This document shows, piece by piece, positions 1-64,000 of a stretch of 64,000 nucleotides of DNA (the stretch's first letter is position 1; each line of letters opens with the position of its first letter). This stretch comes from Isoetes taiwanensis (lineage: Eukaryota; Streptophyta; Lycopodiopsida; Isoetales; Isoetaceae): the NCBI GenBank assembly GCA_021234155.1, contig JAJEKV010000014.1, positions 8,759,563 to 8,823,562 on the forward strand, in the 5' to 3' direction. The notes beneath the pieces were generated by a model. That model ran no database searches. It had not been told where the DNA came from and saw nothing but the letters and a program-made list of their open reading frames with translations. Position numbers and translations under genes: made by a program.

Positions 1-180
1 AAGAAGCATATTTTAAAGATAAGATTAGCTAAAGGGAAGAAAATTATGCATCCTCTACACTTCTTAGAAGATACTCAGGTTAGGTTATTGTTTGTGGTTT
101 ATTCATGCAATTGTTTTGTTGTTGTTTTTTTATTTACATTGTCTATGCTAACTTTTGGTTGCATGTATTGCGGGTCACTT

Positions 181-437
181 TCTCAGAAGCCGCCGCCTAA
201 GCGCCTAGGCGCCCAAGGGCCCAGGCGTGCGCTAGTTCATGTGAGGCCTTGTTCAGGTGGTAGCACCAAGCCATAGAAGCAGCACATCCAGCCATATAGT
301 TTGTATCATATTGCAGATCCTTCTAAATCTCAGAAGCCGCCGCCTAAGCGCCTAGGTGCCCAAGGGCCCAGGCCTGTGCTAGCACACGTGAGGCCTTGTT
401 CAGGTGGTAGCACCAACCCATAAAAGCAGCACATCAC
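181..437. repeat. Two tandem direct repeat units (about 110 bp, 147-bp period)
   Basis: The stretch starting tctcagaagccgccgcctaa at 181 recurs at 328 and stays similar for about 110 bp, through a shared block that includes gaggccttgttcaggtggta. The units differ by a few substitutions. They lie upstream of the LINE ORF1-like frame, where repeated 5' UTR monomers would sit, but that role is inference. Bases 1-180 show no feature I can support. Confidence 0.75.
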
Positions 438-1857
438 AGCGGCAACAACACCAGCTCAGCGGCAACGGATCGGCCTCAAGCGATTCATGAATTCGCCAGC
501 TTTATAGCAACCTGCAGATTCAGCAAGAGTCTTCGGCTTTGTTCGTTTTTCCATCATAAGCCGGTTTGATTTGGCGCCTCTGCCAGAATCAGATTTGGAC
601 TATGTCAGATTATTATTTTGGATTGTTGGGGTATTCGCTGTTATCAGCTCAATTGGTGCCCTTGTTTACGGCAAAAACCAGCCTACCGTATTAGATTTGA
701 ACTAGGATTCCTTTAGGCCCAGGAAGGTTACGTCAGCTTAACCCAGCTTATCAAGTGGCAGGCTCGCTTGGAAGGTTCTATGCGATGATCAGACGGGCTC
801 GGTGTAAAAATCCTAGCACACCCGGTGGGGACCTTCTAAAGCAGTTCCTTGAAATTAGAGATAAATTGTTCCCACGTCTCTCAGCAGCAGAACATGATAT
901 GCTATCTTCTGCCTTGGAACAGACAATGTTTGCCTGTACTGTTATGATAGAAGCTCAACAATTCCTTCAAATACTGATTATGCTTTCTTCCAAGACCCTG
1001 CCGAATTGCCCTATAGAGCCACCACCCTCTTCCAGGCCGCAGTGCAGAGATGGCAGTACACAAACTGATCTAAAACTAGACAGGCCAGAGTGCACAAAGA
1101 CTGATCTAGGGCCGGACATGAGCACAGATGCCAGGACTCAGACAGCTCCAGCCTCATGCAAGGATACTATAATGACTGATGTACATATAACTCCAGGTTC
1201 AGACACAGATTTTCACAAGCAGGGGGAGCAGGTCCCATCACCGATAGCTGATCCCGAGCAAGATAGAGGCCTCAATCTGCACATAGTGGGGCTACCTGAA
1301 ACAGACTCTTGCTCAGATGCTGAACAAGCTGCAAATTTTTTCACTGATATCATGCACATTCAGCAGCCTAGTATTGCCATAGCCCGGTGAGTTGGGACCC
1401 AGAGACCGGACTGACCTCGTCATATAGTCGTACACTTCAGCACCTCTCAGGACAGATTATATGTGCTCCAGCACGGTAGCCATTTGAAGAATACTAGTTT
1501 CTCTGTTCAAGAGGATCTCTCCCCCATACAACTAACTAGGCGACAGGGGGAGTAATTGTGTAAAGTCCGAGAGGCTCGGATGCAGAACAAGTGGGCAGTG
1601 TACAGAGGGGGCACGGCTATCATTCGCGACCAGTGGCCTGAGAACTCTTGGTTGGGATATGCATAATGCCTTATTAGTTAGTTCTTTTTGTTATTTCTTT
1701 CATATTTTATTACGGGGCTTTGTCTCCAGCTGTGCTTGGTTTAGGCTTAGGTCTTTTTGTTCTGTTGGGGGCTCATTCCCTCTTTCTTTGTTCTGGTCCC
1801 ATAACCCGATTGGGTTCTCGTGAACGATAAAAAAAAACTTATCTTATCTTATCTACC
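438..1857 (+). mobile_element. ORF1-only LINE-like element (half-LINE type), decayed
   Basis: A leader without long frames (438-754) is followed by one ORF1-like frame (755-1666), a T-rich 3' UTR, and a terminal signal ending tgaacgataaaaaaaaac plus three TTATC-type repeats (to about 1857). No endonuclease or reverse transcriptase (ORF2) lies between ORF1 and the tail. This is the layout of half-L1 (HAL1-like) elements, which borrow another LINE's machinery. The 5' limit is not defined, and no target-site duplication was identified. Confidence 0.5.
755..1666 (+). pseudogene. LINE ORF1p-like RNA-binding protein, three in-frame stops
   Basis: One continuous frame of 303 codons is broken only by TGA at 1388, TGA at 1412 and TAA at 1553. 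The part after a low-complexity, TQT/TDL-rich middle has the pattern of the L1 ORF1p RRM-like and C-terminal domains: LHIVGLPETDSCSDAEQA, then HIVVHFSTSQDRLYVLQHG, then VQEDLSPIQLTRRQGE. Proteins of this family bind LINE RNA as a chaperone in the retrotransposition particle. Both TGA codons would be CGA (Arg) before CpG deamination, so methylation-driven decay is a simple explanation. Length is normal for ORF1p. Family assignment rests on motif pattern only. Confidence 0.5.
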
Positions 1858-1867
1858 AACATTTCAG

Positions 1868-2235
1868 AAGTGAATATCCAAAGTTCGAGGTCTTATTTTC
1901 ACTATTCTATGCTTTGAAACCTCCCTATGTTAGGAAGGTTAAGGATAGAGCGACGTGCTATTGTGTCTATCACATGAAAGCAGACTTTGTAAAAGTTACA
2001 ATATATAAAGTCAGACATGAAGAAAAAATACATGGTGCTGCTTGCAAGTGCACTTATGAAGTCTGTAAGTCTGGACCAAAATGCATGGCAAAAAAGTGCA
2101 CTTATGCTTCTACTAATGAGTTTTGGAGTTCACTAGTATGTCTATGAGATGAAGCTGATGAATGGTATGCACTTAATTGTTTAACTTTAAAATGCCACAA
2201 GTGTGGGCCTAGTAAGTTATTAATATTCTCACAAA
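1868..2235 (+). pseudogene. N-terminal piece of a transposase-like gene (cysteine-rich)
   Basis: After a tttcag splice-acceptor-like site (1862-1867) the frame reads PPYVRKVKDRATCYCVYHMK, then a cysteine-rich block (CKCTYEVCKSGPKC), one TGA at 2145, and a further CHKCG knuckle near 2190. This resembles the N-terminal part of a dispersed transposase-like family whose C-terminal part lies at 16440-17703. In that family the PP[FY]VRKVRDR block precedes the VYKS...DFAENY block. The 12.8-kb gypsy element sits between the two pieces. I do not know a firm family name. Confidence 0.45.
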
Positions 2236-2839
2236 AAATGGTTCGTCGCGCAAAACGTATACTTATACGGTCATTTTGCTATGGTTTTCATATGATTGTG
2301 GTGCTGTATTTCTATGAGGGCATGCTAATAGTATTTATAGAGCGCGCTTTGTGTGTCTAGTTAGGTTGCCCTTCTAACCTTTGGTTTGGACATGCATGTC
2401 TATGCCCATGCGTGCGTAGCACCTTCTCTGCTAGTCAATGCATGCATATACCACTTCTCACCTGGTCAATCTCAGGTTTCCATCCTCATGCTCTTGCATG
2501 TGAGACCACTTTACATCCAGTGAATTTCAAGTTTACATTGACATGCTTTTGCATGCAAAGGTCCTTCTAGCCAGTCAATCTCAATTTCCATTCACATGCA
2601 TTTGTGATTCCTTTGTTTTATATTACTCTTTTCTTTTTGTTGCCTTCCTTTTGGATTGTTCATGACCGCATGCTTTTTTAGCCAGAGACAGCATACAGAA
2701 GATGAAAAAGGCACGAATTTGAGTAAATTGCATAGGGCTTTTGGGATTTCTATGATCAATCATGTAGTCAAGGCACCTGATTACTTTTGTTTGCGCCACA
2801 TAGGTCTCTTCACATGAGAGCTTTACATTTTCTCTAGCA
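2236..2839 (+). other. Probable intron or spacer with three about 61-bp tandem repeats
   Basis: No supportable reading frame. Between about 2453 and 2615 a motif of the form agtcaat.tcaagttt.cat followed by acatgc.tttgcatg recurs three times at about 61-bp spacing. The region joins the N-terminal transposase-like piece to the gypsy insertion site and probably belongs to an intron or spacer of that older gene. Confidence 0.45.
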
Positions 2840-2844
2840 TAAAA
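2840..2844. repeat. Target-site duplication TAAAA, left copy
   Basis: TAAAA directly precedes the TG of the 5' LTR and recurs at 15678-15682 directly after the CA of the 3' LTR. A 5-bp duplication is normal for Ty3/gypsy integrases. Confidence 0.9.
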
Positions 2845-4479
2845 TGTGACGTTCTAGGGGAATATACGCTATAAATACATATATTCCTGGACCCGTCACC
2901 ATACAAGTCTACCTATGTAGCCTTGTATGCCTTAGAAAGTGGCAAGGGGTGCACATCTAAGTTAAGTGTTTAACTTAGATAACCTTAGGATAAGGCTCAT
3001 TTCCACATGGCCTTATCCTATTGGGCAACCGCCACACGGCCTCATCCTAGTGGTGCCACGTGGCATCCCATGTGGACCCACACCTATATTGGCTCTAACC
3101 CTAACCCTAGACCCTTTTCCCTGAACCTAGCACCTGAACTCTCATCTCGTGCGAAACCCGTTTGAGTATGGATTCGTCATAGCCTAGCGGAAAAAGCAGC
3201 CCACGGAAGGTGTGTATGATCGTGGGGAGCAAGCCCCGACCCACGGCAAGGAGCATGGAGGACGGGGGATGGGAGGAAGCTTACGGAGGAGGTATGTAGA
3301 GTAGTGCTCTTGGTAGTTCATCTGGAATTAGCATTCCAGATGAGTTAGTATCATGTATCTAGGGTAGAGCCATCCTAGAACCCTCATGCATCATCTTGAA
3401 CCCTAATCAAGGAACCCTAACTGTTAGTTAGATATGTATGATTAGGTTAAGATGTTCATATGATATTGATCATGATGTGATGTATGTGATGCTTGGTTGA
3501 TCATGTTGCTCCTCTTGTATTGGGAAGGGGGGGTAGAGACCTAGGGCCATATGTAGTATGCTCCTAGTGTAGATCCCTTAGTTCCTATTATATGCGGCCT
3601 GTGCATAGGAAGGAACCCACCGGGTTATGGAAGCTATGATGTGACTCAGCACTACACAACGGGGCTAGAGGCAAGATGGAGGGAGGATCCCTGCCGAGTG
3701 GGGGCTACGGGGGATCCCATAGTGGGCTAGGCTTATGGTGGGGTCGCCGTGTGGGCCGAGCATGGGTCCGACACCTCCTGGGGCGATGGTGTCGCCCTGC
3801 CTCTCAAGAGTTGCAAGTGTCGGCTTGGCTCTTGTTTAGGGGGTCGGTCGAGAGTGCAATGGGTGTGTCGCCCACGATTCTCTAGCCGCCCGTGGAGCCT
3901 CTAGAACCCGGGAAGGGGAGATGCAACCCTTCCTACCTCGACGGACCAGGGAGATGCAACCTGGAGTAGTCCCGATGGGTGATGCCATGGGATTGCGTGT
4001 CCGAAAGGTTAGAGTCATGTCAGAGCCTGATCTAGCCTATCTGCAAAGTATGCACAGGAGGGGCGGATGGAGTGGTAAACCCTAGCCATTGTCTTATGCC
4101 AGCCCCGCCATTGTTATGACTCGGTCTGCTCTATCTTGAGGCCTATCTCGTCAGTCGACTACCTTATGTGTCGGAGCCACGGGTAGGAGCTCTCATGTTT
4201 TATGGCATACGATTATGTTCTTTGCATCTATGGATATGTGGTTGAGCTACCTTTCGAGTAGTATGTGGTGTTGTATTGCTAGTTACGGCGTAATTATAAA
4301 CTCCATTTGTTATAGGAGCCCATAGGGGAAGGCGGCGCCAAAGACACCGTGTCCCCCCCCGCACTAGGTCACCCTCGAGTGCGGGGGTAGACGAAGGGCC
4401 CGTGCGGTTGTTGAGCCGGACGGGGGATTTCCTGTCGAGTGTACGGCCGGGTGCCGTATATTTAGCAGGGAGCGTCACA
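2845..4479 (+). repeat. 5' LTR of the gypsy element
   Basis: Begins TGTGACGTTC and ends GCGTCACA, one base before the primer-binding site. It matches the 3' LTR along its whole length, with small indels. Small open frames inside (for example 3676-3885) recur as broken versions in the other LTRs and are not genes. Confidence 0.93.
2846..2899. promoter_or_regulatory. LTR-terminal hairpin with TATAAATA in its loop
   Basis: The first 54 bases of the LTR form an inverted repeat. The arm starting gtgacgtt and running into ggaatatac pairs with the arm ending cctggacccgtcac, and the loop contains ctataaata. The 3' LTR has the same hairpin in cleaner form (14052-14105). A TATA-like box this close to the U3 edge is unusual, so its promoter role is uncertain. 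Confidence 0.6.
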
Positions 4480-4480
4480 A

Positions 4481-4492
4481 TGGTATCAGAGC
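4481..4492 (+). other. Primer-binding site for initiator tRNA-Met
   Basis: TGGTATCAGAGC, the standard plant LTR-retrotransposon primer site, lies one base after the 5' LTR end. It fixes the element's orientation as plus. Confidence 0.93.
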
Positions 4493-5058
4493 CAAGTTCT
4501 TGGTTGACCAGGAACTAGCACTGACCATAACCATGAAAGTAGCCTAACAGGCCTATAGGGGTGCGAAATAAAAATTTTCCACCATCGAACCTCGAAAATA
4601 GGGAAAAAAAAAATTCCTAGGTAGTGGGTCCGAAAATAGGTTAAGTGTTAGACGAAGAAATGAATGAGTCAAATTCACCTTCTAGTAAAACTGAAGTGAA
4701 AATTATGCATCTGCATCAAATTTCACCTAAAATGGGTCGAAGAATCATGCCAATCTGAGACCTGAGTGAAAAATGGCGCAAATCCATAATTAATACTTCA
4801 AACTATTAGGAAATTTGAAAGTTTTAAGGTATAATACGAAATTAAGTATGGATACCAATAATTAAATATGTACTAATAATTAGGGTACATTGGTGTAATT
4901 AATAAGGGGGGCTAATAAGTAGGCCTATTTATGGTAGGAAAATATTCCCAGGGACCCTCCTTTTTAAATATCTTGCCACCTCATTTTCCCTCCAACCTTT
5001 CTCTCCACCTTATCTCTCTTGATCAGCCTTACGTCACCCATTTTCTAGACCGTTAAGT
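4493..5058 (+). other. Untranslated leader of the gypsy element
   Basis: AT-rich, no open frame of note. The last 60 bases are pyrimidine-rich (tctctccaccttatctctc) just ahead of the ATG at 5059. Confidence 0.6.
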
Positions 5059-6127
5059 ATGGCACGCACCAAGCAGACATCTAGGAAGTTTGGGGAGAGG
5101 CCTACACTCTCGATGGAGCACGTAGCAGCAGGTCGCCATGTCAAGAAGGTTCCGCCACACCTTCGACCAAAGCCGGGCGACGAGGCATTTTCCTCCAGTG
5201 ATGAGACCTTCCACATTTCCCAGGAGGAGTAGCGGTGTAGCAGCAGCCTTTCGTTCGGGCGGGCACTCCAGCGAACCGAGGAGTCTCGCCATTTGGACCC
5301 TCGTCGACCTGGAGGTGGAGCGGCAAGATGAAGAGGGGAGGAGAACCAAGCGGCCGCAAGCACTGCACCCAAAGAGGCGGGCCCTTCGTCAACAAAGAAA
5401 AAAAGGGCAAGAATAAGGTGGCGATGGCGGGAGGAAGCGGTGGCAAGAAGAAAGGGGAGAGGAGGCTTCGAGAAGGGCGGGCGAAGAGAAAACGAAAGGC
5501 CTCGCGGGGGTATCGTGATTGAAACCTCACCCGTAGGCGGATGAGGGAGGAAGAGGCGGAAGGAGGCGGTGATGATGAGAAGAGGAGGAAGTCGTTGGGG
5601 AGGAGTGCTTTGGAGCCCCGGCGCCGCCCTAGAAGTGGCCCAAGCCATAGAAGGTGGTCAGGCGAGAAGGTGGGGGCATTGGCGCTCGCGTGAGGACCGC
5701 CCGAGAATTCAGGTGAGGCCTACGGGGAGTACCTTAGGTGGTTGGGCGAGTCTGATAGCTGGCTGTGTCGGCCGAGCGTGGGCGTTATGCGGCGAAGAAC
5801 CGGTAACCGCCACCTCCCGCGTCCACGAAGAAGAAGGTCCATCCGCGGACCCTGCTCATGATGCGCCCGTGTTTCGGGAATTAAGCACTTCGGCGGTGCA
5901 CCAATCTCCTGATCGGAAACTCCTTTTGGCTGATAGGGAAGTTATCACGAGGAGTTAGTCAAACTATGAATTTGACATCATGGCGGTTTCAGGTCCTGCC
6001 CGGTGGCGTACGTAGGAGAGTGATACAACTTTTGAGAACTAACTTATCATAATACACGCCAAAGAGGGTGGCCGTAATGCCCAAGGACATCCATTTGGCG
6101 AGGAGGATCTGCAAGGAGTACCCTTGA
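5059..6127 (+). pseudogene. Histone H3-like reading frame carried by the retrotransposon, frameshifted
   Basis: The ATG at 5059 opens with MARTKQTSRKF; histone H3 begins ARTKQTARKS. The frame stays open for 57 codons to TAG 5230. At the far end, in overlapping frames, come CTNLLI (H3 STELLI, plant CENH3 QTNLLI), then DREVI (H3 VREIA), IIIHAK (H3 CAIHAK) and KRVAVMPKDIHLARRI (H3 KRVTIMPKDIQLARRI), with TGA at 6125-6127. That is the H3 histone fold through its C-terminal helix. Between the pieces lie about 600 bases of Lys/Arg/Ser/Pro-rich sequence (for example STKKKRARIR), so the tail is far longer than H3's 44 residues and more like an extended variant tail. The frame is the first one after the primer site, inside the LTRs. 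An inserted histone pseudogene is the alternative. No intact version is present in this window. Confidence 0.72.
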
Positions 6128-6856
6128 ACCTCCTAATTTTGTAACTGTAATTAAAATTTTGGTGTAAATTGACTATCCTTTATTAATATATAACTCCTTC
6201 GTCTTGTAAAATTAATGTAGAAAGGTAGTTAGATAAGTCAAATTGTACTAAAATTTTTTGTATCTAACTTGTAATAATTCAATTATTCCACCCCTAATTA
6301 GAAAAATTAACTTTGAACAAAAGCTGGCCCTGGAAGGGTCGCGCCAAACCCCTTCAAGCGTTTTGGAACACCCTTTGTATGAACCCTTACGATTTGGCCT
6401 CACGGGCGTCCATTTTGCTTTCGAGGAAAAGTTGCATGCTAAGCTAGAATTGTGCAATTAGTCATGTTAGGATCTTTCAAACCTTAAAAATTCGTCAAAT
6501 TTGTTTCAAAATGGCGAAGCTTAGGAAGGGGTCCGCGCCAAACCCCTTCAAAGCGTTTTGGGGCAGCCCCTTCGCTTGTGAACCCTTCCGATTTGGCCCT
6601 TTTTGGTCTAATTTGACCAATTTTGACCTAACAACCTGCCATGTAGTGTTTCTTGCCTTGCTTTGCTTAGATTTGCACTTCATGGTAGCTCATTTGGATA
6701 CCCGTAAGCCTAGAACGAAAGTCTCCCCCATCAAGAACCCTTGTGCACGGAACCCGAGGCAGACCCTAGTTTATAAGAGGGGGCCTCATTTGTCATTTTC
6801 CCTACAACAAAAGTACTCTTAGCACCCTAGGCGATTTTCTATCTCCCCATTGATCT
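6128..6856 (+). other. Spacer of the gypsy element with an imperfect direct repeat
   Basis: AT-rich sequence (6130-6310) is followed by two related blocks of about 100 bp, near 6325-6430 and 6520-6620. Each contains gcgccaaaccccttcaa, then a gcgttttgg core, a caccc/agcccctt block, gaacccttacg or gaacccttccg, and gatttggcc. No supportable gene. The ORFs on either strand here are shadows of the repeat. Confidence 0.6.
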
Positions 6857-7315
6857 TTGCAAGCCATTTTCTACACCCATCCCTGCTTCATGGCGCCCTC
6901 TAACTTCGTTCGATGGTATGATGCTGCCAATCATATCCGTGATCTTCCTGCTGACCAAGTCTTCCATGTCTTCGACCACCTCTTTGATCTTCATGCAACA
7001 TTGACCAGAACTCCCTTCTACACTGATATCATCTGCTAATATGACCAGCAGATCCTACCCTGGGAAGTTAGCTTGCTACCTAAGGGAGGGAAATGGGTAT
7101 CCCTAGACTCCCTTAGCCAAGCTTTAGGAGGGGGATCCAAAAACAAGCTGTGGGATAGGACTAGACATATGCTTGACTATATGACTTGCAAGCATAATAG
7201 GCATAGGTACCTCTCAGCTCCGGCAGCCTTAGCTTTGTTCATGCAGTATAAGTCAATCAACAAGGCAGGTGAGCCCTCAATTCAACCCTTAGATCTAGCA
7301 CCTCTCGACACTTGA
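6857..7315 (+). pseudogene. Unrecognised ORF between H3-like frame and gag, one in-frame stop
   Basis: A continuous frame of 152 codons is broken only by TAA at 7037-7039. An internal Met starts MAPSNFVRWYDAANHI. After the stop come YDQQILPWEVSLLPKGGKW, VSLDSLSQALGGGSKNKLW and RYLSAPAALALFMQYKS. The composition is that of a folded protein, with aromatic and leucine-rich helices. I recognise no family. It lies inside the LTRs, downstream of the H3-like frame and well upstream of gag, so it is a candidate accessory protein of the element. The following 7316-8407 may continue it in broken frames. Confidence 0.5.
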
Positions 7316-8407
7316 GAGGAGCGGTCGGCATCCATGAGATCGACTCTCTGAGTCATGCAGTACTATGGGCGACCTCGGGGAACACCCATGCTGCGGATCG
7401 GAGCAAGATTACGGCGACAGGGGAGGAAGGAACCCAAGTGGGGGAGATGAGAGAGGCAACAAGGATGGAGGCGAATAGCTAGGCGGGGAAGGCACACTAA
7501 AGGCGAGATTTTGAACCGCCGGTTGGCATCCGCGACCCTGTCACCCGGTGATCATCGGCGGCGAGAGGTACATCTTGGCTGCGACATCATCAACCTTCCC
7601 CATTGCCAGAAGAAGGTCACCGAGAATCGATGAGCTCCTAGGCTTAATTGCACAAGAAGCGGGGCAGCGATTTCATCGACTACTCCTACCGGGGAAATCC
7701 CAAAGGGAAGTAAGCGGGCGACACTCCCTCTGCCGGGGAGACAATGTCGGATATACAAGCTTATCGGTGAGATAAAGGCGGATGTATCAACAACGGGAGC
7801 CCATCATCGAAGGAGGAGTTCTAGCGGATACAAAGCGGTGTATAAGCGGGAAGAGGTCAAGCTCTAGCCGACCGGTCCATTCGGGGAGTTCGCGTGAGTC
7901 ACGCTCCAACATCAACTTGGAGAACGCTACCACAATGTGGAGGGACCACGAAGACCTCATAGCAATTGACATCTACGGGGAAGCGGTGGCGAGAAGAGCC
8001 GCGAGGGTCCAACATGGCGGGGAAAGGTAAAGGCGGCCGATACTATCTTCGGCTCTTAGCCAAGGGCGGATGATAGTATTCCACAAGGAGTTTAGCCCAA
8101 GAGGGAAAGTGCATCGCGCTCCTCATAGCCCTCTCGGGCTTTGGGCAAGCGCCCGGACTAGACTACGGTTGGATCATGTCATCCTTTTAAGAGATCCGTA
8201 GCTCTTTCTTTGCATCGACCGCCCGGGGGCCACCTCAGGGATGCACATTTGTCAGTAGTGGCGGCAACGGCACACGAACTCCCAGCACCCCAGATGGCAA
8301 GAGCACTTGAAGGAGGATCAGCCGCAAGGATCTTGCACAACGTCGGCAAAGGGCTACATCTCAAGAACATCAAGAACTTCTTCAAGAACATGAAGGGCCA
8401 TCGATGA
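7316..8407 (+). other. Broken coding-like stretch downstream of the unknown ORF
   Basis: GC-rich sequence with short overlapping frames (7548-7775, 7782-8030, 8210-8407), the last ending NIKNFFKNMKGHR. Many runs look garbled (gcgg, gggg, cggg), as in the CHG-damaged parts elsewhere, so one longer protein continuing from 6857 may have been fragmented. No recognisable domain. Confidence 0.35.
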
Positions 8408-8638
8408 TGGAAAAAGAAATTTGCTTTGTCTCATTTAAATTGTATTGAATAATCTCTCTTTTAGATATTATCATGTATTTCATGAAATGTATCTCTAAAT
8501 ATTAATGACTTATTATGATCTTAACTTGTAAGTGGAATTTTCACATGATTTCTTCTGTATCTAACAATAAATTAATTGTAAATGGATATGATTGAGATGT
8601 AACCCAAATAACAAGTATTGATGATTAACCCTTGCAGC
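8408..8638 (+). other. AT-rich intron-like spacer before gag
   Basis: A sharp fall in GC content ends in a strong splice-acceptor-like site, ttaacccttgcag (8626-8638), directly before gag coding sequence. A spliced gag-pol transcript skipping the upstream frames would use such a site. This is inference. Confidence 0.4.
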
Positions 8639-9720
8639 CAGGAACACCGGCTCAGGTTCCCAAGGCCAAGGCCGACATCACCAGTGGGTACCCAGAAACC
8701 TATTTGGACGTGATCAAGACGACAACAACGAGGAAATGACAGTGGAGTCAATCAATGCAAGGCTCGTCCAGATGAGGAATCAGATGCATCAGCTGATCCA
8801 CTGGGCCACCCCATTGATGAATGCCCAAGAATATGCACCTGCACCACCTCCACCTCCACCACTACCTCAGCAAGGCATCGAGGAAGGTCCACGGCCGGGA
8901 GGGTAAGACAATCGAGGAAATGTCGAGGCGAGAAAGAGGAAAAGGAGAGCGAGAAGAACACCAACACCACCTAGCTCCGGTTCATGGACGCCGGACGGCC
9001 AAACGGTTCTAGCTTCGAGAGAGTGAGTCCGATACTTCTCGGTAAGAGCGACCCGGGGGCAAGGAAAGGGGCGACTATCGGAAAGAAAGTCGGCGGTGCT
9101 ATGAGCAATGTGTGGAAGACTAGGAAGTTGGGTGGGATTCTCGAGGAAGGACGGAGGTCAGGTATAGGCGAAGCACGGCAGCGAAATGGAAGAGTTTGGC
9201 AATTCTTATGGCATGAAGGACAAGGATATAGGGAAGGTTGCTACTGCAAACTTGATAGGAACATCTAGAATCTGGTGGAAAGGCTACGCCAAAGTCCAAC
9301 AAGCTCAAAAGAGCGATTCTTTGTGGCGGAAAGTAGGGATAAAGCCATAAGTTTGGAAGAAGCTCCACCGCGGGGAGAGAAACGTCGGCCTTCAAAGGGA
9401 AGTCAGCGAGGGCGTACCAAGGGCAATACGAGTAAGCAATCACAACTCGCCATCGGGGAGGCCAGCAGCAAGGAAGAGCTCAGGGTAAGAACTTTGGGGA
9501 TCGTAAGCCGCAGAATGCATCAGGGGGTAGTGCCCTAAAGCGTCTTTTAGACAGTCTGACGAAAGAGAAGAGACAAGAGTGTATCGAGAAGAAGCTATGT
9601 TTCAGGTGCTTCCAGCCAGGGCACCGAACACATGATTGCCCATTCGTCATGCGGCGACTTTGGCGAGCTTGGGGATTGGGATTCCACTTGAAGCGAGATG
9701 AAGACGACGACCAGCATGAG
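8639..9720 (+). pseudogene. Gypsy Gag with CCHC zinc knuckle, frameshifted
   Basis: Gag forms the virus-like particle and binds element RNA. Visible parts in order: an N-terminal segment ESINARLVQMRNQMHQLIHW and a proline run (8730-8890), an arginine-rich stretch (8905-8970), a capsid-like piece KVATANLIGTSRIWWKGY (about 9235-9290), and the zinc knuckle CFRCFQPGHRTHDC (about 9600-9640; C-X2-C-X4-H-X4-C). In-frame stops and frame changes separate the parts. The protease follows directly, as in gypsy polyproteins. Confidence 0.72.
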
Positions 9721-10320
9721 GCCTAGGACTTCATAGATGGTGAGTGCCATATCTGTGCAAATATTGAGTCAGGTGATATTGAAAATCAGTCGACAGTCAT
9801 TGCGGACGATGGAATCATATATAGCAACCCATATGTAGTCGTCATAGACACAGGTAGCTCTCACAACTTTGCCTCTCCTAGGCTGGCCGCCCTAATGAAG
9901 AATAAAGTTTTGAAGTCTAAGCCAAGGCCAGTTGCTATGGCAAACGGCGCCATTCGGCACACTAAGGGGAGGAGGATCACATTCGACATAGACCTTAGTG
10001 GAAGTAAGTGGTCGATGGGGGCAGAGGTCATGGAAATTGGAAGATATGACCTTATAGTAGGAATGGGTTCCTAAACCCGGGAAAGCCATGATCATTGCGG
10101 CCCAGTAATGAGATCGCCATGACAAGACGGGGACGGTACCAAATTCATAGTGAAAGGTAAGAAGGCGACTTCTTCTATGCGGTGTATTTCTTTAAGCGAC
10201 TAAGGAAAAGTATAGAAAGAAATAAGGTGGATTACATTTTGAGGTTAGAGGCAATTGAGCCCAATAAGCGGGGATGGAAGTGACCAAAGGGGAATCGGTT
10301 GCCCAAGCCGGTAGCAAGGC
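9721..10320 (+). pseudogene. Gypsy retropepsin-type protease, degraded
   Basis: An aspartic protease motif VVVIDTGSSHNF (about 9835-9870) is followed by ASPRLAALMKN and MANGAIRHTKG, matching the retropepsin fold of gypsy polyproteins that cleaves Gag-Pol. The catalytic Asp-Thr-Gly is intact. The second half and the linker to RT contain frameshifts. Confidence 0.7.
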
Positions 10321-11680
10321 TCATTTCAGAATTCAAGGATGTATTCCCGGATGAAATCCGGCAACTACCACCTTATAGGGGTGTGGAGTGTGAGATCACA
10401 CTAGCTCCGGATGCTAAGCCTACCAGCAAGGCGCCTTATAGGATGAGCACCCCGGGTTGATTGAGCTCAAGCGGCTCGAGGAATTGCTTGAGCTTGGGTT
10501 TATTAGAGCAAGTGTGTCTCCTTTTGGAGCACCTATACTCTTCGTGAAGAAGAAAGATGGGAGCTTAAGAATGTGCATAGACTATCGCCCGACTCAACAA
10601 GCGGAGGCGATAAAGAATAAGTATGCATTGCCAGGGGGTGACGATTTAATGGACCAGCTCCAAGGAGCAAAGGTGTTCTCTAAGATTGATTTGAGGTGGG
10701 GCTACCATCAAATAAGAATAAAAAGAAGAGGATATCCATAAGACCCGCCTTTAGAATGCGGTATGGTCACTTTGAGTTCTGATAATGCCCTTTGGGTTGT
10801 CGAATGCTCCAGCAACCTTCATCGCCTCATGAGCGGCGTCTTGGGGAATTCCTAGATGAGTTTGTCATCGTCTTCTTGACGACATTCTAGTCTGACAAGT
10901 CCATTGAAGAGCATAGTCGACATTTGAGAAGGGTGTTGGAAAAGTTGAGGTGGCATCGCTTGTATGGAAAGCTCTCCAAATGCCACTTTGCTACTTAGAA
11001 AGAGTGGAGTACTTGGGCCATGTCATATCGGCGGAAGGGATCTCCACCGAGCCATAAAGATTGAAGCGATGTAGTGGATTGGCGGCACCAAAGAATGTGG
11101 CGGAGGTAAGAAGCTTTCTAGATGCGGCAAGTTATTACTGAGGGAAATCGTGAAAGACTTAGCTAAGTGGAAGTCCCCTTGCCGGACCTCACTAAGAGTG
11201 TTAAGGTGAAAGATTGGAGAACACATTGGCTAGAAAATGTTCAAGCTTCATTTGAAAAGCTTAAGGAAGCCTTAACATCAGCACCGGTGCTGGATTACGC
11301 GAGATCGGACAAGGACAAGATAGTAGCAACTGGCCTTAAGCAAGATAGCAGCTTGGTGGAGTCCTTATGCAAGAAGGAAGAGTAGTGGCCTATGATTCCA
11401 AGAAGTTGAACCACACAAGGCGCTATCAACCCACGATCGGGGAACTTCTAGCTATTGTAAGAGCTCTTAGGTATTTGGAGGCATTATTTGCTTGGGAGGA
11501 AGTTTGGGTTAATCGCGATCACGAGCCTCCAATACATCTTTACCCAACCACTCCTCAATCTAAGGCAAAGGAGGTGGATGGAATTCCTAGAAGAGTATGA
11601 TTTTGAGATTGCTTACAAGCCGGGTAAATTGAATGTGATTTTTGATGCTCTTTCTAGAAGACCATTTGAGACAAGAGCGC
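10321..11680 (+). pseudogene. Gypsy reverse transcriptase and RNase H, frameshifted
   Basis: Gypsy RT lies in pieces: the entry segment FKDVFPDEIRQLPPYRGVEC (about 10330-10390), [20 protein letters not shown] then CIDYR and [13 protein letters not shown] (10457-10741), and a catalytic block with DD near 10880 out of frame. RNase H follows with VVAYDSKKLNHTRRYQPTIG (about 11385) and YDFEIAYKPGKLNVIFDALS (about 11595-11660). The pieces make and degrade the cDNA/RNA hybrid in family members. At least five frame changes are needed to read through. Confidence 0.8.
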
Positions 11681-13160
11681 ATTGTAATCACGATTTCCAC
11701 TCTTTCAGTGAGTTTGATAAGAAGATCGAGGAGACCACGCAATCAGGATGGAGATTTCAAGGAGGTATGGGAAAAGTCTCTCTCGGGGATGCTAGAAGCA
11801 GAGATAAAGAGCGAGAAGCCTTCAAGCATTATAAGAAGGAAGGCAACTTGTTATACCATAAGGACAAATTGTGTGTGCCCGAATCAAGTAGGGTATAAGG
11901 AAGCTAATTCTTCATGACACACACAAATGACCCAAAAGTAGGGCATGCGAGGGGTTCATGAAGACCTACTTCAAGATTTGGATAGCTACTTCGGCGGGGA
12001 ATGAAGAAGCACATAGCGGTATATTCGGGAATGCCGGTTGTGCCCGTGATGGAAAGCGGAGCAACCGAATTCAGGGTGCCCTAAAGCCTTTGGGAGTGCC
12101 AAATGCTAAGTGGGGAGGTCATAAGTATGGATTTTATCACATGACTCCTAGAACTCTTGAGGCAAGGATGCATTGATGTTTGTCGTAGACAAGTTGTCTA
12201 AGATAGCACATTTTGTGCCTTGCAAGACTTCTGGACACACGCATTAGATCTTGCCAAGCTATTTGTGAAGGAGATGTTTAGGCTCCATGGCATGCCTCGG
12301 GGAGATAATTTGAACGGGGACTCCAAGTTTATGAGTGCTTTTGGCGGGACCTCTTTAGCACCATTAGAACGAAGCTCTCCATGAGCACTGACTTATCATC
12401 CATGAGACGGATGGTTAGATGGGCCGCGAATCGAATCCTTGAAGACATGCTTAGAAGCTTTGTGTGGAATAAGCGGTCCAAGTGGGATGAGTACATCCAC
12501 TTGGTGGAATTCGCCTACAATAGTGCTGGCGAGGAGTCATCTCGGATGTCTCCTTTCATGGTAAATTCTGAGATACGATTGCCTAACCCGGGATACTTGG
12601 CACAATCATGTGTCAAAGGTTGAAGTATCAGCGGATGCTAGGAGATATGCGGCCGGTGGTGGAAGAAATGAGGGGTACCTCCTAGCGACAAGAAGTGTGA
12701 GAAGAGTGTAGCCAACAGCACGGGACCAGTAAAAGAGAGTTCAAGGTGGCGATAGCGTGTGGTTGAAGATCAAGGTCAAGCAAGCTAAGCAGGTTGGGAG
12801 TTGCAAGAATCTTGCCCCTAGGTGGGCTGGTCCGTTCAAGATTTTTGGAGAGTGGGCTCCCAAGCCTACAAGTTGGATCTTAGGCCCATCTCAAGGTTCA
12901 CAAAGGTTTTTCCACGTAAGTTTATTAAAAGGCACAATCCTAACCACGACAAGGTCTTAGATACTCCAACTTTGTTGGAAATGGCCAGGAGGCGGTGGAA
13001 ATTGTGCACGAGTTACTTCTTGATAAGTCATTCAAGAAGATTAGGAGGCCCAGTTCCTCGAGTATTTGGTCAAGTGGAAACACTTGCCCGTGGAAAACGC
13101 AACTTGGGTATTGAAGGGGATTTGGAGAAACAATACCGAATTTATGAAGGAGTTTGATGA
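11681..13160 (+). pseudogene. Gypsy integrase with degraded chromodomain-like C-terminus
   Basis: Pieces of a gypsy integrase: VDKLSKIAHFVPCKT (about 12183), a DSKF-type block near 12320, the helix segment KWDEYIHLVEFAYNSA (about 12480-12530), RMSPFMV, and the post-core APRWAGPFKIFGEW (about 12810-12850). At about 12990-13150, in several frames, there is a chromodomain-like string (VKWK-like, then LEKQYRI). Chromodomains direct integration to H3K9-methylated chromatin in chromoviruses. The ~19.6-kb duplicated segment starts inside this region, at about 11850. Confidence 0.72.
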
Positions 13161-14035
13161 TGGTGGTCGTCTCGGGCTTGGTGACCCGACTTCGCCGGGG
13201 AGGTTAGCAAGTATGTTTTCTAGTTAGCCTTAAGTTACGGCTCATGTCTTCTAGTTGGTAGAGCACATGTGCGGAATCTTAGATGGGCTATGTATGTGAT
13301 GATGGGATATGCCTTTAAGGCATTCTCTAAACCAACATGCACCAAGAGTGCGCATGACCAATAGGGTCATGCGAGAGAAAGAAGAAAGGCATGGTCTTGG
13401 TGATGATGGGACATCGGTTGGGATGCTCCTATGCCACGATGTGGGGTTCGCACACCTGGCCATAGGGGTCATGGTGAAGGTCAAAGTGATCATCTTGCGA
13501 TGATGGGATCGTGAGGCGTTCCCTAGCTTAAAACCCTTGGGGCATGATGCACTAGGAATTTTCGGCACCAGGTAATAGCAAGTACAAAGGTAGCACTTGA
13601 TCATGGGCGATGATGGGATCATTTTAAATGGTCCTTAAGCTCAAATCCGAAAGGGCCATGATCGAGTGCAAGGTATTGGTAAGGGGGGTGGTCCCCTAAA
13701 ACCACAAACTTACTAATTAAACTAACGTAATGTGCTCCTTGTGCAGGCAAGTGAGAAGCGAGCATCGAGGTGGGGCGCATTACGAGAAGACGGGGGAGCC
13801 ATAATTTAGATTATGAACCCTAATAACTCTTATAGTAATGTTTTGAATTATGTTAAGAAGGAACCTTGTTAAGGCTATATAATTTTGTATAAGTACAAAT
13901 ATAGCCTAAATTTTGGCATCTAACTCTTTAATAGGAAGTTGATCGTTTAAATTAAAATTAAGTATACGTTCTTATCATTGTTTGCAGGTTAGAGTAGGCT
14001 CGTCACCTTGGCGCAATGTTGAGGACAGCATTGTC
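13161..14035 (+). other. 3' untranslated region of the gypsy element with spaced GATGATGGGA repeats
   Basis: No coding frame. The decamer gatgatggga occurs near 13299, 13402, 13500 and 13608, about 100 bp apart, each within a longer diverged repeat (tatgcc, acatcg, tcgtga, tcattt follow). An AT-rich tract with a ttgtttgcag acceptor-like site ends at about 13988. Confidence 0.6.
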
Positions 14036-14050
14036 CTAAGGGGGGGAGAA
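14036..14050 (+). other. Polypurine tract of the gypsy element
   Basis: A run aagggggggagaa lies directly before the TG of the 3' LTR, where plus-strand DNA synthesis is primed. Confidence 0.9.
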
Positions 14051-15677
14051 TGTGACGTTCCAGGGGAATATACGCTATAAATACGTATATTCCTGGACCC
14101 GTCACCATACAAGTCTACCTATGTAGCCTTGTATGCCTTAGAAAGTGGCAAGACATCTAAGTTAAGTGTTTAACTTAGATAACCTTAGGATAAGGCCCAT
14201 TTCCACATGGCCTTATCCTGTTGAACAACCGCCGGCCTCATCCTAGTGGTGCCACGTGGCATCCCATGTGGACCCACACCTATATTGGCTCTAACCCTAA
14301 CCTAGACCCTTTTCCACTGAACCTAGCTTTTGAACTCTCATCTCGTGCGAAACCCCATTTAGAGCATCGTTAATCATAACCTAGCACATAACAGCAGCCC
14401 ACGGAAGGTGTGTATGATCGTGGGGAGCAAATAACCGACCCGGACAGGAGCATGGAGACGCCAGGGATGGGAGGAAGCGCTTCTGGAGGAGGTATGTAGA
14501 GTAGTGCTCTTGGTAGTTCATCTGGAATTAGCATTCCAGATGAGTTAGTATCATGTATCTAGGGTAGAGCCATCCTAGAACCCTCATGCATCATCTTGAA
14601 CCCTAATCAAGGAACCCTAACTGTTAGTTAGATATGTATGATTAGGTTAAGATGTTCATATGATATTGATCATGATGTGATGTATGTGATGCTTGGTTGA
14701 TCTTGTTGCTCCTCTTGTATTGGGAAGGGGGGGTAGAGACCTAGGGCCATATGTAGTATGCTCCTAGTGTAGATCCCTTAGTTCCTATTATATCATTTTG
14801 TGCATAGGAACCCACCAGGGCTATGGGAAGCTATGATGTGACTCGGCACTACACAGCTTTGAGGGCTAGAGGCAAGATGGAGGGAGAATCCTGCCGAGTG
14901 GGGGCTACGAGGGGATCCCATAGTGGGCTAGGCTTATGGTTGGTCACCGTGTGTGGTAGGAGCATGGGTCCGACACCTCACAGGCGATGGTGTCATGCCA
15001 CGCCTCTCAAGAGTTGCAAGTGTCGACTTGGCTCTTGTTTTGGGGGTCGGTCGGGTGCGAATCGTGTGTCGCCCACGATTCTCTAGCGCTTGAGTGGAGC
15101 CTCTAGACCCCGGGAAGGGAGATGCAACCCTTCCTACCTCGGCCGGACCCGGGGAGATGCAACACGGGTAGTCAGATGGGTGATGCCATGGGATTGCATG
15201 TCAGGAAGGTTAGACTCATGTCAGAGCCTGATCTAGCCTATCTGCAAAGTATGCACAGGAGTGAAGTGGTCAACCCTAGCCATTGTCTTATGCCAGCCCC
15301 GCCATTGTTATGACTCGGTCTGCTCTATCTTGAGGCCTATCACGTCAGTCAACTACCTTATGTGTCGGAGCCACGAGTAGGAGCTCTCATGTTTTATGGC
15401 ATACGATTATGTTCTTTGCATCTATGGATATGTGGTTGAGCTACCCTTCGAGGTAGTATGTGGTGTTGTATTGCTAGTTCTGACGTAATTATCGCCCAAA
15501 ACGTTATAGGAGCCCATAGGGGAAAGGCGGCATAAGACACCTTGTCCCCTCCCGCACTAGGTCACGAGAGTGCGGGGTAGGCGAAAGAGACTTTGTCGCG
15601 GTTGTTGAGTCGGACCGGGGGATTTCTGTCCAGGGTTAATGCGGCCGGGGCCGTATATTTATTTGAGGAGCATCACA
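14051..15677 (+). repeat. 3' LTR of the gypsy element
   Basis: Begins TGTGACGTTCCAGG and ends GCATCACA, then the TAAAA target duplication (15678-15682). Same order of blocks as the 5' LTR, with indels concentrated in GC-rich, CAG/CTG-containing parts. The terminal hairpin at 14052-14105 is near perfect. Confidence 0.93.
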
Positions 15678-15682
15678 TAAAA

Positions 15683-16439
15683 AAGCACCTAAGACGCCGT
15701 ATTCAATAACTCATGCAGCGGCTGGTCAGTCAAAACTAACCAAACATACCACGCTCGGATATGGGCAAACGCTGGGCAGATCTGGAGGGCAATGCCATTA
15801 ATCTTCAATGGCGCCCTAATACCTCTCATAATACGTGATGTAATACATTTAGCTGTTATTATACATGCTTCATTTCTTTGAACATTTAAGTTTAAGTTTA
15901 ATATAGTCCACTATAGAACCTGCAGAAAGAAGAAGAGCAAACTGACTTAGCATATTCTCTAGAGTGCTGAAACTTGCAAGATACTTTAAGAATAAAAAGA
16001 ATTTAGAATTGTTTTTGCCTTATTTTAGTCAATGGATATATTATGTGCCTATTACATACCTTAAGTAACATCTTCAATGTCATCTTCGTCATGAACATCT
16101 ATCCCAATTGAATTTATACCTGCATACTAAAACAAGATAATTTATACAATTAGAAGGGGACTCTGGTGGCAACACTGACAAAGCCTATACTCTCGTGCTT
16201 CCCGAGTCTAACGCCCTGTCTCAATGCGAAGACGATGTGCACCCGTGTGAATGGAAGCTACAAGTCTGCATTTCTTCATGGGCAAATGGGTGCACAAGTA
16301 CTGATGTGGGCCTCTCGTGAACATAGGATTGACTTCCTGCTGATAGTGTGCCATCTTAACGTGCGTCAGAGCCTCTGCATCCTAGGGCTTGCGAAGGAAA
16401 CTAGCATCTAGGTACAGCTTTAGTGCATTGCAAAGGGAA
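15683..16439. other. Flank of the gypsy insertion with a small exon-like piece on the minus strand
   Basis: No long reading frame. On the minus strand 16119-16060 is a 60-base piece bounded by gttttagtatgcag and AAG|gtatgt. It encodes the acidic SIGIDVHDEDDIEDVT followed by TAA, like a terminal exon. It is kept in both duplicated copies. A second GC-rich block (16152-16410) shows no domain and differs between copies by indels. Confidence 0.3.
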
Positions 16440-17703
16440 GTTATAAGATTTCTAAAAAACTAGTAACCAAATTGGTTTACAAATCAATAAATGTTGCTGA
16501 GATTTTTGAGAATGCAAAGACGGTCTTGAAGGAATTCATTCCACACAACTATAAGGGGAGGTGGCAGGCCAAACAATTCAGAGAATGTTTGGCAACATTT
16601 CCAAAGGATTCAGTTGTTTCAGTGATCGATTTTGCTGAGAATTATACTTTTAAAATCCAACAAGAAATCCGAAGTCTTCAATGGAGGAATGATCAGTGTA
16701 CAATTTTGGTACACATTACATATAGACATGCAACAAGAGTAAATGATCCTCACTTAGAAGAGAGTGAAAGGAAAATTATTAAAGAGACTCATTTCTATAT
16801 CTCGGATGATAAGGATCATGATACCTTATTTGTGCAACATTGCTTGCTCAAACATACACATTTTTTAGCAAACAGAGGTGTCAAGCACAAGCAACATGTT
16901 ATGTGATCTGATGGATGCTCTCATCAGTCTAAAGGTGCAAGGCTATTTTATTTCCTTGGTAGGTACTACCAAAACTCCAGCATTCCAATAAATTGAAATT
17001 ACTTTGCTTCACACCATGGCAAAGGTATTCTAAAAGGTTCTGGTTTTTTTTCCTTTTATAATTATTGACCAATATATGATGTACTGCTATTTCTTGAGAC
17101 TGGTGAACAATGATGGTATTGGAACTGTCATTAAGAGGCACTAACTCATGAAATGTTTAAGAGGAATTCAACGCTATTGAGAAATGCATATGATTAGTTA
17201 TTTTTTGTACAAGACATTTCAAAGAACATAATTGAAGAAAAGGACAGATATAGGTACTCTCTCAAAACCATTGTTAGCAATTGATAGATTGTTTGACTTA
17301 AAATTGATCCATGTTTGTGAAGTTGCAGATTTTTTGGGAAATTGGAATTGATGAAGTTGACAGGAGTGAGAGGTATGATTGTGCAACTCTAGTTGGATCA
17401 AGTCATTTCCATGCTATCAGACCTATGCAAAGTTCAGATCCTACTCAAGTAGCAGGCATGAATTATTCTTGTTTCTGTCATAATTATTGGCTTGGTAAAT
17501 ATGGCAAGTGTCCAAACAAGGAGAGAATAGACTCATGAACTTTTTCTGAACTAAAACTAGGTGCTGAATATAAAGATGAAGCTGTTGATTGTCCTGTGTA
17601 TGAGGGAGATCCTGAATGGAAGTCTGATATTATTGCAATTGGAGATAACTTTACAGTCAATGTTGAGCCTAACAACAAAGAAAAGAATATTTGTATATTC
17701 TGA
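16440..17703 (+). pseudogene. C-terminal piece of a transposase-like gene, copy A
   Basis: An open 144-codon frame (16472-16906) has KTVLKEFIPHNYKGRWQAKQ, VVSVIDFAENYTFKIQQEI and THFYISDDKDHDTLFVQHC. After TGA 16904 the frame continues SDGCSHQSKGARLFYFLGRY, so the usual Trp of a WSDGC motif is the stop. Later pieces are ASHHGKG (about 17010), FWEIGIDEVDRSERYDCATL (about 17330) and a tail to about 17703. Conserved Asp and His positions resemble a DDE-like catalytic core, but the family's mechanism is not established to my knowledge. It is the downstream half of the gene whose N-terminus lies at 1868-2235. Copy B is identical across the main frame. Confidence 0.6.
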
Positions 17704-17720
17704 AATGCACACAGATGTTG

Positions 17721-18342
17721 TTTTTTTTTTTTAAAGGACTTGAGCCTTTATTATCCAGAGGACTAAAAACTTAGTGGAGAGAATGTCCACCAGAGCAAAA
17801 CCACCCCACTCAAATACAACATCTAAACAATATGAAGAGCAAGCAAAAACTCATAAGTAAGTATGAATCTGAAGATAGTGCTCCCAAATACGGCTCTTCA
17901 CCTCATTAGCAATTGATGAGCACCTGAATGCTTTGACAATTCGTTGTTGGGCATCAAGAAGGATCTGTGCATCTAAACAAGCAAGACCTTTGAATATGAA
18001 AAGATTCCTTCTTTTCCAAATGGACCAAATGATCCATGCAGAAGCCAAATGAGATGCCCTTTTTGCCAAATTATCCCAACTACTTGGATAGACTGCTAAT
18101 AACACCTGCTGGCTATTCAAATTGCAATGAAAGAGGCCTTGAAGCCACAACCAAGCATGTCTGACATGTCTACACAGGAAGAAGCAATGCTCAATTGTCT
18201 CGTCCCTCTGTGCACATAAGGGACAAAGTGCAGATACCTCTGGATGAAATCTGTGCACCACTTACACACACCATCCATACGATGTACGTGAATTATCGCC
18301 CTTGGCTTAGGATTTTCAAGTTCCTGAGGTACAAAGGGCGTG
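17721..18342 (-). pseudogene. 5'-truncated LINE fragment with zf-RVT domain, copy A
   Basis: Read on the minus strand it carries the zinc-binding domain found after reverse transcriptase in plant LINEs: LCPLCAQRDETIEHCFFLC (C-X2-C, then H-X4-C). This is followed by LNSQQVLLAVYP, WIIWSIWKRRNLFIFKG and a tail, with stop at 17851. A run of twelve T (17721-17732) is its poly(A) tail on the minus strand. The upstream coding part (about 18262-18342) is in another frame. No RT catalytic part remains. Confidence 0.75.
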
Positions 18343-18703
18343 TAGGGTTTTATGATCCGCACATTCAAAAAGTCAATAAACATCAAAGAAACATGAAAGC
18401 CCTTGAAAAAAAACACATGCACATGTACTATATTGACGTCAGAACATTAGTCGCGAACATAACACTTACCTCCATCACAAACCATCCGTGTAAACCACGT
18501 TCCTTGTGAACCTTGAAATTGTTAGGGTTTCCACGATCGCATATTCAAAAAGGTCAATAAGCGTCAAAAAAACATGAAAATCCTTGAAAAAAACACATGC
18601 ACATGTATTATATTGGTGTCGAACATTAATTAGCGGACATGACACTTACCTCCATCACAAAGCATCCATGTAAACCCGTTCCTTGTGAACCTTGAAATTG
18701 TAT
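18343..18703. repeat. Two tandem 181-bp repeat units, copy A
   Basis: The unit starting taggg(t)ttt and containing cacatgcacatgta, acttacctccatcaca and ccttgtgaaccttgaaattg occurs at 18343-18523 and again at 18524-18703. The ORFs across it are by-products. Confidence 0.85.
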
Positions 18704-18799
18704 TGGCGCCTTCTTGAGGCATGGAATGAATTAGATCTTTAATAACAACCCAAAATCCTTATCAATTTTGCACCTTTGAGAATGCTATATATATAGCAT

Positions 18800-19006
18800 T
18801 GTTAGCAAATGACACATGTCATGTGTCACTATTCATAGATGACTAGGCATGCCACCTAGATGTTGCTGACATGGCTCTCCTATAAAGCCATAGTCACGCT
18901 TTATTGTTATTCATTCAGAATTCACTCACTAGACTAGCTAGATTGTCTATCTCATTCTATCCTTGCATAGTCGTCTTCATCCTATTCATGTCCAGTCATA
19001 TCTTCA
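18800..19006 (+). repeat. Copia 5' LTR with palindrome and TATA box, copy A
   Basis: 207 bp. It contains the inverted repeat tgacacatgtcatgtgtca (18810-18828) close to the U3 edge, and ctcctataaagcc with TATAAAG at 18881-18887, a likely promoter. The 3' partner is 24233-24421. Confidence 0.88.
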
Positions 19007-19020
19007 TGGTATCAGAGCTT
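19007..19020 (+). other. Copia primer-binding site, copy A
   Basis: tggtatcagagctt immediately after the LTR, complementary to the initiator tRNA-Met 3' end. In copy B (38629) it reads tggtaccagagc. Confidence 0.9.
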
Positions 19021-19357
19021 AATGCAAGGAGGAAATTGAGTGCCGAATCTTAGCAGGTGGGACCAGAACGAGTTTTTTTTTTTTCCGTGTCTGATTAGGA
19101 GGAATTCGAATCGATTCAAATTCGAATTTGAATCATTGGTTGAAATCAAATTTCATCAACTTTTAGGGCTGGATGTGATACATGTCAGCCAGAATACTCC
19201 TTACCTTGCCGGATTCTCTCTTTTTTTGACGTTTGGTCAAAACTACGTGAAGAATACCCGATGATAATTCTTTGATAATCCTTTCTCCCTCAATCCGTGC
19301 TTCCTTCTTGGCTCTGTTCAATTTGAACTATTTGGATCTGCATTCTTTTCATCATAA

Positions 19358-22300
19358 ATGGCTACAAATGCCAATCCTTAGAAATACTTTATTCACCCTG
19401 TATTAGATATTGACAATTATTTCACATGGCGAGATGCCTTTGAAACCAATCTTAATTTGAGAGGTTTGAGAGTTGTTTTTCAACCCAAATGGAACCCTAC
19501 TTCACCTGATGATTTTGAAAATGATTTCATGGCTTTGAATAATCTCAAAGCATGTATTTATCCAGATTTTCAGAGAGATATTCGAGGGTATATAACTTTT
19601 ACCCAACATTTGATTTTCTGCATAAGAATTGCATTCAGGCAGGTGAACGCCAACAACTTGGTATTCAAAGCCAAATGGATAATCTCAGGTTAGAAACTTG
19701 CACTAATATGCGAGATTATCTGCAACAATTGAAAGCATTGAAGGAAAAATTGCTTGCTGCAGGAGGTACTCTATCAGATTTGTCTCTCATCCAGTATGCT
19801 CTCAAAGGTCTGCCTCGTGAATATCAAAGTGTCTTTGATTATTACAAGCTCCAAGATAAGATCACTATCTCTTTCAATCAACTTCAGCTCAAACTTGTAG
19901 ATGGTGAGGGTATGATCAAATGGAAGCTAGTTTCTATTCTAGAACTAGGCTTTCTTCACCTCCTGTTACTCCTTTAGTTGTTACATCTGGATCTACTTCT
20001 TCTTCCCCTTCCTATGAGTCCGTTGAGGAAGCTAAATCAGGCTCCAAATCTGGATCTGAGCAACCATTCACTTGCTTTTACTGTGGTAAAAAGGGCCACG
20101 CTAAGCGTGATTGCAGGAAGCTTCTAAAAGATATGGCCGAATTTCTAAAACACAAGGAGGCCAAACCAAAAGCTGCAGATTCAACCCTTTCGAGTGCAGT
20201 AAATGCTCATGTTTCCCATTTGATTTGGAGGTGGCAGAATTATAGTTCCTCAATGTCACTGCAGATAATCTACGGCCACATACTTGGCTTGTGGATTCTG
20301 GGGCCACCAAGCATTTGGTAGGCCAATCGAATGATTTCCAAACTCTTCATTCATATGATAAAACAATGGTAAAAATGGCCAATGGAAATATTGCTAAATC
20401 TACTGCAAAAGGTGATGTATCTATTTCTATCAAACACTGTCTTTCTCTCAAAATTAAAGATGTCATTCTAGTGCCTGGATTACTTGTGGACTTACTTAGT
20501 GTAAGTGATTTTTTTTTGAAAGATGGGCTATTCATTGCTATTCTCGGATGGCTATGTTCACATTCTTCATAAAAATCCTTTGGATTTTGTTGATCTTCAA
20601 CTTTTGGGCCCTATAGCTAATGGTCATTTAAATGAGGAAGGCTTGGATATTTTGGATTCTACTTCACGACAAAAAGAAGTATCATGTGAATCATCACTTG
20701 CCGTTCTTTCTTTGTTCAATAATACGAGGAATCATTATGGCATGCAAGATTGGACATATTCATCTTCCATCTCTATTTTTAGCCTCAAAATTGAATATGG
20801 TTCAAGGCATGCCTACACTTATTACCAAGGACTTGAAATGTCTTTGCTGCGTAGTCTTGGAAAAAGTACAAGCATCTTATCCATCACAAAGCTGAGTTTG
20901 AGCCCAACAATCGTTGGAGCTGCTACATAGACATATGTCATCTCCCTCTCGAATCGGGTACGGTAGCGGGTATTTCCTTGTCGTAGTGGATGATTTTTAG
21001 TAGATATACATTGGTTTTCAATCAAATTCAAGTGTCAAGCTCTTGCTATCTTCAAAATCTTTAGACACCAAAATTGAAAATGAATTATCTACTACTATAA
21101 AAGCTATCCGGTGCGATAATGCGAAGGAATATATCTCTAATGAATTTCAAACCTATCTTGGTCAAAAGGGATCCATAGACAGTTGATTGTGCCTTATGTT
21201 CCTCTCAAAATGGAGTAGCGAGAACAAAAGAATAGAACCCTTATGAATTTGGCTCACAACATTCTCAAATATAAAGAGTTACCTCGAACTTTGGGGAGGC
21301 GGGTTCTAACTCTGGCTTATTATTTGTATATGAGGGCTCCCACCGAGGGACATCAACTTTAAGACACCTTTTGAGGCTGTATGGAATGAAGCTAGATGAG
21401 TCTAATCTAAGGGTTTTGGCTGCCTAAGATTTGCTAGTGTTCCTCTCAATTCTTTGCAAAAATAAGGCAGGTTATTTGTGAGGGCCATAAAAGTGATTTT
21501 GTTTGGATATCCTAGCAACATGAAGATGGCGATGCTTTGATCTTGTTACCAAGAGTGTGTTTTGCCTCTAGAAGCATGCACTTTCTTGAGGATGCAGTCT
21601 ACTCTAAGGAGTTTTATCATCTAACAACACTTGATTATGCCAAAGCTTAGTTCATTGTCGGGGAACAAGCTTGTAGCTATTTCATCAATTCATGCGGGGT
21701 CCCACAGTCACAGTTGGGGCAGGTGGGGGGGCGCAATTGCAGCGGCGAGACTATGTGCTGTTGCGATTCTGAGGTTATTGAAGATGAAAGCCATACTCTT
21801 ACGAGTTGCCACCTTTTGAGATAGTCAGGAATCATTTTTGACCTTAGCATTCCATTCCACGCTTCCACAACTTCTCAGAGCACCATATGTGCATGACTTG
21901 GCCTTATACGGTTCTAGATAAATATGCGCAATTCTGAGCCCTCGGTAGTCATTATCTCAGCTTGTCTAGTATCATCATTCTTGCAAAGGTTTTCCTTGAA
22001 AAAAACTTTCCCGGCGAGGTTTTTAATCCTAGTAGTAATGATTGTACTAGCCCCATTTATATGGGTCCCATGACCTATTGGTCTCTCGTGGGCGTTAAAA
22101 ATCTATTCTATTCTAGTCTATCATCAACACTTTTCATATTAACCATGACACTCAAGCTAGCCAACTGCGGGGTCTTCTCATATAGTTCATAATGGTGGCA
22201 TTTCCTCTCTTACATTGTATCTTCCATTGTTGCAAGCCCTTCATCATCCTGCTGCTACTCTAGTGTTGCAAGTTCTTCGGTACTCGACATTCCAAAGCAT

Positions 22301-24117
22301 TTGTTGCGACAAATGAAGCGGATGTGTGCGGATGCTTATGCGGACTATGAACCCCTTGAATATCACGAACCCATTTGCGGATGAAGATAGTGAAGGTATG
22401 AGTGCGATTCACATTCATTTGAGATGCCCATTCTGAACACTTGTGAGGATGCAATAGTTCTTGATCTTCCCTTGCTTAGAAGGTTTGCGAGAATTGCCGA
22501 GTTACAACCTATTGACTACTCAGAAGATGGCTCTTCTAAATTTACCTGTAACTATGCTCTTATGACCAAGGTCTTATCAGCTGAAGTTGATCCTGTTAAT
22601 CATGTTCAAGCAATGAAAGAACCACACTGGGTTGCAGAAATAAAAGATGAATTATCCATGTTACATAACCAAGATACATGGGAACTGGTTCCTAAACCAA
22701 CAGGAAAAAAATATAATTGGAGCTCAATGGGTATTCAAAACAAAGTACCATGCTGATGGTACTCTTTCTAAGCACAAAGCAAGGCTGTTGCAAAAGGGTT
22801 CAGCCAAAAAGAAGGGTTTGATTATCATGATGTGTTTGCTCCAATTGTTAAGTTAGACACACTTAAAGCAATGATAGATTTGGTAGCGCAAAAAGGCTGG
22901 CCTCTCTATCAAATGGATTTCAAATCCGCCTTTTTGAATGGGAATTTGAAAGAGGAACTTTACATGTTTCAACCACCAGGTTTTAAAGATAAAGAGCAGC
23001 CAACTTACGTGTGCAAATTGAAAAAGAGCATGTATGGCCTCAGACAAGCTCATTCTTTGGAATCGGAAAAATCAATGCATTTCTCTTCGTCTTGGATACG
23101 AGAGATCTAGAAGCGGACAGAGCCTTTATTTCATGTCCTTTGATTCTCAAGTTAGTGTGCTCTTTCTCTATCTTTGATGACATGATTATGACCCGAGGAA
23201 GATGCGATTCTATTATTTCTCATACTAAGAAAGCACTTATGGAAAACTTTGAGGTAACAGATTTGGGCCTAATGCATTATTGTTTGGGAATGGAAATTTG
23301 GCAAGGTGCTCAAAGCATTCACCTTATTCAGTAGAAGTACACCATTGAACTTCTTGAGAAGTTTCATATGGCAGATTGCAAAGTATCATCCACTCCGTTT
23401 GAAGTAGGTTGCACTATAACTCTAGACTCCAACCATCCGGATGTTGATGCCACTCTTTACAGACAGCTAATTAGGGCTTGGCTTTATCTTACCAACACTA
23501 GGCCAGATTTGATATATGCTGTTGCAGTCCTACTAGGTTTATGCATCATCCTAAAGTACCGCATTGGAAAGCAGCTAAACGAGTTTACCATTACCTCAAA
23601 GGTACTCAAAGTGAAGGAGTCCTATATATCAGAGTTGATCATCCTATTCTTATGTTGTTTTCAGATTCCGATATGGCATCTACAGATCTTGAGAAAAGAA
23701 AATGCATTACTGGATTCATTTCCTTTCTTGGAGGCAATCCTATTAGTGGGGATAGAAAAGCAAAAGACAAACAACATCCCGGTACTCTTGAGGCTAAACT
23801 CAAGGCCTTGGTTACAACAGTATAAGAGATGCATTGGTTGGTTCACTTATATGAAGATTTGGGCTGTCCACTCAAATCTGCAACCATTTATTGTGATAAC
23901 AGTGGAGTCATTGCTCACGCCAAAGACTACAAGATGCATCTGCTTATCAAGCATATGGCTATCAAACTATGGTTTGTCAAAGAGCAGTTCCAAAATGGAT
24001 ATCTCTCATTGTCTTACTGCTCTACCAAGCATCAAGTTGCCGATGGGTTTACAAAACCTCTTGGAGGACATCAATTCCGTCAGATGAAACAGCTCTTGCA
24101 TGTTCTGCCCCATGCTC
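19358..24117 (+). pseudogene. Copia Gag-Pol polyprotein, frameshifted, copy A
   Basis: Gag starts at MATNANP (19358; TAG follows where copy B has TGG). It includes NMRDYLQQLKALKEKLLA and the CCHC knuckle CFYCGKKGHAKRDC (about 20072). Protease: WLVDSGATKHLV (about 20283). GAG-pre-integrase and integrase run from about 20740 to 21450 with RCDNAKEY and broken neighbours. RT: VFAPIVKLDTLKAMIDLVAQ and YQMDFKSAFLNGNL (about 22830-22940). Here the catalytic YADD block reads as a broken FDD (about 23175), whereas copy B keeps LYADDMIM. RNase H: ATIYCDNSGVIAHAKDYKMH (about 23880). Many frame changes coincide with CAG/CTG sites where copy B differs. Confidence 0.85.
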
Positions 24118-24232
24118 ATTCTCAGGGGGATCATAGTGTTTTTTTTTTCTCTAAAGCTTCTCTCTCAGGAGGCCTTTTTGTTTGTTTTATGTTTTTGTTT
24201 TTTCAGTTCAGTCCTGCTAGTCATCGGGGGGG

Positions 24233-24421
24233 TGTTAACAAATGACACATGTCATGTGTCACTATTCATACCTAGGTGTTGCTGACATGGCTCTCCTATA
24301 AAGCCATAGTCACGCTTTATTATTGTTCATTTAGAGTTCACTCACTAGACTAGCTAGATCATCTATCTCATTCTATCCTTGCATGGTCTTCTTCATCCTA
24401 TACATATCCAGTCATATCTTA
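24233..24421 (+). repeat. Copia 3' LTR, copy A
   Basis: Starts TGTTAACAAATGACACATG after a ggggggg tract (24225-24232). It ends catatctta, where the 5' LTR has catatcttca. About 189 bp, with a short internal deletion relative to the 5' LTR. Confidence 0.85.
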
Positions 24422-24783
24422 CTGTCCATGCATAGAGACAAGCTTTGGAAGATATATCCCCACCTTATGCATTGTCTAGCCCAGTGACTTGTTTATCGTC
24501 ATGGCAAATGCCGGCTGCAAGAGGAATTGAACCTTTTCAAACTGAAATGGCAAACTTGAGTCGATAGGTACAATTAGAATGCATGATAGGAGCACAATGT
24601 CACCCACATGGATTCCAGTTACTATCTCCGCCTCAGTGACACGTCTTCCTAGCTTTCGTATAATCAATCACGTTCCATTGCACAGGCCCTTCTTGAATGA
24701 CGTAGACCTCAACAACATGACAATGATTCTCACCTTCAGATTTAGCTTGTGGGGCAGTATACCACTCTTCGTAAATGTTCGAT
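24422..24783 (-). pseudogene. Helitron PIF1-like helicase C-terminal fragment, copy A
   Basis: Minus-strand reading gives the conserved end of Helitron Rep/helicase proteins: SGILPHKLNLKVRIIVMLLR, then GLCNGT and a stop where Arg is usual, LIIRKLGRRVTEAEIVTGIH, and AFAMTINKSLG followed by a stop and MHKVGIYLPKLVSMHG. The AFAMTINKSQGQT-like motif is helicase motif VI. Two stops (CGA to TGA and CAA/CAG to TAG types) show decay. The fragment ends exactly where the copia 3' LTR ends. No Rep nuclease or Helitron termini are seen. Confidence 0.78.
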
Positions 24784-24920
24784 AGCAAACAAACTTTAAA
24801 GAACTTAGTACTTCAAGTTACATTGAATATTGTAAACTTTTCCTACAAGTTTTTAGCAATTTGGACCTCTTCATTTGCAGTTTTTTATTAAGTTGAATAT
24901 TATTGTGGGTTGCATTCTAG

Positions 24921-25038
24921 AACTATTAAAAGACAACGTGCCAAAAATAAACATTTGGAAAGGGCTACGTCATCTCATTCTCAAAGGAGATTAGAAAAAA
25001 AAAAATCAACAGTTGAGATTCACAAGGGAAAAAACCAG
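24921..25038 (+). other. Exon-like basic piece with 5' splice site, copy A
   Basis: After cattctag the frame RTIKRQRAKNKHLERATSSH continues to GKNQ and meets a consensus donor, CAG|gtaagt (25036-25044). The piece is highly basic and identical in copy B (44469-44586). It may be an N-terminal exon of a transposon protein. I do not recognise the family. Confidence 0.35.
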
Positions 25039-25044
25039 GTAAGT

Positions 25045-26026
25045 GGGACTCCTTATATACATTCGTTGTCAGACAAATTGATACATGTTCGCTGCCAGAC
25101 GAATTTCATGTTGTAAGTGAGTAGACAATAGGAAGACATGGGCCGAGGAGGATATGAAACGAGGCGGTTGGGAAAGAAATTTGGGGCCGGGCTTGCCCGC
25201 GATAAATTTCTTGTAGGAATAAGTGTGTGGATGGATAATAGTTTGCAAATTGAGAATGTTAATAAGACATTGACCAAATCCATGATCTGCGCACTAGGCT
25301 TGTAAGTATGATAATATTCTAGATCAATTGTTTAGCTAACATGTGAGGTTTTAACGTTAATGCTTCAAATTCTTTGCGAATTTATCGAGACATCACTTGA
25401 ATGCGTTAATGCTTTCAAGTTCTTGCACAAGTTTTATGAGTTTGTGGGGCATATCTTGGATTGATCTGATTGGCATCTTTAATATATATGGAGGTGCATT
25501 CGGCATTGAGAGAATGGACAATTGTCATTAACCTTCATATATTTGCGAAGTCTATATTTGTGTGCATTTGCTATTTCTAAAGCATTCTTGATGGCGTCGT
25601 GCAACAAACTTCGAGCTTTGGCACTATAATCGAGTTGAGGATGGTATCATCGGGAATACTTGACATCAAAATAATAATCGGTTGTCGGCTTTGTGGCCGG
25701 CAATAGTCTTTCACTTCTTATGTTTTCTTCTTAGGGGCTTTTGGGATCTCCATACTTTAGGGCTTTCTTGACAAATCCGAGTGAGTTTTAGCGAATAGGC
25801 ATTTGGTTAGCCCTTCCTTGATGTTGAAAGCAACCCGTACGTAACCATTGTGCATGCGTAAGTCGATATATCCTTTTCTCCTCTTTCATTTTAGGTTTGT
25901 TTACGAATTTATGGGCAATGTAGAGTCTCGATGCTTTTGAATGAACTTAACACTAGAGTTGTAAGTTGAACATAGCGATTCTATATATCACTATGTTTAA
26001 AGTGATATATAGAATCATGATAAAAA
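25045..26026. other. Non-coding stretch with a short tandem repeat and a perfect hairpin, copy A
   Basis: No supportable gene. Around 25355-25465 a gttaatgctt(t)caagtt.ttgcac motif of about 57 bp is present twice. At 25977-26016 the 16-base arm gattctatatatcact pairs perfectly with agtgatatatagaatc across an 8-base loop. Confidence 0.55.
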
Positions 26027-28990
26027 CAAGTTTTGGCGATGTGCCATAACACGTGGATAAATGGATTGGCCACATGATTAACTTTCTTAACTTTTTAAGA
26101 GGTCCTCCATTTAAGCGGAGGCGGAGTTTGAATCTTTCATTCGAGGCGCGAGAATAAGAAAAATCCGGTTTATGTACTATGTAATTTCCGCAGAGTGGGA
26201 CAGTATGCGCCCGGGTAAAACTTCAAGGCCGCCTTGAAGCCTGTGGGAGTCTAATCTTATCTAACCCGATAACTTAGGGGACATAATAAATCCTTTGGTT
26301 CGGATTATTATCGTGACATTCCACATAGAAATTGTTGGCTCGGGTTATAGGCGCAATTTCTTGCGAAACTCTGGCAAAGTTTGTTCTTTGGATTCAATGG
26401 TGAGTAAGGATTCTTTCGAGCTATTGCTCCAAAAAAAATAGAAGCGAGCTATAACAATCAAAAATATATTTACCGTAGATGGGAATCGTTTACATCCAAC
26501 AACGTAAAATAAGTTTGGCGATGCTGACATAACATGTGTATAAATGGATTGCCACATGATTACAACTCTCTTATTTTTTTTTTAAGAGATCCTCCATTTT
26601 AAGTCGGAGGCCGGTTCCGGATCTTCTACGCGAGTCATGATGCTGCATAGGTGACCGCAATTTCGGTGGTGTGCGGGGTGAACCCTCTTTTTTTTTTTTC
26701 TCCTTAGCGGAGGGTGCGTCGGGGGTGCCCTTTGGCACCATTTTGTTCGATTGTGGTGGGAGCCTTGTGTCTCGGTGTTTTTTTGGCTGCGTGGAGGAGG
26801 GGTGGTGGATGGGCCGGATGCGGGATGGTGGTCGTGATTATTAACCGGTTTTGATGACACTTTTCTCTTCTTGGTGGCGGGAAAGGAATTTGCGAGGAAT
26901 GTGAAGGGTTTTCTTTGGATACTTTCTCCTTGGCCTCGGGCATTCTTACGAATTGGGGCAAATGCTCCGCATTATGGGCGATTGACTCGCCCTCCCCTTG
27001 TTTGGCTCTATTCCTTGGAAGGTGCTTCCGGGTAATGTGTGTACTAAGGCTGTTGGGTATTCCTTTGGAGGGATGTTTCCATGGGGAGGGTGTGGGATGA
27101 GATTTTCGCGGGGTTGAGAAACACCTCAATTGGTTGGAAGGGTAGCAAGTTGTCCATGGCGGGTAGGATCACTATTACCAGGTCGATTTTTGTAGCACTC
27201 ATGTGTATCGACATCTGCGATGTTAGCTCGAGGTAAGATCACGAGGCTTTGGATAAGATGGATTGAAATTTTTGTGTGCGGGGATGATGAAGGGTTTGTT
27301 AAAGTGGCTTGGTGGAAGTGTCTCAGCCCGGGAAGGATGGGGGCTTGGCCATTGCGGATTTGGCCTTTGCATAGTAAGGTGTTGGTCTCTAAGTTTATTT
27401 GGAGCATTACTGCGGGATGGAGCATCTTCTCACAGTGCTGGCACTATTGTGGCAATCTCTTCGCCATTGTGTGGCATTTGGAAAGTGGAAATGCATTGCA
27501 TGTAGAGTTGCCACAGGCTTTGTTGTATGGTCTCGGCCTTTCCCCATGCATCCCCTTTTCTCCACCTTCTGGGGGTGTTGCGGGCTTGGGATGCGTGTGC
27601 GTGTGCTCTTCCGGCTAGATTATGCCTCGGTTTATCACCACTCTTCTCCTTTCTTGTGGGTTCCTCTACCCCTAGCGTACTTGCCCTTAAACGCCCTTGC
27701 ATGCATGCTGGGGCCTTGTGAGGCCGTTGGAGGCGGACTCTTTGTGCTCACCTTGGAGGATTGGTATTGGGATGGTCGGCTAGCCGTGGGAGTTCTTTCG
27801 AGGCTCGCTTTTACTTTGAGGGCGATGGCCAGGAGACTGTCACAGGAACAAGTGGCGGGGAGTATTACTACACATACCTATAGTCCCTGGGGTGATGTGG
27901 TGGTGCGGGTTTGGAAGGTTCATCCAGATGTTGTATCTTCTTGTTTTGTGCGGTCTTGTTAGGGTGTTGGCTATTCATGACACTCTGCCCCCGGGCAAGT
28001 GGTCTGCGACTTAGGGTTCTCGATATTTCGGTTTGGGCGTGGACATGGAGCTCACTTCCCCCCCCGAAGGTTCGGATTATACTGTGGCGGTGGTGCCATT
28101 GTGTCGGGGTGAATGTCCTTGTGAGTCGGTTTAGGTAGGGTGTGAGCCCTCTTTGCCCTTGTTGTGGCCTTCATTGAGGCGTGGGCATTATGCGGTTTTA
28201 TGCCCTCACTTGCGGGTTGCACGGGATTGGGTCGGGGCTGTTTTGGTGAATTGAATAGCCAACAATTCTTTGCTTCATGTATATCACGGTGCTTGGCTTC
28301 AAATGCGGCTGACAAGCCTTGCATAAATGTCGTGTGGCTTGGTTGGTGTGTGGTTGATTTAGGCGGCGGTGGTTGTGGATCTTCGGGGGATTGGCTGACT
28401 GCGACCTCTCGATTCCTCGACTTCGGTACAAGCTATTTCAAAGCTTTTTGGTGTTCAGGGATTAGTAGGGGGAAGTTTTTCCATTTGGCCGGGACTTCTT
28501 GGGTGTGGTAGATGGTGATGGCGGTTTATCTGATAGAGTTAAGTTGTTGTGGGTGTCGGTATCCTTTGTCTCTTTGGGGGAGTTCTCTTTCCTCCTCACT
28601 TGCTTTTGTAACATTACCATTCTTTTAATATATTCTTGACCACAGTTCTTCAAAAAAAAAATAAGAAAAATCGGTTTATATCTTGCATAATTCTTAGGTA
28701 GAGCAAACATTTTATTATGCCGTATTCTTTGAGGGCATGAAGCCCTATGGGGTTTTAATCTTACCTAATGGGTGACTTATGGACGTTTGGATTCAGATTA
28801 TGATACGTGACATTTCAAATAGAAATTGTTGGCTCGGGCTATGGTATGTTGGGTTTCTTCTTGGACCCTAGTAGAGTTTCTTCTTTGGATTAGGTGGTGG
28901 GTAAGATTTCTTTCGAGCTATGGCTCAAAAAATAAAGAGAGCTATAGCAATAAAAACATGATTGATCCGGTAAAAATAAAAATTCTTTTA
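26027..28990. repeat. 473-bp-type tandem repeat, second unit split by a LINE, copy A
   Basis: Unit 1 (26027-26508) and the start of unit 2 (26509-26633) both begin aagtttggcgatg and run through ataaatggatt(gg)ccacatgatta to the same break point. The rest of unit 2 resumes at 28661 (ataagaaaaatc) after the LINE A-tail. The same arrangement is clearer in copy B. Confidence 0.8.
26634..28660 (+). mobile_element. 5'-truncated LINE insertion, copy A
   Basis: The insertion starts within the RT domain and ends in caaaaaaaaa (28651-28660). Both borders are set by comparing the interrupted repeat unit with its unbroken neighbour. Coding content matches copy B but is more damaged: RT-like YLG-type segments, KVAWWKCL, and zf-RVT-like pieces near 28140-28260. 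Confidence 0.82.
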
Positions 28991-29669
28991 TGTAGAAGCG
29001 GAGGAACTCCTGCTTTGCTCATAAGCAAGCCAGGAGGATAGCGATGGCGGTGCCGCTCTAGTGGTATGTGTGATATAATCTAGGCTAAGGCGGTTCCATT
29101 GAGTCATCACCTTTTTTTCTATTCTAACTTCCATGCTTATTTTAGGACTCATGATTCCCTCTGACTCGTGGTCTTCTTAGAACACTAATATGCTTATGTG
29201 GCGGATCTTAGAAGGTGGTATGAAACTCAGGGGGATCTTGCGGGAGTTAAATCGATGATTTTGGGTGCCACATCCCGAAATTCTTGGGTATGTAGTGGAA
29301 TGCGAGAAATAAGGATTTCTTCTTTAAGTGGAGCTCTGGGTTGATCCACCTCGATCTTCCACAGGAGTGGAATCTGGGCCTAAATTTGACTATATCAGCG
29401 TTTATTATGTCATTTTAGCTCTTTTCTCTCATATACTATTTAGATACACCCACAAAGTCCCAGTCAGCATATCCTTGTAAATCTAATGGGCAGATGATGC
29501 TGAGTTGACATCTTTAAGCGTTTGAGATTGTGTTTGTGCATCAACGGCTCGCGTTGTTTTGCTTTGGGATCGTGCCAACATCCAACGGACAGAAACGTCG
29601 ACAACTTACGAAAGGTATATATTTGGTCCGTTTTCATTTGAGAGAGAGAGTTCACAGAGACGCGAAGAA
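28991..29669 (+). other. Upstream flank of the kinase gene, copy A
   Basis: No reading frame I can support. Relative to copy B (48591-49277) the last 250 bases are nearly identical, while the first 400 differ by many small indels. The leader directly before the ATG is purine-rich (gagagagagagttcacagag). Confidence 0.5.
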
Positions 29670-30619
29670 ATGGAGAACAGAGATGCAAAGGCAGAAGAAG
29701 ATGTTCTCAACTACACTTATTCGGCTTCATATCTAATCTTTTGGAGCGCTATGATCTGAGTGAAGGAGATAGGCAATGGCGCCCAAGCTACAGTTTTCCT
29801 TTGCAGGAGGAGTAAAGGGGTAAGAAACAGTTTGCTTGCAAAACCATCTCAATTGAGAAGGCCAGATACACAACGCCAGCAGAGGAGATAGAGATTATGC
29901 AGAAATTGGGCAGCCCTGGCATAATACTCTTACACAGAAGTGATCATAGATGATGGTTACTGGCACCTGATCATGGAATTATGTGAATGTAGTTTGGTTG
30001 ACCTAATTATGAACAGGGCAGGTTATGCGAGAAAAGCGGCCTTCTTATTCGAAACCTTTCACTAGCTATACAAGATCTACATCAAAATGGTATTATCCAC
30101 CGGGACCTGAAGCCAGATAACATTCTTGTGGTCTCAACAGCAAAACCTTACGATGTTAGGGTTTCGGATTTTGACATCTCGGCTTGTTTTACATGTTCTC
30201 CTCCCAATTTTACATCCTAAGTTGGAACCGATGGCTACTTTGCTCCTGAGGTTCTGCAGGGATATTATTCCACAGAGATAGACATATGGGGTTTGGGTTT
30301 GATATTATATCAGTCACTTACTGGCCTCAATCACTTCCCAAACTTAGAGACTGGTGAGATTGGAGAAAAACTGCTTAATGGTGAGGATTTGGCTGTATCA
30401 GAGTTAGAATGGCCCGCTGGAATGGTATCAGAAGAAGCAAGGAGTCTTGTTTTGGCGATGTTGCGGCCTGATCCCGAGGAAAGAATAAGTTTGCAGCAAA
30501 TATTATCACACCCTTGGATTGCCAAATACTCAGTTGCATGCGAAAGGAGAAGGATAAGGAGGACAAAGATTAAGATACCATGCGACATGATGCATGAACA
30601 GGCAGCAGCTGAAGCTTAA
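29670..30619 (+). pseudogene. Serine/threonine protein kinase-like gene, copy A, frameshifted
   Basis: Same gene as at 49278-50348. Here it carries extra indels: a base missing in tcatatctaatc (29725-29740), which breaks the frame before the glycine loop; gaggagtaaagg for gagtaaaagg near 29808; and losses in gaaattgggcagccc near 29905. The HRD block IIHRDLKPDNIL, DFD and the in-frame TAA (near 30220) are the same as in copy B. The last open frame ends at TAA 30617-30619, because gaagctta replaces gaaagctta. Confidence 0.78.
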
Positions 30620-31608
30620 ATCACAGAGGCCATGCTATGAAGATGGTACATGTATGCTTCCTTCCAAACTCATCAAACTTCAAGGGACTAGTGGATCACT
30701 GCAAGCATTGAAGCCATGTGCAACTGCTCGCTAATTGCTGATGAAGAATGGAAAAAAGCCCACACACAAGGGTATTGTCAGGTGGATCACTGCGAGGAAT
30801 GGAACCATGTGCAATTGCTTGCTAAAATTGCTGATGGGAATGAAAGTTACCAATTGTATATAAAATGTATTTACCAAGTCTGTAACATCTTGGATTGCCA
30901 AATACTCAGTTGCATGTTAAAAGAATGAGGATAAGGAGGACAAGATTAAGATACCACAGGGGACATGATGCATGAACAGGCAGCTTGAAAGCTTAAATCA
31001 CAAGAGACCATATCACAAGAGGCCATGCTATGAGAATGGGTACATGTATGCTTCCTTCTAAACTCATCAAATTCAAGGGACTAGTGGATCACTGCAAGCA
31101 TTGCCGCCATGTGCAACTGCTTGCTAATTGCTGATGAAGAATGGTAAAAAGCCTGCACACAAGGGTATTGTCAGGTGGATCGCTACCAATGGAACCATGT
31201 GCAATTGCTTGATAAAATTACTGATGAAAGAAATGAAAGTTACCAATTGTACATAAAATGTATTTACCAGTTATGTAACACCTTTGGATTGCCAAATACT
31301 CAGTTGCATGTGAAAGGAGGAGGATAAGGAGTTTAAAGATTAAGATACCACGGGACATGATGTATGAACAAGCAGCAACTGAGAGGCCATGCTATGAAGA
31401 TGGTACATGTATGCTTCCTTCTAAACTCATCAAATTCAAAGGGATTAGTGGTGCAAGCATTGAAGCCCGTGCAATTGCTGATGAAGAAAGCAAAAAGCCC
31501 ACACACAAGGGTATTGGCAGGTGGATGGTTGGAGCAGTATGAAGCCATGCCAATTGCTTGCTAAAATTACTGATGAACTGAAGGGCAATGAAATGGAAGT
31601 TGCCCTAA
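30518..31608 (+). repeat. Kinase 3'-end tandem repeats, copy A (about 380 bp x 3, last one cut)
   Basis: Units start attgccaaatactcagttgc at 30518, 30894 and 31288. Each repeats the codons for the last helix and tail of the kinase, plus 3' sequence. The third unit stops at about 31608, where gypsy sequence begins. Confidence 0.85.
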
Positions 31609-34600
31609 CTTTATTATATAAGGACAAATTGTGTAGATGCATTGAGTATAAAGGCTGTTCTTAAGGCACACACAGCGACCCAAAGTGAATGGGGTTCATG
31701 AGACCCTGCTTTGAGGATTTGGGTAGCTGACAGGAAGGGATGAGCGGTGTTGGGGTCTGATTTGGTACGTGACTGTGAGGGCAACTTGAATTCGGGGTGC
31801 CCTAAACCTTTAGGAGTACAAGTACTAGGAGTGGGAGGTCATAAGTATGGATTTTTATCACATGGCTCCTGGAACTCTTCCAGGGGCAAGGGATGGGTGA
31901 TGGTTTGTGGTAGACAGAGTTGTCTAAGATGGCACATTTTGTGCCTTGCAAAAATTCTGACACTACTTATTAGATCTTGTAAAGCTATTTGTGAAGGAGA
32001 TGTTTGGAAGCTCCATGGCATGCCTCGGGAGATAATTGGAGACGGGGACTCCAAAGTTTATAGGTGCTGGCGGAGACCTCTTTTAGCACCATTGATGAAG
32101 CTCTCATGAAACACGACTTATCATCCATGACGAGATGGTTAGATAGGCCTTAGAATCCAGATCCTTAGAACAGAAGCTTTGTGTGGAATAAGCGGTCCAA
32201 GTGGGATGGTATCCATAGTGGAGTCGCCTGGCAGTACAAGGAATCATCTCAGATAATATCACTTTCATAGTAAAATGCAGATACGATTACTAACCAGGAT
32301 ACCAGTCGTGAGGTTGAGTGTCGATGGGATGCTGGGAGTTATTAGGTAGGTGGGGTGGAAAGGGTGCCTCTGGCGGCCAAGGAGTGTGGAGGGGTGTAGC
32401 CAGCAGGGCAGGGACGTAGAGAGAGTTCAAGGTAAATGGTGGCGTGTGGTTGAAGATCAGGTCGGCATTAAGCTTGGGATCTAGGAGTGCAAGAATCACC
32501 CTAGGTGGTAGTCCGTTCCAAGATTTTGGAGAGAGTGGGCTCCCAAACCTACAAGTTGGATCTTAGGCCATCTCCATACACAAAGGTTCCGTAAGTTTAT
32601 TAAAAGGCACAATCTAACCTCACAAGGTCTTAGATACTCCAACTTTGTTGGAAATGACTCGAGAATGGAAATTGTGCATTTCTTGATAAGTCATTCAAGA
32701 AGATTAGGGAGGCCCCGCCTTCGAAATTTGGTCAAGTGGAAACACTTGCCCGTGGAAGACGAACTTGGGTATTGGGGCAGACGGGAGAACAATACCTTGT
32801 AATTGCTAGTATTTGATATGAAGTCGTCTCCGACTTCTGGTCACCTTTACCTCACGTGAGGTTAGCTTAGTATGTTTTCTAGTTAGCCTTAAGTTCGCTC
32901 ATGTTCTCTAGTTGGTAGAGCATATGTGCTTAATCTTGGGAACATGTGGGCGATGATGGGATATGCCTTTAAGGCATTTTCTAGGCCAACATGCACCAGA
33001 GGCGAGCGACCACAGGGTCAGCGCAGAGAGAGAGGAAAGGCATGGTGCGCGATGATGGGACATCTGGTTTGATCCCCTCTATGCCACGATGTGGGGTTCG
33101 CACACCGCCATAGGGGGGTCATGGTGAAGGTCAAAGTGATCATGCGCCATGATGGGATCGTGAGACGCTCCCCAGCTTAAAACCCTTGGGGCATGATGTG
33201 ACTAGGGTACTGCACCGGCAATCGAAATTAAAGGTAGCACTTGATCATGGGCTTATGATGGGATCATTTTAAATGGTCCTTAAGCTCAAACCAAAGGGCC
33301 AAGGATCGAGTGCAAGGTATTGGTAAGGGGGTGGTCCCCCTCAAAACCACAAACTTACTAATTAAACTAACGAATGTGCTCCTTAGCGGTGCAAGTGAGA
33401 AGCTTAGCATCGAGGTGGGGCGATATTTAGAAGATCCGGGAGCCATAATTTAGATTATGAACCCTAATAACTCTTATAGTAATGTTTTGAATTATGTTAA
33501 GAAGGAATCCCCTGTTAAGGCTATATAATTTTTGTATAAGTACAAATATAGCCTAAATTTTGGCATCTAACTCTTTAATAGGAAGTTGATCGCTTAAATT
33601 AAAATTAAGTATATCGCTCTTATCATTGTTTGCGTGTTAGAGTAGGCTCACACCTTGGCGCAATGTTGAGGACAAAGATTGTCCTAAGGGGGGAGAATGA
33701 CGTTGGGGAATATACGCTTATAAATATGTTCATATTCCTCGATCACCATACAAGTCTACCTATGTAGCCTTGTATGCCTTAGAAAGTGGCAAGACATCTA
33801 AGTTAAGTGTTTAACTTAGATAACCTTAGGATAAGGCCCATTTCCACATGGCCTTATCCTATTGGGCAACCGCCACACGGCCTCATCCTAGTGGTGCCAC
33901 GTGGCATCCCATGTGGACCCACACCTATATTGGCTCTAACCCTAACCCTAGACCCTTTTCCCCGAACCTAGCACTCGAACTCTCATACGTCTCAAAACCC
34001 CATTTCGAAAGCATCGTCTCGTCATAGCCTAGCCTGCAATAAAGAAGCCCCGGAAGGTGTGTATGATCGTAGAGGAGCAAGCCTTCACCCACCAAGGAGC
34101 ATGGAGACTTGGTGGGATGGAGGAAGCGCTCGAGGAGGTATGTAGAGTAGTGTTTTAGTTCATCCGGAATTAGCATTCCGTATGAGTTAGTATCATGTAT
34201 CTAGGTAGAGCCATCCTAGAACCCCTCATGCATCATCTTGAACCCTAATCAAGGAACCCTAACTGTTAGTTAGATATGTATGATTAGGTTAAGATGTTCA
34301 TATGATATTGATCATGATGTGATGTATGTGATGCTTGGTTGATCTTGTTGCCCTCCCTTGTATTGGTGGGGGGGGTAGAGACCTAGGGCCATATGTAGTA
34401 TGCTCCTAGTGTAGATCCCTTAGTTCCTATTATATGCGGCCGTGCATAGGAACCCACCGCCATGGAAGCTATGATGTGACTCAAAGACTACACAACGGGC
34501 TAGAGGCAAGATGGAGGGAGAATCCTCGCCGAGTGGGGGGCTACGGGGATCCCCCAGTGGGCTAGGCTTATGGTTGGTCACTTCGTGGCCGAGCATGGGT

Positions 34601-35304
34601 CCGACACCTCGGGCGATGGTGTCACCGGCCTCCCTCAAGAGCTGCAAGTGTCACCTTTGGCTCTTGTTTTGGGGGGTCGGCATGGTATTTAATCGTGGTC
34701 GCTAACCATTCTCCCCGCGGAGCCTCTAGGGACCCCGAAGGGAGATGCAACCCCTTCCTACCTCGACTCCACCTGGGAGATGCAACTCGGGAGTAGTCCC
34801 CGGAGCGGTGATGCCATGGGATTGCATGTCCGAAGGTTAGACTCCATGTCGAGCCCCTGATCTAGCCTATCCGCAGCATGCACAAGGAGTGAAGTGGTCA
34901 ACCCCAGCTATTGTCTTATGCCAGCCCCGCCATTGTTAAGGACTCTACCGCTTTATCTTGAGGCCTATCACGCCGGGCCAACTACCTTATATGCTCCGGA
35001 GCCACGGCAGTAGGAGCTCTCATGTTTTTTATGGCATACGACATGTTCTTTGCATCTATGGATATGTGGTTCAGCCCCTTCGAGGTAGTGCATATGTGGT
35101 GTTGTATTGCTAGTTCGACGTAATTATCGCCTGGCCGTTATAGGAGCCCATAGGGAAGGGCGCCAAGAAGACACCTTCAGGTCCCTCCCCGCACTAGGTC
35201 ACCCGAGAGGCGGGGGTAGACGAAGGCCCAGGCGGTTGTTGAGCCGGACGGGATTTCCCTTGTCGAAAGTGTAACACGCGCCGATATTTAGCAGGAGCAT
35301 CACA
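31609..35304 (+). mobile_element. Truncated 3' part of the gypsy element, copy B
   Basis: Contains integrase C-terminal remnants (32160-32800), the GATGATGGGA repeat region (32940-33270) and a polypurine tract (33687-33697). The LTR follows at 33698-35304, then cacataaaagc, which reproduces the TAAAA target duplication and flank of the first element. It was therefore copied with its flank and did not insert independently. Confidence 0.9.
33698..35304 (+). repeat. Gypsy 3' LTR, copy B
   Basis: Counterpart of 14051-15677. It begins tgacgttggggaatatacg, with the first bases and the hairpin damaged, and ends gcatcaca. Many short indels relative to both other LTRs fall in GC-rich segments. Confidence 0.9.
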
Positions 35305-35309
35305 TAAAA

Positions 35310-36065
35310 GCACCTAAGACGTGATTCAATAACTCATGCAAATGGGCTGGTCACCAAAACTAACCAAACATACCACGCCGGATATGGGCAAAACGCTGGT
35401 AGATCTCGAGGGCAATGCCATTAATCTTCAATGGCGCCCCTAATACCTCTCATAATACGTGATGTAATACATTTAGCTGTTATTATACATGCTTCATTTC
35501 TTTGAACATTTAAGTTTAAGTTTAATATAGTCCACTATAGAACCTGCAGAAAGAAGAAGAGCAAACTGACTTAGCATATTCTCTAGAGTGTTAAACTTGC
35601 AAGATAATTTTAAGAATAAAAAGAATTTAGAATTGTTTTTGCCTTATTTTAGTCAATGAATATATTATGTGCCTATTACATACCTTAAGTAACATCTTCA
35701 ATGTCATCTTCGTCATGAACATCTATCCCAATTGAATTTATACCTGCATAGTAAAACAAGATAATTTATGCAATTAGAAGGGGACTCTGGTGGCAACACT
35801 GACAAAGCCTATACCTCGTATTTCCCGAAGTCTAACACTGCCTCAACGCGAAGACGATGTGCACCCGCAGGAATGGAAGCTACAAGTCCGCGATTTCTTC
35901 ATGGGCAAAATGGGTGCAATGGAAATCGATGTGGGCCTCTCGTGAACATAGGATTGACTTCCCTGCCGATAGTGTGCCATCTTAACGCGGCGCCGAGCCT
36001 CCAGATCCTAGGGCTCATGAAGGAAACTAGCATCTAGGTACAGCTTTAGTGCATTGCAAAGGGAA
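35310..36065. other. Gypsy downstream flank, copy B
   Basis: Counterpart of 15683-16439. The acidic exon-like piece on the minus strand (about 35685-35745) is preserved. The block at 35775-36040 differs from copy A by several indels, so an open frame there is not conserved. Confidence 0.5.
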
Positions 36066-37329
36066 GTTATAAGATTTCTAAAAAACTAGTAACCAAATTG
36101 GTTTACAAATCAATAAATGTTGCTGAGATTTTTGAGAATGCAAAGACGGTCTTGAAGGAATTCATTCCACACAACTATAAGGGGAGGTGGCAGGCCAAAC
36201 AATTCAGAGAATGTTTGGCAACATTTCCAAAGGATTCAGTTGTTTCAGTGATCGATTTTGCTGAGAATTATACTTTTAAAATCCAACAAGAAATCCGAAG
36301 TCTTCAATGGAGGAATGATCAGTGTACAATTTTGGTACACATTACATATAGACATGCAACAAGAGTAAATGATCCTCACTTAGAAGAGAGTGAAAGGAAA
36401 ATTATTAAAGAGACTCATTTCTATATCTCGGATGATAAGGATCATGATACCTTATTTGTGCAACATTGCTTGCTCAAACATACACATTTTTTAGCAAACA
36501 GAGGTGTCAAGCACAAGCAACATGTTATGTGATCTGATGGATGCTCTCATCAGTCTAAAGGTGCAAGGCTATTTTATTTCCTTGGTAGGTACTACCAAAA
36601 CTCCAGCATTCCAATAAATTGAAATTACTTTGCTTCACACCATGGCAAAGGTATTCTAAAAGGTTCTGGTTTTTTTTCCTTTTATAATTATTGACCAATA
36701 TATGATGTACTGCTATTTCTTGAGACTGGTGAACAATGATGGTATTGGAACTGTCATTAAGAGGCACTAACTCATGAAATGTTTAAGAGGAATTCAACGC
36801 TATTGAGAAATGCATATGATTAGTTATTTTTTGTACAAGACATTTCAAAGAACATAATTGAAGAAAAGGACAGATATAGGTACTCTCTCAAAACCATTGT
36901 TAGCAATTGATAGATTGTTTGACTTAAAATTGATCCATGTTTGTGAAGTTGCAGATTTTTTGGGAAATTGGAATTGATGAAGTTGACAGGGAGGAGAGGT
37001 ATGATTGTGCAACTCTAGTTGGATCAAGTCATTTCATGCTATCGTGACCTATGCAAAGTTCGTGATCCTACTCAAGTAAAGGTGCATGAATTATTCTTGT
37101 TTCGGCCATAATTATTGGCTTGGTAAATATGGCAAGTGTCCAAACAAGGAGAGAATAGACTCATGAACTTTTTCCTCAACTAAAACTAGGTCTTCAAATA
37201 TAAAGATGAAGTCGCTTGATTGTCATTGTATGAGGGAGATCCTGAATGGAAGTCTGATATTATTGCAATTGGAGATAACTTTACAGTCAATGTTGAGCCT
37301 AACAACAAAGAAAAGAATATTTGTATATT
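36066..37329 (+). pseudogene. C-terminal piece of the transposase-like gene, copy B
   Basis: The 144-codon frame at 36098-36532 is identical to copy A, including the TGA in place of the WSDGC tryptophan. Differences begin only after about 36985 (gggaggagagg for ggagtgagagg, cgtgacc for cagacc). The perfect match over about 900 bp shows that the copies are very recent or are one locus represented twice. Confidence 0.6.
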
Positions 37330-37350
37330 CTGAAATGCACACAGATGTTG

Positions 37351-37968
37351 TTTTTTTTTTTTAAAGGACTTGAGCCTTTATTATCCGTGAGGACTAAAAA
37401 CTTAGTGGAGAGAATGTCCACCGAGCAAAACCACCCCACTCAAATACAACATCTAAACAATATGAAGAGCAAGCAAAACTCATAAGTAAGTATGAATCAA
37501 GATAGTGCTCCCAAACACGCTCTTCACCTCATTAGCAATTGATGAGCACCAATGCTTTGACAATTCGTTTGTTGGGCATCAAGAAGGATCCGCGGCATCT
37601 AAACAAGCAAGACCTTTGAATATGAAAAAGATTCCTTCTTTTCCAAATGGACCAAATGATCCATGCAGAAGCCAAATGAGATGCCCTTTTTGCCAAATTA
37701 TCCCAACTACTTGGATAGACTGCTAATAACACCTGCTGGCTATTCAAATTGCAATGAAAGAGGCCTTGAAGCCACAACCAAGCATGTCTGACATGTCTAC
37801 ACAGGAAGAAGCAATGCTCAATTGTCTCGTCCCTCTGTGCACATAAGGGACAAAGTGCAGATACCTCTGGATGAAATCTGTGCACCACTTACACACACCA
37901 TCCATACGATGTACGTGAATTATCGCCCTTGGCTTAGGATTTTCAAGTTCCTGAGGTACAAAGGGCGT
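37351..37968 (-). pseudogene. LINE fragment with zf-RVT domain, copy B
   Basis: Same fragment as at 17721-18342, with T-run 37351-37362. The LCPLCAQRDETIEHC knuckle is intact. The tail near 37532-37620 has extra bases (gtttgttggg, atccgcggcatc) that change frame relative to copy A. Confidence 0.73.
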
Positions 37969-38333
37969 GTAGGGTTTTATGATCCGCACATTCAAAAAGT
38001 CAATAAACATCAAAGAAACATGAAAGCCCTTGAAAAAAAACACATGCACATGTACTATATTGACGTCAGAACATTAGTCGCGAACATAACACTTACCTCC
38101 ATCACAAACCATCCGTGTAAACCACGTTCCTTGTGAACCTTGAAATTGTTAGGGTTTCACGATCTGCATATTCAAAAGGTCAATAAACGTCAAAGAAACA
38201 TGAAAATCCTTGAAAAAAAAACACATGCACATGTATTATATTGACGTCAGAACATTAGTCGCGGACATGACACTTACCTCCATCACAAAGCATCCATGTA
38301 AACCACGTTCCTTGTGAACCTTGAAATTGTATT
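37969..38333. repeat. Two tandem 181-bp repeat units, copy B
   Basis: Counterpart of 18343-18703, with units meeting near 38150. The first unit is identical to copy A. In the second, each copy has its own small errors. Confidence 0.82.
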
Positions 38334-38421
38334 GGCGCCTTCTTGAGGCATGGACGGTAGATCTTTAATAGCAACCCAAAATCCTTATCAATTTTGCACC
38401 TTTGAGAATGCTATATATAAC

Positions 38422-41400
38422 TGTTAGCAAATGACACATGTCATGTGTCACTATTCATAGATGACTAGGCATGCCACCTAGATGTTGCTGACATGGCTCT
38501 CCTATAAAGCCATAGTCACGCTTTATTGTTATTCATTCAGAATTCACTCACTAGACTAGCTAGATTGTCTATCTCATTCTATCCTTGCATAGTCGTCTTC
38601 ATCCTATTCATGTCCAGTCATATCTTCATGGTACCAGAGCTTAATGCAAGGAGGAAATTGAGTGCCGAATCTTAGCAGGTGGGATTAGAACGAGTTTTTT
38701 TTTTTTTTCCCCGGGTTTGATCATGAGGAATTCGAATCGATTCAAGTTCGAATTTGAATCGCTGGTTGACGCTGGTTGAAATCAAATTTTGTCAATTTTT
38801 AAGGCTGGATGTGATACACATCAGCTAGAATATTCTTTAAACTATGTGAACAGTCGATGATAATTCTTTGATAATCCTTTTTCCCGCAATCCGTGCTTCC
38901 TTCTTGGCTCTGTTCAATTTGAATTGTTTGCATCTGCATTCTTTTCACCACAAATGGCTATAGATGCCAATCCTTGGAAATACCTTATTCACCTGTGTTA
39001 GATATTGACAATTATTTCATGTGGCGAGATGCAAGGTTTGAGAGCTGTTTTTCAACCCAAGTGAAACCCTAGTTCGCCTGATGATTTGGAAAAGGATTTC
39101 ATGGCTTTGAATCATCTCAAAGCATGTATTTGTCCAGGTTTTCAGAGAGATATTCGAGGGTATACAACTTTTACCCCAGCATTTGATTTTCTGCATAAGA
39201 ATTGCATTCAGGCAGGTGAAGGTCAACAACTTGGTATTCAAAGCCAAATGGATAATCTCAGGTTGAAAACTTGCACTAATATGCGAGATTATCTGCAACA
39301 ATTGAAAGCATTGAAGGAAAAATTGCTTGTCGCAGAGGTACTCTATCGATTTGTCTCATCCAAGATGCTCTCAAAGGTTCGCCCGTGGAATATCAAAGTG
39401 TCTTTGATTATTACAAGGTCCAAGATAAGATCACTATCTCTTTCAATCAACTTCAGCTCAAACTTGTAGATGGTGAAACAAGATCAAATAAAAGATAGTT
39501 TCTATTCTGGAAGCAAGCTTTTTCTATTCTAGAACTTTAGTTGTTACATCCGATCTACTTCTTCCCCTTCCTATGAGTTCCGTTGAGGAAGCTAAATCAG
39601 GCTCCAAATCTGGATCCAAGCAACCCCTCACTTGCTTTTACTGTGGTAAAAAGGGCCATGTTAAGCGTGATTGCAGGAAGCTTCTAAAAGATACGGCCGA
39701 ATTTCTAAAACACAAGGAGGCCAAACCAAAAGCTCATGTTTTCCATGTTTATTTGAAGGAGGCAAAATTACAGTTCCTCAATGTCGCTGCAGAGAATCTA
39801 TCTACAACCACATACTTGGTTTGTGGATTCCGGGGCCACCAACCATTTGGCAGGCCAATCGAATGATTTCCAGACGCCTCATTCGTATGACAAAACAATT
39901 TGCTCAATCTAGTGCAAAAGGTGGTTTATCTATTTCTACCAAACACTGTCTTTCTCTCAAAATTAAAGATGTCATTCTAGTGCCTAGATTACTTGGGAAC
40001 TTACTTAGTATAAGTGAGTTTGATCGAAAGATGGGCTATTTCAGTGCTATTCTCGGATGGCTACGTTCACATTCTTCATAAAAATCCTTTGGATTTTGTT
40101 GATCTTCAACTTTTGGGCCCTATAGCTAATGGTCATTTAAATGAGGAAGGCTTGGATATTTTGGATTCTACTTCACGACAAAAAGAAGTATCATGTGAAT
40201 CATCACTTGCCGTTGCTGCTGTTCCAATAATACAGGAATCATTATGGCATGCAAGATTCAGACATATTCATCTTCCATCTCTATTTTTAGCCTCAAAATT
40301 GAATATGGTTCAAGGCATGCCTACACTTATTACCAAGGACTTGAAATGTGCTGCACGTAGTCTTGGAAAGAAGTACAAGCATCTTATCCATCACAAGCTG
40401 AGTTTCGAGCCCAACAATCGTTGGAACTGCTACATAGACATATGTCATCTCCCTCTCGAATCACTGGCTGGTAACAGGTATTTCCTTGTCGTAGTGGATG
40501 ATTTTAGTAGATATACATTGGTTTTTCCAATCAAATTCAAGTGTCAAGCTCTTGCTATCTTCAAAATCTTTAGTCTGCAAAATTGAAAATGAATTATCTA
40601 CTACTATTAAAGCTATCCGGTCTGATAATGCGAAGGAATATATCTCTAATGAATTTCAAACCTATCTTCAGTCCAAAGGGATCCATAGACAGTTGATTGT
40701 GCCTTATGTTCACTCTCAAAATGGAGTAGCAGAACAAAAGAATAGAACCCTTATGAATTTGGCTCACAACATTCTCAAATATAAAGAGTTACCTCCAGAA
40801 CTTTGGGCTGAGGCAGTTCTAACTACGGCTTATTTGTGTAACAGGGCTCCCACCCAGGACATCAACTTTAAGACACCTTTTGAGGCTCTGTATGGAATGA
40901 AGCTAGATGAGTCTAATCTAAGGGTTTTTGGCTGCCTAAGATTTGCTAGTGTTCCTCTCGAATTACTGCAAAAATAGGGCAAGTTAGCTGACAGGGCCAT
41001 AAAAGTGATTTTGTTTGGATATCCTAGCAACATGAAGATGGCGATGCTTTGATCTTGTTACCAAGAGTGTGTTTTGCCTCTAGAAGCATGCACTTTCTTG
41101 AGGATGCAGTCTACTCTAAGGAGTTTTATCATCTAACAACACTGATTATGCCCCAAGCTTAGTTCATTGTCCAGGAACAAGCTTGTAGCTATTGCATCAA
41201 TTCGCACGGGGTCCCACAGGCTACGGATTGAGACAGGTAGAGGGGAGCGGCCGCAATTGCCGCGAGAAGTTTAGACTATGTGCCTGTTGCCGCATAGCCG
41301 AGAAAGTTATTGAAGATGAAAGCCATACTTTTCGAAGTTGCCCCGCTTTTTGAGATAGTCCGAATGGTTTTTTGATTTTTAGCATTCCATTCCACGCTTC

Positions 41401-43967
41401 CACAACCCTCGTGAGCACCATATGTGCATGACTTGGCCTTATACTCTGTTCTAGATAAATGTCCGCGAATTACCGAGCCCTCGGAAGAGTCATTATCTCC
41501 GCTTGTCTAGTATCATCATTATCGCAAAGGTTTTTCCCTTGAAAAACTTTTCGTGGGTTTTTAATCCTAGTAGTAATGATTGTACTAGCCCATTGATGGG
41601 TCCCATGACCTATTGGTCTCCCGTGGACGTTAAAAATCTATTCTATTCTAGTCTATCATCAACACTTTTCATATTAACCATGACACTCAAGCTAGCCAAC
41701 CCGCGTGGTCTTCTCATATGGTTCATAATGGTGGCATTTCCTCTACTGCTGTATCTTCCATTGTTGCAAAGCCCTTCACATCCCGGCCGCTACTCCTAGT
41801 GTTGCAAGTTCTTCCAAAGATTCTCGACATTCCAACCGTTGTTGCAAAGAAATAGAGCGTGTGTGTGCAGATGTTTATGCACTATGAACCCCTTGAATAT
41901 CACTTAACCCATTGCAGATGAAGATAGTGAAGGGTATGAGTCTGATTCACATTCATTTGAGATGCCCATTCTCGAACCGGCAGCTAGATGCAATAGTTCT
42001 TGATCTTCCCTTGCTTAGAAGGTTTGCGTAGAATTGCCGAAGTTACAACCTATTGACTACTCGAAGATGGCTCTTCTAAATTTACTTGTAACTATGCTCT
42101 TATGACCAAGGTCTTTCAGCCGAAGTTGATCATGTTAATCATGTTCAAGCAATGAAAGAACCACACCGGGTTGCGTAAAATAAAAGATGAATTATCCATG
42201 TTACATAACCAAGATACATGGGAACCGGGTTCCTAAACCAACAGAAAAAAATATAATTGAGCTCAATGGGTATTCAAAACAAAGTACCATGTCGATGGTA
42301 CTCTTTCTAAGCACAAAGCAAGGCTGGTTGGTAAAAAGGGTTCAGCCAAAAAAGAAGGGTTTGATTATCATGATGTGTTTGCTCCAATTGTTAAGTTAGA
42401 CACACTTAAAGCAATGATAGATTTGGTAGTTTAAAAAAAGGCTGGCCTCTCTATCAAATGGATTTCAACCGCCTTTTGAATGGGAATTTGAAAGAGGAAC
42501 TTTACATGTTTCAACCACCGTGGTTTTAAAGATAAAGAGCAGCCAACTTACGGTGCAAATTGAAAAAGAGCATGTATGGCCTCGCATTAAGCTCCCCGCG
42601 GGCGGAATCAGAAAATCAATGCATTTCTCTTACGCCTTGGATACCGTGAGATCTAGAGCGTAACCCGAGCCTTTATTTCATGTCCACCGATTCTCAAGTT
42701 AGTGTGCTCTTTCTCTATGCCGATGACATGATTATGACAGAAGATGCAGATTCTATTATTTCTCATACTAAGAAAGCACTTATGGAAAACTTTGAGGTAA
42801 CAGATTTGGGCCTAATGCATTATTGTTTGGGAATGGAAATTTGGCAAGGTGCTCAAAGCATTCACCTTATTCAGTAGAAGTACACCATTGAACTTCTTGA
42901 GAAGTTTCATATGCGGTGATTGTAAAGTATCATCCCACCCGCTTGAAGTAGGTTGCACTATAACTCTAGACTCCAACCATGGGATGTTGATGCCACTCTT
43001 TACTGCATAGCCTAATTAGGGCTTGGCTTTATCTTACCAACACTAGGCCAGATTTGATATATCTTCGCAGTTGCCCCTACTAGGTTTATGCATCATCCTA
43101 AAGTACCAAGATTGGAAAGCAAAAACTAAACGAAGTTTACCATTACCTCAAAGGTACTCAAAGTGAAGGAGTCCTATATATCAGAGTTGATCATCCTATT
43201 CTTATGTTGTTTTCAGATTCCGATATGGCATCTACAGATCTTGAGAAAAGAAAATGCATTACTGGATTCATTTCCTTTCTTGGAGGCAATCCTATTAATT
43301 GGGGATCTGAAAAGCAAAAGACAAACAACATCAGTACTACTGAGGCTAAACTCAAGGCCTTGGTTACAACAGTATAAGAGATGCATTGGTTGGTTCACTT
43401 ATATGAAGATTTGGGCTGTCCACTCAAATCAAGCAACCATTTATTGTGATAACAAGGGGAGCCATTGCTCACGCCAAAGACTACAAGATGCATCTGCTTA
43501 TCAAGCATATGGCTATCAAACTATGGTTTGTCAAAGAGCAGTTCCAAAATGGATATCTCTCATTGTCTTACTGCTCTACCAAGCATCAAGTTGCCGATGG
43601 GTTTACAAAACCTCTTGGAGGACATCAATTCCGGCCGATGAAACAGCTTTGCATGTTCTCGCCCCATGCTCATTCTCGGGGATCATAGTGTTTTTTTTTT
43701 TCTCTAAAGCTTCTCTCTCGGGAGGCCTTTTTGTTTGTTTTATGTTTTTGTTTTTTTCAGTCCCGCTAGTCATCTGGTAGTTAACAAATGACACATGTCA
43801 TGTGTCACTATTCATACCTAGGTGTTGCCGACATGGCTCTCCTATAAAGCCATAGTCACGCTTTATTATTGTTCATTTAGAGTTCACTCACTAGACTAGC
43901 TAGATCATCTATCTCATTCTATCCTTGCATGGTCTTCTTCATCCTATACATATCCAGTCATATCTTA
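38422..43967 (+). mobile_element. Ty1/copia LTR retrotransposon, copy B
   Basis: LTRs at 38422-38628 and about 43778-43967 (first bases of the 3' LTR garbled as agttaaca). Primer-binding site at 38629. Same insertion as copy A, including the abrupt Helitron junction after catatctta. The gag start has lost about 30 bases relative to copy A (39028-39040). Confidence 0.9.
38954..43670 (+). pseudogene. Copia Gag-Pol polyprotein, frameshifted, copy B
   Basis: Better preserved than copy A in the middle. Zinc knuckle: CFYCGKKGHVKRDC (about 39632). GAG-pre-integrase: LWHARFRHIHLPSLFLASKL (about 40240). Integrase (40430-40977): YFLVVVDDFSRYTLVFPIKF, RSDNAKEYISNEF and VHSQNGVAEQKNRT, so the D, D and E residues are all present, with one frame change near 40580. 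RT: LYADDMIM (about 42713). RNase H: HLLIKHMAIKLWFVKEQF and the KHQVADGFTKPL end. It is still unreadable as one frame. The protease has a Gly in FRGHQ where copy A reads SGATK. Confidence 0.85.
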
Positions 43968-44335
43968 CTGTCCATGCATAGAGACAAGCTTTGGAAGATA
44001 TATCCCCACCTTATGCATTGTCTAGCCCAAAGGACTTGTTTATCGTCATGGCAAATGCCTACTTAGAAGAGGAATTGAACCTTTTCAAACCGAAATGGCA
44101 AACTTGAGTCGATAGGTACAATTAGAATGCATGATAGGAGCACAATGTCACCCACATGGATTCCAAGCATTATCTCCGCCCGCTGACACGCCTTCCTAGC
44201 TTTTCAGATAATCAATCACGTTCCATTGCACAGGCCCTTCTTGAATGACGTAGACCTCAACAACATGACAATGATTCTCACCTTCAGATTTAGCTTGTGG
44301 GGCAGTATACCACTCTTCGTAAATGTTCGATAGCA
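43968..44335 (-). pseudogene. Helitron PIF1-like helicase C-terminal fragment, copy B
   Basis: Counterpart of 24422-24783. The first part (near 44030-44200) carries indels relative to copy A, for example tgcctacttagaagagg for tgccggctgcaagagg, that break the AFAMTINKS frame. The LPHKLNLKVRIIVMLLR end is identical. Confidence 0.7.
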
Positions 44336-44468
44336 AACAAACTTTAAAGAACTTAGTACTTCAAGTTACATTGAATATTGTAAACTTTTCCTACAAGTTT
44401 TTAGCAATTTGGACCTCTTCATTTGCAGTTTTTTATTAAGTTGAATATTATTGTGGGTTGCATTCTAG

Positions 44469-44586
44469 AACTATTAAAAGACAACGTGCCAAAAATAAAC
44501 ATTTGGAAAGGGCTACGTCATCTCATTCTCAAAGGAGATTAGAAAAAAAAAAATCAACAGTTGAGATTCACAAGGGAAAAAACCAG
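44469..44586 (+). other. Exon-like basic piece, copy B
   Basis: Identical to 24921-25038, ending at CAG|gtaagt. Both copies remain open, but that says little because the duplication is so recent. Confidence 0.33.
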
Positions 44587-44592
44587 GTAAGT

Positions 44593-45588
44593 GGGACTCC
44601 TTATATACATTCGTTGTCAGACAAATTGATACATGTTCGCTGCCAGACGAATTTCATGTTGTAAGTGAGTAGACAATAGGAAGACATGGACAGAGGATAT
44701 GAAACCAGGGCGGTTGGGAAAGAGAAATTTCGCGGCGGGCTTGGCTGCCACGATAAATTTCTTGTAGGAATAAGTGTGTGGATGGATAATAGTTTGCAAA
44801 TTGAGAATGTTAATAAGACATTGACCAAATCCATGATCTGCGCACTAGGCTTGTAAGTATGATAATATTCTAGATCAATTGTTTAGCTAACATGTGAGGT
44901 TTTAACGTTAATGCTTCCAAGTTACTGCACGAATTTATCGAGACATCACTTGAATTGCGTTAATGCTTTCAAGTTACTGCACAAGTTTATGAGTTTGTCG
45001 AGGCATATCTTGGATTGATACAGTGGCATCTTTAATATATATGGAGGTGCATTCAGCATTGAGAGAATGGACAATTGTCATTAACCTTCATATAGGCTGC
45101 GAAGTCTATATTTGTGTGCATTTGCTATTTCTAAAGCATTCTTGATGGCCGATCTGTGCAACAAACTCGAGCTTTGGCACTATAATCAGTTGAGGATGGT
45201 ATCATCAGGAATACTTGACATCAAAATAATAATCAGTTGTCGGCTTGTGGCCAGCAATAGTCTTTCACTTCTTATGTTTTCTTCTTAGGGCTTTTGGGAT
45301 CTCCATACTTTAGGGCTTTCTTCTGACAAATCGAGTGAGTTTTAGCGAATAGGCATTTGGTTCGCCCTTCCTTGATGTTGAAGAGCAACCCACGTAACCA
45401 TTGTCTGTAAGTCGATATATCCTTTTCTCCTCTTTCATTTTAGGTTTGTTTCTGAATTTATGGGCAATGTAGAGTCTCGATGCTTTTTTGAATGAACTTA
45501 ACACTAGAGTTGTAAGTTGAACATAACGATTCTATATATCACTATGTTTCCGTGATATATAGAATCATGATGTAAAACAAGTTTGAGC
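44593..45588. other. Non-coding stretch with tandem repeat and hairpin, copy B
   Basis: Counterpart of 25045-26026. The gttaatgctt.caagttactgcac repeat is clear near 44908-45020. The hairpin gattctatatatcac / gtgatatatagaatc sits at 45528-45566 with a 9-base loop. No gene. Confidence 0.55.
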
Positions 45589-45739
45589 GATGTGCCATAA
45601 CACGTGGATAAATGGATTGGCCACATGATTAACTTTCTTAACTTTTTAAGAGGTCCTCCATTTAAGCCGGAGGCCAGTTTCAGATCTTTCATTCGAGGGC
45701 GGCAGAATAAGAAAAATCCAGTTTATGTACTATGTAATT

Positions 45740-45823
45740 CACCGATGGGACAGTATTACGCCCCGTAAGGGCTTCAAGGAGCCGCCTTGAAGCCCTGTGG
45801 GGTGCAATACTGTCTAGCCAGTG
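45740..45823. other. 84-nt hairpin in repeat unit 1, copy B
   Basis: Near-symmetric inverted repeat: gggcttcaagg pairs with ccttgaagccc around agccg, and the stem extends outward through gcccc/ggggtgc and acagtatt/aatactgt to cacc...ggtg-like ends. A second member lies at 48284-48367 and degraded ones at about 26190-26275 and 28685-28770. Confidence 0.7.
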
Positions 45824-46192
45824 GCTTAGGGGACATAATAAATCCTTTGGTTCAGATTATTATACGTGACATTCCACATAGAAATTGTTGGCTCGGGTTA
45901 TGGCGCAATTTCTTGCGAAGCTCTGGCAAAGTTTGTTGCTGGATTCAATGGTGAGTAAGGATTCTTTCGAGCTATTGCTCCAAAAAAATAGAAGCAGAGC
46001 TATAACAATCAAAAATATATTGCCGTAGATGGGAATCCGTTTACATCCAACAACGTAAAATAAGTTTGAGCGATGCGGCATAACATGTGTATAAATGGAT
46101 TGGCCACATGATTACAACTCTCTTATTTTTTTTTAAGAGATCCTCCATTTAAGTCAGAGGCCAGTTTCAGATCTTCTACTTGAGGGCGGCAG

Positions 46193-48250
46193 AGACAGTC
46201 ATGAAGCTGCATAGGTCAGCACGGGCTACGGTGGTGTGCCAGGGTGAACCCTCCGCTTTTTTCTCCTTAGGCAGAGGGGTGCGTCAGGGGTGCCCTTTGG
46301 CACCATTTTTGTTTACGATTGTGGCGGAGGCACTGTCTCCGTTGTTTTTGGCTGCAGTGGAGGAGGGGGTGGTGGATGGGCTTCGGATGCAGGATGGTAG
46401 TCAGCAGATTATTAACCAGTTCGCTGATGACACTTTTCTCTTCTTGGTGGCAGAAGAGAGGAATTTTGGAATGTGAAGGGTTTCTTTGGATACTTTCTCC
46501 TTGGCCTCGTGCATTCTTTTCTGAATTGGGGCAAATGCTCCGCATTATGGGCCCGATTGACTCCGCCTCCCCCTTGTTTGGCTCTATTCCCTTGGAAGGT
46601 GCTTCCGTGTAATGTGTGTACTAAGTCGTTGGGTATTCCCTTTGGAGGGGATGTTTCCATGGGGAGGGTGTGGGATGAGATTTTGCAGGGGTTGCAGAAA
46701 CACCTCAATTGGTGGAAGGGTAGCAAGTTGTCCATGGCATGTAGGATCACTATTGCCAAGTCAAGACTTTGTAGCACTCATGTGTATACAAAGATCTGCG
46801 ATGTTAGCTCCTCGAGGGTAAGATACGTGCTTTGGATAAGATAGTTCAAATTTTGTGTGGGGGGGGATGATGAAGGGGGTTGTTAAAGTGGCTTGGTGGA
46901 AGTGTCTCCGCCAGGGAGGATGGGGGCTTGGCCATTCCGGATTTGGCACCGCATAGTAAGGTGTTGGTCTCTAAGTTTATTTGGAGCATTCTCGCAGATG
47001 GAGCATCTTCTCTGGTGCGGCACTATTGTGGCAATCTCTTCGCCATTGTGTGGCATTTGGAAAGTCGTCTGCGTGCATGTAGAGTTGCCCCGGCAATGTT
47101 GTATGGTCTCCGGCCTTTCCCACATGCATCCCCTTTTCTCACGGGGGTGTTAAGGGCTTGGGATCACGCATGCGTGTGCTCTTCCAGCTAGATTATGCCT
47201 CGGTTTATCACCACTTCTTCTCCTTTCTTGTGGGTTCCTCTACCCCTAGCAGACTTGCCCTTGGTCGCCATCGGCATGCTCTGGGCCGCAGTTCGTTGGA
47301 GGGAAGCCGGCAGGCGGTGCTCACCTTGGAGGATTGGTATTGGGATGGTCACTAGCTTCGTGGGAGTTCTTCGAGCTCGCCACCGGGCGAAGGGCAGTGG
47401 CCAGGGCTATTCGGGAACAAGTGGCGGGGAGTATTCTCGCTACACATACCTATAGTCCCTCGGGGTGATGTGGTGGTGCAGGTTTGGAAGGTTCATCCGA
47501 TGTTGTATCTTCTTGTTTTGTGCGGTCTTGTTACCGGGTGTTGGCTATTCATGACACTCTGCCCCGCCGGGCAAGTGGTCTCGCAGCCTTCAGGGTTCTC
47601 GATGGCCGGTTTGGACGTGGACATGGAGCTCACTTCCCCAACCGAAGGTTCGGGTGCTTCGTGGGGTGGTGCACATTCAGATCGTGGTGAATGTCCTTGT
47701 GAGTCGGGCTTTAGGCGGTGTGAGCCCTCTTTGCCCTTGTTGTGGCCTTCATCGTGAGACCGTGGAGCATTGTCCGGTTTTATGCCCTCACTTGCTGCGG
47801 TGTTGCCGGGATTGGGTCGTGGCTCTGTTTCGTGAGATTGAATAGCCAACAATTGCCGCTTCATGTATATCCGGTGTTGGCCGCCAGACGGCAGAAGCAA
47901 GCCTTGCATCGTGGCGTGGCTTGGTTGGTGTGGTTGATTTGGAAGCGGCGGTGGTTGTGGATCTTTCAGGGGATTCAGCCACTGCGGCCCTCTCGATTCC
48001 TCGACTTCGTGTACAAGCTATTTCAAAGCTTTTTGGTGTTCCCGGGATTAGTAGAGCGGAAGTTTTCCATTTGGCGGGACTTCTTGGGTGTGGTAGATGG
48101 TGATGGCCAGTTTGTACAGCAGTAGAGTTGCAGTTGTTGTGGAGTGTCGAGGTATCACTGTCTCTTTGGGGCAGTTCTCTTTCCTCCTCACTTGCTTTGT
48201 AACATTACCATTCTTTTAATATATTGCTGACACAGTTCTTCAAAAAAAAA
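46193..48250 (+). mobile_element. 5'-truncated LINE insertion, copy B
   Basis: About 2.06 kb, inserted in repeat unit 2. It begins inside the reverse transcriptase domain and ends with caaaaaaaaa (48241-48250) after a ttgtaacattaccattctttt tail region. No clear target-site duplication can be separated from the A-rich target (gcag/aataag). Confidence 0.88.
46195..48125 (+). pseudogene. LINE reverse transcriptase and zf-RVT, frameshifted, copy B
   Basis: RT motifs: FSLGRGVRQGCPLAPFLF and NQFADDTFLFLV (FADD in place of the usual YADD), at 46250-46450. Next comes a YLG-type segment, SLGIPFGGDVSMGRVWDEIL (about 46625) with MACRITIAKS. Then KVAWWKCL and GLAIPDLAPHSKVLVSKFIW (46880-46985). The zf-RVT domain LCPCCGLHRETVEHC lies at about 47725-47770, and the C-terminal NSQQLPLHVYP and WLVWLIWKRRWLWIFQGIQ at 47845-47970. 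The endonuclease and N-terminal RT are absent. It is a different LINE lineage from the minus-strand fragment at 17.7-18.3 kb. Confidence 0.85.
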
Positions 48251-48283
48251 ATAAGAAAAATCCAGTTTATGTACTGCATAATT

Positions 48284-48367
48284 CACCGGTAGAGCAAACA
48301 TTATGCCCCGTAGGGCTTTGAGGGGCCGCCTTGAAGCCCTATGGGGTGCAATACTGCCTAGCCGGTG
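48284..48367. other. 84-nt hairpin in repeat unit 2, copy B
   Basis: Arms start caccggtag and end ctagccggtg, with the inner stem gccccgtagggctttgagg against ccttgaagccctatggggtgc. Several differences from unit 1 fall on both arms (for example caccgat against the outer ccagtg). Confidence 0.65.
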
Positions 48368-48590
48368 ACTTATGGGACGTTTGGTTCAGATTATGATACG
48401 TGACATTTCAAATAGAAATTGTTGGCTCAGGCTATGGCGCAGTTTCTTGCGGAGCCCTAGTAGAGTTTCTTGCTGGATTCAGTGGTGGGTAAGATTTCTT
48501 TCGAGCTATGGCTCTAAAAAATAGAAGCAGAGAGCTATAGCAATAAAAAACATGATTGATCCAGTAAAAATAAAAATTCTTTTATGTAGA

Positions 48591-49277
48591 GCAGAGGAAC
48601 TCCTGCTGCTCATAAGCAAACAGAGGATAGCGATAGCGGTGCCGCTCTACAAGTGACTGTGTGATATAATCTAGGCTAAGGCCCGGATTCCATTACGAGT
48701 CTGTCACCTTTTTTTTTTCTATTCTAACTTCCATGCTTATTTCCGGACTCATGATTCCACTACAGCTCCGGCAGTCTTCTTAAGAACACTAATATGCTTA
48801 TGTGGCAGATCTTAGAAGGTGGTAACAGAAACTCCCGGGGGATCTTGCCCGGGAGTTAAATCAGTGATTTTGGGTGCCACATCAGAAATTCTTGGACTGT
48901 AGTGGAATGCAGAAATAAGGATTTCTTGCTGCCGTGGAGCTCTCAGGTTGATCCACCTCTGATCTTCCACCGGAGTGGAATCTGGGCCTAAATTTGACTA
49001 TATCAAGCGTTTATTATGTCATTTTAGCTCTTTTCTCTCATATACTATTTAGATACACCCACAAAGTCCCAGTCAGCATATCCTTGTAAATCTAATGGGC
49101 AGATGATGCTGAGTTGACATCTTTAAGCGTTTGAGATTGTGTTTGTGCATCAACGGCTCGCGTTGTTTGCTTTGGGATCGTGCCAACATCCAACGGACAG
49201 AAACGTCGACAACTTACGAAAGGTATATATTTGGTCCGTTTTCATTTGAGAGAGAGAGTTCACAGAGACGCGAAGAA
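48591..49277 (+). other. Upstream flank of the kinase gene, copy B
   Basis: No coding frame. It includes a short perfect inverted repeat, aactcccggg / cccgggagtt (about 48830-48860). The last 250 bases before the ATG are nearly identical in copy A and may hold the promoter and leader. No certain TATA box was identified. Confidence 0.45.
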
Positions 49278-50348
49278 ATGGAGACAGAGATGCAAGAGGC
49301 AGAAGAAGATGTTCTCAACTACACTTATTCGGCTTCATATCCTAATCTTTTGGAGCGCTATGATCTGGTGAAGGAGATAGGCAATGGCGCCCAAGCTACG
49401 GTTTTCCTTTGCAGGAGTAAAAGGGGTAAGAAACAGTTTGCTTGCAAAACCATCTCAATTGAGAAGGCCGAATACACAACGCCAGCAGAGGAGATAGAGA
49501 TTATGCAGAAATTGGCCAGCAGCCCTGGCATAATACTCTTACACGAAGTGATCATAGATGATGGTTACTGGCACCTGATCATGGAATTATGTGAATGTAG
49601 TTTGGTTGACCTAATTATGAACAGAGGCAGGTTATGCGAGAAGGAAGCGGCCCTTCTTATTCGAAACCTTTCACTAGCTATACAAGATCTACATCAAAAT
49701 GGTATTATCCACCGGGACCTGAAGCCAGATAACATTCTTGTGGTCTCAACAGCAAAACCTTACGATGTTAGGGTTTCGGATTTTGACATCTCGGCTTGTT
49801 TTACATGTTCTCCTCCCAATTTTACATCCTAAGTTGGAACCGATGGCTACTTTGCTCCTGAGGTTCTGCAGGGATATTATTCCACAGAGATAGACATATG
49901 GGGTTTGGGTTTGATATTATATCAGTCACTTACTGGCCTCAATCACTTCCCAAACTTAGAGACTGGTGAGATTGGAGAAAAACTGCTTAATGGTGAGGAT
50001 TTGGCTGTATCAGAGTTAGAATGGCCCGCTGGAATGGTATCAGAAGAAGCAAGGAGTCTTGTTTTGGCGATGTTGCGGCCTGATCCCGAGGAAAGAATAA
50101 GTTTGCAGCAAATATTATCACACCCTTGGATTGCCAAATACTCAGTTGCATGCGAAAGGAGAAGGATAAGGAGGACAAAGATTAAGATACCATGCGACAT
50201 GATGCATGAACAGGCAGCAGCTGAAAGCTTAAATCACAAGAGGCCATGCTATGAAGATGGTACATGTATGCTTCCTTCCAAACTCATCAAACTTCAAGGG
50301 ACTAGTGGATCACTGCAAGCATTGAAGCCATGTGCAACTGCTCGCTAA
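49278..50348 (+). pseudogene. Serine/threonine protein kinase-like gene with DFD motif, copy B, one in-frame stop
   Basis: Intronless 357-codon frame starting METEMQEAEEDVLNYTYSAS. This ATG is chosen because the kinase domain begins soon after it; an upstream frame opens at 49131. Kinase features: glycine loop GNGAQATVF, FACKTISI with the ATP-binding Lys, a Glu-rich helix EEIEIMQKL, catalytic IIHRDLKPDNIL, and metal-binding VSDFDIS with DFD instead of DFG. Also GTDGYFAPEVL, DIWGLGLILYQSLTG and, near the end, ILSHPWIAKYS, as in CaMK-type domains. TAA at 49830-49832 interrupts the activation segment between FTS and VGT, in both copies. A protein phosphorylating Ser/Thr is the family expectation; substrate unknown. 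The C-terminal tail past HPW has no recognised domain. Confidence 0.82.
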
Positions 50349-51253
50349 TTGCTGATGAAGAATGGAAAAAAGCCCACACACAAGGGTATTGTCAGGTGGA
50401 TCACTGCGAGGAATGGAACCATGTGCAATTGCTTGCTAAAATTGCTGATGGGAATGAAAGTTACCAATTGTATATAAAATGTGTTACCAAGTCTGTAACA
50501 TCTTGGATTGCCAAATACTCAGTTGCATGTTAAAGAATGAGGATAAGGAGGACAAAGATTAAGATACCACGGGACATGATGCATGAACAGGCAGCAACCG
50601 AAAGCTTAAATCACAAGAGACCATATCACAAGAGGCCATGCTATGAGAATGGTACATGTATGCTTCCTTCTAAACTCATCAAATTCAAGGGACTAGTGGA
50701 TCACTGCAAGCATTGCCGCCATGTGCAACTGCTTGCTAATTGCTGATGAAGAATGGTAAAAAGCCTGCACACAAGGGTATTGTCAGGTGGATCGCTACCA
50801 GCAATGGAACCATGTGCAATTGCTTGATAAAATTACTGATGAAATGAAAGTTACCAATTGTACATAAAATGTGTTACCAGTTATGTAACACCTTTGGATT
50901 GCCAAATACTCAGTTGCATGTGAAAGGAGGAGGATAAGGAGTTTAAAGATTAAGATACCACGGGACATGATGTATGAACAAGCAGCAACTGAGAGGCCAT
51001 GCTATGAAGATGGTACATGTATGCTTCCTTCTAAACTCATCAAATTCCAAGGGATTAGTGGTGCAAGCATTGAAGCCACGTGCAATTGCTGATGAAGAAA
51101 GCAAAAAAGCCCACACACAAGGGTATTGGCAGGTGGATGGTTGCGAGCAATGAAGCCATGCGCAATTGCTTGCTAAAATTGCTGATGAACTGAAAGGGCA
51201 ATGAAATGGAAGTTGCCAATTGTATATAAAATGTGTTACCAATTCTGTAACAC
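50130..51253 (+). repeat. Kinase 3'-end tandem triplication, copy B
   Basis: Three units start attgccaaatactcagttgc, at 50130, 50517 and 50898 (387, 381 and about 356 bp). They duplicate the kinase tail coding sequence (IAKYSVA.ERRRIRRTKIKIP) and downstream sequence. Only the first is attached to the kinase domain. Confidence 0.88.
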
Positions 51254-51653
51254 AAAGACTTGTCCAAGGTTGGCTTGACATATGCCCCTTGATGTATCAA
51301 CATATTCTTTTAATGAAAGTATCTATATTTTTTATATTCTCATGGTGCAAAAAATGTAAATGTAAGCCTCATCAAGTCTTGAAAGATTGAAACAATTGAG
51401 AATGGATGTTAGCAGCAAATATGACCATCTGAAGTGGCATGGAGACAGCAGTTCAAATTATCCTTCATAAATAGGTATATTTTGCAGCTGTAATTGAATT
51501 TCGCTGCAGAATGCAGCATTGGATATTTGATGCATATTGTATAAACTGTATTGAGTGCAGGCTCGCAGATGCAGCCACCAATTTATTCTTTGTTGCCCTA
51601 TCTGCTAGGGTTATTTCTGCTGTTTTTGCTTCTAACCTCATATGACAGTGCAG
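51254..51653 (+). other. No gene seen
   Basis: AT-rich sequence after the kinase repeats, with tatcaacatattcttttaat giving a polyadenylation-like context. Nothing else supportable. Confidence 0.4.
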
Positions 51654-51758
51654 GCGTATGATTATCCTTATTCAAGCCCTCATGTAGGAGAGATATGGCA
51701 CACTGTCATCATGACACACAAAGCTTTAACTCATGGAACACTTCCTCTAGAATACATG
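51654..51758 (+). other. Exon-like piece 1 of an unassigned gene
   Basis: Bounded by atgacagtgcag| and |gtaggttttt. 105 bases, exactly 35 codons with no stop: AYDYPYSSPHVGEIWHTVIM then THKALTHGTLPLEYM. The composition is that of a conserved protein. I do not recognise it. Confidence 0.4.
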
Positions 51759-51819
51759 GTAGGTTTTTTGTGTATATTTTCCTTCTTCTCAGCTTCTAAG
51801 CATCTCAATTTCATTACAG

Positions 51820-51915
51820 ATAGAACAAACTGAAGTAATGGCCATGGGCAAGTGTTGTTCCTTAGGTCGGTATCTTCTGTTGGCAGAAAAATCCGCAGTT
51901 AGTTCTTGCAAATCG
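51820..51915 (+). other. Exon-like piece 2 of the same unassigned gene
   Basis: After an acceptor, aatttcattacag (51807-51819), the frame continues in phase from piece 1: IEQTEVMAMGKCCSLGRYLL then LAEKSAVSSCKS and TAA. Splicing at the internal |gtcggt (51866) is an alternative. No family assigned. Confidence 0.35.
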
Positions 51916-52180
51916 TAACACAGAAAATGCAAATGTAAGGCTGATTCTTGCTCTATCACACCATTTCATGTCTTAAAAGATCGAAACAAGTATCCTAGCA
52001 AAAGTTATTAACTCTCCCACTGTGCATTTGATTTGATTTGATGTTCTATCATCATACTGAATTCTACTTAATGCATCTTGAACCATGTCCTGCAATGCCT
52101 TTCAGAATGGAGGTAGGTTAAGGTTATATGCATTTCCCTTTGGGATTCTTATATTTCTTTATATTGTTGGGTGTTGGTAG

Positions 52181-52266
52181 ATTTTCTGCACAACATGAAT
52201 GGAGAAGAAGTTGGAGCTTTTCGTCTTAAAATTGCAAAAATCCTCAGAAAGGGTGGGTTTCCAAAG
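52181..52266 (+). other. Exon-like piece, unassigned
   Basis: Between ggtgttggtag| and CCAAAG|gtaaag the frame reads FLHNMNGEEVGAFRLKIAKI then LRKGGFPK. It may belong with the pieces at 51654 and 51820. The gap from 52267 to 52811 shows only AT-rich, intron-like sequence. Confidence 0.3.
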
Positions 52267-52811
52267 GTAAAGGATATTTTACCTTTCCTGGACAAAATTT
52301 TCTTGTTATCTGCGCCAACCAAGTTCTCAAATCAGTCACATGTGTCGTTTTATGCTCAAAGGCAACATTTAGAGGAGTTATGTTGATTGTAGGGCATGAG
52401 TTCTTTAGGTCTACGTCTCTTGTTAATCAACTTCACATTTCTTGTCTTGTACAATTGCATTGAAGGTACTTTCATGTCTTGTTTATGCCACTATTCGAAT
52501 TTGCCATAAACGTTACATAAACCTGTGAATTTTTGCGGTTCCTTTGCAGTTTCACACAATTCATTTATGATGTTATTTTCTTGTGCAGCCTCTTTTATGA
52601 CAAAAGGAATATAATGCGCATATGAGTCTTGTCTTGGGAGCTGACACGAGCATTATATTTCCTTTCCTGCACAAGATTTCCTTAAAATGGTGTTTCCTTA
52701 GAGGTAATGTGGAAATCTTGGCACCAAGCATTTTGGCATTCTCTTCTCACTGGAATTTACCTGTGTAGCAGAGATTGTTCATTGCGCTTTCGATGTGTAT
52801 GTTATTGCACT

Positions 52812-53288
52812 TTTGTAGCTATTGGAGAAAGACCCTAGACATGCAGATATAGATTGAGTTCACATTATCAACTGGAATTGAAGGTGGGAAGTCAACTTTT
52901 GTCCTATATAAAAGGCAAGTAGTGATGCAAGTTTTTGCTCCGCGGGTCATCCGCAGACACTAGCGACTTTGATGTAAGCGTCATTAATAACCCATTAAGA
53001 GACAAAATTTGTAGCTACTGGAGAAAGACTCTAGACGTGCAATGATGTAAGTGTCATTAGTAACCCATTAAGAGATAAAATTTGTAGCTATTGGAGAAAG
53101 ACCCTAGACGTGCAGATATAGATTGAGTTCACTTTTCAAGAAGAAGATTATCAACTAGCATTGAAGGTGGGAACTCAACTTTTGTGTTATGTAAAAGGCA
53201 AGTAGTGATGCAAGTTTTTGCTCCACGGTCCTCAGACACTAGCGACTTTGATATAAGCGTCATTAGTAACCCATTAAGAGACAAAATT
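52812..53288 (+). repeat. Short tandem repeat, three units (about 196, 73 and 208 bp)
   Basis: Units start tttgtagctattggagaaag (52812), its variant with tactgg (53008), and again (53081). They end cattaagagacaaaa. The middle unit lacks the internal 120 bases containing ggcaagtagtgatgcaag. The open frame at 53184-53516 crosses the last unit and is not recognised as a gene. Confidence 0.85.
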
Positions 53289-53519
53289 GAAGGAGACCAA
53301 AAGCCCAATGCATTTGATTATGCCATTTTTGCATTGTCATATGGAACCATAGCCATGAACCTATTTATTCTAAAACATATCACCTTCTCATGTATCTTCA
53401 AGGTACCTTCGGGTTTATCTATCATCATAGAGCAACCTCATGATATTGCCATGTTCGAAGCAAAATTGTCTTATTATATCATGCAAAAATTCATTTTGGA
53501 AGGAACAAGTTTATGAACA

Positions 53520-53747
53520 TTATAATCTTGGTTCGGGAAGTAATGAGGAACCCTTGTAACCTAGCGCATACATTTGAAAACTAACAGTATAGTTTAGAAA
53601 TAGCAGGAAAATTTCCTCCTAAAAATAGCAATTGTGTTTGGTTACTTTTGCTAGAAATAGAGTGTGAGTATGTAGCTGGTAGGTTGGGCTAGATCCAGCA
53701 CGAAATGTTTCGATTGTGCTTAAAAAGTTCCCGAACCAAGGTTATAA
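53520..53747. mobile_element. MITE-like element with 20-bp terminal inverted repeats
   Basis: ttataatcttggttcgggaa (53520-53539) is matched, inverted, by ttcccgaaccaaggttataa (53728-53747) with one mismatch. The 228-bp interval has no coding capacity. The duplicated target could be TA or TTA within the arms; this cannot be settled without an empty site. Superfamily unassigned. Confidence 0.6.
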
Positions 53748-54404
53748 TAGCGTAGTCAAAACAAGCAAATCAAAATTGAACACCAAACCTTGATAGGATA
53801 TATGTAAAGAATCTTGATTACGACGAGACTTAGCATTTTTTATACCATGCTTTTGAAGGGGAAGCGGCCTTACCATTGCACCCAATGGTTGGGCACATTT
53901 ATTAGTTGGTCATGGAGATCACTTTGACTTGAACATCGCACATAATAGTTGGACAACTGCGTAGGACATGCAATTGGCTGCTTTTCACTTATATAGTTAA
54001 GTCTGAATTTGTATTATAGATTTCTTCTGTCCATTGCTTAACGAAATTGAAGGAGACCAAAAGCTAATGTCATTTGATTATGACATCCTTTGCAAATTTT
54101 GAACATTATCATTAAAACTTCATTACATTATCATGCTTCTAGAAGGAGCGTGGTGCTTGTCATATTGACATCATGCAAAAGTTCATGTTGGAAGGGACAG
54201 GTTTATGAACAATATAATAGCACTAAAAACGTGAGCTTGACGATGCCAGGCATTAGTCATGGACGTGTGGAATGGATAGATGTAGTCATGGAGGTACATG
54301 GAATGGAGAGATAATGGAATGTCTAGAGTTTAGGGTATTGGTTGATGCTTGTGACAATATACGCTTTTATCGAAGATGACAGATGTTAGGCATAGTCAAC
54401 AGAT
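53748..54404 (+). other. No gene seen
   Basis: AT-rich intergenic sequence. A gaaattgaaggagaccaaa motif near 54042 repeats the one at about 53285, followed again by catttgattatg. Short open frames are not supportable. Confidence 0.5.
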
Positions 54405-54591
54405 GTTAGACAGATGTTAGACTGCCCAGAATCGCACTCGGTACTGTTGGGGGTCAAATCCCAACAGACGCAACGTAAGGTGGTTGGGGGCGGGGCCCAA
54501 CCGAGCAATGTAGTGTGGTGTGTGGTCACATGTCCAGTTGGATGCTGCCTAGTGGCGTGACGTTAAAACTACTATTCTATTCTATTCTATA
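54405..54591 (+). mobile_element. SINE- or LINE-like 3' end with (TATTC)n tail
   Basis: GC-rich, with a B-box-like gggggtcaaatcccaac (about 54449) and a tail actattctattctattctat (54569-54590). Pentanucleotide tails of this kind also end the LINE-like element near 1850. An A box was not found, so pol III origin is only a possibility. Confidence 0.35.
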
Positions 54592-54702
54592 ATTGCAATT
54601 GAAAAGTGGGTGTGTGTGGAATGGGAGATATGCGATTTCATAGACAAAGTCTAACCAGTTTGTTTGATGTGATCGATTACATGATTGCTATGTATGATTA
54701 TC

Positions 54703-55351
54703 TGTTGAATCCGAAGTTCTATGTTATGTCCTTTCAGTTGTTTATGATATGGTAAATCCTCGAACCATAAACCCTTAAAAGCTAAACCCTTAAACTCTAA
54801 ACCCATAGAGCTTAACCCCTTAACCTACTGAATCAATCCAATGCCGATATCTATATAATCCGAAGTTCTATTGAAATGGATCTTGGCTTCAAAGAAGCTA
54901 CAAAGCAGATCAATCTACACCTTCCGCCTCTGCCCTCAGAATCCTTGATTCCCCCACGGTGTTTCAGTCCTCCCTGAAGACTCAGATTGATGCTGGCGCT
55001 TATAGAATTGATCAAGGATGGCTAAGGTTACAGTTTGCTGCTCCCTTTGGAAAAAATATGGGCTTTATATACAGGTCATGAAATGGGAATATGAAGAGCT
55101 CCCCTTGAAGCCTAGGGGCCGATTTGGCCAAATCGATCAGTTTCCTTGCTTCTAGATCCCTCCTAAGATCTAATCGATGCGTCAGAAGGCAGATCCGGGA
55201 GATTGCTTGCGCCAGAGCATAGCTCGATGGCTGTTGGCTTGCCCATCCAATCGGGCCATGCCACCTCACCCATTAATGAGGGATTTGTTTGCATAGCTAA
55301 CGATTTTTAATTCAGTTTACCTTGCCCATGTATTTTAACATGTTCATAACA
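54703..55351 (-). repeat. 3' LTR of the second gypsy element (left edge tentative)
   Basis: The right edge is set by TG after the purine tract. A TATA box, TATATAAAG on the minus strand, lies at 55063-55071. Inside is a run of degenerate aaaccctt/aaactct motifs (54757-54810). The 15-base word aatccgaagttctat occurs twice, near 54708 and 54858. Confidence 0.55.
55063..55071 (-). promoter_or_regulatory. Putative LTR TATA box
   Basis: gtatataaagc on the minus strand, about 290 bases into the LTR, a normal place for the U3 promoter of a gypsy element. Confidence 0.5.
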
Positions 55352-55402
55352 TACCTCCCTCTTTCAAATCCTTGGTCCCCAAGGATTGTGGGAGTACATT
55401 TT

Positions 55403-55496
55403 GAAACCCATTCCCTGGGTCACCTCGTGACCATGGTTTCGTCATCTAGTCCCTTCAGAAACCCGTTCCTTGGGTCACCTCGTGACCATGGTTTCA
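55403..55496. repeat. Two direct 38-bp repeats in the gypsy 3' untranslated region
   Basis: gaaaccc.ttcc.tgggtcac followed by ctcgtgaccatggtttc occurs at 55403-55440 and about 55458-55495. It lies between the LTR and the chromodomain stop. Confidence 0.85.
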
Positions 55497-55586
55497 TAGC
55501 TCGTAGTTTGCGGATGTCCTTACTTGCCATCCCTGATGCAAGCCCATATTTTATTGTCCTAGGTAACTAACCTCATATTGACTCAA

Positions 55587-57957
55587 CTAATCTTTCCGTG
55601 GCCTCCACGGATTTTGAGTCAAATGAGGGTTTTGCTGCACGTACTCTTCACTCTCCCATGTGGCCTCGGAGAGTGATTGACCTTGCCACAAGATCAAGTA
55701 CTCCATAATATCTCTATTGCGCAGCTTCCAAATGCGAGTGTCTAGAATTGCTTCAGGAGTTACCTCAGAGGTAAGGGCTAGGGGTATTGTCGCTGGAGCA
55801 ATTACGTTGTCCGTGGACAATATCGCTTTCTTGAGTTGGCTTACATGGAAGACAGGATGCACTCCTATCCCATCTGGAAGCTCTAACTCATATGCTGTCT
55901 CGTTGATCCTTCTTAACACTTTGAAGGGTCTAGCATATCGGGGGGTCAATGTGGGAATCTTTCCCTTGACTAATGGCTTCAAGGTCCCAACCTTGAGTGC
56001 CGAGGGGTAAACTATTCGTAAGAATGCATACTCACCTTCCTTCAAGGTTACGTTTCTACGATGTTTGTTGGCATTTAACCTAGCTCGATCTTGAGCTCTC
56101 TTTAAGTTTGCCCTACAGTGATATAATATGGCTTGCATATCTTCCAACATATGGATAGCCGCATCAGTTTTCAAGTCTTGGTTAGTCCCAGTATATGATC
56201 TTGAGTTCCTACCCACCATTGCCATAAAGGGGCTCATTTTGGTTCCTGTGTGGTATGCGTTCTTGTAAGCGAACTCCACAAAGGGCAAATATTCCTCCCA
56301 CTTGGACTGTTTTTCAAATTCAAAACTTCTTAACATATCCTCCAGGACCATATTAATTCGTTCTGTTTGTCCATCAGTTTGGGGGTGATTTCCACTACTC
56401 ATACTGAGGCTTACTCCTAGCCCCTTCATGAAATCTTTCCAAAAGTGCCCCGTGAATTTAGAGTCCCGATCGCTTACAATTCTTCGTGGCAGACCAAGCA
56501 TAGGGTATACAACCCGTAGGTACTGCTTGGCCACATCCTGTCCAGTCACATCACCTCGTAGTGCTAAGAACTCTGCATACTTTGTCAGACAATCGACCAT
56601 CACTAGCACTTGGGTGTGTTGTCGATTGGATCGTGGGAGTGCAACTATGAAATCCATACTTATGCATTCCCTTTCCAAATATATAATGGTTATAATAATC
56701 CTGGCATTTTGCCATGATCTGTTTTTACCGCCTGACATACCTGGCACTGTAATACATAAGATTTTACATCTTGTTTCATACCAGGCCAAAAGAATTGTCT
56801 TTTACCCAATTCGTATGTCTTCCACTCCTCCCCGTGCCCTGCTTGTGGGGTATTATGGTATTCATAAAGAATCTCCTTCCTAAGATTCTCTACTAAGAAA
56901 ACATAAATCCGTCCCTTATAGAAACATAAATCGTCATTTCGTGCCCAAAGAGAACCTTCTCTTTTGGAATGAAATGGATCTTGATCCTTCTCATACAAAT
57001 CCCTGATTTGTTGGAAGCGATCCCATTCTAGAGATGTCAATGACAGTAATACCCCACATCAAGTCATTCCATTAATTTTTTTTATTCTGGAAAGTGCATC
57101 TGCAACTGGGTTATCTTTCCCAGGGGTATGCCGAATCTCAAAGTGAAATTCATGTAAGAAATCCAACCAGCGCGCTTGTCTGGGACTTATTTCTGCTTGA
57201 CTTTGCAGAAATTTCAATGGTTTATGATCAGTGAACACAATAAACTTGCGTGGCTCTTTGTTGGTCCCTGACCTTAAGTAATGCCGCCAAGTTTTTAAGG
57301 CATGAACTATGGCCAACAACTCTTGTTCATATGTGGCATAGTTCCTTTATGCCGGATTTAATTTACGACTCTCATAAGCCACAACATGCCCTTGTTGCAT
57401 CAGAACTGCTCCCAGAGCTTGTCCACATGCGTCAGTATAACTTCAAAGGGCAAATTTAAATCTGGAATTTTCAGAATTGGTTCACTTGAAAGTAAATTCT
57501 TGATTCGTTCAAAAGACATCTTTTGCTCCTTCCCCCATACAAAGGGTTGACCTTTCTTAAGTAGGTCTGTAAGGGGGGCAACCACCTTTGAAAACTTTGG
57601 AATGAATTTCCTATAATAAGTGGCTAAGCCTAAGAAACTTCTTATATCGGGAACATCTATAAGTTTTGGCCATTCCCTTATGGCTCGTACTTTGTCCGGA
57701 TCTGGGGTCAAACCCTTTTCCGAGACTATGTGTCCCAGGTATACCACTTGTTGTTTTAGAAATTCACATTTGGAAATTTTGGCATAAAGTTTGTGCTCCC
57801 GGAGCATCATCAACACCTTCCAAGTGCTCCTCTTTACTCCTTGAGTAAATCAGAATATCATCCAGGAATATTGTATAAATTTGTCTAGATACCCCTGAAA
57901 AACAGTGTTCATCAGGCACATAAATGTGGCTGGGGCATTTGTTAATCCAAAGGGCAT
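55587..57957 (-). pseudogene. Gypsy Pol, C-terminal part: end of RT, RNase H, integrase, chromodomain
   Basis: In minus-strand order: RT catalytic block [20 protein letters not shown] (about 57870), KLYAKISKCEFLKQQVVYLG and RSFLGLATYYRKFIPKFSKV (57400-57816). RNase H: KFIVFTDHKPLKFLQSQAEI and HTPGKDNPVADALSRI (57059-57319). Zinc-binding H2C2: EYHNTPQAGHGEEW and QCQVCQAVK (about 56750-56880). Integrase core: SMDFIVALPRSN, IVSDRDSKFTGHFW and HPQTDGQTERIN, with the D, D and E residues present. Then PRYARPFKVL and HPVFHVSQLKKAI. The chromodomain EYLILWQGQSLSEATWESEE ends at 55587. Three or four frame changes break it. The integrase-chromodomain part (55587 to about 56650) is open. Confidence 0.9.
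57953..57957. repeat. Target-site duplication GGCAT, left copy
   Basis: GGCAT here precedes TGTTGCCCC. The same GGCAT at 63521-63525 follows GGGTCAACA. Removing the interval plus one GGCAT restores an uninterrupted RT frame across the join. Confidence 0.92.
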
Positions 57958-58206
57958 TGTTGCCCCTAAAGGGCAACATGGCAACCATATCACACCTAGA
58001 TGCCAACGTTTGCAAAGTCAACTCCCATGGACATCATCAAGTCAAAGCTACATGAAGATTGGAAGACACTTATTTGAAGTTTGGAAGACATCATGCTTAG
58101 AAGTTTGGAAGACCTTCATCACCAAAATAAAAAAAATTGAGAAAAATGGTAGTCAAATGGTTATACAAGTCAAGTCACAAGATACATCACCAAAGTCAAC
58201 CACAAG

Positions 58207-58211
58207 GTACT
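58207..58211. repeat. Target-site duplication GTACT, left copy
   Basis: GTACT precedes the first TGTTGGAAATG and recurs at 61771-61775, directly after TTCTAACA. Confidence 0.92.
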
Positions 58212-58448
58212 TGTTGGAAATGACAAAATTATGTGTCATGTGATATTCTAATCTATGAGAAGCAGTGGCAGTAGATTAGAGTTGTTAAATGGTGTCATGT
58301 TATTCAAAGCTATGCAGTTGAATGGGGGAGACCTATGAGAAGCAGTGGCAGTAGGTCAAAGTCAAAGTCAAAGTCAAAGGTGGCGGGCACACCCTACCCG
58401 GGTGTTGCTGGGCTCGCTAGAAACACGCAGACACCCCCTGCCCGCCAC
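58212..58448 (+). repeat. Copia LTR fragment, unit 1
   Basis: First 237 bp of the 520-bp LTR, containing a tgacaaaattatgtgtca motif, a gtcaaa tandem run (58356-58379) and inverted ggtggcggg / cccgccacc ends. It is cut at 58448 and fused to pol. The same fragment starts units 2-4 (58976, 59743, 60497). Confidence 0.88.
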
Positions 58449-58936
58449 CAATGCATTTTGGTATAGTATTTAATGAAACCAACTTGCAATTGCAGGCTTA
58501 TTGTGATGTTGATTGGGGAGGAGATTTAGATAAACGAAAATCAACTTCAGGGTATGTTGTTTTATTAGGTGGAGCCCCAGTTGCTTGGAAGTGCAAAAAG
58601 CAAAGCAGCATTGCTTTATCTAGTGCTGAAGCTGAGTACAACTCAGCAGCCCTGTTGACTAAGGAACTTATTTGGGAAAGAAGGCTTATGGCAGAATTTG
58701 GATTTGCTCAAAGAGGACCAACAATCATTTATTGTGATAATACTAGCTGTATTGCCATGACAAAAAATCCAGTTTTGCACGAAAGGTCAAAACACATTGA
58801 AATGGAAGTTCATTTTATCAGAGATATGGTCAAAAGAAATCAAGTGCATTTGACCTATGTTAGTACAGCTGATCAAAGAGCAGATATTCTTACAAAGGCT
58901 CTACCTTTATCCAGATTCCAGGAAATAAGGAAATAG
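58449..58936 (+). CDS. Copia RNase H domain fragment, unit 1 (open frame)
   Basis: An open frame of 161 codons (58451-58936) holds most of a copia RNase H: QAYCDVDWGGDLDKRKSTSG, SSIALSSAEAEYNSAA, IIYCDNTSCIAMTKNPVLHE and TYVSTADQRADILTKALPLS. The conserved Asp, Glu and Asp residues of the domain are visible. TAG (58934) ends it, where units 2-4 read TTG and continue LLQCDDREYHMKGECWK. It has no RT or start context of its own and is a gene fragment, not an expressed gene as far as I can see. Confidence 0.75.
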
Positions 58937-59213
58937 TTACAATGTGATGACAGGGAATATCACATGAAGGGGGAATGTTGGAAATGACAAAATTATGTGT
59001 CATGTGATATTCTAATCTATGAGAAGCAGGGCGATGGATTAGAGTTGTTAAATGGTGTCATGTTATTCAAAGCTATGCAGTTGAATGGGGGAGACCTATG
59101 AGAAGCAGTGGCAGTAGGTCAAAGTCAAAGTCAAAGTCAAAGGTGGCGGGCACACCCTACCCGAGTGTTGCTGGGCTCGCTAGAAACACGCAGACACCCC
59201 CTGCCCGCCACCA

Positions 59214-59754
59214 ATGCATTTTGGTATAGTATTTAATGAAACCAACTTGCAATTGCAGGCTTATTGTGATGTTGATTGGGGAGGAGATTTAGATAAACGA
59301 AAATCAACTTCAGGGTATGTTGTTTTATTAGGTGGAGCCCCAGTTGCTTGGAAGTGCAAAAAGCAAAGCAAAGCATTGCTTTATCTAGTCTTTGAAGCCG
59401 AAAGTACAACTCGCAGCCACATTGACTAAGGAACTTATTTGGGAAAGAAGGCTTATGGCGTAATTTGGATTTGCTCAAAGAGGACCAACAATCATTTATT
59501 GTGATAATACTAGCTGTATTGCCATGACAAAAAATCCAGTTTTGCACGAAAGGTCAAAACACATTGAAATGGAAGTTCATTTTATCAGAGATATGGTCAA
59601 AAGAAATCAAGTGCATTTGACCTATGTTAGTACAGCTGATCAAAGAGCAGATATTCTTACAAAGGCTCTACCTTTATCCAGATTCCAGGAAATAAGGAAA
59701 TTGTTACAATGTGATGACAGGGAATATCACATGAAGGGGGAATGTTGGAAATGA
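59214..59754 (+). pseudogene. Copia RNase H fragment, unit 2, frameshifted
   Basis: Same domain as unit 1. The frame breaks where unit 1 has tagtgctgaagctgagt and this unit has tagtctttgaagccgaaag, and resumes at MTKNPVLHERSKHIEMEV (59524) to the natural end GECWK. Confidence 0.7.
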
Positions 59755-59981
59755 CAAAATTATGTGTCATGTGATATTCTAATCTATGAGAAGCAGTGGC
59801 AGTAGATTAGAGTTGTTAAATGGTGTCATGTTATTCAAAGCTATGCAGTTGAATGGGGGAGACCTATGAGAAGCAGTGGCAGTAGGTCAAAGTCAAAGTC
59901 AAAGTCAAAGGTGGCGGGCACACCCTACCCGGGTGTTGCTGGGCTCGCTAGAAACACGCAGACACCCCCTGCCCGCCACCA

Positions 59982-60508
59982 ATGCATTTTGGTATAGTAT
60001 TTAATGAAACCAACTTGCAATTGCAGGCTTATTGTGATGCTGATTGGGGAGGAGATTTAGATAAACGAAAATCAACTTCAGGGTATGTTGTTTTATTCCA
60101 GTTGCTTGGAAGTGCAAAAAGCAAAGCAGCATTGCTTTATCTAGTGCTGAAGCTGAGTACAACTCGTGACCACATTGACTAAGGAACTTATTTGGGAAAG
60201 AAGGCTTATGGCAGAATTTGGATTTGCTCAAAGAGGACCAACAATCATTTATTGTGATAATACTAGTTTGTATTGCCATGACAAAAATCCCGGTTTTGCA
60301 CGAAAGGTCAAAACACATTGAAATGGAAGTTCATTTTATCAGAGATATGGTCAAAAGAAATCAAGTGCATTTGACCTATGTTAGTACAGCTGATCAAAGA
60401 GCAGATATTCTTACAAAGGCTCTACCATTATCCAGATTCCAGGAAATAAGGAAATTGTTACAATGTGATGACAGGGAATATCACATGAAGGGGGAATGTT
60501 GGAAATGA
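59982..60508 (+). pseudogene. Copia RNase H fragment, unit 3, frameshifted
   Basis: YCDADW keeps the family-typical Ala. About ten bases (ggtggagccc) are missing near 60096, and frames break near 60168 and 60266. The C-terminal part from HERSKHIEMEV is open to GECWK. Confidence 0.7.
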
Positions 60509-60735
60509 CAAAATTATGTGTCATGTGATATTCTAATCTATGAGAAGCAAAGCGATGATTAGAGTTGTTAAATGGTGTCATGTTATTCAAAGCTATGCAG
60601 TTGAATGGGGGAGACCTATGAGAAGCAGTGGCAGTAGGTCAAAGTCAAAGTCAAAGTCAAAGGTGGCGGGCACACCCTACCGGGTGTTCGCTGGGCTCGC
60701 TAGAAACACGCAGACACCCCCTGCCCGCCACCAAT

Positions 60736-61262
60736 GCATTTTGGTATAGTATTTAATGAAACCAACTTGCAATTGCAAAGGCTTATTGTGATCTTTGATT
60801 GGGGAGGAGATTTAGATAAACGAAAATCAACCCGTGGTATGTTGTTTTATTCGGTTGCTTGGAAGTGCAAAAAGCAAAGCAAAGATTGCTTTATCTAGTC
60901 TTGAAGCCGAAAGTACAACTCAAAGAGCCTCGTTGACTAAGGAACTTATTTGGGAAAGAAGGCTTATGGCGAGAATTTGGATTTGCTCAAAGAGGACCAA
61001 CAATCATTTATTGTGATAATACTAGTCAGTATTGCCATGACAAAAATCCGTTTTCAACGAAAGGTCAAAACACATTGAAATGGAAGTTCATTTTATCAGA
61101 GATATGGTCAAAAGAAATCAAGTGCATTTGACCTATGTTAGTACAGTGATCAAAGAGCGATATTCTTACAAAGGCTCTACCTTTATCCGATTCCGTGAAA
61201 TAAGGAAATTGTTACAATGTGATGACAGGGAATATCACATGAAGGGGGAATGTTGGAAATGA
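60736..61262 (+). pseudogene. Copia RNase H fragment, unit 4, frameshifted
   Basis: The most damaged unit: changes at gcaaaggcttattgtgatctttg, aacccgtggtatg, attcggttgc and gtacagtgatcaaagagcgat each break the frame. The end, REYHMKGECWK, is intact before the purine tract. Confidence 0.68.
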
Positions 61263-61770
61263 CAAAATTATGTGTCATGTGATATTCTAATCTATGAGAA
61301 GCAGTGGCAGTAGATTAGAGTTGTTAAATGGTGTCATATTATTCAAAGCTATGCAGTTGAATGGGGGAGACCTATGAGAAGCAGTGGCAGTAGGTCAAAG
61401 TCAAAGTCAAAGTCAAAGGTGGCGGGCACACCCTACTAGGGTGTTCTTTGGGCGGGCTAGAAGCTAGAAACACGCAGACACCCCCTGCCCGCCACTTAGG
61501 GTTTTGGGTTGACTGGTCAATGGGTCAAAGTCAACGACAGCTGGAAGATAAGGACAGCAGGGCATCCTATTATTTAGGCAAGTTGAAAAACTTTCTATAT
61601 GAAGGGCATGCACGATTTGACAAGTGGATTTAATAAGAATATAATGGATATGGAGATAAATGAGCTGTGTGCAGATACAGGCGTGGGTATGCAGCTTTAG
61701 GAGCGGGTGGGTTTGAAGGAGACAGAGTCTTGGCATACTTGGGTTCAAACCCCAAGCTCTGATTCTAACA
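61251..61770 (+). repeat. Full-length copia 3' LTR ending the array
   Basis: 520 bp from TGTTGGAAATG to GATTCTAACA. The part missing from the other units runs from about 61497 (ttagggttttggg) to the end. It includes cttgggttcaaaccccaagc followed by tctgattctaaca, which resembles the T-arm and acceptor of initiator tRNA-Met and is expected to pair with the primer-site region. Confidence 0.9.
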
Positions 61771-61775
61771 GTACT

Positions 61776-63520
61776 CTTTTTCAAAGTCAAATTTGGATCT
61801 CACATAGCTAGAACACTTTTGGGTAATGAAGATTGGAAGATTTGAAGACCCCCATGGTGATCTAGAATTTTTGGCCTTAGTTTATTCCCATCCCCACCGT
61901 TCTATACTTTGCTCCATTTTTTTGCCTTGATTCATCATCTCTTTCACCCTTATCTCATATTTCCATCATATCTCCCTTATCTTGCCATAAAGAACATCCC
62001 CATCCCATATTTCCATCACATTTCCTTTTCTCGCCATAAGACCATGACTTTGACCATTTTTTTAAAATACATTTTCCTAGATCAAAATCAAGGCCTAGGG
62101 TTATGTGGTCAAACCATCTCATCTATTTCATTTCCATAACATACTTGGCCTTTACTTTTGAAGGAAAAACCCTACCATGGAATATTAAAATTCTAGGGGT
62201 ATGATTAGGGTATCACTCTAAATCCCTTAAAGATGCTCCATGCCACGTGGCAAAGCCAGATATGCCCCCCAATTCTTGGAAAGCATCTCAAAAAGATTCC
62301 TAAGGTTCCAAAAAAATTCAAAGGTTTGATTTTTTTTGTTAAACCTTTGAAAATTAAATTTTTAAAAGCACGGAATCTCGAAAGATACTCGAAAGATGCT
62401 CGCGAGATTCCCTCAAAAAACCCTAAAAATAGGAAATCCGTTCGAACTGGCCAGATTCCTCCATTACTGCCTTCATTTCCTCTCGAATCCTTGTTTCCCA
62501 CTTCTCAGCTACCCAACAAACCCATAATTAAGGCCTAAGATTCCGGATCCATTCAAAATTGAAATAAATCCCGGGGTGATCAACAGAGAATTTTCGAAGG
62601 CCCAAAAGTGATCAAGGAAGTTTCAAAGCTAGCAAGAAGCAGATCCGAGCATCCCTGAGTTCCTTATGCACTCCCTCAATTGGAAAATTATTCCATTTAG
62701 GAAAATTCTCCATTATTATTTTGACAATATGAAGAGCTGTGTCTAGGAAGTTCTTAATTACTTTTTGATATAGCCCCGTGATGTTTATGACTTGAAATAC
62801 CAATTTTCATTGATTACTTTCTCAAAAGTTCCATCTGATACAATTTCTAGCAATTTTTCCTCATTCAAAAATCCAAAAATCATATTTTCTCGCATATATT
62901 GCTTCACCATCGAGTTGCACTTCATACTCATGATATATAGCACCTGTGTGCTTTGGAAAAACTCAAAAAAACCATTTGAATCCAAAGTTACAAATTTTTG
63001 CGTGCTGTTTACAGTATTCTTGACTGTAAATTGGCAAATCTGCATGCAAATTCTATCTCTGTGTATTCAAATCCAACATTGACTGCATGCCCTCATTCTA
63101 GACCACAATCTGAAACTATTTGCTTTGGAATTTCTCAAAAAACCTTTCAGGAACTCGAGTTACAAATTTTTGAGCTCTGATTTGCAGTCTGACTTGTATT
63201 GACCAAAAATTGACCTGAGTTTGGACTTGAATAGCTCTCAGATCCTAGCTCTGACTTTGTCAAAAATTTCACCATTGCATTCCAACAAGCAACCAGACCA
63301 AGGAAAAAGGTCAAGATCTAACAGCAATAGTTCTTGATCCACTGCTACATAAATCCAGAATTGGGAAGGTATGAGTATTTGATTCTTTTGCATGCCGTGG
63401 CCTGTTTTTTCGTGAAAAGACTGATCACCTTAAGTGATCTGGAGGTCCTAACCCCAACTTGAGCCTAAAGCTTGAGTTGGCTTTTTGAGTTTGACTCTTA
63501 AGCCAGGTTGAGGGTCAACA
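61776..63520. other. Right part of the solo LTR, no gene
   Basis: 1.7 kb of AT-rich sequence with ccatttttttgcc, ttccatcatatctccc runs and long T/A tracts, as in U3/R/U5 of long LTRs. The overlapping open frames on both strands (for example 62205-62538, 62785-63082) have no recognisable domain. Confidence 0.6.
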
Positions 63521-63525
63521 GGCAT

Positions 63526-64000
63526 GACCACAAATTCAAAATACCCTTGGTTGGTTCGAAAGGCCATTTTAGGTTCATCTCCTTCCCTAATGCTAATTTG
63601 GTGATATCCATTTCTTAGGTCGATCTTGGAGAAATATTTTGCCCCCACCAATCGATCCATGATATCATCAATTCTAGGCAGTGGGTAGCGGTCTTTAATG
63701 GTGGCTTTATTCAAAGCCCTATAATCGATATACATGCGCATGTCCCCACCCTTTTTCTTTACAAGGAAGACAGGCGCCCCAAATCTAGGCCTTATGAAAC
63801 CCTTTTGGAGCAATTCTTGAATTTATTTTTTGACCTCTTCTTGCTCCAGGGGGCTAAGTCTATATGGCGCCCTGGCCACTGGCTTAGTTCCTAGTTCCAA
63901 TTCTATCTCGTGGGAGATTTCTCTCCATGGTACTCCTTCTAAGAGTTCTTCTGGGAACACATCCTATATTTATTAACAAACTCTCAAGCTTGTTATCCTT
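63526..64000 (-). pseudogene. Gypsy Pol, N-terminal part of reverse transcriptase (continues off the window)
   Basis: Minus-strand reading: EIELELGTKPVARAPYRLSP (about 63850-63910), one TAA at about 63825 where Gln is usual, then [58 protein letters not shown] and [10 protein letters not shown] up to the insertion point. This is the N-terminal half of the same RT that resumes at 57957. Apart from the stop it is in one frame. Confidence 0.88.

Follow-up and report, generated by a model that had tools for sequence, protein, structure and literature searches.

Chromoviruses of Isoetes taiwanensis carry a gene ending in a histone H3 fold between the primer-binding site and gag

Chromoviruses of Isoetes taiwanensis carry, between the primer-binding site (PBS) and gag, a gene (ORF1) for a protein of 370 to 459 amino acids with a histone H3 fold, some 94 residues long, at its C-terminal end. 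The fold lies at the same place in all three ORF1 types (A, B, and C) and is under strong purifying selection across element copies. Judging from the sequences, ORF1 is probably a captured host H3 that is expressed, pairs with H4, and enters nucleosomes as a chromatin handle of the element. The evidence for the ORF1 family comes from one genome, i.e., the assembly (1,658,258,908 bases in 1110 pieces) to which the window, the whole 64,000-nucleotide stretch of DNA analysed, belongs. The published I. taiwanensis assembly is described as 1658.30 Mb in 204 scaffolds plus 909 contigs, built from Nanopore reads with Racon, Pilon, and gap closing (PMC8566536); the word "histone" is absent from the main text of that genome paper.

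In the window, positions 2845 to 15677 form one Ty3/gypsy chromovirus bounded by a target site duplication (TSD), with the H3-like gene inside it, between PBS and gag. The two 5-bp TSD copies (TAAAA, unstranded, positions 2840 to 2844 and 15678 to 15682) are identical and enclose a 5′ long terminal repeat (LTR; 2845 to 4479, TGTGACG...CGTCACA) and a 3′ LTR (14051 to 15677, TG..CA ends) with 89.2% identity to each other. All internal features, like the LTRs, are on the plus strand. The 5′ LTR is followed by TGGTATCAGAGCC (4481 to 4493), which we take to be a PBS of the initiator-Met-tRNA type, and the 3′ LTR is abutted by a polypurine tract region (14031 to 14050) ending in AAGGGGGGGAGAA. The 4.1 kb that separate the PBS from gag accommodate two genes, the frame-broken H3-like family A ORF1 (5059 to 6127) and ORF2 (see below). 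Then come, as in-order pieces, gag with a zinc knuckle (8625 to 9726; zf-CCHC below cut-off), aspartic protease (9727 to 10074; RVP_2, 21.5 bits versus a cut-off of 20.3), part of the reverse transcriptase (RT; 10442 to 10741; RVT_1, E = 6.7e-6, below cut-off), part of RNase H (11461 to 11898; RT_RNaseH, E = 5.5e-5, just under cut-off), and an integrase (12032 to 13144) ending in a chromodomain at about 12985 to 13144. Because the frames are broken, the protease is the only one of the gag, protease, RT, and RNase H pieces above its Pfam cut-off; the integrase was delimited by frameshift alignment to the other chromovirus of the window, and its chromodomain scores 29.9 bits against PF00385 (cut-off, 25.1) after read-through of the frame changes. 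LTR pair, TSD, PBS, polypurine tract, and a chromodomain ending the integrase are thus all present, and presumably the carriers are Tekay/Del-like elements. They resemble other Ty3/gypsy chromoviruses in their LTRs with TSD, initiator-Met-type PBS, and gag-protease-RT-RNase H-integrase-chromodomain order, and differ from them in the genes added before gag, the first of which has the H3 fold. The second chromovirus of the window (55587 to 57849, minus strand) has an open integrase-chromodomain frame, its RT/RNase H being 46 to 52% identical to those of the H3 elements, and at 58212 to 61495 a unit of ~765 bases forms a tandem array of 93 to 95% identical copies with what looks by eye like a copia-like frame.

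The first-pass annotation had pointed to two H3 matches in the right order within this element, a tail start and the end of the fold, and both are real. MARTKQTSRK at 5059 scores 45 against H3 residues 1 to 10 (next best in the 64-kb window, 22; maximum in eight Markov windows, 27), and KRVAVMPKDIHLARRI at 6062 scores 66 against the last H3 helix (window runner-up, 23; Markov maximum, 30). A frameshift-tolerant alignment of positions 5875 to 6109 with the H3 core of Arabidopsis H3.1 scores 96, compared to a maximum of 54 in 200 shuffles, and only two of 822 window tiles from both strands exceed 42 in the H3 core scan, both at ORF1. The coordinates of ORF1 were confirmed (ATG at 5059 to 5061, stop at 6125 to 6127). 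The histone-core HMM check that had been suggested gave a divided answer for the window copy: the unedited piece 6062 to 6124 remains under the PF00125 cut-off (E = 0.0022, 18.7 bits), and the unedited tail piece 5059 to 5229 matched no Pfam family or PDB chain, while the fold (5875 to 6127) read with X at the frame changes reaches 36.8 bits (cut-off, 26.4) and has H3s from 1e-14 as the best 60 of its 173 PDB matches. These read-through figures are flattered because the frames were chosen to fit H3, which does not apply to the tile and shuffle scores; intact relatives, with one copy of each family scored and above the cut-off (see below), remove the remaining doubt and confirm the H3 match. 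No tile stands out in scans of the window for H4, H2A, H2A.Z, H2B, or H1 (the top H1 tile, 75, lies within gag and the second, 70, elsewhere), and a MAGKGKGG stretch near 8013 considered as another histone was dropped on these grounds.

In the window copy of ORF1, the tail MARTKQTSRKFGERPTLS... (5059 to 5229) is open up to a stop at 5230 to 5232, and the fold has 8 frame changes within 235 bases, a density not significantly different from that in the pol of the same element (31 in 1476 bases; P = 0.16). Many of these frameshifts may be assembly errors. The window contains a 20-kb tandem duplication (12067 to 31604 and 31788 to 51217) with frequent, mostly one-base indels and a very uneven identity per kilobase (88% to 99.7%), the duplicates being 97 to 99.7% identical in some parts and 88 to 94% identical, with many indels, over the element part at 12067 to 16000. 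The duplicated copies of the 3′ LTR are separated by a K of 0.19, compared to 0.117 for the older LTR pair of the element itself, so that age cannot explain the divergence, which has the appearance of erroneous bases in repeats or of an assembly artifact. The uneven identity and the LTR divergence are the reasons why we do not take the frameshifts to prove that the copy is old or the gene dead. Between 12067 to 13200 and its duplicate, the mismatches are strand-lopsided (62 A/G versus 15 C/T), perhaps owing to methylation-linked Nanopore error. A plant protein kinase gene (49113 to 50348 and 30221 to 30619) has long frames in one duplicate and shorter ones in the other.

Intact copies of the family A gene are found elsewhere in the genome. 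With the 57-residue tail as the query, 150 of 1335 first-look candidates were scored and all 150 matched (E ≤ 3e-18, 70 to 100% identity), the first being the window itself; an open frame of at least 350 amino acids was listed for 37 of them. The fold piece is open over at least 75 amino acids in six of the nine best other loci (L010 to L018) and not in the other three. All 14 loci with open frames of at least 400 amino acids were fetched, and 12 have the tail and the fold in one open frame of 370 to 381 amino acids, L043 and L046 being the two without. The encoded protein consists of an H3 tail (MARTKQTARK), about 275 mostly charged residues, and the C-terminal H3 fold, for which one intact copy scores 102 bits (PF00125 cut-off, 26.4). 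Long flanks were read for two loci. L054 shows intact ORF1, ORF2, gag, RT, and RNase H in the same order as the window, with identities of 82% at the ORF2 start (49 aa), 94% in gag (93 aa), and 84% in RT (92 aa); the exact PBS 11-mer TGGTATCAGAG was not found there. At L053 this 11-mer lies about 580 bases upstream of ORF1, a spacing as in the window, and no ORF2 or gag frame of 120 amino acids occurs within 6 kb after ORF1. An H3-like frame as a family trait, which the first-pass annotation had set against a one-off pseudogene insertion, is thus borne out, for the members examined, by the multiple copies with intact ORF1, and so is its description of an extended H3-like tail with K4/K9-like positions in a chromodomain element.

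Two further families were recovered with the Pfam histone profile, for which 150 of 8705 candidates in the genome were scored, all above cut-off. The eight loci returned are ordinary 136-aa H3 genes; twenty others were fetched by position, and each has an open frame with the H3 pattern at its end. Fourteen family B and two family C loci from these twenty entered the fold comparisons, and L021, L025, L036, and L037, without the exact RPGTVALRE start, were left out. A complete B frame of 434 to 459 amino acids is present at seven loci, and at L032 the frame extends beyond the usual end. One intact copy of each scores 144 bits (B) and 142 bits (C) against the PF00125 cut-off of 26.4. B and C have a common N-terminal domain, different from that of A, and are 43% identical over the whole protein; likeness between A and B/C is confined to the fold (59 to 64%). 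The N-terminal domain of B/C (MPRFKLTIDLKK..., L020, positions 1995 to 2894) has no Pfam match and is under purifying selection, with a dN/dS of 0.17 in B. The PBS 11-mer is present at 14 of the 20 B/C loci, about 710 to 760 bases before ORF1 where measured. The family B element at L028 is bounded by LTRs (88 to 93% identical), and downstream of its ORF1 two long frames make up gag-pol, with capsid, protease, RT, RNase H, pieces of integrase, and a chromodomain (PF00385, 32.9 bits). A and B elements are 69% identical in RT and 84% in RNase H, which places them in one clade.

ORF2 (window 6890 to 8410, frame-broken, right end approximate; L054 from 3812; L024 from 4579 to 6027) is a second accessory gene before gag. 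It follows ORF1 at seven of the eight B/C loci listed frame by frame, L028 seemingly lacking it. No Pfam family matched ORF2 above cut-off, and that of the window had no homologue in the protein collection. A relationship between the ORF2s of A and B, which are alike by eye, was rejected as BLASTP gave no match at 1e-3.

Third-position changes dominate the nucleotide differences among family A folds (470, 165, and 2236 at codon positions 1, 2, and 3). The pN/pS of the fold is 0.077 in A (bootstrap, 0.051 to 0.107; 12 copies) and 0.068 in B (0.036 to 0.108; 7 intact copies), or 0.066 with all 14 B copies, compared to 1.71, 2.25, and 2.99, respectively, for a reading one base off. As dN/dS the fold values are 0.056 (A) and 0.040 (B). 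The rest of the protein is freer, with 0.186 in the tail and 0.129 in the linker of A and 0.170 in the N-terminal domain and 0.185 in the linker of B; for residues 1 to 10 of family A the value is 0.030. The sampled copies were picked for their open frames and the median fold dS (0.96 in A, 0.71 in B) is near 1, i.e., close to saturation, although we do not think that either is the source of such low ratios against the one-base-off control. Selection at 0.7 to 1 synonymous changes per site between copies points to use of the fold by the element, and together with the intact copies it indicates that ORF1 is a gene kept up by the element rather than a one-off pseudogene.

As to the kind of H3, A is 55 to 56 of 92 residues identical to host H3 (two copies), B 78 to 81 of 94, and C 83 of 94, and A is 41 to 48 of 92 identical to two non-host CENH3s. 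In a fold tree of 32 rows that includes those two CENH3s, A forms one group (support, 100/100) and B another (99/95) with C beside it (91/71), and the two CENH3s group apart (99/98). The fold thus appears H3-like rather than CENH3-like, relative to these two CENH3s. TNLLI, from which kinship with CENH3 had been suspected, is indeed present, but that kinship is not supported; the MPKD of canonical H3, also pointed out earlier, is kept. C110, H113, K115, R116, D123, L126, R72, and R83, which we take to be H3-H3′ and DNA contact residues, are invariant (12/12 A, 14/14 B, 2/2 C). K56 and K79 are missing from A, where the 87 to 90 stretch is also altered, so that the use of chaperones may differ or be lost. 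The ARTKQTARK start is restricted to A, B and C beginning otherwise, and all 12 A copies keep K4 and K9, with F (11 copies) or Y (one) in place of S10. ORF1 thus shares the H3 fold with canonical H3 and plant CENH3, and in A also the H3 tail start, and differs from 136-aa canonical H3 in its length of 370 to 459 residues. For both A and B, AlphaFold gave poor models (mean pLDDT, 45 and 42), with a helix order that fits the histone fold.

We know of no earlier retrotransposon that keeps a core histone gene. A 248-aa family A query against 997 candidate proteins of 136 to 434 amino acids gave 248 matches, and query coverage does not exceed 58% in any of the 120 listed; eight were inspected and proved to be H3s of ordinary or variant type, with tandem H3s in the first two places. 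No family A member from outside I. taiwanensis was among the matches listed, in a collection that may omit near-window records. The window tail, ORF2 piece, and RT piece and the A and B proteins had no match in viral contigs, nor had pol in plasmids. No retroelement with a histone gene appeared among the matches listed in the open-access literature (titles and abstract openings); in their main texts, "histone" is absent from a review on how plant elements capture genes (PMC13317346) and "retrotranspos" from a review of viral histones (PMC9145170). The latter describes single viral histones, i.e., a bracovirus H4 and singlet H3s of giant viruses and a xenomavirus, which are like ORF1 in that a parasite genome holds one host-like core histone, the bracovirus H4 also having an extended tail (PMC9145170). 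Their carriers are DNA viruses or proviruses of these, however, whereas ORF1 sits in a plant LTR retrotransposon with its fold fused to long new N-terminal parts. According to the former review, host pieces captured by plant LTR elements, Bs1 of maize being an example of such capture, mostly decay (PMC13317346). ORF1 would likewise be host coding sequence inside an LTR element, but its entire open frame is present in many copies and subject to selection.

On the reading that we consider probable, a host H3 would have been captured long ago and given rise to ORF1, whose protein would be produced during the element life cycle. It would pair with host H4 by means of the conserved fold and the H3-H3′ contacts and would enter nucleosomes, either those on element DNA or those at target sites; there, the N-terminal addition (the H3 K4/K9-like tail in A) would be an element-controlled chromatin handle for staying active or steering integration. 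The chief rival is that the H3 fold was repurposed within the element and stays out of host chromatin altogether, serving to assemble particles, to pack RNA/cDNA, or to contact a protein. The long unrelated N-terminal parts of A and B/C, the position of ORF1 next to gag, and the limited identity of A to host H3 would all suit such a role, which we regard as possible though rather unlikely given that the presumed H3-H3′ and DNA contact residues are among the invariant ones and that the B and C folds are 78 to 83 of 94 identical to host H3. Another reading, in which the elements have spread H3-variant genes of the host or domesticated copies and selection acts for the plant, is improbable: some captured host genes in plant elements are under selection (PMC13317346), but the tail copies number at least 150, synonymous distances from copy to copy are near 1, and at the flank-read loci, e.g., L028 and L054, ORF1 has kept gag-pol frames beside it. 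Improbable, too, is an element-encoded CENH3 mimic that targets or takes over centromeres. REI[RK]HF and TNLLI, presumably motifs of Arabidopsis CENH3, and the long variable tail recall such a protein, but the compared A, B, and C folds are nearer to H3 than to the two non-host CENH3s, which stand apart in the tree, and MPKD is kept. That ORF1 is a passive single-copy pseudogene like many in plant elements is hardly credible, for although the copy in the window is interrupted by a stop at 5230 and by 8 frame changes within its fold, these changes are not significantly denser than those in its pol, and an intact multi-copy family under purifying selection refutes this reading.

If ORF1 does act as a captured, nucleosome-entering H3, the element might also write and read its own chromatin label, its integrase complex recognizing the ORF1 tail (A) or domain (B/C), which we put forward as a doubtful extension in which the reading of ORF1 by the integrase is guessed. 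As for the H3-reading integrase envisaged in the first-pass annotation, the intact L028 chromodomain keeps only one of the three cage aromatics, so methyl-lysine reading is doubtful. Should such a label exist, the element would choose its integration site or escape silencing with it.

Chromoviruses are known, as is the uptake of histones by DNA viruses; what is new is their union, with fused N-terminal domains. To our knowledge, this would be the first retrotransposon with a maintained core histone gene, in one family of which a single plant genome has at least 150 tail copies. Two outstanding problems, target finding by chromodomain elements and the resistance of elements to silencing, are linked here to one protein, ORF1, that is amenable to expression and testing. 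The divergence of an H3 fold within a parasite, across long evolutionary distances, also amounts to a natural series of H3 mutants. Overall, the data suggest that a mobile element can make its own piece of chromosome packaging.
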